From positions 514,206 to 578,205 of the forward strand of contig CAJNOJ010000037.1 in assembly GCA_905250025.1 (NCBI GenBank): a stretch of 64,000 nt of DNA, in the 5' to 3' direction. Every line of letters begins with the position of its first letter. Position 1 is the stretch's first letter. Below, in pieces: positions 1-64,000 of the stretch. Origin of the DNA: Adineta ricciae. Lineage: Eukaryota > Rotifera > Eurotatoria > Adinetida > Adinetidae. The notes under the pieces are model-generated. The model had not been told where the DNA came from and made no database searches. It saw nothing but the letters and a program-made list of their open reading frames with translations. A program made the translations under genes and the position numbers.

Positions 1-223
1 ATTCAAATAACAACGCCGAAGAAGCTAACTGCGAAACTTTTCAACGAAACTGATTGGCGGAAAATTTACCGATAAAATTTTTTTCCATGAATTTCTATTG
101 AATTTTCTTTTGAAATTGAGAATGTTTTCATATCGAAAAAACGTATCTATCACAATGCATTTTTTCAACGCATCTATACACATTGCATCGCTCATGTAGC
201 TGATTCGTCAAAGAAAAATCAAA

Positions 224-262
224 ATGGCGGCGTCGTCGTTCGCTGATTATTGCATCGAATAA
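224..262 (+). other. possible upstream ORF before G alpha-o
   Basis: A 12-codon ATG-to-stop reading frame lies about 95 bases before the start codon of the G-protein gene. If the transcript begins upstream of it, it could act as a translational uORF. No promoter or transcript start is visible, so this is only a position worth noting. Confidence 0.2.
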
Positions 263-357
263 GACAAAGGGAAAGAAAAGGAAACTTACCGATTCCTAAA
301 CGTGCCAATGAATTAGTTTGTTTTTTCTTGAATACAAAAAAAACAAGAGATTTTCGA

Positions 358-1852
358 ATGGGCTGCGCTACAAGTCAAGACGAAAAACGACAAAAAGAAG
401 TGAGTGATTCATCGTTGAGCTTAACAGATTCCATGATGCGTTTTAAAATATTCATTTTCAGCAAACTTTTTTTCTGAGTAAGACATCATTTCATATAATT
501 TGCCTTTTATTTGATTAACAAAACCACCTAGTTCTTTAAATGCTTGATCTAATCGAATTCGAATCATAAAACATTCGTTTGATTTGTTTGCTTTCGTTTA
601 TAGTACAGCAAAGCACTCGATCGTTTGATAAAAGAAGATGCTGAGCGAGCAGCGAAAGATGTCAAACTTCTACTACTCGGTAAGTAAATTCAAAACGACA
701 TCAATAGTAACTATATGTCGGAAGTTTCAGGTGCTGGAGAATCGGGTAAATCGACTATTGTCAAACAAATGCGTATAATTCATCAACATGGTTATACGAG
801 AGAAGAATTTGAACAGTATCGTCCAGTTGTTTATTCGAATACTATTCAATCATTGGGAGCAATCATTCGTGCGATGAATATGCTCAATATTCAATTTGCT
901 ACGGCGGAACGAGAAGCCGACGCTCAACGTGTTTTGGAAGTTATTCAACGAATGAAGGATACCGAACCATTCAATAGTGTCTTATTATCATCTATGGAAC
1001 GTTTATGGGCTGATAGTGGTGTTCAACAATGTTTTCTTCGTAGTAACGAATATCAACTGAACGATTCGGCGCAATATTTTCTAGATCAATTATACCGAAT
1101 TGGTTCACCGGACTTTCTACCGAATGAACAAGACGTTTTACGAACACGTGTCAAAACAACCGGCATTGTGGAAATTAACTTTTCTTTCAAAAACTTGAAT
1201 TTTCGATTGTTCGATGTCGGTGGACAAAGATCCGAACGAAAGAAATGGTTTGCACATTCAATTTCGACAATGAACACCATCCAACTTTCTTTCTTTCTAT
1301 CTTCATCTAGGATTCACTGCTTCGAAGATGTCACAGCGATCATTTTCTGTGTGGCACTCTCCGAATACGATCAAGTGCTTTACGAAGACGAATCAACGAA
1401 TCGAATGCACGAATCTCTACGCTTATTCAATAGTATATGTAATAATAAATGGTTAGTAGTACAAATTTCTATAGAGATTTGTTCATGAGAAGTTCCGTTT
1501 TAGGTTTGTGTATACGGGTATTATCTTATTTCTGAATAAGAAGGATTTATTCGAAGAAAAAATCAAACGTTCGCCGTTAACACTCTGTTTTCGCGAATAT
1601 ACGGGCCCGAATGAATACGATCCTGCTGCGGAATATATTCAAGCCCAATTCGTATCAAAAAATAAATCAACACAAAAAGAAGTTTATTGTCACCATACAT
1701 GTGCAACAGATACCCAGAATGTTCAATTTGTATTCGATGCTGTCACGGATGTAAAAATCAATTGAATTCATTTGTCTAAATGAAATCTACTCTTTTTCTT
1801 TTTCTTCTAGGTGATTATTACTTTAAATCTTCGTGGTTGTGGTTTATATTAA
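358..1852 (+). CDS. GNAO1: G protein alpha subunit, o class
   Basis: Heterotrimeric G-protein alpha subunit; binds and hydrolyses GTP at the inner plasma membrane downstream of GPCRs. Six exons join in frame: 358-399, 604-679, 731-1247, 1311-1451, 1504-1750 and 1811-1852, giving 354 residues, the usual G alpha-o length. Visible motifs: N-terminal MGC (myristoylation and palmitoylation), P-loop GAGESGKST, switch I RVKTTG with its catalytic Arg, switch [18 protein letters not shown] and TCAT guanine-specificity motifs. The C-terminus NLRGCGLY is typical of the o class and keeps the Cys at -4 that pertussis toxin modifies. The P-loop codon for the first Gly is split by intron 2. The in-frame upstream ORF around exon 1 is untranslated or intronic. 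The class call rests on the C-terminus and overall similarity. Confidence 0.96.
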
Positions 1853-3566
1853 AATAATAATAATAGTCGATGTTCTGTTTTTTCTATTTACCATATATAT
1901 ACATATATTTTTGTTCTCTATTAGCCTTTATTATTTGTGTATTTAATGAAGGAGCTCCAGTGACTCTCTTTCTCTTTCATTTGACCTTTCTAGACACGTT
2001 CATGTGGACAGTGAACATAAAATTCTAACAAGAGAAATTCAACATAATAATTCGTGCTCGATTCCATCACATCGCTCTCAAAAATTCTTCGATCTCTTCT
2101 TTCCTTTTCGATTCATTTTCGTTTGTGTATGTTGTCAGATGTGTGCATGTGACAGTTTTGTTCCCTCGTTTGTTCATCTCTCACTCTAGTCGATCTGTTC
2201 GCGCTTGATTATCAATATCTAACATTATACAATGTGAACTGTTCTTCAATTCACCTTTTCTTCTTGTGCGTTCGTTTGTTTGCTTTTTTTGTATGTTTAA
2301 TTCGAGAAAGATCTTTCGTCATGTCTACATATATTTCAACGAAAGGGAATAAGAGTGTGTTTCAAAACTATACATACATAGTTTGTTCGTATTAAAATAC
2401 AAACGATTTCTGTTTGCTATTCTATTCTTTGATGCTGACTAGTCTTTATTTACTATAATTATGTACGCGTCGTGTGTTTCTTCTTTGCTCAGAATCTTTT
2501 TTTTTTTGACATAAATAAATCAATTTCGATTACAAAAGAAAGATCTTGGAATGCAATGTTGACAGAAGCAACACCGGCAAGCAATGACTCATTCTGAGCG
2601 GGTATTGGTGTGCGTTTGGCGCTGTTTTGCATCGGATTTGAATTCCGTTTGACTAATGTGTTAATCAAGGCTATAATGATGCTCGACGAAAAGAAGACAA
2701 AAGGCAAACAACGCGTATGTAGGTTAACAAATGATATTTACTTGGTCTATACGCGTCGCATAACTGCATATTGATTCTTGTTATTTCTGAGTAGCATAAT
2801 GTGTTTTTTCTTAATGATCAAGGAAGAAAAACATCAAGAAACTGAAGTTCTCTTTGAAAAATCTAAATAATTAACGAACTGCGCTCGCAACAAATGAATG
2901 TAACTCTATCTTGATAATAAGACAAGTGTAATCTTGAGAATTCGAGATTTCCCAAAAGAATCGTATATACACATTTGAAGAAAAAAAAAAGGAAAACATT
3001 GTGAAATAGAACAATCGATAATCAACTAACTACACAATTATATGGAGATATATTCTTTTCGACAAGGACAAAACACTATAATAGATTCTCGGTTTCTATT
3101 TCGATATGAAAATAAGTTTTTCAGGTAGAGTGTCAATGGATCTATGAGCGGAAGAGAAAAACTTCGCTATTTATAGTACGCTTCAGAAGATTATCTTTGC
3201 AAAGGTTATGCAGACCCATATCTTGGAGAAGAGATTAATCAAATCTAAATGTATTTGTTCCGTTCTATGCTTCCGTTTCTAACTCACATTTTCTCTCAAG
3301 TTTTTTTTTTCGACAATTTTATTAGAACCATTATTTATGTAATTGAATTAGCGGTAGAGACAGGCAGATTACGATTCGATGACTAGTGTCGATTTTATTT
3401 CTATATAATCGCTGTTTTTCTTTCCATTAACTTCCATAAAGCTTGTAAAAAAAAAGAACTGTTCTGCTTACAAACACACACACACAAACATATATGCACA
3501 TTAATTCCTGAATACATATGAGAGGAAAAAAAAAGAAGAAGAAAACCATCCTATACATTTGAATGA
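1853..3566. other. 3' flanks of two convergent genes, no gene seen
   Basis: This stretch separates the ends of the G alpha-o gene (+) and the ARHGAP39-like gene (-), so it should hold both 3' UTRs. It is T- and A-rich, with short homopolymer and (CA) runs. The short ORFs in it have no recognisable similarity and look random. Confidence 0.7.
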
Positions 3567-7708
<4,142 letters not shown>

Positions 7709-10252
7709 GTCTAGTTATTTTTGTATTCAAGTAAGATATGTATATGTATTGGTAAATAGTACCTTGAGAAGAAACTAATAATGAACAGATACATGCGCAC
7801 GAGTTGTCACATGTCTCTTCATCGATGATTTATTGCCGGTGACAATTTGGTTTAATTATATATCAATGAACACAAATCTTTCTCTGGAACGAAGCAAAAT
7901 AACAGCGAACATGATTTACATAAAAGCCTTGAATGTGTCATATCAACATAAATGATTTCGAAAAATTAAATATTACTCGTCGAGTTAATAACTTACCGTG
8001 ACGTAGGAATGCGATGAGAAAAAAAATTTCAATTCACGACAAAGAAATAGGTCAGGATATTCTACTGAGAAATTAACAGACATGTGTAGAGGAAAAGAAC
8101 GTCTCGCGAAGTCAAAAAAGATGATTAATGCAATCAGAACGGAGGGGAAAGAAATGATCGATATCTGATGATCAGTTATACGAAGGTGTCAATAGAGGAT
8201 AAGCTTCAGTAAGAAATATAATCTAGTAAATGTCAGCTTTGTGCGCAAGCATCAATTTATCTGTTCAACCAAATGAATCTAATGATAATTTCCAGCTAAA
8301 ACGAGCCATTGTGTTCTCTTTCTCGGTCACTCTTATCACCAATAACGGAAAGAACATTTGCGTTGCGAGTTACTCAATCATCACGATCTTTCAGGATATA
8401 TATATGTTTGTCTAACTAGAGAAGAAGGAAATAACTCAGAGGTCATCCTATCGACGCTTATACATTGATCGGACATACGATTACATTCAACACATCTTCG
8501 ACGTAATGCAATCAATGACTTGTCTTTTGTGTTTCTCAACAAAATAAGAAACGGATGAAAGACAACATCCAATAACACGGTTATGTTAAGACAGACATAA
8601 ATCGGAAACAGATTTTTCTTGTCTTAGGGAAAATAAATGATCTGGAAAGAATGAAAAGAACTGTCGTCATATCATCGAACAAATGATATTCGGTTCGATT
8701 TTATTTCCTTGTGTAAATTTATATAAGGAAATGAAGCAAGAAAAAAAAAATCTTCTCTCAAACACTTAAAACCAAAATTTCATATGCAAACGAAACAACA
8801 GGGAAGGGAGAGGAAGAGGGAAAGAGACATATACACACATGTACATACGACGATCAGATCAGAGGAGAAGAAAAAACCTACCGACGATCATTTTTCATTA
8901 ACCAATAATATTCATGAGGGCGGTAGAAGACGTTTTTAATTATTAATAATTCTTTTAGTCAAATGAATCAATCAAATAAGTCCTTCGACTTGACTGACAT
9001 ACTACATCTTTTTTTTTTATTCAATATTAAAATCATCCGTGTGTTGATTTTTTACGAGCGAAACTTGAGAAAGATTTATATATTATTCATTATTTTTCCT
9101 CGAGATTGAAAACAAAGTTTAGTCAAGTAGTGACGGTGATTATTATTAAGATATTGTCATTGACATACATGTCTGTATTGACATAAACCAGTTCAATGAG
9201 TTAAACCTTGTACAGTACGGTGCGAATGAGAAAATGAATCAGCTAAAGATGGCCGAATATGGTAATTTGCAAGAGAATTTCGGATATTATCCGATGATAA
9301 ATGATGTTATTATAAACATTCCATTAACAGTTGATTTATACTCGAAGATTCAATGAACAATTTCTTGTTCTCGATTGCATCATCTGTTCTATCAAGTCAA
9401 AACTGACTCATTATTCGGTTTAACACATAAATCAGATATGGATGCGTGTGAGTTCGATGAATAGAAGACCTTTTCATCGAATTGTTGACAATGAACAGTT
9501 TAGTGATTAGTGTTTTTTTCTTCTTCTCTTCTAAGCAAAAGTAAATAATCGAAAGTTCAACTCATTATTACTTTTTGTTCGTGTTAAAAAACGAGGAAAT
9601 ATCTTAACATTTGCAGATAGATTTTCGATATATGTTTTCTTTTTATCTTGATAGTTCATTGGCATTTCATTCATCCCTATATTGAACTTTGTTCAAAGTA
9701 TCTTTGTGAAACATTACAATAACTACGTTGGATCTCTCGAAACTTTCATCAGACGATCTGATAAGCCGGAAATAGAATGACACGAAGCATAACAAAAGCA
9801 AAGGAGGAACTCATCTGGTTTTCTTCGACTTTCTCGTGCTATTATCTAGAGATCATCGACAAAAATAGAGCAAAACTATATTTTGGCGTTTCCCATCGAA
9901 TTCAATTCTGGCGCGATCATCATTTCATCAAGAAAGAAAGACAATAGGACGCATCGATGGATCTACTTCATAGAATTAAATATTTTATCCTTTCATACCC
10001 TCTCAATTGCCTGACAAGAACGTGCTGAAAACAACAAAGAAAGTTAATGTAAAGAATAGGAAAAATATATACCAATAGACAGACAAATAAACATGGTCAG
10101 AAAGAGACACGTCGTGTATGTATAATTATATATTTAACGATAGATTTAACAGAAGAACTAGAAACAGAAGAAATACATGTGCACGGCGAGTGCAACTAAC
10201 TGAATGTTTTTTCAATAATATCATTGGTGTTTAGTCGCGAGTTAAATCAACA
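7709..10252. other. 2.5-kb gene-free region between divergent genes
   Basis: Lies between the start of the ARHGAP39-like gene (-) and an orphan ORF (+), so probably holds both promoters. It is AT-rich with an (AT) run near 7605-7620 and small purine or pyrimidine tracts. ORFs here stay under about 65 codons with no family signature. No tRNA or other RNA gene was recognised. Confidence 0.6.
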
Positions 10253-10846
10253 ATGGCAAATGATATACATCATGGATTACCAAGTTCCATGGAAGATACG
10301 GATATTTCCAATACGCGTCGAGTGACATTAACTCGTACTGGGGTGGCCGCGCTTTTCGCTCAATCATCGTATGATACAGGCGAAAAACCTATCTCGGCAA
10401 ATTTGACACGTCCAGCTCGAGAATGCCGCGCGCCATCGGTCACTCGCGCATGGACGTCTTCGAACTCGACAACATCCCATCATCCAACAAATAATTCCTT
10501 GTGTTCAACAGGTCCATCAGTTGCAGCACAACGTTCATCATTATTTCGGTATGTTATTCAACGTTCGTCGTCATTTGCAACTACAGCTGTTTCCCAAGTT
10601 ATGTCCAATTCACGTCGACATACATTGAAACAAATACGTTCGATCTGCAATCAACATGACAAGGTTTCATCCACTGATACGGATGTCGAACCAGTTGCAT
10701 CAATAACCGATTGTTTAGAAGCACCATCCATTGCTGCCGTTCAAATTTGTCGTTCAATTTCAATGCCTAATACAGCAAACAAATATCGCCAACATTTTGA
10801 ACACCAACAGCATCTCTTACTTCGAAGTAATGAAAAGCCTATTTAA
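10253..10846 (+). CDS. single-exon orphan protein, Ser/Thr-rich
   Basis: An uninterrupted 197-codon ORF whose base composition resembles the confirmed exons nearby and contrasts with the AT-rich flanks. The protein is hydrophilic, rich in Ser, Thr, Arg and His, with no signal peptide, membrane segment or recognised domain. It includes an N-terminal SMEDTDISNTRRVTLTRTGV stretch and several RS/SS clusters that could be phosphorylation sites. The start ATG is preceded by ATCAACA. It lies convergent to PAAF1. It is not recognised; it could be a lineage-specific gene or the terminal exon of a longer gene whose other exons were not found. Confidence 0.6.
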   Translation: MANDIHHGLPSSMEDTDISNTRRVTLTRTGVAALFAQSSYDTGEKPISANLTRPARECRAPSVTRAWTSSNSTTSHHPTNNSLCSTGPSVAAQRSSLFRYVIQRSSSFATTAVSQVMSNSRRHTLKQIRSICNQHDKVSSTDTDVEPVASITDCLEAPSIAAVQICRSISMPNTANKYRQHFEHQQHLLLRSNEKPI

Positions 10847-11308
10847 ATCTCTCTTCTTCTTCTTTTTCTTGTTCTCATACAAACAAACGATATCTTTCTT
10901 TTTTCTTCTTCTTCGCCTCTTTTTCTCTCATTAATTTATTGCTGGTTTTCTTTTTGGTCTTGCTATTGTGTATATAATTGAACTTTAATCTTACGAGATA
11001 AATACATAAACATTTATTTAAAAACAAAAGATTTATCATTTTGTCTTGCTTGGTGAACGTCTGAGGAAATAGGCTTAATTTCGGTTTTGATTATACCGAA
11101 CGGAAACGGTTGGAGGAAATTTTCTCGATTTCATCAAGATTTGCTTCGAATGCTGATTTGTTTTGGTTTCAAACAGAAAATTTATTTCGCTTGTCTAATA
11201 TTATACACACATGCTGGAATACAAAGAAAAAGAAAACGTGCTTTACATTCGAAAGAGAAAAATTTTGAAAAAACTAATTTTAGCAAGATTGATTGTGAAA
11301 CGAAAATT
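10847..11308. other. 3' flanks of orphan ORF and PAAF1, nothing else seen
   Basis: A short convergent intergenic stretch, very T-rich at its left end. The longest ORF overlaps the end of PAAF1 on the other strand and shows no family features. Confidence 0.6.
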
Positions 11309-12781
11309 TTATTTTGTTTCTTCTTGTCTGTCATAAACACGGACGAGACCATCGTGGCAAATAGAATAAATTCGATTATTGAATACTTTACTATTTAGAA
11401 CAGCCTCATCAGCGCCTGTATAATCACAAACATGTTGTTGCAGGATATCCGACATGGTTTGCAATTCGTTTTTGTTATATTCGAAGCAACTGCCATCAGT
11501 GGTTGTCACAAGAATTCCTCCTTGGTCATGGCTCGGAACGACGCAAGTGATTTTTCCTCGTTGCTCTTTCCAGGCATGAACTGGAGTTCCATTCATTTGT
11601 CGAAGATCATAAAAACCAAGAATAGAATGTTCCGTACCGTAAACTAATTGATTCGAATCATTTAAATAACAGAGTGTACTAATTGGTGATCCAACTTTGA
11701 GTTCATTGCCTATTTCTTTGTTACTTAGATTGTAAAAACGAATTGTTCCATCATTACAAGCACATGCTAATGTTGCCGAATCAGTTAAACTGATACTATT
11801 CACACTATCATTATCCAGTTGAGTTACTTTACTAATCTGTTCGTTTTTGGTGATATCCCATAGAAGAACCGAACCATCGTTCGATGCACTAAGAACGCGT
11901 TGCTTATCCAGTGCAAGAACATCGTTAATACGCGAACGGTGGCCAGTCAATGTCGTATCACGAATTTGATTATTATCACTATCAATCGACCAGACTTTCA
12001 CACGCATGTCAGCCCCGCCGGAAACGACAGCCAAATCTAAATTGGCAAGTAAGGATATGTCTGTAAAAATTAAATTGTACCTGAAGGAAAGAATCGACTG
12101 GTATAGACATCTTCGACGTGCCCTTTGAGTTTACGTCGTACTTCACCTAAAAATAAATCCAATGCATGTAGATTGAAGTGTAAATATTTGAAATTGTGTA
12201 CCATTTTCAATATCCCAAATGGTAACGTTTCCATTGCTTAATGCTGTTAAGCCAACGCCACCGGAACTGATATCACACCAGTGAGGGTGAGCAGATAAAT
12301 GCGTTTGATTTTGACGACGTTCAGGTACATTAATTAATGGGTCTTGAATAGCATGTCCCTCGGCATCTTCGGGCTTTCCAGTAGTCGAAAAGGATTTGGT
12401 TGGACCTAGAAATAGCATTATTCATCAGTTGATCAAAAGGAAACCATTATATAGTTTGCCTTGAAACGTATGGCTAAAATTTGTATCGCGAATTTTAATT
12501 CGTAATTGTTGTTGTTTTCGATCAATATCTGTCGATTGAAAGTTATCACTTGCTGAAGTTTTGTATGATTTCGCATTGTCATCGGTCAATGCTTTAATCG
12601 AACAAACTCCATGAACATTTTGTGTTAATCGCGATATACTAGCGTTGCCTGATTTGAATTCCAGCCAAACGTCCGCAGGCAACGTGTTCAACTTTACGTT
12701 AACCGACCAATCCGGTTGAATAAGAATGCGTGGATGTGTTGGTACTTTATGAACAATATCAAGACTAGTTGAAGCAGTCAT
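11309..12781 (-). CDS. PAAF1: proteasomal ATPase-associated factor 1 (WD40)
   Basis: WD40 beta-propeller protein that binds 19S regulatory-particle ATPases and controls 26S proteasome assembly. Four exons join in frame: 12781-12460, 12405-12202, 12146-12081 and 12036-11309, giving 439 residues. WD-type strands are visible: GNVTIWDIENG, VSGGADMRVKVWSID, SASNDGSVLLWD and HDGLVRVYD. The C-terminal GGILVTTTDGSCF ... YTGADEAV ... IYSICHDGLVRVY matches the end of animal PAAF1 (DGSCF, LTGADCDPV, IYTCCRDGLVRRY). The N-terminal part is diverged. Intron 1 is either a GC-AG intron (12407-12459) or a very short GT-AG intron; both keep the frame. It runs tail to tail with the orphan ORF. Confidence 0.9.
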
Positions 12782-13321
12782 ATTTCTATAATCAATCTAA
12801 AGATATGACAACCAACTTGCATAAGAACTTTAAATTGATGGTAGTATACCATGTGTTTCAATTTTTACTCACAAGATAAAGAAAAAGAGCAGAAAACGAA
12901 CGATATGTATGTATGAGCGTCTGACATTATATCATGTAAAACCAGCAGACGAGAATAAGGAGCAAAGAGAAATGAAAAAATGTGCCTTTGTCATGATACA
13001 AAAAATGACAACGAAAAGAAAAATAGGACAATACATACAAGCTAAGTTTGATTTGTGAATGTTTTCGTTTTCTTTTGATATACATCCAACAGTCACAGTA
13101 CGAACAAGTACAAAAAGAAAACACAATCAAATCGATGGTGTACTCATATACACCATCAAAGGAAAGAAAGAAGAAAAAAGGAGAATCAAGACAAGTATAA
13201 GAATCAGAAAAAAGAGGAACAAACAAATAGCACAATACTTTCTTTTTTCGTCTTTTTTTCTCTTCTTTAATGTTTATTACTACTCGATTAACAAGTGAAA
13301 AGCGCAACAATTGAGTTGCCT
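12782..13321. other. PAAF1 upstream region and HMGB 3' flank, no gene seen
   Basis: AT-rich spacer between two minus-strand genes. The longest ORFs are rich in Phe, Lys and Arg codons made by A and T runs and overlap each other on both strands, as expected of chance frames. Confidence 0.55.
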
Positions 13322-15947
13322 TTATTCTTCACCTTCAGATTCGTTATCATCGTCGTCATTATCCTCATCATCGTCATCCTCGTCGCCATCGTGTTGTTGT
13401 TCACCATTGTTATTATTCGTATTATTTTTATTAGTCGAATTCGTATTCGCTGTCGTTAACGTTTGGTAAGTCTACAGCAACAAAATAGGAAATCATCGAT
13501 GAATTCATCAGCAGCGTTTATTCTTACCTGATGCTGAATGTGTTGTTGCAATTGTTGCTGTTGTTGTAAGGCTTGAAATTGCTGTATTTGAACCTAGATA
13601 ACGACATGAGAATGATTTTAATGAAGTTCTTTGGTAAAGGGAAAAGCCGCAGTACGAGAAGAAGAAGAAGTAAGCACACGCACATCGATACGCGAAAGAA
13701 GCCCGGCAATATTTAAGCAAATGGAATACTTACCTCTATTCATCAGGACGAATTTTAATGAGTGGAAAGAAAGGAGTGGTTCGTATTTAGCTGTCTTTTC
13801 TTCTATCTTTATGATTTGTTATTTACACACATAAAACAAGAATAACAAACAAAAACAAACAATGGACAACAGAGTTTGGTTTTTGGAATAAAAAAATCCA
13901 AGGAAGAAAGAAAACCGGAAGAAAAAGAAAACAGAAATGCTGATAGTTAATGTTGATGTACTAATTAGTTATCGTTAACATTCTTATCTTTCGAAACACA
14001 TGCACACTGTTTATCAGAATTATTATTCGGGAGTAGAAAACCAATAGATGAAGGAAGAGAGAGAGAGATTCGTCAATCATTTACACACGTGAAGAATTAG
14101 AAATATACACTGGTCACTGATTTCTGGAGACTTTAGTTTAGAAGAAAACAAGAATAATTAGTTTCTGGGTGCGTATGTATGTGTGTGTGTGCGTACTACT
14201 TCTACTTTTCACTGATATCCTACGTTGTTATGTGGCATTGGTAATGAGTAACCATTGTAAGGAGGGAAAAGTGATGCTGCCAAGCCATTATCTTGAAAAT
14301 TGTTCATTTGAGCAAAAGCCTCGAAAGAAAATTGCAAATAAAATTAATCAATCAAATTTAGTAATTACTTGTGGTTGAAAAGATTGCATTGGATTAAAAG
14401 ATGGTAATTGGTATGGTGCTGAAGAGTACTGTTGTTGTTGTTGTTGTTGTTGTTGCTGCTGCTGTTGTTGCTGTTGTTGAGTCTAGACAATGAGAAGAGA
14501 GGGAATGCAATCGTATTGAACTATTTGACTCACATCTTGATGTACTCTGACTTGTTGATCAGTGTGATGCGATTGTTGTTGTTGTTGTTGTTGCTGTGCT
14601 AACGCTTGAGATGATGAATTTGATTTTGTTGCTTTCTTATTTGCTAATCTGAAGTCATTCATTTCCTAATAATAAAAGAAAAGAAGAACTAATAATAAAT
14701 GATGGACTATGTCGATTAATCATCACTGACTTTTTCATATCTTTCCTTATCTCGTTGTGCAGCTTCTTCATAAGTTTGTTTTCCATCAGGTGCTGTATGA
14801 TTCCATCGATCGCCGAGTTCTTTCGCGATTTCACCCACAGATAAACTTGGATTCACTGCTTTCAATTTGGGACGTTCTTCTTTACAGTAATGAAAGAAAG
14901 CCGATCTAGAACGAAATCAACTCGTGTTCGATCAATTTATCATCGGAAGGAAATATATTACAAAGGACGTTTTGGTGCCAATGGGTCCTTCTTTTTCTTC
15001 TTTCGTTTTTCACCGGGTTGATATACAGCCATTTCACGTTCAAACCGTTGTTTATCGACTTCAGCTTGAGCAGCAAACTTTGATTTTTCACTTTCAGTCA
15101 TTGTCTACAAAATAGACAAATCGATTTCCATTGTTTTTCTTCTCTTCTTCGCTTTCACACTTAAACATTCACTTAATCCTATATAATTTCTCTTTGTTGT
15201 TTGTCCTTGATTAAAGCACGTCAAGAAAGAAGCGAGTGATGGACTCGACTGTGATATGAAAAGCAAATTCAGCAAATTATCATTTCATCATCGGAAAAAG
15301 ATACTGATGAATTTTTGATTAATCCTATTAGAATTTCAGACTGACAGAGATATAATCTCCATGATCATTAGTAAGATTATACTTCGACATTTCAGAAACA
15401 CAAAGAAGAAGAAATAAGTTCGATTTTCTTTCATACCTTCCACTTTTCTGCACATTTCTTCGAGAATTCACTGAAATTAGCATTCTCATTAGGATATGCT
15501 TTTCGATGTTCATCACGGCATTTTTGTACAAAAAATGTGTATGCACTCATTCGGCCTTTGGGTTTGCTCATTTCTTTAGGCGGATGAGAATGCTGATGAT
15601 GATCGCGATTTGTCGTCGATGTTCCCGTTGATTGTGGAATTAGATGATGAACTTGCTGTGCTTGTGGCATCATATGCGGCAATGGCACTTGTTGCTGTTG
15701 CTGTTGTGGATGATAACTACGATGAAGAAGGAGAAAATGAACAAATTCTATTAGAAATAATCTCAATTAACTTCAAAAACGTCATCGAATAAAAAATGAT
15801 TAGAACAAATGTTCTATCACTATTCATTATGTCTCTTATTTCTTTTTTTTCCTCTCTAGTTACTCACTACATTTGCATATGTTGAGCTTGCTGTTGTTGC
15901 TGTTGCGGTGGCACTATCATCGATTGATAATATAGTGCAGAAGTCAT
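13322..15947 (-). CDS. HMGB/Dsp1-like protein with two HMG boxes, polyQ and acidic tail
   Basis: Non-sequence-specific DNA-bending chromatin protein resembling Drosophila Dsp1 and vertebrate HMGB. Exon 1 (15871-15947) starts [10 protein letters not shown] and leads into a Gln/His/Pro-rich N-terminus. HMG box A begins at [20 protein letters not shown] (exon 15437-15716) and continues [11 protein letters not shown] in the exon starting at 15104. The linker is basic ([15 protein letters not shown]). Box B runs [16 protein letters not shown] ... [12 protein letters not shown]. It is followed by polyQ tracts near 14575 and 14430-14480, and another near 13550. The last exon ends in an acidic Asp/Glu tail and stop at 13322. 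The acidic tail and two boxes are classic HMGB; the long polyQ insertions are Dsp1-like. Exon edges in the polyQ part were not all resolved. Confidence 0.9.
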
Positions 15948-17736
15948 TTTGAGTACGCAGATTTAATACGAATGTATTACATCGATAATCATTCTATCTG
16001 TAATCGAACGAGTTGTTTACTGTTTACATCATGTATATAATCAATTGAACCATCACCATCATTATCACTTAACTCAGGCTCAAGTAGTCGACATAAATAA
16101 TTTTCTCTCATTCTTCTGACAACATGTATATATGTGGCAATGATGATGATGATGATGATGGAGCACGCGTTATACATGTGAGTAACAAGGGGGGAGGGAG
16201 GAGAAACAAAACACACTGGAGAACATGCGCAGACTCCGAGTGTGTATATTTGAAAAAACAACAACACATGATATTGTTCGTTTTGATAGGAACAAAGGAG
16301 AAAAGATTCAAGATGTTGAAGGGCGGCATGGTAATGTATGAAAGAATGTGACGAAGACAACGATGTCGACGAAAGGTCCCCTTCCTCTTTTCTTTCTTTT
16401 TTCTAATCGCATTTTCTCTCTTTCTCTCTCGTTCTCTATATTTTGTACGTTAGCTTCGGCCACGCCATATAATTATTTCTTATTTCGTTCGCAGTGGAAG
16501 AGAGAGAGAGGGAAAAGAAAAAAACTGATAGAGAAAATGAATTGTTCTGTTCTAAACAAATCAAGAGTATGCCCGCTCTCGGTTTTTTCTCTCTGTATAT
16601 ATACGTGTCTCTTTCTCTCTCTCCCTCATCCGAGAACAGAACAGAGAAAGAAAAACTTAATTAATCGAGGGCAACTTATACATAGAGATAGGTTTGAAAG
16701 TTTGTCGGACACGTTCGCCAAGGGTCAAGTAGAGCGAGAATGACGAGAGAAAAGGGAGAGAGAGAGGAAGAGAGCAAATAAACGAGCGACCATGATGATT
16801 TATCGCCTATCGATTTCAGGTCAGACACGTTCGAATAAGTTCTTACAATTGATCATATTGTTCTGCAAAATATTGACATGAACGAAAGAGGCAAAATATA
16901 AAAAATAACTTCGAATAACAACAAATGATGATGAACAATGACAATCGATTGTCAAAAGTAATTCAGTTTTAACAAGTTCTTCTCCTTCTTCCTTCTTCGT
17001 CATATTTTTCACTCTAACGAGAAGGAAAAATGTCATGTTGAGAATGTCACTACTACCAAGAAGAAAGGTTATGCGAAATGTAAACATTGTTTAAACGCAA
17101 ATAGATTGATCTCCTATCGAGATTAGTTTTCCATCGGTATGTTAACTAATGACATGATCGATTTTGTTCGAACATCTTTCGAAATCGAAGTGTCTTACCC
17201 AGTCGGTATTTGCATTTGTTGTCGATCAGGTAATTGCATAAGTGGAAAATGTTGATGTGGGTGCATACCGTCAACAAATGGTGAAAACATATGAAATAAG
17301 TTAGTGAAAAGCCAAAACGAAATAAATAGCAAAAATGTTTGATTATCTGCAAAGAAAATCTATTTGTTTCTGTACTTATTGATAACAACAAATCAAAACT
17401 AAAATTGTCTTTTTTTTTCTTTCTTTAAACATTCAGTTCATCGATTTCCGTTCGGATTTGTCCTATTGGCTACAGTAGACAGCCAATACAATCAACATGT
17501 GAATGCATAAGTGTGATAAAAGAGAGAATTCAACAATTTTCTCGTATTTTTCTGAATGAAAATCAAATTATAAATCAATTTCTTTTTTTCTCTCGACAAA
17601 TCTTCATTTATTCCATTCAGAAAAACACTTCTAAACAATTGTTGTTATTCCCTTTTTGTCAACATATTTACGCAATTGCAGCATACTTCGAACAGCAATT
17701 CAGTTCTTACTCTTGGTTAGTATTGCTTAATACGCC
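15948..17736. other. divergent HMGB / SF3B1 upstream region (copy 1)
   Basis: Shared upstream region of the minus-strand HMGB gene and the plus-strand SF3B1 gene. It contains a short ATG/GATG run near 16138-16160 and long purine- and pyrimidine-rich tracts (about 16375-16440, 16495-16530, 16600-16660, 16740-16775). Apart from the doubtful two-exon candidate, ORFs here arise from those tracts. Confidence 0.6.
15989..17283 (-). CDS. possible small two-exon gene upstream of HMGB
   Basis: Hypothetical. On the minus strand an ATG near 17283 opens MFSPFVDGMHPHQHFPLM... ending in a good donor (ACTGG/GTAAGA). About 1.1 kb on, an acceptor (TTGTCAG/AAG) near 16117 leads in compatible phase into a frame reading LEPELSDNDGDGSIDYIHDV and stopping at 15989. 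The joined product would be about 72 residues with no recognised domain. The His/Gln/Met-rich first exon resembles the HMGB N-terminus, so it could instead be an alternative 5' exon of that gene. The stop lies 42 bases before the HMGB start codon. Both pieces recur in copy 2 (about 26227-27522). Confidence 0.3.
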
Positions 17737-20700
17737 ATGAGTTCCAAACACGACGGTAGGATTTATCGATGTTCAAAATAAATCGAATCATTGATTTTCT
17801 TTGTTTTTTTTTGTAGCAATTGAAGCTCAATCGAAAGCTATACGTGATGAACGACGAAAAGAAGAAGATGAAGCTCGTGGTACACGATTCGGTCAACAAA
17901 TTCTCGACACAGAAGTCTACGAAGATGATGGTCGTAGTAGCTATTTGAATTATTTACCTAAAGGAAACGATGAAGACGTGAGTTAATAACAATTCATTTG
18001 AAAACAAAACGGAAAGAATGTTTTTCTGTATTGTTTCAGGATGAAGAGGAAAACTATCAAACATCGTTGTCAAACATGAAATTGAAACAGTATGGACCAT
18101 CTGCTGATATCCGACAAAATATTCCAAACGTCGATAAGGTGAGCCTAAAATGTTTTGCTCTTTGATACAAGAAAGTCTTTTTCTTTAATAGAACTACGAT
18201 CCATTAGCAGAATATCGTCGACCAACAATAGCTGATCGAGAAAATGAATACCAAAAGAAACGACGTATGCAACCGGGAATGATTTCACCTGAACGATTGG
18301 ATTATTTCGCTGATGGTAAATGATCTGTTTTCTTGATTATTTAGTGTGGAAGTATATTCTCTCATATTCGAAGAGGCTATTTTGATACCGAGTTCATTTT
18401 TATAGGCGTCTGGCGACATGGATAACTCTACTCTCTATATACATACATCATCTTCATATCCATTAGTTTCTGATAGGAAGACAAGGTGTGAATGATTCAT
18501 AAAAAAAAAACACCGATTTTATTTTATCAGAATCTTAGCTTATTTTTAGACTTTAAACGATTATCAACGTGCTGTTTTCATTCGCAACGTTGACAGTCAT
18601 CTTGCTTGAAATGAGCTCGAGCATGGTACAGATACTACTACACATGTATTTCTTTTCTTTTCATAAACCTTTCCTTTTTCTCTCTCAAGTCTTTCTTGAT
18701 GTTCACTCAAGATTTCAAAAGAGGTAGTATTCATTCATATAACGGTGGGTCTTTTAATCATTTCTTTGAAAATAGTGATCTAGTTGAAGATAAGGTTCTT
18801 TTCATTTTGGATTAACAATTCTGATTTTGTAATTTAGGCGGCAAAACACCTGATCCACAAGCGAAAGGTCGTGGCTATGCAGACATCATGGGAGAAATGG
18901 CTCTACGAAATGCGAAGGCGGATACACGCAATCAAATTGCAGACAAACTGAAAGCAGCCGAAGGTCAGAGCGGTGCCGGAGCAAATGGAAGTGCAAGTGC
19001 ATCCGGAGAAAAGCGCCGACGACGATGGGATCAAACGGCTCCAGCGGATGATAATGATCCTAAAGCGAAGAAAACTGCCTATGATGAAGCCGTAACACCA
19101 GCTCATCGAATGTGGGATGCAACGCCAGCTCCTGGCCAATCATCGTTCGATGAAACACCAATGGCTTCACGTACGCCAGGTGCTGAAACGCCGCATCATT
19201 CAGCAACACCGTCAAATAAACGCAACCGATGGGACGAAACACCACGCACCGAACGTGAAACAACGAATTCCGGTTGGGCAGAAACGCCTAGAACGGATCG
19301 TGGTGGTATGGATGATTCCGATTATATTATGGGAGCAACTCCTACACCGGGTGATAAACGTCGTTCACGTTGGGATGAAACACCAGCAAATGCAACCACA
19401 ACAAATGGAGGCGGTTTTACACCATTAGCGAAAGAAATAGGTGTTGCGTCAACTCCGCGTACCGCCAGCGGTTTTACACCAGGCATGACACCAATCATAG
19501 CAACACCTGTCGGCGCACGCGCTGCTAATATGGCTACGCCAATAGTTAATCAAGTTCCAATGACACCGGAGCAGATGCAAGCTTATCGTTGGGAACGTGA
19601 AATCGATGAACGTAATCGTCCACTATCAGATGAAGAACTCGATGCTATGTTTCCACCAGGATACAAAGTTTTGCCACCACCGGCATCCTATGTACCTATT
19701 CGAACACCAGCACGAAAATTAATGGCAACACCCACACCACAATCGACGATGTCTGGTTTTCACATTCAAGAATCGGCTCATGGACAAGCTGCTCAATCGA
19801 ACCAATTGCAAGAATATCAACCGTCAGGAAATTTACCTCTCTTAAAACCAGATGATCTACAATATTTCGATAAACTATTACAAGAAGTCGATGAAGAAGC
19901 TTTGACGCCTGAAGAACAAAAGGAACGTAAAATTATGAAACTATTATTAAAAATTAAAAATGGTACACCGCCTATGCGTAAAGCAGCACTACGACAGATC
20001 ACTGATAAAGCACGTGAATTTGGTGCTGGTCCACTATTTAATCAGATCTTACCATTGCTAATGTCGCCAACATTAGAAGATCAAGAACGTCATTTACTTG
20101 TAAAAGTTATCGATCGTATTCTCTATAAACTTGATGATCTTGTTCGTCCCTATGTTCACAAGATATGCGTCGTTATCGAGCCATTGTTGATTGATGAAGA
20201 TTATTATGCACGTGTCGAAGGTCGTGAAATTATATCAAATTTAGCTAAAGCTGCTGGTTTGGCGACAATGATTTCCACAATGCGACCTGATATTGATAAC
20301 TTGGATGAATATGTACGTAATACAACTGCTCGTGCGTTTGCTGTCGTTGCATCAGCGCTCGGTATCCCAGCTTTATTACCATTTTTAAAAGCTGTTTGTA
20401 AAAGTAAAAAATCTTGGCAAGCAAGACATACGGGTATAAAGATCATCCAACAAATCGCTATTCTTCTCGGTTGTGCCATTTTACCACATTTGAAATCTTT
20501 GGTGGAAATTATCGAACATGGTAAGAAGATCAATATTTCATTCGTTTTTCTTCTAACATGCTTAACATTTCAATTCTAGGTCTCGTCGATGAACAACAAA
20601 AAGTTCGAACAATTACTGCTCTGGGTATCGCCGCGTTGGCAGAGGCAGCTGCACCTTACGGTATCGAATCTTTTGATACTGTACTCAAACCGTTATGGGC

Positions 20701-22673
20701 TGGTATTAAGGAACATCGTGGCAAAGTAAGTTAACTTGTTGAACTGAAAATGAACATAGTATACTGTGTAATTTAGGGTCTGGCTGCTTTTCTCAAAGCC
20801 ATTGGTTATTTGATTCCGTTGATGGATGCCGAATATGCTGGTTACTATACCCGTGAAGTAATGCTTATCCTAATCCGTGAATTTCAATCTCCCGATGAAG
20901 AAATGAAGAAGATTGTTCTCAAAGTCGTTAAACAATGTACAGCAACGGATGGTGTCGAAGCAAAATATATTAAAGAAGAAGTTCTGCCAGCCTTCTTTCG
21001 ATACTTCTGGAATCAACGTATGGCGCTCGATCGTCGTAATTATCGGCAGCTAGTCGATACCACTGTCGAAATGGCCAATAAAGTTGGCTCATCAGAAATT
21101 ATCAATCGTATTGTGGATGATTTAAAGGATGAATCCGAACAATACCGTAAAATGGTTATTGAAACGATCGAAAAGATCATGACAAATCTGGGTTCTGCTG
21201 ATATCGATTCACGTTTAGAAGAACAATTAATTGATGGTATACTTTACGCGTTTCAAGAACAAACAACCGAAGATGCTGTGATGTTGAATGGATTCGGTGC
21301 CGTGGTCAATTCGTTAGGAAAACGTTGCAAAGCATATCTACCTCAAATGTGTGGTACAATTCTCTGGCGTTTGAATAATAAAGCAGCTAAAGTTAGACAA
21401 CAGGCCGCTGATCTTATTCAGAAAATAGCGAATGTTATGAAACTATGCTCCGAAGAAAAACTAATGGGACAATTAGGTCTCGTCTTATATGAATATCTAG
21501 GTGAAGAGTATCCGGAAGTTTTAGGAAGTATTCTTGGAGCATTAAAAGGTAAGAATTTATCAAAAGTACATATAAAAATCTATTTGACATATTTTAGGAA
21601 TTGTGAATGTGATTGGTATGACTAATATGACACCACCGATCAAAGACTTATTACCCCGATTAACACCCATTCTGAAAAACAGGTAGATTCAATTTTGAAA
21701 ATAAGATAGTTTTGTTTATTGTATATTTTTAGACATGAAAAAGTTCAAGAAAATTGTATTGATCTTGTCGGCCGTATTGCTGAATTAGGTGCTGAACATG
21801 TTCCAGCTCGTGAATGGATGCGTATTTGTTTTGAACTACTTGAACTGCTCAAAGCACATAAGAAATCAATTCGTCGTGCTGCTATCAACACATTTGGTTA
21901 CATCGCTAAAGCCATTGGTCCACATGATGTCCTTGCAACATTATTAAACAATTTGAAAGTCCAAGAACGTCAACTACGTGTTTGTACAACTGTTGCCATT
22001 GCTATTGTCTCAGAAACATGTTCACCGTTCACTGTCCTACCCGGTAAATCATCTTATTGTACTCTATTCTTGTCAAATTATCTTTTCTCATTTAGGTCTC
22101 ATGAATGAATATCGTGTGCCGGAATTGAATGTTCAAAATGGTGTTTTGAAAGCACTGGCATTTATGTTTGAATACATTGGCGAGATGTCCAAGGATTACA
22201 TCTATGCTGTAACACCTTTATTGGAAGATGCAATGATGGACAGAGATTTAGTTCATCGGCAAACCGCGATGACTGCCATTGGACACATGTCACTAGGTGT
22301 ATTCGGTTTCGGATGTGAAGATGCTTTATGTCATTTATTAAATCATGTTTGGCCAAATATCTTCGAAACAAGTCCTCATGTTATTCAAGCATTCATTTCA
22401 GCTATCGAAGGTATACGCGTGGGTCTTGGCCCATGTCGAATTCTGTATTATACATTACAAGGCCTATTTCATCCCGCTCGTCGTGTGCGTGATGTATACT
22501 GGAAAGTTTACAACACCATTTATATCGGTGCACAAGATTCCCTAGTAGCTGCGTATCCACGTATTGTAGATGATAGTATTCATTCAACCATCGAAGGAGA
22601 TGAAATACCTCAAAAGCGTACGAAAAAACTACGCAATGATTATGCTCGATATGAACTTGATTACATTCTTTAA
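17737..22673 (+). CDS. SF3B1: splicing factor 3B subunit 1, copy 1
   Basis: Core U2 snRNP protein that clamps the branch-site helix. Ten exons join in frame: 17737-17755, 17817-17977, 18040-18138, 18192-18315, 18838-20520, 20580-20725, 20777-21548, 21598-21682, 21733-22043 and 22096-22673, giving 1325 residues (human about 1304). The N-terminal half has TP-rich repeats and U2AF-ligand motifs ([38 protein letters not shown]). It is followed by [20 protein letters not shown], then the HEAT solenoid with near-invariant stretches such as [20 protein letters not shown] and [10 protein letters not shown] (the region of human K700). It ends ...[10 protein letters not shown]. Intron 4 is about 520 nt, ten times its neighbours. 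The C-terminus has about 18 extra residues before the terminal motif. All exons are intact. Confidence 0.97.
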
Positions 22674-23539
22674 ACGAAAAACGTGTTTCATCAGTAATCT
22701 GTTGTCATTTCGTGTCTCTTATTGTTGTTCTCATTTCACTTCCTGTACTCGTATAGGTACGTCTATATTACGTACGGTATACCAAGATGAGACTAAATTC
22801 AAGCATAGAAACCAAGAACACATACGTACGATTCTTTTTTCTTCTTTAATGTATTTACGTTTGTTTTCTCTCTTGTGCTGGTCCTTTGTTCTATCTCTTT
22901 GTGTTCGTAATAAACAACTGAAACTAACTTTTTCAAGAACAAAGAAGAGAAAAATATCGAGTTGAATTGAATGTTATCAACTGAATAATGAAACTAAATC
23001 AAAACTGCGTTGGCGATATGTGCTTAAAGTTTGCAAAGTAATCATATATTAGCAGAACAAGGTTATCTTAGTCCAACAAGATGTAATCTAAGTAAACTAT
23101 TTTTCTATCTACAACTATGAATAACTGTAGTTTAAAGATAAATCTATTGAATTATTGTGCCGTAAAGACGTTCGATTGTTTATTTACGAAGAAAAGTTGT
23201 GCTCTATTTATGTAATACTTCTTTTTTTTAATCTTAGTTTTGCCGTTTCATCACCTAACCGACATTAGTTAGATAGTGAAGAAAGAGAAAGAAATCTGTT
23301 GCTGATGTCTTTTCAACTACTGGCGAAAAATGAGCAACAAAGTAAAGAGAAAAGGAGAATCTTAGATAACCATATCTTCTCTGTTGCTGCTCTTTATCTA
23401 AAGTTGATGCAAATAAAAGCTGAGGACTATTTGTTTTCTTTTTTATTATTATCATTTACGACTTCGGTGTCTTTCAATGCTATTGCTCTTCTAGTTTCTA
23501 GTTAGGAGTTGTAGCAACATAGTGTTTCTTTCGTGCGAA
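22674..23539. other. SF3B1 3' flank to SUEL/CUB gene start (copy 1)
   Basis: Plus-strand spacer between two same-direction genes, with the SF3B1 3' UTR at its left. A pyrimidine-rich stretch ending in an AG close to 23500 could be an acceptor for a 5' UTR intron or leader. ORFs here look random. Confidence 0.5.
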
Positions 23540-26104
23540 ATGATGACAATTAGATTCTTGTTATTCACTAGTTTGTATATATTACAATATATCTTTTACA
23601 CTAATGGACAAAAGGTACAAACAATGGTTCCTGTTGAGACTTGCGCTGCATCAAGTGCTACTCTTCGTTGTCCACCTAACTCTGTAATTGTCGTTACAAG
23701 TGCTGAGTATGGCGTAGCGCAAGTAGCCGGCTCATGTAGTTACAAAGCTGGTGATTGCGTGGCTGATGCTATGAATGCCATTGTATGTAATACAGATTCT
23801 CTCCAATGCAATGTATACGCAACCAAAAAGAAATTATCGGAATGCAATGATCAATACAGCAGCTATCTTCACGTCGAATATGACTGTGTACCGTTACAAA
23901 TGAACGATCCAGCGAGAGAATACAATGTTTGTCAAAATGGTAGCGAAATAACAACTGATAATGGTATCATCAAATCACCCGGTTATCCATCACAATTTCA
24001 ATCCACTTCAAAGGAATGTTTTCGTGCCATTCATGTACCTGAGGATAAGACCATTCGTTTATGGTTAAGTGACTTATATATTCCTATGGGAACTAGCTGT
24101 ATCAAGGACTATGTTTATGTAGTCGACAGTGTACAAACGTATAAACATTGTGGTACCAAACGATATGCATATCCATACTTATGTTCATCAACAGTTCTCA
24201 TTCAATACTATACGCTGACGACATCGACGTTTTATCGTGGTTTAAGAATGTACTTTGAAATAGTCGATCGAGTGCCAAATGATCGTTGTCCGAATTCCAC
24301 TGCAACAATTACACCAGTTGTACCAACAACAACACTTTCAACAACTGTCTCGCCAGATGTAACAACAACTGTACCTATTTATGTCATACTTGGTATTTCT
24401 TCGCCTGTCCGAAGTTTTCAACTTTGCAAAGGTAAATTTGGCTTCAACTTGCACATCTTAAGAAAACGGTTCAAAACTTTTTTGTGTTTCAGGTGAATCA
24501 CATAAACTTGAATGTCCGACCAACTATCTCGTCACTGTGAGAGCAAACATCTTCGGTGTTACTTCATCTGATCAATGTGAAGCTCATGATGCTGCTAGAC
24601 ATTGTGTCGTAGCCACAGAGCCCACCTTCTGGTGTTATCAAAGTTGTACATACACGTACACAGGTAATCGGCAACTTTCCTCGTGCAACAACAAATATGC
24701 CACTTATCAATACGTCGAATATCAATGTATTCCGAGAACCGCTCCAGTTGTATCAACTAATACACCATGTCCAACAGATGGGTCAAAAGTTCCAATTAAA
24801 ATCGACCGTCGTGGTCGTTTTCAAAGTTACAACTATCCAGCCTTTCTGACGATGAATTGTGTCTACCGATTTTCAACAAAACCCGGTGATATTATGCATT
24901 TCTATTCAATCGATATCAATCTAAACGATTGGTCAAAAGATTGTAAATCGAATAAAATCTCATTTGTAGAGGATGGTGAGACTGACGGTCCATCATTTTG
25001 CGAAGAAGATCAAACGACTCTACTCTATTCGACATGTTCAAACGAAATCGACATGCGCTATTCTGTTATTGACGGTAGTATGCTATTTTCTGAAGGTGTT
25101 GAATTATACATTGAAAGTCAAGCGCGTCCATCAGACTGGTCATGTGGCAAACCGGGATCAACCATAACTACTCCACGTCCTTCACCGACAACGCCATTTA
25201 CTACTCCAACAGAAAAGCCGCTAACAAATGAAACAACAATGACCGCGCGCGATGAAATCGAACACGATATTTGCTATACAAAATCATTAACTCACACATG
25301 TCCAACAGGTTATACATTCATGTTCATTGATGCTTTTTATGGTGTTAAAAGTCAATCATCAAACAAATGTGGATTCGTTCAAGGTGACTGTGTGCACGAA
25401 ACATTATCAGCACTTACACAATGCAAAACCGATGCAGCAAATTGTTACATATCTTATTCGACACAACGTCGACTCGCTCAATGTTTAGATAAATATGCCG
25501 ACTATCTACATATCACTAGTCAATGCGTTCCTAGCAAATCAGCTAGCGCAACAGCAACCATTCGCACATATGATATTTGTGATACAAACGGTGATATCGC
25601 AGACTTTAATGGTATCATAACGAGTCCTGGCTTTCCAACATATAAACAATCCAATGGCATTTGTAAACGATCAATTCTCGGTGTGCCAGATCGAGTTCTC
25701 AAAATTTGGATCAATGAAATGGCTACTGCAACTGGTGGACAACGTAATATTGATGGTAAGCATTCTCTTTGATAGTTCTGTATTTTATTCTATTCTTTTG
25801 CAGATGAATCAAATGAACCGAATTTAGTTCTCTATAAAACTTATGAAAATGAAAATGTAGTCAAACGCATTGAACAACATCCAGCCATTCGTGATACCTG
25901 CGTGGACGATTATTTGATCGTCAATACTCCACATGTTTCTTACGTTTATTGCGGCAAAAGAAAATTAGCCATGATGCCTATTTGTGCATCACGTGTAGAT
26001 ATTCAATACAAAGCTTCGTCTCCACCGAATATTTTCTATAAAGGTTTCAAATTCTATTTCGAATGGGTAGAAAAACCTGTTGAAATTAACTGTGGTGGCA
26101 ATCC
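23540..26104 (+). CDS. SUEL-lectin/CUB membrane protein, copy 1, cut by N gap
   Basis: 5' part of the same gene as at 33777-40888. Exons 23540-24431 and 24493-25755, then 25804 into the gap at 26105. The ATG (MMTIRFLLFTSLYILQ...) gives a signal peptide; the longer frame from 23522 begins with GTG and is not used. Domains: SUEL lectin 1 (LRCPPNSVIVVTSAEYGV), CUB 1 (GIIKSPGYPSQF), SUEL 2, CUB 2, SUEL 3 and most of CUB 3, with Thr-rich linkers. No stop or frameshift occurs before the gap, so the truncation is set by the assembly, not by visible mutation. Differences from copy 2 are mainly scattered substitutions. Confidence 0.9.
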
Positions 26105-26190
26105 NNNNNNNNNNNNNNNNNNNNNNNNNNNNNNNNNNNNNNNNNNNNNNNNNNNNNNNNNNNNNNNNNNNNNNNNNNNNNNNNNNNNNN
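26105..26190. other. assembly gap, 86 N
   Basis: A run of 86 unknown bases lying exactly between the end of repeat copy 1 and the start of copy 2. It falls inside a coding exon on its left and in HMGB-upstream sequence on its right, so the two sides are not continuous in any gene. Confidence 0.99.
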
Positions 26191-27975
26191 GTACGCAGAT
26201 TTAATACGAATGTATTACATCGATAATCATTCTATCTGTAATCGAACGAGTTGTTTACTGTTTACATCATGTATATAATCAATTGAACCATCACCATCAT
26301 TATCACTTAACTCAGACTCAAGTAGTCGACATAAATAATTTTCTCTCATTCTTCTGACACATGTATATATGTGGCAATGATGACGATGGTGATGATAGAG
26401 CACGCGTTATACATGTGAGTAACAAGGAGGTAGGGAGGAGAAACAAAACACACTGGAGAACATGCGCAGACTCCGAATGTGTATATTTGAAAAAACAACA
26501 ACACATGATATTGTTCGCTTTGATAGGAACAAAGGAGAAAAGATTCAAGATGTTGAAGGGCGGCATGGTAATGTATGAGAGAATGTGACGAAGACAACGA
26601 TGTCGACGAAAGGTCCCCTTCCTCTTTTCTTTCTCTTTTCTAATCGTATTTTCTCTCTCTCTCGTTCTCTATATTTTGTACGTTAGCTTCGGCCACGCCA
26701 TATAATTATTTCTTATTTCGTTCGCAGTGGAAGAAAGAGAGAGAGAGGAAGAAGAAAAAAACTGATAGAGAAAATGAATTGTTCTGTTCTAAACAAATCA
26801 AGAGTATGCCCGCTCTCGGTTTTTTCTTTCTGTATATATACGTGTCTCTTTCTCTCTCTCCCACCCGAGAACAGAACAGAGAGAAAAACTTAATTAATCG
26901 AGGGCAACTTATACATAGAGATAGATTTGAAAGTTTGTCGGACACGTTCGCCAAGGGTCAAGTAGAGCGAGAATGACGAGAGAAAAGGGAGAGAGAGATG
27001 GAGAGGAAGAGAGCAAATAAACGAGCGACCATGATGATTTATCGCCTATCGATTTCGGGTCAGACACGTTCGAATAAGTTTTTACAATTGATCGTATCCT
27101 TCTGCAAAGTATTGACATGAACGAAAGAGGCAAAATATGAAAAATAACTTCGAATAACAACAGATGATAATGAACAATGACAATCGATTGTCAAAAGTAA
27201 TTCAGTTTTAACAAGTTCTTCTCCTTCTTTCTTCTTCGTCATATTTTTCACTCTAACGAGAAGGAAAAATGTCATGTTGAGAATGTCACTACTACCAAGC
27301 AGAAAGGTTATGTGAAATGTAAACATTGTTTAAACGCAAATAGATTGATCTCCTATCGAGATTAGTTTTCCATCGGTATGTTAACTAATGACATGATCGA
27401 TTTTGCTCGAGCATCTTTCGAAATCGAAGTGTCTTACCCAGTCGGTATTTGCATTTGTTGTCGATCAGGTAATTGCATAAGTGGAAAATGTTGATGTGGA
27501 TGCATACCGTCAACAAATGGTGAAAACATATGAAATAAGTTAGTGAAAAACCAAAACGAAATAAATAACAAAAATGTATGATTATCTGCAAAGAAAATCT
27601 ATTTGTTTCTGTACTTATTGATAACAACAAATCAAAACTAAAATTGTCTTTTTTTTTCTTTCTTTAAACATTCAGTTCATCGATTTTCGTTCGAATTTCT
27701 CCCATTGGCTACTGCAGACAGCCAATTCAATCAACACGTAAATGCATAAGTGTGATAAAACGAAGAATTCGACAAATTTTCCGTATTTTTATGAATGAAA
27801 ATCAAGTTATAAATCAATTTCTTTTTTTCTCTCGACAAATCTTCATTTATTCCTTTCAGAAAAACACTTCTAAACAATTGTTGTTATTCCCTTTTTGTCA
27901 ACATATTTACGCAATAGCAGCATACTTCGAACAGCAATTCAGTTCTCACTCTTGGTTAGTATTGCTTAATACGCC
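26191..27975. other. SF3B1 upstream region (copy 2)
   Basis: Repeat of the HMGB/SF3B1 divergent region, with the same doubtful minus-strand exon pair (about 26227-27522) and the same purine and pyrimidine tracts. The HMGB coding exons that should follow on the left are missing because of the gap. One small indel relative to copy 1 sits just before the candidate minus-strand splice acceptor. Confidence 0.55.
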
Positions 27976-30900
27976 ATGAGTTCCAAACACGACGGTAGGA
28001 TTTATCGATGTTCAAAATAAATCGAATCATCTATTTTTGTTTTTTTCTTTGTAGCAATTGAAGCTCAGTCGAAAGCTATACGTGATGAACGACGAAAAGA
28101 AGAAGATGAAGCTCGTGGTACACGATTCGGTCAACAAATTCTTGACACAGAAGTCTACGAAGATGATGGTCGTAGTAGCTATTTGAGTTATTTACCTAAG
28201 GGAAACGATGAGGACGTAAGTTAATGACAATTCACTTGAAAAAAAATAACGGAAATCATGTTTTTCTATATTGTATTAGGATGAAGAGGAAAACTATCAA
28301 ACATCATTGTCAAACATGAAATTGAAACAATATGGACCATCTGCTGATATCCGACAAAATATTCCAAACGTTGATAAGGTAAGTGTACAATGCATTGCTC
28401 TTCGATACAAGAAAGTCTTTTCTCTAATAGAATTATGATCCATTAGCAGAATATCGTCGACCAACAATAGCTGATCGAGAAAATGAATATCAAAAGAAAC
28501 GACGTATGCAACCGGGAATGATTTCACCTGAACGTTTGGATTATTTCGCTGATGGTAAATGATCTGTTTTCTTGATTATTTAGTGTGGAAGTATATTCTC
28601 TCATATTCGAAGAGGCTATTTTGATACCGAGTTCATTTTTATAGGCGTCTGGCGACATGGATAACTCTACTCTCTATATACATACATCATCTTCATATCC
28701 ATTAGTTTCTGATAGGAAGACAAGGTGTGAATGATTCATAAAAAAAAAACACCGATTTTATTTTATCAGAATCTTAGCTTATTTTTAGACTTTAAACGAT
28801 TATCAACGTGCTGTTTTCATTCGCAACGTTGACAGTCATCTTGCTTGAAATGAGCTCGAGCATGGTACAGATACTACTACACATGTATTTCTTTTCTTTT
28901 CATAAACCTTTCCTTTTCTCTCTCAAGTCTTTCTTGATGTTCACTCAAGATTTCAAAAGAGGTAGTATTCATTCATATAACGGTGGGTCTTTTAATCATT
29001 TCTTTGAAAATAGTGATCTAGTTGAACATAAGGTTCTTTTCATTTGGATTAATAATTCTGATTTTGTAATTTAGGCGGCAAAACACCTGATCCACAAGCG
29101 AAAGGCCGTGGCTATGCAGACATCATGGGAGAAATGGCTCTACGAAATGCGAAGGCGGATACACGCAATCAAATTGCAGACAAACTAAAAGCAGCCGAAG
29201 GTCAGAGCGGTGTCGGAGCGAATGGAAATGCAAGTTCAGCCGGGGAAAAACGCCGACGACGATGGGATCAAACAGCACCAGCAGATGATAATGATCCTAA
29301 AGCGAAGAAAACTGCCTATGATGAAGCCGTAACACCAGCTCATCGAATGTGGGATGCAACACCAGCTCCCGGCCAGTCATCGTTCGATGAAACACCAATG
29401 GCTTCACGTACGCCAGGTGCTGAAACGCCGCATCATTCAGCAACACCGTCAAATAAACGCAATCGATGGGACGAAACACCACGCACCGAACGTGAAACAA
29501 CGAATTCCGGTTGGGCAGAAACGCCTAGAACGGATCGTGGTGGTATGGATGATTCCGATTACATAATGGGAGCAACTCCTACACCGGGCGATAAACGTCG
29601 TTCACGTTGGGACGAAACACCGGCAAATGCAACCACAACAAATGGAGGCGGTTTTACACCATTAGCGAAAGAAATCGGTGTTGCGTCAACTCCTCGTACT
29701 GCCAGCGGTTTCACACCAGGCATGACGCCAATCATAGCAACACCTGTCGGCGCACGCGCTGCTAATATGGCTACGCCAATAGTCAATCAAGTTCCAATGA
29801 CACCGGAGCAGATGCAAGCTTATCGTTGGGAACGTGAAATCGATGAACGTAATCGTCCATTATCAGATGAAGAACTCGATGCTATGTTTCCACCAGGATA
29901 CAAAGTTTTACCACCACCGGCATCCTATGTACCTATTCGAACACCAGCACGAAAATTAATGGCAACACCCACACCACAATCGACGATGTCTGGTTTTCAC
30001 ATTCAAGAATCGGCTCATGGACAAGCTGCTCAATCGAACCAATTGCAAGAATATCAACCGTCAGGAAATTTACCACTCTTAAAACCAGATGATCTACAAT
30101 ATTTTGATAAACTATTGCAAGAAGTCGATGAAGAAGCTTTGACACCTGAAGAACAGAAAGAACGTAAAATCATGAAACTATTATTAAAAATTAAAAATGG
30201 TACACCGCCTATGCGTAAAGCAGCACTACGACAGATCACTGATAAAGCACGTGAATTCGGTGCTGGTCCACTATTTAATCAGATTTTACCATTGTTAATG
30301 TCGCCAACATTAGAAGATCAAGAACGTCATTTACTTGTAAAAGTTATCGATCGTATTCTCTATAAACTTGATGATCTTGTTCGTCCCTATGTTCACAAGA
30401 TATGTGTCGTTATCGAACCATTGTTAATTGATGAAGATTATTATGCACGTGTCGAAGGTCGTGAAATTATATCAAATTTAGCTAAAGCTGCTGGTTTGGC
30501 GACTATGATTTCCACAATGCGACCTGATATTGATAACTTAGATGAATATGTACGTAATACAACTGCTCGTGCGTTTGCTGTCGTTGCATCAGCGCTCGGT
30601 ATTCCAGCTTTATTACCATTTTTGAAAGCTGTTTGTAAAAGTAAAAAATCTTGGCAAGCAAGACATACGGGTATAAAGATCATCCAACAAATCGCTATTC
30701 TTCTCGGTTGTGCCATTTTACCACATTTGAAATCTTTGGTGGAAATTATCGAACATGGTAAGAAGATCAATATTTCATTCACTTTTCTTCTCACATGCTT
30801 AACGTTTCAATTCTAGGTCTCGTCGATGAACAACAAAAAGTTCGAACAATTACTGCTCTGGGTATCGCGGCTTTGGCAGAAGCAGCTGCACCTTATGGTA

Positions 30901-32910
30901 TCGAATCTTTTGATACTGTACTCAAACCGTTATGGGCTGGTATTAAAGAACATCGTGGCAAAGTAAGTTACCTTGTTGAACTGAAAATGAACATAGTCTA
31001 CTGTGTGATTTAGGGTCTGGCTGCTTTTCTCAAAGCCATTGGCTATTTGATTCCACTGATGGATGCCGAATATGCTGGTTACTATACCCGTGAAGTGATG
31101 CTTATCCTAATCCGTGAATTTCAATCTCCCGATGAAGAAATGAAGAAGATTGTTCTCAAAGTCGTTAAACAATGTACAGCAACGGATGGTGTCGAAGCAA
31201 AATATATTAAAGAAGAAGTTCTGCCAGCCTTCTTTCGATACTTCTGGAATCAACGTATGGCGCTCGATCGTCGTAATTATCGGCAGCTAGTCGATACCAC
31301 TGTCGAAATGGCCAATAAAGTTGGCTCATCAGAAATTATCAATCGTATTGTGGATGATTTAAAGGATGAATCCGAACAATACCGTAAAATGGTTATTGAA
31401 ACGATCGAAAAGATCATGACAAATCTGGGTTCTGCTGATATCGATTCACGTTTGGAAGAACAATTGATTGATGGTATACTTTACGCTTTTCAAGAACAAA
31501 CAACCGAAGATGCTGTGATGTTGAATGGATTCGGTGCCGTGGTCAATTCGTTAGGAAAACGTTGTAAAGCATATTTACCTCAAATGTGCGGTACGATTCT
31601 CTGGCGTTTGAATAATAAAGCAGCTAAAGTTCGACAACAGGCCGCTGATCTTATCCAGAAAATAGCGAATGTTATGAAACTATGCTCCGAAGAAAAACTA
31701 ATGGGACAATTAGGCCTTGTCTTATATGAATATCTGGGTGAAGAGTATCCGGAAGTTTTAGGAAGTATTCTTGGAGCATTGAAAGGTAAGAATTAGTCAA
31801 AAGTACATATAGAAATCTATTTCGCATATTTTAGGAATTGTGAATGTGATTGGTATGACTAATATGACACCACCGATCAAAGACTTATTACCCCGATTAA
31901 CACCCATTCTGAAAAACAGGTAGATTTAATTTTGAGAATAAGATAGTTTTGTTTATCGTACATTTTTAGACATGAAAAAGTTCAAGAAAATTGTATTGAT
32001 CTTGTCGGCCGTATTGCTGAATTAGGTGCCGAACATGTTCCAGCTCGTGAATGGATGCGTATTTGTTTTGAACTACTTGAACTGCTCAAAGCACATAAGA
32101 AATCAATTCGTCGTGCTGCTATCAATACATTTGGTTACATCGCTAAAGCTATTGGTCCACATGATGTTCTTGCAACATTATTAAACAATTTGAAAGTCCA
32201 AGAACGTCAACTACGTGTTTGTACAACTGTTGCCATTGCTATTGTCTCAGAAACATGTTCACCGTTCACTGTTCTACCCGGTAAATCATCTTATCGTATT
32301 CTATTCTTCTCAAATTGTCTTTTCTTCTTTAGGTCTCATGAATGAATATCGGGTGCCGGAATTGAATGTTCAAAATGGTGTTTTGAAAGCACTAGCATTT
32401 ATGTTCGAATACATTGGCGAGATGTCCAAGGATTACATCTATGCTGTAACACCTTTATTAGAAGATGCAATGATGGACAGAGATTTAGTTCATCGGCAAA
32501 CCGCGATGACTGCCATTGGACACATGTCACTAGGTGTATTCGGTTTCGGATGTGAAGATGCTTTATGTCATTTATTAAATCATGTTTGGCCAAATATCTT
32601 CGAAACAAGTCCTCATGTCATTCAAGCATTCATTTCTGCTATCGAAGGTATACGCGTGGGTCTTGGCCCATGTCGAATTCTGTATTATGCACTACAAGGT
32701 CTATTTCATCCTGCTCGTCGTGTACGTGATGTGTACTGGAAAGTTTACAACACGATTTATATCGGTGCACAAGATTCCCTAGTAGCTGCATATCCACGTA
32801 TTGTAGATGATAGTATTCATTCAACCATCGACGAAGATGAAATACCTCAAAAGCGTACGAAAAAACTGCGCAATGATTATGCTCGATATGAACTTGATTA
32901 CATTCTTTAA
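27976..32910 (+). CDS. SF3B1: splicing factor 3B subunit 1, copy 2
   Basis: Second complete SF3B1 gene with the same ten-exon structure. Checked exons: 27976-27994, 28055-28215, 28280-28378, 28431-28554, 29075-30757, 30817-30962 and 31014-31785, followed by the three terminal exons to 32910. The HEAT region is essentially identical to copy 1 in protein. Differences cluster in disordered parts: [15 protein letters not shown] against [15 protein letters not shown] in the N-terminal half, and [10 protein letters not shown] against [10 protein letters not shown] near the C-terminus. No stop or frameshift is present. Both copies therefore look functional, as expected of alleles or a recent duplicate. 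The 520-nt intron 4 is almost identical to that of copy 1. Confidence 0.97.
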
Positions 32911-33776
32911 ACGAAAAACATGTTTCATCAGTAATCTGTTGTCATTTCATGTCTCTTATTGTTGTTCTCATTTCACTTCCTGTACTCGTATAGGTACGTC
33001 TATATTACGTACGGTATACCAAGATGAGACTAAATTCAAGCATAGAATCCAAGAGCACATACGTACGATTCTTTTTTCTTCTTCGATGTATTTACGTTTG
33101 TTTTCTCTCTTGTGCTGTTCCTTTGTTCTATCTCTTTGTGTTCGTAATAAACAGCTGAAACTAACTTTTTCAAGAACAAAGAAGAGAAAAATATCGAGTT
33201 GAATTGAATGTTCTCAACTGAATGACGAAACTAAATCAAAACTGCGTTGGCGATATGTGCTTAAAGTTTGCAAAGTAAACATATGTTAGCAGAACGAGGT
33301 TATCTTAGTCCAAAATGGTGTAATCTAAGTAAACTATTTTTCTATCTATAACTATGAATAACTATAGTTTAAAGATAAATTTATTGAATTATTGTGCTGT
33401 AAAGACATTTGATTGTTTATTTACGAAGAAAAGTTGTGCTCTATTTATGTGGTACTTCTTTTTTTTAATCTTAGTTTTGCCTTCTCATCACCTAACGGAC
33501 ATTAGTTAGATAATGAAGAAAGAGAAAGAAATCTGTTGCTGATGTCTTTTCAACTACGGGCGAAAAATGAGCAACAAAGTAAAGAGAAAAAGAGATTCTT
33601 AGATAACCATATCTTCTCTGTTGCTGCTCTTTATCTAAAGTTGATGCAAATAAAAGCTAAAGACTATTTGTTTTCTTTTTTATTATTATCATTTACGACT
33701 TCGGTGTCTTTCAATGCTATTGCTCTTCTAGTTTCTAGTTAGGAGTTGTAGCAACATAGTGTTTCTTTCGTGCGAA
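32911..33776. other. SF3B1 3' flank to SUEL/CUB gene start (copy 2)
   Basis: Counterpart of 22674-23539 with scattered substitutions. No separate gene seen. Confidence 0.5.
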
Positions 33777-36700
33777 ATGATGACAATTAGATTCTTATTA
33801 TTCACTAGTTTGTATATATTACAATATATCTTTTACACTAATGGGCAAAAGGTACAAACAATGGGTCCTGTTGAGACTTGCGCTGCATCAAGTGCTACTC
33901 TTCGTTGTCCAGCTAACTCTGTAATTGTCGTTACAAGTGCTGAGTATGGCGTAGCGCAAATAGCCGGCTCATGTACTTACACAGCTGGTGATTGCGTGGC
34001 TGATGCTATGAATGCCATTGTATGTAATACAGATTCTCTCCAATGCAATGTATACGCAACCAAGAAGAAATTATCGGAATGTAATGATCAATACAGCAGT
34101 TATCTTCACGTCGAATATGACTGTGTACCGTTACAAATGAACGATCCAGCGAGAGAATACAATGTTTGTCAAAATGGTAGCGAAATAACAACTGATAATG
34201 GTATCATCAAATCACCCGGTTATCCATCACAATTTCAATCCACTTCAAAGGAATGTTTTCGTGCCATTCATGTACCTGAGGACAAGACCATTCGTTTATG
34301 GTTAAGTGATCTATATATTCCAATGGGAACTGGTTGTCTCAAGGACTATGTTTATGTAGTCGACAGTGTGCAAACGTATAAACATTGTGGTACCAAACGA
34401 TATGCATATCCATACTTATGTTCATCAACAGTTCTCATTCAATACTATACACTGACTACATCGACGTTTTATCGTGGTTTAAGAATGTACTTTGAAATAG
34501 TCGATCGAGTGTCAAATGATCGTTGTCCGAATTCCACTGCAACAATTACACCAGTTGTACCAACAACAACACTTTCAACAACTGTCTCGCCAGATATAAC
34601 AACAACTGTACCTATTTATGTCATACTTGGTATTGCTTCACCTGTCCGAAGTTTTCAACTTTGCAAAGGTAAACTTGGCTTCAATTTGCAAATCTTAAGA
34701 AAGCGATTCGAAACGTTTTTGTGTTTCAGGCGATTCGCATAAAATTGAATGTCCCACCAACTATGTCGTTACTGTGAGGGCAAACATCTTCGGTGTTACT
34801 TCATCTGATCAATGTGAAGCTCATGATGCTGCTAGACATTGTGTCGTGGCCACAGAGCCCACCTTCTGGTGTTATCAAAGTTGTACATACACGTACACAG
34901 GTAATCGGCCACTTTCCTCGTGCAACAACAAACCTGCCACTTATCAATATGTCGAATATCAATGTATTCCGAGAAATGCTCCAGTTATATCAACTAATAC
35001 ACCATGTCCAACAGATGGGTCGAAAGTTCCAATTAAAGTCGACCGTCGTGGTCGTTTTCAAAGTTACAACTATCCGACGTTTCTGACGATGAATTGTGTC
35101 TACCGATTTTCAACAAAACCCGGTGATATTATGCATTTCTATTCAATCGACATCAATCTAAACGATTGGTCAAAAGATTGTAAATCGAATAAAATCTCAT
35201 TTGTAGAGGATGGTGAGACTGACGGTCCGTCATTTTGCGAAGAAGATCAAACGACTCTGCTTTATTCGACATGTTCGAACGAAATCGACATGCGCTATTC
35301 TGTTACTGACGGTAGTATGCTATATTCCGAAGGTGTTGAATTATACATTGAAAGTCAAGCACGTCCATCAGATTGGTCATGTGGCAAACCGGGATCAACC
35401 ATAACTACTCCACGTCCTTCACCCACAACGCCATTTACTACTCCAACAGCAAAACCCCTAACAAATGAAACAACGATGACCGCTCGAGATGAAATCGAAC
35501 ACGATATTTGCTATACGAAATCATTAACTCACACATGTCCAGCAGGTTATACATTCATGTTCATTGATGCTTTTTATGGTGTTAAAAGTCAATCATCAAA
35601 CAAATGTGGATTCGTTCAAGGTGACTGTGTGCATGAAACATTATCAGCACTTACACAATGCAAAACCGATGCAGCAAATTGTTACATTTCTTATACAACA
35701 CAACGTCGACTTGCTCAATGTTTAGATAAATATGCCGACTATCTACATATCACTAGTCAATGCGTTCCTAGCAAATCAGCTGGCGCAACAGCAACCATTC
35801 GAACATATGACATTTGTGATACAAACAGTGATATCGCAGACTTTAATGGTATCATAACGAGTCCTGGCTTTCCAACATATAAACAATCCAATGGTATTTG
35901 TAAACGATCAATTCTCGGTGTGCCAGATCGAGTTCTCAAAATTTGGATCAATGAAATGGCTACTGCAACTGGTGGACAACGTAACATTGATGGTAAGCAT
36001 TCTCTTTGATAGTTCTGTATTTTATTCTATTCTTTTGTAGATGAATCAAATGAGCCGAATTTAGTTCTATATAAAACTTATGAAAATGAAAATGTAGTCA
36101 AACGCATTGAACAACACCCAGCCATTCGTGACACCTGCGTGGACGATTATTTGATCGTCAATACTCCACATGTTTCTTACGTTTACTGCGGCAAAAGAAA
36201 ATTAGCCATAATGCCTATTTGTGCATCACGTGTAGATATTCAATACAAAGCTTCGTCTCCACCGAATATTTTCTATAAAGGTTTCAAATTCTATTTCGAA
36301 TGGGTAGAAAAACCTGTTGAAATTAACTGTGGCGGCAATCCTGGCCTATCAACAACAACACCACTGAATGAACCAGTTCCTCTCTGGGCACAAAATCTGG
36401 AACTTTCGCCTATCCTTTCTCACCAAATCTGTCTTGGAAATTCACATACATTACGATGTCCTCGTGGATCGGATTATGTTCTTTCAATCATCGAATCCAA
36501 TTATGGTGTGACTGGTACAGGCATATGTGAAATCCCATCATCGACGCATTGCCATCAAGAAGCTGCACTCGACTTGACATGTACGCAATCGTGTTACATC
36601 GAATACGATCTTCCAAAGCCGTTAACACAATGTGGACTGCAAAATGCTGATTATATTAGCATCGATTATGAGTGTATTCCAACACGTTTACCAGACAATG

Positions 36701-39700
36701 AGAATCCGATTGATATATGTGCATCGACGTCAACAGATACAATTGCCATGAACACAGGTATGATGATTAGTCCACAGTATCCCAGTCTAGGTGCAGCACG
36801 TACGTGTTCGAAACGAATTGAAACATTGCCAAGCAAATTATGGATGGTCTTTGTTGTCGATCTGTTCTTGGAAGGATCGAACGATGCTGGTGACTGTAAT
36901 GCGGCATCCTTAACAATCAACGATGGAAACGATCGAATTGTTCTTTGCGGTTCACAGCAACCTCAACTTGTTCTTGTCAGTTGCTCGCATATTGTAGATT
37001 TTAAGTTTGTTTCAACTCATCAAGCGCTTGGTTATCGTGGTTTCAAAGTTTTCTTTCAAACAGTTGATGTTCCCGATGGTTGGACATGCAAACCCAGTGG
37101 CTTCACAACAACAACGCCAAGACCAACAACTCCTCGACCTCCAACTACGATAAGTCTTTTACCTCCTAGCGCTCTCAGTAAGTTTAATCGTAGTTTCGAA
37201 GTAAATTCTTCTAATTCTACTCTTTTCAGTTGGTGCTTATGGTGGTACAACGAATGGTACACGTCAATATTGTAAACTTCCATTTACCTATCAGAACAAC
37301 ACGCAAACCGTTTGTTTAAGATCTGATCCACCAACTACTCCACCAAGTCAAGGCATGAAAGGACCGTGGTGTTCGTTAACAAGTAACTTCGATACAGATC
37401 GTCAATGGGGTTTTTGTGAACTAGGTATAACTGATTCAACAACTTACGACATATGTCGTGGTCAATCTCAAATTCTTCGATGTCCAGCTGGTTATGTCAT
37501 TGATATCGTCACTGGTGATTATGCTGCTAAACCTGATGGAAACACTGGTGCTGGCGCTTGTGTATATGATCAAAATGATTGCTTTCAAAGTGATTCACTA
37601 ACGATTCAAACTGTCTGTGCCGGTAAACCAACATGCACAGCATATCACTTTTCTAAGACTTTAACAGCGTGCCAAAATCGACCAACAGCTTATTTTCATG
37701 TTACTTACACATGTATTCCGAATGATATAGCAGAAATTAGTGTTTACAACCTATGTAACAGTGGCACATTACCAACTGCTGATGTGGAACGTGGATTTCT
37801 CATTTCACCAAATTTTCCTAATACGCAAAACAATTTCAATTGTGCGTTTGAACTGAAAACAGTTAAACCACGTCAGGACATCTATGTCTACATTGTCGAT
37901 ATGGATTTGAACAGTCAGCCTATACTTGGACAAGGATGTCTAAAAGACCGATTGATCGTTTCAGCTGATAATAATATCATGGAAATGTGCGGCCGATCAG
38001 CGACAAACTTCTTACTGAATACATGTCATTCATCCGTAACATTTCAATTGATTCGAGCAGGTGATGCAAAAGGTCGTGGTGTGAAATTCTATTTCGAATT
38101 CCGTGATCGATCACCCGATGAAACATGTCCAATTTTATATTCAACAACTACACGTGCATCAACAACATCAGTATCGCCACAGACAACGACTACAGCACCG
38201 CTGCCAAGTTACTTTCCCGATCCAAGTCCCCGTGATTTCAAAACTTTATGCTTTCCAGATGTTTCGTCCTTATTTGGTACAAAGAATTTTCAATGTCCCA
38301 AAGATTACGTTCTGGTCATCCTTCGAGCATTTTACGGCAAAGGTGGCCGATGTGCTTACACACCCGGTGATTGTACATCAGAAGCTGACATCGTCTATCG
38401 TACATGTGCAGGTAAACAAGCATGTTCCGTTCCGTTTATCAACCTTGTCACTCTGAACGAATGTAACAAAGCAACGGCTAACTATCTTTTTGTTGAATAC
38501 CAATGTCTACCAACACCGTCAATTGCTGTGTCAAGTTCAGAGCTATGCTCGGGTCAATTAAGTACTATTACTGGAACTTCTGGTGTCCTACAAAGTCCAT
38601 CATACCCAACGTACTTTCAAACAACTTGTCCTAATGTGACCTTAAGTTCAGATTCAAGTAGTCTTGTCGTATACATGTATTTGCTTGATATGAGTGTGGC
38701 TCAGCCTGATCTAAGTACTGGCGCCTGCACTAATGACTATCTATCATTATCTTATCAATGTAACAATCAGTTATTCAGCGTCAATTTATGCGGCACACGT
38801 CAAACCGAATTACTATTTAGTACATGTTCACCAACTGATAAAATCTTCGCTTCATATTCGTTACTCAATTCCGACCTAACATCATATCGTGGTTTTGCTT
38901 TATTGTATCAACTCGTACCACAATCTGCTGCGATCACGACTACTACAACACTAAAACCTGCATCAACGTCAACGACAACAACGGCTATTATTGGACCTGG
39001 TTCAGTAAGTACACCGAATCAAATAGTAACAACATGTGTTCAACAGTCTATTACATTACGCTGTCCCCAGAACTACGGTGTTATTGTTCATAAAGTTGAA
39101 CTTGGTGTAAGTGCAACTGGTAGTTGTATTTATTCGAATACAGATTGTTTCGAAGATCGCAGTAATCTATACAATCTTTGCGGCGGAAAACCTTTATGTA
39201 ACATATTTCCACCACTTATTTCACTAAAAGGATGCAACAATTCCAAATCAAACTATCTATATGCTGAATATCAATGCATACCATTACGACCAAAATTCAA
39301 TGTTGATGTATGCGCATCAGCAGCACCTCAAAAAATCGACGGTGGTATAATTGTTTCTTCGGTTAACTACACAGCAACATATAAACAATGTGGTATGCAA
39401 TTACAATCCTCGAAATTATTGGGTAATCAAGCTCATAAAGCATTCCGAATTTACGTTGTCACATTGAATTTACCATTACGAGCAATGATTCGTGAACAAG
39501 GTGCACAATGTAGCGATGATGATCCATTCGTCGAAATCAATGATCCTGAGTCGGGTGTCACACGTCTATGTGGTAATAGTCACACACGATACCTGCTAGA
39601 AACATGTTCAGATACAGTCAGCATTCGATTCAATAATGTTCAAATGAACACAGGTACGGCAAAATATAAAGGTTTCGAAATATATTTTGAATCAATTGAA

Positions 39701-40888
39701 AACGAAAAATGTCGTCCACCAACAACACCGCCAGTTCCAACCGCTCCATTTATGATTCAACCCGTTACTGCTTGCGGTTTAGCTAACGGACGTGAACGTG
39801 TTAGTTTCAGTTGCACACCTGGCTTCGGTCTTACCTTCTTACAATCGTACCAGTACGTTACAAGCCGACCTGATCAATGTGATGCTACGCAAAATACATG
39901 TTTCTTCCCGAGTGAACAACCTGGAGCACAGTGTGCCGGTCAAGAGTCGTGTTCATACACTCATACCATGTCGACAGTACCAACATCAAGTCTCTGCACT
40001 ACTGCGCCAGCCGATGCAACCAAATTTTATTATCAATGTATACCAATGAGACCAACACCAGAATATAGAACTTATACATTGTGTACTGATACAGTAGCAA
40101 CAGAAACCATGGGATTTATTCAAACAACAGGTTTTCCTCGTACTTACCAATATGGTGTTCAAAAATGTGCCTTACGTATTAAATTGCCAGATGCAGCTAG
40201 TGGTACGAAATACTCGGTGTATCTTTATGTAATCGAAATCTCCTTACGTGACGGATCATTCATCAGTCCAGACTCGACTGGCGAATGTACTGATTCAATT
40301 AAATATTCTACTGGTACTACAGAATATCAACTATGCGGAAAGATCGATCAACCATCATTAGAATTCGATTCCAATCAACAAGATGTGAACATATCGATAG
40401 ATATTCCAACGCCATTAAGTGAAAGTCAATGGAATGAATGGCAAGGTGCACGATTATTCTATATAATCGGACGTCAAGATTTACCATCTCCACCACTGGT
40501 ACCAATAGTCACTTCGACAACAACTCGATCACCTGATACGACAACATCAGAACCTACTGTTACTGAAACTTCAAAACCGTCCAAACATGGCTCTCACGGT
40601 GGTCTCATTGCCGGTATTATTATTGGCGTGTTAGTTGTTCTGGGAGGTATAGGTGGTTTTCTTTATTATCGTCGTCATGTGGCATTGCGAAATAGTCAAT
40701 CGCCTACAGTTAGTTACGGTTCTGGTGCAATAACAATGGATGATCCATTGAAGAATGGCAAGTCTGGCAAACAAACAAGTAGTGTTCCAACTGGTTCATT
40801 GAAAGGAACACTGAAAATTGTTAGTCCCTTTTATCAAGCATCAACTGCGACAGAAAAAGAAGATCCCGATGAAATAACAGACGCTTAG
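33777..40888 (+). CDS. giant SUEL-lectin/CUB transmembrane protein, full length
   Basis: Four exons join in frame: 33777-34668, 34730-35992, 36041-37177 and 37230-40888, giving about 2316 residues. The ATG opens a hydrophobic signal peptide. The ectodomain has eight SUEL-type (galactose-binding) lectin domains, each with the LRCP..Y / C..Y.....CVP pattern, each followed by a CUB domain (for example GIIKSPGYPSQF, GIITSPGFPTYK, GFLISPNFP, GVLQSPSYPTYF). Thr/Pro-rich mucin-like linkers separate the pairs. Between pairs 4 and 5, the start of exon 4 encodes a fibronectin-type-II-like module (CKLPFTY ... GPWCSL ... WGFCEL). A C-terminal membrane helix (GLIAGIIIGVLVVLGGIGGF) precedes a basic stop-transfer and an approximately 85-residue Ser/Thr-rich tail. 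Likely a cell-surface carbohydrate-binding receptor; ligand unknown. No named orthologue recognised. Confidence 0.93.
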
Positions 40889-43800
40889 TACTATGTTTGA
40901 ATTTTCCTTTTTCTTTTAAACAGTTTTTTTTTTGGTTGCAAACATTGAACTCATCAGTAATTGAAATAAAATAATAACTATTACACTTTCTCTCTCATGC
41001 ATGTCCTTTGCTCACATTCAAATGCATTGAATTTTCTTTTACAATATAGAAGAACAATCAAACATGGAAATTTCTTCATTTTTCATTCGCCGAGTATGTC
41101 TTGATTGTATCCAGAGATGAACATATGCAAATCGACTCCTCTGTACATTCAATCAGTACGTCAAAGAAAAAGAAAGTTTCGCCATTCCGAAAATCTTTAT
41201 TTTGAAATCAAGTTAAAGAAGACAATAATAAAAAATGACTTTCAATGTAACACACACGAGAAAACAGCAGAAACGTTAATTATATTGAAATAATTTTCTA
41301 ATGCCTTTTCTTGTTTCATTATGACATACTCTACTTGATTAATGTGAATTTTGCCAGTTCAATACAGGTTTTGACGACAACGAACAAATAGACAATCCAT
41401 GTCCGACTTATCAGCAAAACCTGCATTTATGGCTTATGTGTTTTCTCATTTGGTCGGTCGATGAGACTGGCATATGAATGTGCAGGAATAGTTTGTTCAG
41501 TTGGTATTTGATGATTACTTACTCTCGCTATTCAGCTGTTGAATTTGCTTCTTCTTTTTTTTTTTTGAAGAATATTCTTCATGTCGTTGATGATTGTAGG
41601 AAGTTATTACATTTTGTTTTAAATAGGAAAAAATTTTTCCATATGCGATATTGCATCACGTCGAAGAAGAGAAAAATGAGAGAAGAAAAACTTCTACATA
41701 GGCACTCATTCATTTGTTTTTCTTTAAATTCGGTCAGATTACAATACATTACGAACGTGTGATTTTAGTCAATAAAATTAACACTTACTTATCTTCATCG
41801 TCTCATCGACTAGTGTGAGCTGAAGAAGAAAAAAAAAGAAACGACTCAGATTTATACTCGATATGTCTCCAGTTATATATAACACATTTAATCGCAGAAG
41901 AACATTTGATTTCTCTAGAGTTATTCTCAAGTAATCGCGTATTAGTCTGATATTTCTATGTGTATAGAACAAGAAAGAATATACCGCTTTGAATTCTAAC
42001 TAAGCAAAGTGATAGGTAGTCTAATAGGAGAGTGTAAGAGTGGGTCTTTAGGGAATCGTCGTTTGTCGTTCGTCTTAAACATAAAAATGAGTTTCCGTTT
42101 CTTCTATTTCTACTTGTTCTTCTCTCTATGTCTACCTCTCTCTCTCTCTCTCGTCGTCTTACATACTCGATTCTTCACGCATTGTAACTGAAGTTTTAAC
42201 ACTTTAAGATAGTAATAACACAAAAAAAATGAGAAAAAAGAAAGTTTCTGCTTGATAGACTTGCCCGTTTCTTTCTTGTCGATGATTGTAGTAATGCTTG
42301 AATGGCATAAACAGGTTTTTTTTTGTGACCACCGCTTTTAACATATTCGCTCCTTATATATAGATGAGCGGTTGTAACATTGAATAAACTTTAATTTCTT
42401 TTTCTCCTAATTGAACAAACCTAATCAAATCTGTCTACATACAGGTCTTTTCTTCTCTTTTGTCTAATGGCGATAATGTTCGATGTGCATATTGACATTT
42501 GACAAACACACAGGCGAATTGTATATAGATATGCTAGCATAATGAAGGTGTATTATCGAAGTTTTTTTTTCTTGATTGAATATGTATCTTTTATTTGCTG
42601 TCGAAGAGAGAGAGAAAGAATGAAATGAAATTTTCGTTGGACAATATTTGCATGATGAATAAAGTTTGATCAAGAGACAAGAGAATGATGAATTCATTTG
42701 AATTTTGTTGATTTTTTTCTTCGTTCTACACTGATAAAAGAATTATTTGATAGGCACACACACACTTTCTTGTCTTGTCATCTATTTGCAAAACAAATAT
42801 CCACTCAGAGATCACAAATTTCATCAGTGAAAAAGTATCGCAGCTTGCGTCTTAGGTTAAATTGATGTTCATCGTGCGTATGAAACGATGATTATGTAAA
42901 TCTCAAACGGTTGTAATATTAGTCAGAAAGTTTTCAGTCAATTATTCTCTGGATACTCGGAATATTCCATTTGAGAAGAGTGAAGAGGAAACAGAAATAA
43001 GTCGCATATGGTCATTGTACAATGAGTTCAATAAATAAAGGTGTATCAAGTAAAAATTAGGATTAATATGGCAGATATACCATCAAAATGAATGTTAGCT
43101 GCAAGTGTGTGAAAGAATTTTTTGTTTGTATGACACCATGGCCTGTGATGACGATTGTTGCAACGAAAACGACGTTGATCATAGTTGGATGCACAGGGAA
43201 AAGAGAATGGACGAAGAGCTGTCATTTCAAAATAGAGTTTTATTTAAATTTGATAGAAGCATGAGAAGAAGATTTCTGTCAAAGTTTTAGAGAGATGGCG
43301 GTAAATCATTTTGGATGCCATGAAACATATTTCGAAGGGTTTTCTGAAGAATCACCAAGGACTTGGTGAGAATCATTGTTAGACTGATGATGAAATAATT
43401 CTCCTTCTTCTCACAAAATCGAAATTGACTTTTAGTTCAAAATATACTAATATAAAATGATTCATGATGAAATTCACTGACAATAAAGTTCAATCTCACT
43501 CCAATAGATTGAAAATGGTTTCAAATCATGCATCACATCCTTCCCGTTCAACAAGATGTAAATTATACAAAAATAGTTTTTATTGTATTTGTTCGATGAT
43601 GGTTTGATGTACGACATTCCGTATTTACACACATTTATCAAATTGATGACACGGTTAGAACGAATGAACACTTCATCTTGGTCCAGGTTCTAAAATCAAG
43701 AATTAGCTGGTTAATCTGTGAGCAAATTTGATTAATTATTGACGTCATGATTTAGTTCAGATAATACGTTATATTGACTCAAACTCAATGCCATCCTATG

Positions 43801-44529
43801 TCGCCTCGTTTTTAACGACTGGAACGTAATTCGATTGTAGTAGAACACATTCTTTTCATTTTAAGAACTGTACCGTAATTACTCACGTTAATAACGAAGA
43901 AGAACCGAATACGTAGTGCAACGTATGTGTTATTCCCTGTATTAAAAAAAAAGCATATGCAGAATGAGTTGAAGTTCGTTTGTTTTCGCGAAAAAGATTT
44001 GTTATACCATACATTTTGATAGCTGCTGCTCAAGAAATTCGAAGAAGTGGTATGAGCTAAAGTTTATTTTGCCTTGTACGCTGACACACGTCATAACTCT
44101 TGATAGGATTTCAACGGAAGTATATTGTGAAAAACTGTGCATGCCATTGCAATTCTACTTTTTTTTAACTACGCACACATCGATTGGACAAACAGTATTC
44201 TAAATATATGAAGACATATGGTAGACGAAGATGATCTTTTCACGGCAGATCACAAAATAAAACTTTTTCCTTAGTTTCTTTTGACAATCACATAGATGGA
44301 AGAGAGAACGAAGGAAAATGTAGATGTTCATTTTGAGAGTTAACCAAAAACGAAAGGCACGGTGAATGTCGCCGTTCGCTTCAAAGTATTCTATAGAGCA
44401 AATTGAATATGAGTTAAAGATTGAGACAAATCATCGAACAATTGAATTAATGAATTGGAACGATTTTTATTTCCGTTTTTTAAGAAACACAAAGAATCTG
44501 GTGATATCCTTTCATTAGAAGATTAGCGG
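40889..44529. other. 3.6-kb gene-poor region
   Basis: Contains the 3' UTR of the SUEL/CUB gene at the left. The rest is AT-rich, with (TC) runs near 42130-42150 and (CA) near 42756. ORFs remain below 100 codons and lack domain signatures. On the minus strand at 43474-44033 two short open stretches flanked by splice-like sites may be remnants of an old gene (see findings). No RNA gene recognised. Confidence 0.5.
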
Positions 44530-44977
44530 CTACTGTGCCGTGTTAATTGGTTTACAAGCTGAAAGACTTGGACAACATTCGCCAAATGGAACTGGAGCAC
44601 GTGAACCATCAGGACAAATTTTAACATCCATAGTACACATAACATTGGCACAATTCGAAATAGCTGTAGAAAGATTTGCAAAACAAAGTTGAGAATATTC
44701 GTGAACTATCGATATTAGCTAACATACGTGCGAGAATGCTGAGTAAATCTTTGCAAGCAAGGGCAGTTGGACAACAGCTCCAAGCAGGCGTTGGGGCCGG
44801 TGTGCCATCTGCACAAACTGCATTGCTAGCACATAGAACAGTCATACAGTTTGGTTTAAACGCTATCAATAGATGTATACACATATTTGTTTCTATCCAT
44901 ATTCGAGTATTTAACTTACGTAAAACAGCAGCGTGGGCAACAGCAAGAGCGAGAAGTAGGCAGAGAACAGATTTCAT
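44530..44977 (-). CDS. small secreted protein with two six-cysteine repeats
   Basis: Three exons join in frame: 44977-44920, 44862-44728 and 44663-44530, giving 108 residues. The first exon encodes a signal peptide (MKSVLCLLLALAVAHA). Exons 2 and 3 each encode one copy of a module with cysteine order C-C-C-CC-C: NCMTVLCASNAVCADG ... SCCPTALAC and NCANVMCTMDVKICPDG ... ECCPSLSAC, with conserved DG..AP.P..(S/E)CCP. One repeat per exon with matching phase suggests exon duplication. The six cysteines could form three disulphides. The family is not recognised; it is not clearly a toxin, a protease inhibitor or VWC. Confidence 0.85.
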
Positions 44978-45722
44978 GTTTGTAGTCTAAACAAAAGTTC
45001 CGATTTAGTCTGATGTGAATCTCTTCCAAATCACTCTCCTACCTATACACGGATACAAAGTGAATGCGGGAAAACTTCAAAAAACGAATATATATATATA
45101 TACGGATCCGTTACTTAGGGGTGTGAATCTTGGTACCAGATGATAAGATTCTCATCCATTTATCTCGGTACAATCGTATTGATTAATAAAATTTGTGAGG
45201 ACATAAAGAAATGTTTTCTCTTCGACATACGCCTACGTGCTATTTTTAGTCAGTTCGAAATCAATGAAGATCTTTCATTTCAATGTATTTTTTAAAACAG
45301 CAAAGTTTATTAGCATGTTCTTATTGTCACTTAAATACTTTTTCAAGATCCAATCTGCACATTCGAAAATTTTCAGTCGATACGAATCAATCAACGTCAA
45401 CTAGCGACATGTACTACCAATTTTTCGGTTATACATTCATAATAAAGATTCTGATTTTGAAATCACAATTTTCCGCCATATAATTTCGTATTGAATTGAT
45501 ATTTCTATCTGATGTATAGCGACATCAAATGAGTCATCAAAAAACAAAATAAATATTAACCAATCTGAAGAGTTGCCCCACTGAAATAACTAACTACAAT
45601 CGAATAGATCCTCACTTTTCATGTTTTGTTATTACGAAATAGCGAAGATTAATAAGTTCAGAATTTTCACTGTTCTGTGCTATTTCTATTCTAGATACGT
45701 TAACTATCGATTTCATTGAATC
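44978..45722. other. divergent upstream region, no gene seen
   Basis: Between the small secreted protein gene (-) and eIF3j (+). It contains a TA run near 45090-45103 that could be a promoter-type element for the minus-strand gene, and CTATTCTAG near 45687-45695, an acceptor-like site about 28 bases before the eIF3j start. Confidence 0.45.
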
Positions 45723-46485
45723 ATGGCGGATCAATGGCAAGATAGTAGAATATCGAGAGCTCAAGTGCAAGACGATGACGATGATATTCCCGATGATTGG
45801 GAGGATGAACCTCAAGAAAAAGTTCGTTGATAAGAGATTATTCTTTACTTGACTTGGCTTGTTTTTCTAGCCGAAAAAGCCCGAAATTGACGACAAACCT
45901 AAAGCACCGACGAAGGCTCCACCCACAACAAAGAATAAAATTGGTAAGAAAAAGTATGCTGGTGATGATCGCGCGAGTGATGAAGAATTCCGGGAATCTC
46001 TAAGAGAACCAAATCGACAATATACAGCTGAAGAATTGGAAGAATTTGACAAACGTTCTGAATTGCGTAAAGAAGAATTAAAATTGAACATGGCATCAGA
46101 CTTTATTGGTGCAGGCGGTGAACAGAATTCATTAGATAATATCAATTTAGTAACAGAAGAAGAATTTCGTGATTACAGTTTTCGTCTATACAATCGTCTA
46201 AATCTTTTGTCGAAATCGGAACATTATCCAGAATTTCTCGATCATTTACTGCAAGGTTTATCACAATCGATGTCACTCGACAATGTGAAGCGTATGTCAA
46301 AGACTGTACAAGGTATTTTACTCGAAAAGCAAAAAGAACGTGAGAAAAACAAGCCCGGCTCGAAAAAAACGCTGAAACCTCAGGTGAACGATGATCGAAG
46401 GGCTGTATACGATTCTTTTCTCGGTGACGGCATCAGCGCTGGTACTGTTGATGCTGAATATGACGAAGACAATGATTTTATGTAA
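45723..46485 (+). CDS. EIF3J: translation initiation factor eIF3 subunit J
   Basis: Loosely bound eIF3 subunit that sits at the 40S decoding centre and helps mRNA release and start-site selection. Two exons (45723-45821 and 45871-46485) give 237 residues. The N-terminus MADQWQDSRI...DDDDDIPDDWED has the acidic tract with conserved DDWED-type motif of eIF3j. A charged helical middle (YTAEELEEFDKRSELRKEEL) is followed by a conserved core (EFRDYSFRLYNRLNLL ... YPEFLDHLLQGLS) and the C-terminal acidic DEDNDFM, close to human DYEDFM. The intron donor (GTTCGT) is weaker than usual but the frame demands it. Confidence 0.93.
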
Positions 46486-47602
46486 ACTTGTTGAGCGAAT
46501 TTAAGAAAATGTCGGTTAGAAAAATGATTACAAAAATCAAATAAAACATTCATTCATTTTTCCTAAATAAAATTCTTTTTTTTTCTAAAACACAAACTAG
46601 TAGGATCGTACTACTCCATTTCATTGATTTTTGCAATGCGATATTATGTTAATGTTCGTAGAAATCCAGTAAAATAGAAAAGCAAGAAAGAGAATACAAT
46701 ATTGTCAACAGTGTGACTGTATGCTTGCCTATTTGCTTGCTTCGTTATGACATGGTACGTCACTGAGGAGGCACACTGACCGAAAAAGTAACATGGCGAC
46801 TTCGACAACAGTGATTATTGATGAAATAGAGAGATATAATTTGCTTCATTCAATCATATTTTTTCATGATCATAACTTGATATTTGATGAAATTAGTTCT
46901 CGAGTTCAATTGTGTGTCAGCGTTCCTTGCGAGAAAACAACTTCTTGTACACGTCTTATCTGCGATTGTAATCATTTGCCCATGTATATACAAATCATCA
47001 TCATCACCATCATTCATTGGATAGATGTGTACATTTGTATACGTATGTATGTGCTTGAATGATTTCTACAATTCGGAATAGTTTGTGTGTCATTGAGAGA
47101 ATGTTTTAATCGTGATTATGGTTCATTTTTCGAGCTTTCTTTGTTGAATTTTCGTGCGCATGACTTTGTTCATCGTTTTTAATGAGCTCTCGACTCCTGG
47201 CGATGAACCGATCCTTGGTGTGTTGAATAATGATAGAAAATCTTCTTATTTCTTTTGAATCTTTCAAGTACAATATCCCAGGTCGACGGCAGATGTCGTC
47301 ATCCAATCTAGAGGATGAAAAAAAAGACGAGACGATAACGTTCTACACTGAACAAGAGTCGTTCTATCCAAACACCTGACAAACAAATTAGAATGTTTTT
47401 TTTTCTTCTGCGGAGATCGTAAACCTTATTTGTTTTACAGATCGTATCTTAAATAACACAAAATCATGTCAATGAATATGTTCATTGGTTAAGCAACGTT
47501 GATATTCAAGATCGTCCTTGAACTTTCATCCTTCAACTTCTTCTTCTTCTTCTGTTTTCGTTCATTCTCAAATGCTCAATTATCATCAGTATTTTTATCA
47601 AC
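46486..47602. other. intergenic, only doubtful short ORFs
   Basis: Between eIF3j and the zinc-finger gene. An 89-codon plus-strand ORF (46793-47062) and a 66-codon minus-strand ORF (47106-47306) look more hydrophilic than random frames at their starts but match nothing known. They may be exons of unrecognised genes. A CTT run precedes the zinc-finger start. Confidence 0.4.
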
Positions 47603-49883
47603 ATGAGTTTCACTTTACGGTCAACATCCAATTCTTCTATTGATAACGAACGTCTGACACGGGCGCGTCAAGCCGCCGCAACGGCAGCAGCAGCAGAAAC
47701 AACAACAACAACAACATTGAACCGATTTTTATCATTCAACGAAAATCAATCGTCATCAGCGGAAAATCGCCGTCGACTATTACACGTAAATATCATCCAG
47801 CAAATTCTTTCGCGCCATCTAAATATTCATAAAATATCTCTATTTCTAGTCTACACCAAATTTAATTGAACTACTCGAAGACGAAGACGACGATATTGAC
47901 GATAATCAAGCACTATGTCACGAATGTGATACGTGTTCCAAAGTCTTTGCAAGTGAATACGGACTTAATCATCATACGAACATGCATCATCCGAATCAAT
48001 CGATACTTTGTGCACTTTGTAATATCACATTTCGTTCGCATCGTTCGTTGAAAACACATAAGCAAAGACGACATTCAACTATACGAACAAAACTAACTGC
48101 AAATCAACTGTCAACACCGGATTATAGCTATATATCATCATATCTTGTTCTGCCTTTTTCGTCGAAGCAATTTCCACAAATGGCTCGACGAGCTTGTGAA
48201 CAACAACATCTACCTTTGGGAAGTTTCTCATCGAAATTGTATCAATGTTATTTCTGCTCGATATCATTTCCGTGTTCACGTACATTAAGCTCACATTTAT
48301 TAGACCAACATGAACAATACGAATACAAAACTTGTCAAGAGATTCTTTCGGATCTAACGATTCAAATCGAATACGACTTAAGAACAGTACATGACAATAA
48401 CGATGACGAATTCGAAACCATGAAATTGGATTTAGCTAAACAAGCACCATATTTTGGTCTTATCAACAAACAACTAGGTAAAAAATATCAAGAAAATAAA
48501 GCTATTCAACATCAGCGAATATACCCACGATGTCCACATACAAGTCGAACGTGTGCTAATTTATGTTTACAATATCTTTCGTCGTATAGTAAATTAATTA
48601 AAAACTATCCTTATGCCATACCGATTGTACCAAAAGGAAATCCATTCGCACAAGGTTCTATCTTATCGCCTATGAACTCGACGAGTTATTCGAATGGATC
48701 GTTATCGTTATCTGGTAACGATTCAAATCAAACTAACGAGTTAGGTAACAGTCGACAAAAACGAAAAAATGGTAAACAAATGGATGCATCACCATCATCG
48801 CCTCAGTTAAAGAGAAAGTCAATAGGAAATTCAAAAAATAAGGTCACTGTAGGTAAACAACCAGCTGAGAGCGCAACAAAGGTAGACTAGTTCGATAGAA
48901 ACGCCAAACTTTATTCTTGTTAATATTTTACATTATGTAGACAAATGAAACAAAATATGTTGCTGTCGATCACACAACAAATTCAGTGACTGGATCAGCT
49001 TCCACAGCTGTAACAAAAAGAATCTTGCCAAAAAATGATTACAGTGAGTGGAAAAAAAAGAGATTCAGAACCAATGAATGAATTTTTATTATTTTAGCTC
49101 GTTCTTCGTCAATATCAAGTAATTCATCGACATCAACGCGATCATCGACAAATTTAGCTCAACAGATAAGTATTTCTTCTCCACGTATGTCCAAACGTCG
49201 TCTGTCACCGCCCGTCGTCATATCATTGAGCAAATCTTCTCAGAAGCGTCGTCGTTCACGTGAACAGCAACTTGCATCATCGAAATCCGAAACAAAAGTC
49301 ATCCGTATTGACGATGATGATGATAATGAAAACGAACTTGAACAGGAAAACGGTGAAGACAACGACAACGATTCAAACGATGATGTTATACCAATAACAT
49401 TCGAGAAATCAAGTAAACAACGTTCTGGCAAGCATCGACAAACTTCTAGTGAATCAGTTGAATACGTACAAATGCTAGATGACGATCAACAATCGACAGC
49501 ATCGTTGAACAATATTGAAAATATCAAATCGCAAGGCAAAATAAACGATGAAGAAATTATCATATGTCGTTCACCACCAACTGCTCGAAAAATGATACCT
49601 TCGTCAAATGCAGCTCATTCGAAAACAACCGTGAACGGTCATAGTGCAAAAAAGTCCAATAGACAACAGGTAAACTTGATTCGAGCGCATTTTCTTGTCA
49701 TATCTCTCGCGATTGTTCTAGTCGTCTCCAAATGACGAACATGTTCGAGTTCGTTGTAAAATTTGTGGTGATATTCTCGAAGGTCGAAGTCGTTTTTCGA
49801 AACATGTGATAGCAATGCACTCACATCTCTTGGACAAGAATATGTCGAATCCTCAACAGCAACAAACTGCTATAGTTCGATGA
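47603..49883 (+). CDS. C2H2 zinc-finger protein with four dispersed fingers
   Basis: Probable nuclear DNA- or RNA-binding protein. Five exons join in frame: 47603-47785, 47850-48881, 48941-49043, 49098-49669 and 49722-49883, giving 683 residues. C2H2 fingers: CDTCSKVFASEYGLNHHTNM (then HH), CALCNITFRSHRSLKTHKQR, CYFCSISFPCSRTLSSHLLD, and a lone C-terminal one encoded by the last exon (CKICGDILEGRSRFSKHVIA). Between fingers 3 and 4 lie about 400 residues of low-complexity sequence with a basic RQKRKNGK stretch, KRRLSPPVV, SQKRRRSREQ and an acidic DDDDDNENELEQENGED tract. The separated fingers do not match a named family I can identify. Confidence 0.85.
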
Positions 49884-50270
49884 TTATTAATAATAATAAT
49901 TGAAAAGCAACAATTGTATCTTTAATCTGTATAAATTCGTTCGTGCGAGAGAGAGTAGATTAGCGTTTTTGTTTGGTTTTCGTTTTCTTCAGGGCTATTT
50001 GTCAGAAATAGATTGTTCTTGGAGAAATAATAAACAATGAATCATTTCTTCGAAGATGCCTATTTCCTTGTCAAAAAAGAAAAAGTGCTTCAGATTGTTT
50101 TTTCATTATCTCTTGTATTTGCTCGATTTTGTTTGTTTTTTTTTCCTCTCGCTTTCTTTCTTTCGGTGTACGTTTGTGTGTCTCTTAATAAAACAACAGA
50201 GTGCGTGAAATGAAACTAACTTGATTATTATTATTATTACTTTTCATTTGTATATTGTAGGAAAAGAAAC
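49884..50270. other. short spacer between zinc-finger gene and VAC14
   Basis: 387 bases between same-direction genes, T-rich toward the right. AATAAA-like sequence near 50029 may be the polyadenylation signal of the zinc-finger gene. No gene. Confidence 0.5.
50251..50260 (+). promoter_or_regulatory. acceptor-like site just before VAC14 start
   Basis: TATATTGTAG ends ten bases before the VAC14 ATG. No matching donor with an obvious 5' exon was found, so it could be a spliced-leader acceptor or the end of a 5' UTR intron. Confidence 0.4.
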
Positions 50271-53200
50271 ATGAGTGACCGAGATTATCTACCATTATCC
50301 GCAACGTTAGTGAAGACATTGACGGATAAGTTATATGAAAAACGGAAAACAGCGGCATTGGAAATTGAAAAGTGAGGTGATGATTAGTCATGACATTCGT
50401 GTGAATGTTTTTTGATTTAGAATGGTACGAGAGTTGATCGCTACGCAAAATTTTGAACAAATCGAACGGATTTGTAAGATCTTAAGTGAACATTTTGTCC
50501 TATCGCAAAATGGAAACTTTCGTCGGGGAGGTTTAATTGGCATTGCAGCATTGGCGATTGCTTGTGGAAAGGTTGATTTTCTTCCTTTCATTCTATTTTG
50601 ATAAATTTTGCTTACGATTAGGAAGCACAAAGGTTTCGACAATACCTTGTACCACCTGTTCTGCAATGTTTTCTGGACAATGATCCAAAAGTGCGATATT
50701 ATGCATGTGAATCCTTATACAACATTGCTAAAGTGCTTCGGACAGTGACACTATCGTATTTTAATGAAATCTTTGATTGTCTATCGAAAGTGAGATTTAA
50801 ATATTGATAAATGTCAAGGTTTTCATTCTCTCGTTTGTAGCTCGTTTGTGATCTTGAACCAACTGTTAAAAGTGGCGCTGAGCTCTGGTAATGTCACTCT
50901 GCTTTTTCTTCAAACCGAAAAATAATTCTCTTTTTTTTCCTGGGGTTTAGTGATCGTCTATTGAAAGATATTGTTATTGAAACATGTACTCAATTTGAAG
51001 TCATTGCTTTTATTCCACTTCTTCGTGAACGTATTTACGTTCGTAATGCATTTACTCGACAATTCATTGTTTCTTGGGTATGAGACGAGAGAAAACCTAT
51101 CAATATCAATCGATGCTGATTTTCTTTAGGTTTCACTACTTACATCTGTACCGGAATTCGATATGGTGCAATATCTGCCTGAAATTATGGATGGTCTATT
51201 CCATATTTTAGGCGATCCAAATCCAGAAATTCGCAAATCGTAATTTGTTCTTGTTGGCAATGTTTCGGATGAGTGTTGATTTGATCTTGTTTAGATGTGA
51301 AATCTTGTTTAGTGAATTTTTAACCATTCTCAAATCATCTCAAGTACAACCGGAGATGTTCGAAGATATGACACGAATTTTGATTCAAAATTGTCAATCA
51401 TCGGGTAAGTCTTTTCTCGAATCAGTCGGAATCTTTGAGTTGAAGAGAAATCGATGAATAAAGCCGAGTTGAATATTCCTTAGGAGGAGCTGTGCCACTT
51501 TTTTCAATGATCAAGCCAGATGGTAAAACAAAAAAGTTCATCTTCTTCATCTTCTTAGTCTATTCGTTGAATATAGTTAACGCTTGCATAGAATAAAATA
51601 TCTTTATGATATTCTATAACTAAATCTTCTTCAGAAAGTACTCGCAATGTCAATATCTTCTGCAATTTTTTTTATATTCATCTTTATTTCAGACGAATTA
51701 ATACAATATACTGGTTTACATTGGTTACGAGAATTTCTTAATATGCCCAAATGTCATCAAGTACTTCTACCACATTCTGCTGGCTTATTATCAGCTGTAC
51801 TTCCATGTTTTTCATACGATGATGATGGCCGACAAAATATCCTTTTCTATTTTAATTCTCTTCTTTTTCTTTGTCCTAGTTGTTCTTTTGAAAACATTTT
51901 CCTTAACCATCTTCAACACACATTCGAGAGACTGCCAAAGAGATCAATTCCATTCTTCGTCAATTGATTAAACACGAGAGTACAAAACCGAATGACAGCA
52001 ATATTGCACCAAGGTCTGAACTGCATGGACAGATGATCATTTGTAAACTTTGTTTTTTAGTGTACCCGATTTAACAATCACGAAAATGGTTGAAGTACTC
52101 AAGAATCAAATACAATCGGGCGCTTCGGCATCGCGTATCATCGCATTAGGGTGGATACACCATCTATTCGATTGTTTACAAGATAAAGTAAGTTTTCCTC
52201 GAAATATTTTTCTATTCAATGAAATTTTTCTAGATGGTTACACATATTGACGTTTTATTTCCAACATTATTCCGTGTCTTGAACGATTCATCGGATGAGG
52301 TAAATATATGAACATAAATCATCTTCTTCTCGCTTTCCTATTTCTCAACTAACTAATCCGAGTGAGTCTTTTTCCAGACAAACAATTATCCTACTAAGGT
52401 AACTTTGAAATTTCTATTGATTCGCATGTTTTTCAATCGATAGTAATCACACTACACGTTTTTTTCAAGCTATTTACGCTAAACAGTATCAAACTTTATC
52501 TCATTCATTCTTTGCACATAGTCTCCATCGATAGTTAATTTTACCTATTCACCATTATCGAGAAAGAAATCTAGTAAACAGCAACATCAATACACGACTG
52601 AAGTAAGCGAATGTGAACAAATCTATCGAATGATTCGCCCAAAGATGCTTTCATTTTGGGATGGGCAATGATTTAGCTGTTTAAACTCTTAATCTGATTT
52701 GCTTGAACCATTCTTACTGCTCAACTAAACATTGATATTGCATCTATCCTTCTTCTCTTTAGGCTGTTCTACTAGTCCTCCAAGTTTTTGCATTGATTTC
52801 AACATCAAATCGGACGAGTACAGATAGAAACTATAATGATTATTTCACGAAGTTTATTATCGTATTGATGGATTTATTTCGTACAGATCGAGCATTATTA
52901 GAAGCTCGAGGCTCGTTCATAATCAGGTTTGAACATATATTTCGGTTCAACGTATTCTTAACGTTATACATGTCTGTCTTCTTTTAGACAACTATGCATG
53001 CTTTTATCGCCGGAAGATATCTATAAAACATTATCGGAAACATTAGCCAATGAACCTGATTCGAATTTTGCTTCGATCATGGTGAAAATTCTTAGTTCGA
53101 TATTGTTAACGTCGACGGAATTACACGATCTACGACTTAAATTAAAAAATTTATATTCAACTGAAAGTGCTGACTTGTTTGTTTGTCTCTATAAAACATG

Positions 53201-53864
53201 GTGTCACAATCCAATCGCACTGATCGCATTATGTTTCTTGTCACAAAATTATGATCATGCATGTCGACTTGTACAATTATTGTAAATCACTGTTTCATTT
53301 TGAAATGTCACCCTTAAGTTCTCTTGTCTTTTTCTAGTGCGGAAATTGAAGTTACTGTGGATTTCTTGATTGAAATTGATAAACTTGTTCAATTGCTTGA
53401 ATCACCCATATTTACATGTAAAAATAACAAAGAATGTTTCTTTTGTAATTCTGAAAATATGTGTTCCTGTCGATTTAGATCTTCGTTTAGCGTTATTAGA
53501 TGTCGAGAATAATCAAACGTTAATCCGTGCATTATGTGGTTTATTAATGCTATTACCCGGTAAAACTGATGCGTTTCACATACTCCGGAGACGTTTAGAA
53601 TGTGTACCAAACTTCATCGATAAATTTACCTCAATCGACAAGCGCATATCTAAGTAAAACATTCCCTGATGCATCTTTCAATCGTATTTTGTTTGTTTGT
53701 TTTTTAGTTTGAAATTAGATACAAACCATAGGGAAGGGACGAGTGATTCAAGTAAAACAATCAATTTTGATGAATTGCAACAGTACTATTTATCTGTTCA
53801 AAACAAGCATGTTGAAGCGAAAAAACAAAGATATCGCTACGCACCCAATACTTCAGATGGTTGA
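50271..53864 (+). CDS. VAC14: VAC14, scaffold of the PIKfyve complex
   Basis: HEAT-repeat scaffold that holds the PIKfyve kinase and Fig4 phosphatase together on endolysosomal membranes and controls PI(3,5)P2. Many short exons. The N-terminal [18 protein letters not shown], the [17 protein letters not shown] repeat, [15 protein letters not shown] and RLLKDIV ... [14 protein letters not shown] are close to animal VAC14. So are the C-terminal [60 protein letters not shown] and [13 protein letters not shown]. It ends [21 protein letters not shown]. Two frame-preserving mini-exons (51484-51522, 39 nt; 52378-52398, 21 nt) have no counterpart I recall in the human protein and may be alternative. 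The start is the first ATG after the acceptor-like site and matches the family N-terminus. Confidence 0.95.
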
Positions 53865-54238
53865 TTTAGGATAATATTCTTGCGTTTGTCTCCAAATTCG
53901 ATTACTAAATGACATTTTTTTTTGTATGATTATTTTCTTTTTTCGTTTTTTTATCGCCTATTTATGATTCCGTTGATATTGTTTCATTAAAATGATTTCG
54001 TATTATTCATAACGATGAATTGAAAAATAGTTATCCTTATATTGAAGTAAACTGTAATACTGAATTGCGGCGAACATCTAGCGACACCTATTGCCTTATT
54101 CCTATTGGAAGTTTTCCTTTCGAATGACTGATATAAATCCGAGCAAGCAAAGCACGAGGCAACTGTTCGCAGTCACATTTAAATGTTTAGTATAAGAAGT
54201 AGATATTGATTATCGATCATTCATTTTCAGATAAGATT
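53865..54238. other. spacer between VAC14 and Beclin-1
   Basis: 374 bases, T-rich after the VAC14 stop, then a more balanced stretch. Includes likely polyadenylation and the 5' UTR of Beclin-1. No gene. Confidence 0.5.
54221..54230 (+). promoter_or_regulatory. acceptor-like site just before Beclin-1 start
   Basis: TCATTTTCAG ends eight bases before the Beclin-1 ATG, with a pyrimidine-rich run to its left. Candidate spliced-leader or 5' UTR acceptor. Confidence 0.4.
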
Positions 54239-56490
54239 ATGACGACAACGACTTCGACTCCGAAATCTCCCTTACCGCAGTTTGCTTGTCAAGTGTGCGG
54301 GAATTTTCTCCAACAAGATTCTTCACTAGACACAATCGACGATCACATTGTTAAACCAACTGGTAAAAAGAAGTTCAAATCGAATTTCATAAAATGACAA
54401 AAACTCTTTTACTTATAGCATCTAGTACGACGATGTGTGATGAATCGTACAATGAATTGCAACAAGCTGGTGTATGTAAAACATTGATTATATTTCGCCT
54501 ATCTGGTTTTTTTTTCTTGTTTAGTCCGACGGCACGATTGTTCTCCGTAAAACATTAGGCCGAAAACGATTGTAAGTTTAATGAAACATCATTCCTACGA
54601 TGAATTTCGGTTTTCTTTCTTTTGTTAGATCACAAAGCAGTCTTGATAGTACAAATAGTTTTGCATTTGTTGCGCCTGATTTAAGCAAAGATCCTGAACA
54701 CAAATCTAGTCGGGAATATCGTAATGAGATCAATGTAAGGTTAACAATCGATCTCCTCTCTCTTTCTTTCTAACTTGCTCTCTGTTTAGATGCACGAAAA
54801 GTTCTATGATTTTCTCTCAGAACAATATACATTTGATCATCCTCTGTGTCAAGTAAGGCCGAATTTCGCAAGAATAGAACAAAGCGTTTCAATCCGACTG
54901 TTTAGGAATGCACTGATACACTTTTGGATAAATTAGATGTTGATCTACAGATGGCATCCCATGAATTACAAAGCTATCAGTACGATTGATTGGAAAATAA
55001 TGTTTTTTTTGTTTGAGAAACGTTCGTTCATTGCATAGGAAATTACTTGAACAGCTGAATTCCATGACGAATGTTCAACCTGAAGATTACGCCAAGCTAA
55101 ATCAAGACTTAGTCGATGTAAGATGGAATGCATCTTATTTCTGATGGTGTTTTTATTCTTTTTTTTTCGAATTTCTAGTTAGATGAAGAAGAAAAACGAT
55201 TGAAAGACGAACTAGCAGCCTTAGAAAAAGAAAATGAACGAATTCAGGAAGAATCAGAACAACTGACAGAAGAAGAACGAAAATTGGAAGCTGAAGAAAC
55301 TAAGTAAGCAATTTGCAGTCGAATAGATCCCATGTGTCTACTTGATTATCCTTAGATTCCTACGAGAATATAATGAACAGAAGCGTTTATTATACGAAGC
55401 CGAAGATGAGCAGAAAAGGTTCGAGTTTTACATGAAACTTCTTGATTATTGTCAAGTTTCATTTCAGTATCGATAATCAAACCAAGCATGCTCGTGCTCA
55501 ATATGATAAACTGAGTAAAACGAATGCATTCAATGCTGCATTTCACATATGGTTCGTTGTCTACATTTGACTTCTCATAAATTCTATAGATACACTCATA
55601 GGCATCAAGAACATTTCGGTACTATCAATGGTTTTCGTCTTGGTCGTTTACCAAGTATCACAGTAAGATTTACTCGATAATCCTTACTTGAATTACTCAT
55701 ATTATTCATATCTAGGTTGAATGGTCAGAAATCAATGCCGGTCTTGGTCAAGCTGCCCTATTGTTGAATTCTTTAGCGAAACGAATAGATCTTCGATTCA
55801 ACAAGTAAGACTATTCTGCAATTGAATCATTCAACAAACTTTGTTTTCTTGTGAAAAGATACAGAATAGTTCCCTTAGGAAGTTATTCCTATATTGAACA
55901 ATTGAGTGACCTGAAAAATTTAAAACCTGTACAATTGCCACTTTATACTGCTCGACGATCTTTCATCAATTGGGACACGCAGTAAACTCGTTTGTCTTTC
56001 CTTGGAAAAATCTGAATTTTTTTAATTAGATTTGATACAGCGTTGGTCGCATTTCTCGACTGTGTGAATCAAGTATGGATTTTAGTTTGGGAATCAGTGT
56101 ATTCCTATTCGATTCTCGTTCTAGTTCAAATCGGCGATTGAAACGAAGAATCAACGGTTTTGTTTACCATATAAAATGACCGAGAAGGGCGATGGTTTCA
56201 TCATGGATAGCAACGGTAATCAATTCAATGTCAAGTGAATAACCAACGAAAGTTTATCAGCATTTATTGACCGCCTTTTATAGTAGATCTCGAGCGAACT
56301 CAGAAGAACAGTGGACAAAAGCATTGAAATACATGTTAACAAATTTGAAATGGGGTAAGTGAAGATGATTAGTATCGAATGTTTACATCGAATTTTCTAT
56401 ATAGGATTAACATGGATAACGAGTCAACTACCTGATGATATGACATTAGCAAATACAGTTCCAACTCCAGCGGTTTCGTCGCCAAGCTAG
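54239..56490 (+). CDS. BECN1: Beclin-1 / Atg6
   Basis: Subunit of the class III PI3-kinase (Vps34) complexes that make PI3P for autophagosome formation and endosomal sorting. About a dozen exons. The N-terminus has the paired-cysteine motif [35 protein letters not shown] matches the Beclin hallmark ([19 protein letters not shown]). A long coiled coil follows ([20 protein letters not shown] ...). The evolutionarily conserved domain has [59 protein letters not shown] and [13 protein letters not shown]. The segment aligned with the mammalian BH3 motif reads [10 protein letters not shown] and lacks the Leu-xxx-Gly-Asp core. The gene follows VAC14 on the same strand and is 166 bp from mL41. Confidence 0.95.
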
Positions 56491-56635
56491 AGCAAAGTGT
56501 CTTCATTTCCATACGTGTTTTTCTTTTCTATATTTATTTTATTTATTGTATATGATTTTCTTTCGTGTTTATTATCATTCAATCGTGGAAAGATGATGCA
56601 GAGCTTTTATATTCAAAAAGAAAACAATGATTTTT

Positions 56636-56646
56636 GCCTTTTTAAG
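56636..56646 (+). promoter_or_regulatory. acceptor-like site just before mL41 start
   Basis: TGCCTTTTTAAG-type pyrimidine run ends in AG nine bases before the mL41 ATG. With only 166 bases between the Beclin stop and this ATG, it could be a trans-splice acceptor for a downstream operon gene. Confidence 0.35.
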
Positions 56647-56655
56647 ATCACAAAT

Positions 56656-57359
56656 ATGTTCATATCCAAAGATATACTTTTGAAAAGTCTCTTCAATTGT
56701 AAATCTTTGACGGTCAATGTTCAGCGTACATTTGCTCTCTCAGCAGTTCATTTTCGAAGACGTATTAAACATCCAACCTATCAGTATTTTCCATATCAAA
56801 AATATGATAGTTCGAATCCACTTCCGCATCGAGACCGAGTCCCTGTTTGGAGGTAAAATCTTCGAAATGTTGCCTTTTGTCTCTAACAAAAACACTTTTC
56901 CCATTGCAGTCGATTACAATTAACAACAAAAATGGCGAGCGAACACAAACCCGGTGGTCATAAACTTTGGCATGCAATGTACATGGCTCGTAAGTTCGTA
57001 GTAACATTATCCAACGTTGCCTACGTCGTATTCTAGACCGCGGTGTTCAAATGCCTGGATATTTCGATCATCAGACCGGTAAATTTGTGTATGTTGATGA
57101 TATGGAGCCCGAATTAGTTGTACCTGATCTCACTGATTTTAAGGTAGGCCTTATTCTTCTGAATCTCTTCTTTTTCTGGAAGTCATGTGTTTAGTTGAAA
57201 CCATATGTTTCGTATAATGTAACGGAGATTACACAAGGTCAATTTCTAGCGCGTGATTTATTCAATGCAACGTATGCAAAATCGATAGCGGATGAATTTA
57301 AGAGTGGACAAATCAAAGCAACTGATGATGATACTGAAGAAGCAACGGAAAAAAACTGA
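56656..57359 (+). CDS. MRPL41: mitochondrial ribosomal protein mL41
   Basis: Mitochondrial large-subunit ribosomal protein. Exons 56656-56852, 56910-56989, 57037-57143 and 57195-57359 join in frame to 182 residues. The diagnostic part is FVYVDDMEPELVVPDLTDFK followed by LKPYVSY, near-identical to human MRPL41 (PEFVVPDLTGFKLKPYVSY). The start chosen gives a basic, Ser/Leu-rich N-terminus (MFISKDILLKSLFNCKSL) fitting a mitochondrial presequence; an in-frame ATG at 56593 is also possible. The N-terminal region is longer than in human (about 137 residues). Exon 2 has an internal ATG (MASEH) that would give a shorter, non-targeted protein. Confidence 0.88.
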
Positions 57360-57395
57360 TTCTTCATTTTCAGTCAAATAGAAAAATAAATGTTT

Positions 57396-58933
57396 TTAGG
57401 ATGAGTTTTGTGGTACAAAGTCTTTTGCGAATTGTTCAAGTAACGGAAGGATTTGCTTGCGAGATGCTTGGGCATTGTTTTGCTCGAATAATTTGAGACG
57501 GGCTTGATTTATAGGTATTCCGCGTTCACGTAAATCAAGGTTGTGTTCGCTACGTTGAATATACTCATTGATTGGAAGCATATTTTCAAATTTCTTCGCA
57601 TAGAAACCTAATTGACGTTTGGGCTGGTCATCGTTGGTTTCAAGTGAGAGTATAACAACTCCATCAGCATTGTCGTTGTTGGATAAAAACTCGTCTAAGT
57701 CCTTCATTGTATGCAATTGTCCAATCAGTTTCTAGCAGAATGAAAAGAATCTCCGATGAAATGACATTTGAGTGAGATATTCTTACTTCGACGGTATAAT
57801 CTGATGGTAGACTAGAGACGGCAAGACGAATGTTAGGTCCGACAACTTGTTTAACATCTTTTTGTAATAAATCTTGAACCGACATGCCTAATTTCGAATG
57901 AATCGTTACGTTCGAATGTTGATGAAAAACTTTTATATGAATTACCTGTAGTATCACCAGCACACTTTCTCAACGTTTTATATAGATCTGAATCGTCTGT
58001 TCTTATTGTGCGGCGTGTGAATAATTGTTCGTAAACTTGCTTATCTTTTGGCGTAGTTTTACCAGCGCTCGGTGAGAAATTGAGAGTGTCGAATAGAATA
58101 GGACCTTCGAATGAATCAGAGATAAAACTTTTCTTTATCTTTCTTCTTGTTGTTTTTCTTTCCTTTATTTCCCATTCGTTTACCTGTTAACAAATAAGCG
58201 ATTTCATTTGTTATTTGAAAACGGTTTGACGCAAGGAGTTTTTCACCGATCAAGGTGCAGCACGAACCAACTGGTTCGATTTTAATTTTTGAGTAACTAG
58301 AATGAATGAAATGATGAATGAATCTTTACGAGTTGTCATTACTCTTTCAAGATAATCGAATTTTCTTTGACTTGATGATGGTCGATAATCTCTACGACCT
58401 CTTCATTCAGCTTCGAATGTAGAGAATGATGATCAACAAGTACGATTTCAAGTTTTCCTTTCTCCGATAAATCATTAAGATTGATGTCATCGATAAAAAT
58501 CAGATTCGATCGATTTTCTTCGAGAAACCAGAGAACTTCATGACGTAAACGAAAGACAAACGCATGCGTATTCAACACAGGCAGATGAAGGATTTCATTT
58601 GGAGTTTCACAAATCTATGAAATTCAACAAATTCATTTTGTATGATTTATTCTTGCATAATACACCTACGCTATGTAGAAAATATGCATAAACACATGCA
58701 CTAATGGTCGAATCCAGATCGCAAGCTTCATTTCCCAGAACGATCCGGATTAATCGATATTGGTCCAAATTTGCCTGATTTATGAAAAGAAAACAACTCT
58801 CACATTATGTCAGATAGTTTACAACACTGAACAGGTAACTAATGTAATTCGATTTACATGAAACTGGAGAATCTGTCTATTATCCTACCAGCTGAGATTT
58901 AGCATATTGTAGATACTTGGAAATATCCGTCAT
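57396..58933 (-). CDS. PRUNE1: prune-type DHH phosphoesterase / exopolyphosphatase
   Basis: DHH-DHHA2 enzyme of the prune/exopolyphosphatase family, which hydrolyses short-chain polyphosphate and some cyclic nucleotides with bound metal. Starts MTDISKYLQYAKSQL (58889-58933). The metal-site motifs are visible: LGNEACDLDST (motif I/II region), VLVDHHSL and EIIDHHQV, followed by EPVGSCCTLI and LLTGPILFDTLNFS (family: G.I.LDT.N). The DHHA2 C-terminal half contains LLQKDVKQV, AVSSLP, LDEFLSNNDNADGVVILSL and the final ASRKQILPLLEQF. The second DHH is intact where human PRUNE1 has DHR. It is divergent with ALYREF. Some internal exon edges between 57,960 and 58,620 were not fixed. Confidence 0.9.
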
Positions 58934-59516
58934 TTATCTGTTATTGCAACGCAGGAGTTTTTCGAGAGTGCTTCTCTGGTAGTGCGGAATTTTCCTATGA
59001 TTCAACTTGATGCACGTCAACTGTTTTCCCTTTCCCTTTGCCTTTCTTTTCTGCCCGATTTCGATTCGTCAACAATAAAGCTATAGAGGTCAATATGCAC
59101 ACTTTTTCAATATGGTCATCACACTGTGATTCACATAGACGGTACATACTTCTTTGTTTTTCACAACAGGCAAACATTATCTACGATTGATGCTTACACG
59201 CTTTTCGTTTTATTGAATTCGCATTGATTATTGTGAGTCGTTCCCATCTGATATACCAAGTATAAATAGTATTGCACTGTATTTTATTCGCTTATTATAT
59301 TGAAAAATATGGCGAATCTTACCCCAGATCGAGATTCTCTTCCCATACACTGGCGGAATAAGAAAAAACCAACTTCAATCGATTTCTTCGTCTTGAAGTT
59401 GCGAATTTATCTCAACAGCGAAATAAAACCATGTGAGAAAACATCCGTGAAGTTTTAGATTGACGCCATTTTTTCTATCACGATATTAATACAAACAACA
59501 ACGACAGCTGACTGAA
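58934..59516. other. divergent prune / ALYREF promoter region
   Basis: Between two head-to-head genes. It holds a 60-codon minus-strand ORF (58995-59177) with no recognised features, probably chance. TATAAATAG-like sequence near 59260 and a short pyrimidine stretch lie before the ALYREF start. Confidence 0.45.
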
Positions 59517-60410
59517 ATGGCTAGTTCGGATAAACTTAGTCTTGGTCTCGATGATCTGATTCGCTTAGATCGCTCATCAAAGCGAGGTGGCCGTGGTGGT
59601 GGTGGTAATCGAGGATTTCGCGGACGTGCTAGTGGTGGTCGTGGAGGCGGTGCTGGCAATGGATTTCGAACTCGTGGCGGCGGTGGAATGGTAAGCTTGA
59701 ATTTATCATATTCAACTGATGTTCACTGGTGTGTGTGTGTGTCTGTGGTTTAGCCTCGCACATCGAATGCAACAGCCGGTACCCGTTGGAAACACGATCT
59801 ATACACAAATAAGTCAAATGGAAATCGAGTTGAACAACGAACTGCTGGTGTGAACAGCACAACCAAGTTACTCATTTCAAATCTCGATTTCGGTGTTACT
59901 ACAAATGATATTCAGGTGAGCAATTCATATATAAATTGATTGTATGCAATTCTATATCTTTCTAGGAGTTATTTGGAGATGTTGGCGCTGTCCGTGTGGC
60001 ACGTGTTCATTACGACGAAAGTGGCCGATCTCTAGGCACCGCTGAAGTTGTATTTGAGCGCCGTGTTGACGCGATTGCTGCTCAAAAGAAATACAATACT
60101 TTGAATCTTGATGGTAATTCTTGGCCAATAAATCCATTCACCACAAAAATAATCTCATTTAGGTCGCCCAATGGACATCAGAATAGTAGGCGGCACTGAT
60201 ACTGGCTCCAGACTACAAACGAACCGTTTTACATCAGCTAACGGCGGCGGTGGCGGTGCTCGAAATCAACGATCTGGCATTCGTGGACGCGGCAATCGTT
60301 CGCAACAAAATGGTACAAGTGGAAAGAAGGAAGCCGTTTCTGCCGAAGATCTTGATGCTGAACTTGACGCCTACCGCGCCGAAAGTAAACAAAAAAAACA
60401 AGAAGAATAA
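59517..60410 (+). CDS. ALYREF: mRNA export adaptor ALYREF (Aly/REF, THOC4)
   Basis: Nuclear mRNA export adaptor that joins the TREX complex and hands mRNA to NXF1. Exons 59517-59690, 59754-59915, 59966-60113 and 60163-60410 give 243 residues. The N-terminal conserved box DKLSLGLDDLIRLD is followed by an Arg/Gly-rich region (RGGRGGGGNRGFRGRASGG). A central RRM has TTKLLISNLDFGV (RNP2) and GTAEVVFERR (RNP1). A second RG-rich region and the C-terminal box EDLDAELDAYRAE complete the family layout. Intron 3 splits the Asp-Gly-Arg-Pro loop at the usual REF position. Confidence 0.96.
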
Positions 60411-60687
60411 TGGTTTTATCGTTCGCTACTGTCCAACTCTAACTGTTATTGTTTTCTTTTATGTTGTATATGAAACTATTCAATTTCTATGTACACAAAT
60501 ACCAAAACAACATTCGATTTTGTTTTCATTGTATTTGGTCGATACTAACAATTGTATTCGTCCTTCTTTTGTCTGTTTTGTTTTTCGATATTAATTTGTA
60601 CCTGTGTGTGCTCTTTGTATGATTACTGTGTGAGTTGAACCGGTTGTTTAAACTAGACATATGAAGAAAATATATGCGATCAACTGA

Positions 60688-61664
60688 TTACAGCATCAAA
60701 TTCAAAATTTCTTCCGACGTAAATAATGATCCTAAAAGTACAGTTCTATTCAATACAGACAATAGAACCAGTTCTTGAAATCGAACATAGAGAATCACTT
60801 GCAGATATTCATCGGTGTCAACAACGATTCTTGCCGTTCCATCTCCGTAGTGTTTCAATTCCGGATCCACATAAATCATTTTTCTGTCATGCTCACAGCG
60901 AAATTGAACACCACTCACATTGGATACTAGATGAAAATTTTGCGTGTTATTCGATACACACAAATGTGTGTGCCAATTGTAGAAACTTAAATCTGTCGTC
61001 AATGGTACAAGTTTATTTTTTCCTAGGAAAATTGAAGTGAAATCTTCTGATTTCAATCGATGTGCATAATCTACATATGCCGAGATTTCCTGACCAAGAT
61101 GATTTCGATCACGTATGAAAATAATCGTTAGTAGACGTGTTGTTCGATTTGCTTCTTCACGTACAGCAAGTTCTTTAGCAAATGGATTGATCACAGTCAG
61201 TGCATCACTGAGAATAGCAATTGGACCTTGTCGACGTGAGTGAAGAATCATTTCAGCACGATGTTTACGTTCTTGAAAATCTTTTCGAGATATACCATGA
61301 CCAACACCACGGTAACCTAATTCAACAAACTCTCGTGCAATGTCAGTATCCTAAACATTCTCCAGATGTATTCGAATGATCGTGATGCTGTCTAAACATG
61401 TTACTTGTAAGTAATATTGATCAATTTCGGATATTTGACTATCGAGAAATGCTTCATACGCTACAAATCAAATGAAACTTATGTTCTCATTGTACTTTAT
61501 CGAACAAAACAAAGAGAAGTATACTGGTAAATTCAGTGACAAAGTCAGCCATTGCATTTTGATCATCATCGATATTCACTTGCTGAAACGGTTGCTTTGA
61601 CTAGATCACATCAAAGTAATTTATCACAAAAATCATGAATACTAACACTCACATCTTCAGACAT
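60688..61664 (-). CDS. CFAP299: cilia and flagella associated protein 299
   Basis: DUF4464 protein of motile cilia. Four exons join in frame: 61664-61653, 61600-61525, 61460-61405 and 61350-60688, giving 268 residues (human about 233). Recognisable stretches: YEAFLDSQISEIDQYYLQDT, VELGYRGVGHGISRKDF, IIFIRDRNHLGQEIS followed by AYVDYAHRLKSEDF, and DLSFYNWHTHLCVSN, all close to human CFAP299. The last part, after LQVILYVRF, is about 30 residues longer than human and hydrophobic. The 12-base first exon encodes only MSED and is set by a good donor. The gene converges on ALYREF with 277 bases between stops. Confidence 0.93.
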
Positions 61665-63811
61665 GGATGAATGTTCGCGCTTTTTCTTTCATATGCCGTC
61701 TGATTTGATTGGTAAAATCCACTATCGATCGTAATATAGGTTAATATCTCATATCTCCTTGTACCGACGAATGTAATTCCCTACTTTGAACTTCTAAACG
61801 GTTTTTTATCGTAATACGCAATTATTCCACTATTATCAGAATTGTTTATTTCTGTTTCTACGATCATTATGTGATATTTTTACTAAACGACAATTTTCCG
61901 ACTTAATTATTCATAATTTCTTTGTCAACCCTCACGTCTTCAGTAATTTTCATTGAATTTGTTTTACTTATTGTTCAAACACGAACTAGTCTTTTCCATT
62001 TTATTATGATACCAATGATATATACAAAGTATCTACTTGTTAAACATGACTGAGTAGTTTTCATCTTAATTAGTGACAATGTCTGCGAAAATAAAACAGC
62101 TGTGTGACTCGAAGAATTCAACGGACAAAGCGCAGAACATGTACTACATAATCCGTAGGTTACAATGATGTGTATTTTCGATGTGAGATATCTATTCTAC
62201 TCTATGTATGTGTGTGTGTCTATTCGATATACTTGTCATTTCTTTTCGAAGTCATTCAACAATTGTCTACTTTTTGAAGAGACTCACTCACTCAATTGCT
62301 TCCAATTATCATTTTTAATCAATTTCAAATCTGATGCTGATCATCAATTCAGCCGTGTTCTCTAGATTTCTGTCACAATGACATTTAATTAATTACTCTC
62401 GTGATATCATGCGGTCGGTGGCATCCATTGATCAAATCTGCCGCTTGTTCTTGTTTGCGAGGAAATTATTCATTATATTCTAAAGATTACAAAATGTTTA
62501 ACTCTAATGAGACATTCCGAAAGCGTGCATGACGTTGAGGAAAAATGTGCGTGTGACAAATCGCGTCAAAGTTAGGACAAATCCACTTGTTGTTGGCAGA
62601 CCGACGACATTCTGATTGACGTTTACAGCGCATATCTGAAACTTGCTGCGTGTCTCATTAAACAAGAGAAAATTGTTAAAGAAAAGAACGACGACGACAA
62701 AAGAGGAAAAAACGGTAAATTTCAAGTGTAAAACACATCTATATTGGCACACAAAGAACACGCGAAATCTAATCGATTCATCTGTCATCGAATTTGTTGC
62801 TCAAAGATAACTTTCTTCTCATTTTCTTGCTTCTATGACCCAAAAAAAGTCATTATGCGCTTGGTTTAATTCACACGTGTCACGTCAATTATATACCTAT
62901 AGAAAAGATTCTCTCTACTTGTTGATAATGATCAAATTCATTTTCTATTTATTCAACGATTTAAAAATCTCTCGACGTGTGTGTTAGGGTTACTAGGAAG
63001 GATGGAATATATTGTCGAAATAAATTGAAATGATAAGCCTTTAACACGTATTCGTTTCTTTTCCTCGTATGATTTGATGAAGAAAAGAGAATGACATTCG
63101 TTTTTGTTGGCAATACATCTGTCAATAAAAACAATCATCAAGACATTGTTTTTTTTCTGTTATTTAAAAGACGATAAGTAAATAGATCTATGTGCAGAAA
63201 TTCTCTCACCAATCTCCTGATCTACATATTCAAATTGATTGAGAAACTTACGTTTCCTCCCCTTTCGATCGGTTTATTTCTGTTGTCTTTTTTACTTTAG
63301 TTGGACAAATAAGTCAAAGATCTGTTTCTTTTACCACTAAATCTGACTGATTTGCCTAGGCAGACGATGAAGAAAAAAATGTTTCATATCCGATGGTTCC
63401 TCTTTCTTAATCCCCAATTTCAACATTGTTAGTCAATACACTGCCAGTAAATCTTCTCTTCTCTCTTGCCGTCAATGTCTCGTATGTGTGTGTGTGTGCC
63501 ATACCGCTCTCTGACATGTCAGAAGAGAGACGAGGAAAAAATTGACAAAGCTGATTCGTCGAAAAGAAAGAGGAGAAAAAGAAAGAAAAAGAGAGATTTC
63601 TTCTTTTTCTCGACTTTTCAATTGAGATGAACCAATGAAAGATTTTCTTTTGCTCTTTTTCTCTCTCTTTCCAACCACTCGAAATTAAGTTGATCGATGA
63701 TGATGGTTGGTAGTGCTCTTTCATTCGATCTCGACGCCTCGCGCTTGATTTACACCTCAAACACTTGACGTTCTTGTTTTTTTTTGCTTGCAACCAAAAA
63801 CTTCAACGCAG
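61665..63811. other. 2.1-kb intergenic region, no gene seen
   Basis: AT-rich; ORFs are short and without signatures. A (GT)-rich run near 62205 and 63487, and strong purine- and pyrimidine-rich tracts from about 63530 to 63670. It should include the promoters of CFAP299 (-) and of the partial gene at the right edge (+). Confidence 0.55.
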
Positions 63812-64000
63812 ATGGATCTACACGAAAAGACTCTGAATACAAAATCATTGAGCAACAACGGTATGTCATATGTTCTGTCTTTACTTCTTCACCCGCCTTC
63901 TTCACTACTCATCAATACATTCAGAATATGTATTCCAGATCGTTTCTTATCTAGCCGATACGAGAGTGCGTGAGCAGATCTTGTCAAGCGTAAATCGTCC
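63812..64000 (+). CDS. 5' end of an unrecognised gene, runs off the window
   Basis: ATG at 63812 directly follows CGCAG, an acceptor-like site. The first exon (63812-63860) ends at a consensus donor (ACG/GTATGT). A short intron ends at ATTCAG, and an exon from 63925 stays open in the compatible frame to the window end. The joined start reads MDLHEKTLNTKSLSNNEYVF then QIVSYLADTRVREQILSSV. No family recognised. The splice agreement, not similarity, is the evidence. Confidence 0.5.

Follow-up and report, generated by a model that had tools for sequence, protein, structure and literature searches.

Does the bdelloid rotifer Adineta ricciae carry two adjacent genes for the core splicing protein SF3B1, or does its assembly present one locus twice? 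The question is raised by a 64-kb stretch of DNA (hereafter the window, the final 64 kb of contig C37) in which a block containing SF3B1 recurs in series on the two sides of an assembly gap. At face value, this locus would be counted both as an SF3B1 gene gain and as a linked homologous block, and linked homologous blocks have been read as evidence for ameiotic bdelloid genomes (PMC5916493). We find that the locus is most likely an ordinary one, with no new gene duplication, and we assign a probability of about 0.93 to its being an assembly artefact, namely a false heterotype duplication in which two allelic contigs with a 10-kb overlap were set in series.

The repeat and its genes

The single N run of the window occupies positions 26105-26190 (86 bases). 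The segment to its left, 15953-26104 on the forward strand (copy 1, which we read as the end of a left allelic contig), matches the segment to its right, 26191-36341 on the same strand (copy 2, read as the start of a right allelic contig), as a direct repeat of 10.15 kb with 96.5% identity over 10164 columns (BLAST, E = 0), which is far above the chance level. No further self-match was found in the 64-kb window by BLAST at E<=1e-10. A global MAFFT alignment of the two copies contains 327 substitutions (243 transitions and 84 transversions), a substitution divergence of 3.2%, along with 25 gap columns. Copy 1 ends on the last base before the gap and copy 2 begins on the first base after it, with the outer limits of the repeat at 15953 and 36341; the preliminary description of two blocks of ~10.15 kb, in the same orientation, meeting only at 86 Ns and each flush with its edge of the gap, is thus correct in its coordinates. 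Within the unit, the divergence between the copies reaches 8.0% and 9.3% in two 250-base bins at 17443-18190, before SF3B1, and is followed by an identical run of 378 bases. A search of the window for telomere repeats (at least two TGTGGG units) gave no hit.

The copies share a run of 125 identical bases at the unit start, and 8 bases, a mismatch and then 122 bases at the unit end. Runs as long as that at the start occur at 6.6% of positions and mismatches as few as those at the end at 13.3%; since these edge runs are of ordinary length, we make no claim for the identical k-base edges that are the signature of a de Bruijn bubble.

The minus strand to the left of the unit carries an HMG-box gene that belongs to neither copy (14716-15766, limits approximate; ORF pieces 14716-14916 and 15431-15766; Pfam PF00505 and PF09011). 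Its nearest ORF piece is ~0.2 kb from 15953, placing the unit start in the flank of the gene, as had been proposed. SF3B1 itself is indeed present in both copies on the plus strand, as judged from protein matches and from a first large exon that is open over 584 amino acids in each. In copy 1 (18825-22670, exact limits approximate) the open pieces are 18825-20576, 20777 to about 21550 and 21957-22670, and in copy 2 (29062-32907) they are 29062-30813, 31014-31793 and 32194-32907; the three pieces match the N-terminal, middle and C-terminal parts of solved SF3B1 chains. Copy 2 has one stop within the SF3B1 slice 20780-21620, which lies just past the end of the protein match (residue 258, about 21550) and is read as intronic. 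The large gene 3′ of SF3B1, also on the plus strand, encodes SUEL-lectin, CUB and fibronectin-II domains and, in copy 2, continues past the unit into the flank on its right (33732-40885). The ORF 36013-37272 is open across 36341/36342, the right end of the unit, which therefore falls within an exon of this gene. As a consequence, the gene is truncated in copy 1, where its 5′ part (23495-26104) is cut mid-exon by the gap, a feature absent from the preliminary description.

Copy number and homoeologous contigs

We searched a genome of 130,461,839 bases in 1033 contigs for further copies of the unit and its surroundings. A 2-kb query from inside the unit (20000-22000) recovers just the two copies. 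The flank queries (12900-15900, 38400-41900 and 54500-64000) recover themselves at 100% and otherwise matches of 65-91% identity, the highest over 35 bases, which sit on C11 with a few small ones elsewhere; no close second copy of these three flank pieces is present in the 130-Mb assembly. The tested flank pieces are therefore single and the unit is double, on evidence that covers these four intervals as a part of the window. The remaining flanks are covered by 10-kb queries, for which 5/6, 39/57 and 3/4 of the candidates were scored and the self match was unlisted; this incomplete scoring is no proof of single copy, and we rely on the shorter pieces. Surroundings represented once and copies at allelic divergence are what a false heterotype duplication should display, a criterion that we add to those listed in PMC9516828. 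Within the right flank, 43990-44303 and 44388-44549 belong to a repeat with 65-82% identity to at least 33 other contigs, which has stops in the one frame tried and in seven contigs (C21, C64, C226, C267, C353, C363 and C591) lies at most 1.8 kb from the contig end.

The homoeologous contig C11 displays the left flank, the unit and the right flank in the same order, with one copy of the unit. Its matches run through both outer junctions, at 74% over 121 columns (window 15889-16008) and at 65% (34781-39711), and contig C754 aligns without interruption across the right junction at 75.7%. Both outer junctions thus look ancestral from these matches, so that the only new junction is the Ns themselves, the sole junction of the repeat that has no counterpart in C11. 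The single unit in C11 speaks for the ancestral state only and is compatible with a later duplication. C11 has no match to window 16823-23660, where SF3B1 lies, and a genome search with the first large SF3B1 exon found only the two copies on C37; SF3B1 seems to have been lost from the homoeologous locus on C11 (C11:477001-487000, a homoeolog of the region with no match at the SF3B1 position). We rejected the possibility that C754 is a third allele, as its identity is 74-76% and confined to the lectin gene region, part of which it carries. The match (C754:20332-24844, near the contig end) is a third relative of the lectin gene, closer than that of C11, and the neighboring genes of the window have no match in the 7.3 kb of C754 examined; it is perhaps a dispersed paralog.

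Allele-like divergence and rival explanations

Pooled over six coding slices, of which the second SF3B1 slice overruns the protein match by some 70 bases, the copies differ by a KS of 0.1105 and a KA of 0.0111 (ratio 0.10). Published values for A. ricciae homologs are a mean KS of 0.135, against 0.05 in A. vaga, and a nucleotide divergence with a median of 4.55% and a mode of 3.75% (PMC5916493). The KS of the copies is near this allelic mean, in keeping with the earlier remark that they stand a few per cent apart, like bdelloid alleles, and a divergence of 3.2% would be compatible with one-copy, haplotype-specific k-mers in each copy. The SF3B1 pieces compared have dN/dS values of 0.04-0.14. 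The three exon pieces of the lectin gene up to the gap give 0.20, 0.14 and 0.08 between copies 1 and 2, with no stop and no indel. With C754 as an outgroup, the differences that can be placed, and these alone, comprise 18 nonsynonymous changes in copy 1 and 11 in copy 2 (p=0.26), a non-significant lean towards copy 1, and 23 and 22 synonymous ones, a comparison of low power. Decay would be the expected fate of a truncated duplicate this old; the constraint seen as far as the gap in the gene that copy 1 truncates, a weak test, points to two whole alleles.

We infer that the copies are alleles and that a scaffolding step is behind the joint. The left contig would comprise everything up to 15952 together with the first allele of the unit (allele 1), which stops at 26104; the right contig would begin with the second (allele 2) at 26191 and continue with everything from 36342 onward. 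Alleles 3.2% apart would have been assembled separately, while the DNA on either side was represented once, and scaffolding would then have set the overlapping contigs one after another with Ns, without merging them; SF3B1 would occupy one locus in the animal. This reading, in which two haplotype contigs with a 10-kb overlap stand in series and which the preliminary description already favored, draws support from the flanks, C11, the divergence, the constraint and the other multi-N gaps (see below), and fits poorly with the small positive size of the gap, which is the main point against it: paired reads should yield a gap of 86 bases if the copies were truly adjacent and a negative one for a 10-kb overlap. 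Joining guided by a reference or by transcripts, in which a fixed number of Ns is inserted, could produce a small positive gap despite an overlap.

That small positive gap is what a real 10-kb tandem duplication would predict, in one or both haplotypes and with its junction inside the gap, which would leave two complete SF3B1 genes beside one truncated lectin gene. If the gap hides the junction, the geometry is identical under such an event, and the openness of the first large SF3B1 exon in both copies, together with the constraint on the SF3B1 pieces, would also suit such a duplication. We nevertheless regard it as unlikely: its junction is represented by Ns without any sequenced base (an absence of sequence, not contrary sequence), its breakpoint would fall in an exon of a gene that remains constrained in copy 1 up to the gap (at low power), its divergence happens to be near the allelic level, a like pattern recurs at two other multi-N gaps, and C11 has one unit, though this bears on the ancestral state only. 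A specific form of such an event, in which a fairly old tandem duplication (KS 0.11) followed the loss of SF3B1 from C11 and the two adjacent genes brought this core splicing gene back to its former dosage, is very unlikely. Chimeras arising from amplification are a known phenomenon, and a chimera formed during whole-genome amplification could have linked the two ends; the matching published sample was whole-genome amplified (PMC7943196). Such a chimera, or else a duplication on one allele only, is highly improbable in our estimate, as the chimera needs an extra event and, arising by chance, leaves the like pattern at the two further multi-N gaps unexplained.

The published A. ricciae assembly ARIC003, probably the source of the genome searched here (less its short scaffolds), has 135.6 Mb in 4302 sequences with an N50 of 283.8 kb at rank 129, a GC content of 35.5% (36.3% in the window) and 39% duplicated BUSCO genes (PMC7943196), the last being a mix of homoeologs and any second alleles. 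The methods of that paper call the reference assemblies haploid and do not name A. ricciae in the scaffolding steps. As the full complement of A. ricciae is about 200 Mb (PMC5916493), many second alleles probably remain in the 135-Mb assembly. Against the artefact reading, the 2018 paper reports unexplained depth differences in A. ricciae, with segmental duplication as one possible cause (PMC5916493). False heterotype duplications (Genome Biol 2022;23:205, PMC9516828) likewise consist of divergent alleles on one scaffold with a gap between them, with one spurious gene gained and one gene broken as a result, and in the sequence-level features compared, we found no difference from the present locus. 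A gap between the members of a pair is a listed mark of false duplications (PMC9516828); it is present here and is the sole listed mark that can be assessed from sequence alone. In A. ricciae, two homologous blocks on one scaffold have been reported, both of them tandem repeats, as here, and many collinearity breaks span scaffold gaps, just as the present joint lies at a gap; those blocks are on named scaffolds of the 2018 assembly (Nowell 2018, PMC5916493). The titles and abstract openings of the papers listed by our search, which was aimed at bdelloid assemblies and false duplications, do not name the locus.

Other gaps in the assembly

We examined nine further N runs from the fetched loci, two of them multi-N and seven single-N; this census is non-random, because several loci entered it via the right-flank repeat, and the sequence available was less than 3 kb in all for C353 and C267, and 4 kb per side for C516 and C152. 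At the 41-N gap of C56, direct near-copies of 2.4 kb in two pieces (92.5% and 93.9%) are flush on both sides to within 2 bases. The 59-N gap of C161 has a direct near-copy of 2.1 kb (96.2%) that is flush on the right only, with about 1.66 kb on its left side lacking a partner, an asymmetry that counts against the artefact reading. Including that of the window, all three multi-N gaps (3/3) thus have direct near-copies flush at one or both edges. Among the single-N gaps, one of seven has a flush direct copy (C161, 678 bases, 93.7%, left edge), and such a copy is absent from the other six examined, which likewise counts against it; another single-N gap of C161 has inverted partners only, and C516 has a 91-base direct match that is not flush with its gap. 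In 114 kb of C37, the only other self-matches at E<=1e-10 come from short tandem repeats, a few hundred bases in size, towards the distant end of that stretch, in sequence free of N runs. The similar copies at the other multi-N gaps examined suggest that this assembly needs a gap-edge filter before gene counts or linked homologous blocks are drawn from it.

The copies at the C56 gap open with exactly 55 identical bases, and 55 is a common k value in de Bruijn assembly. The same contig features, 3.6 kb past its 41-N gap, a tandem array of ~2.5 kb with a period of ~141 bases (C56:201557-204050).
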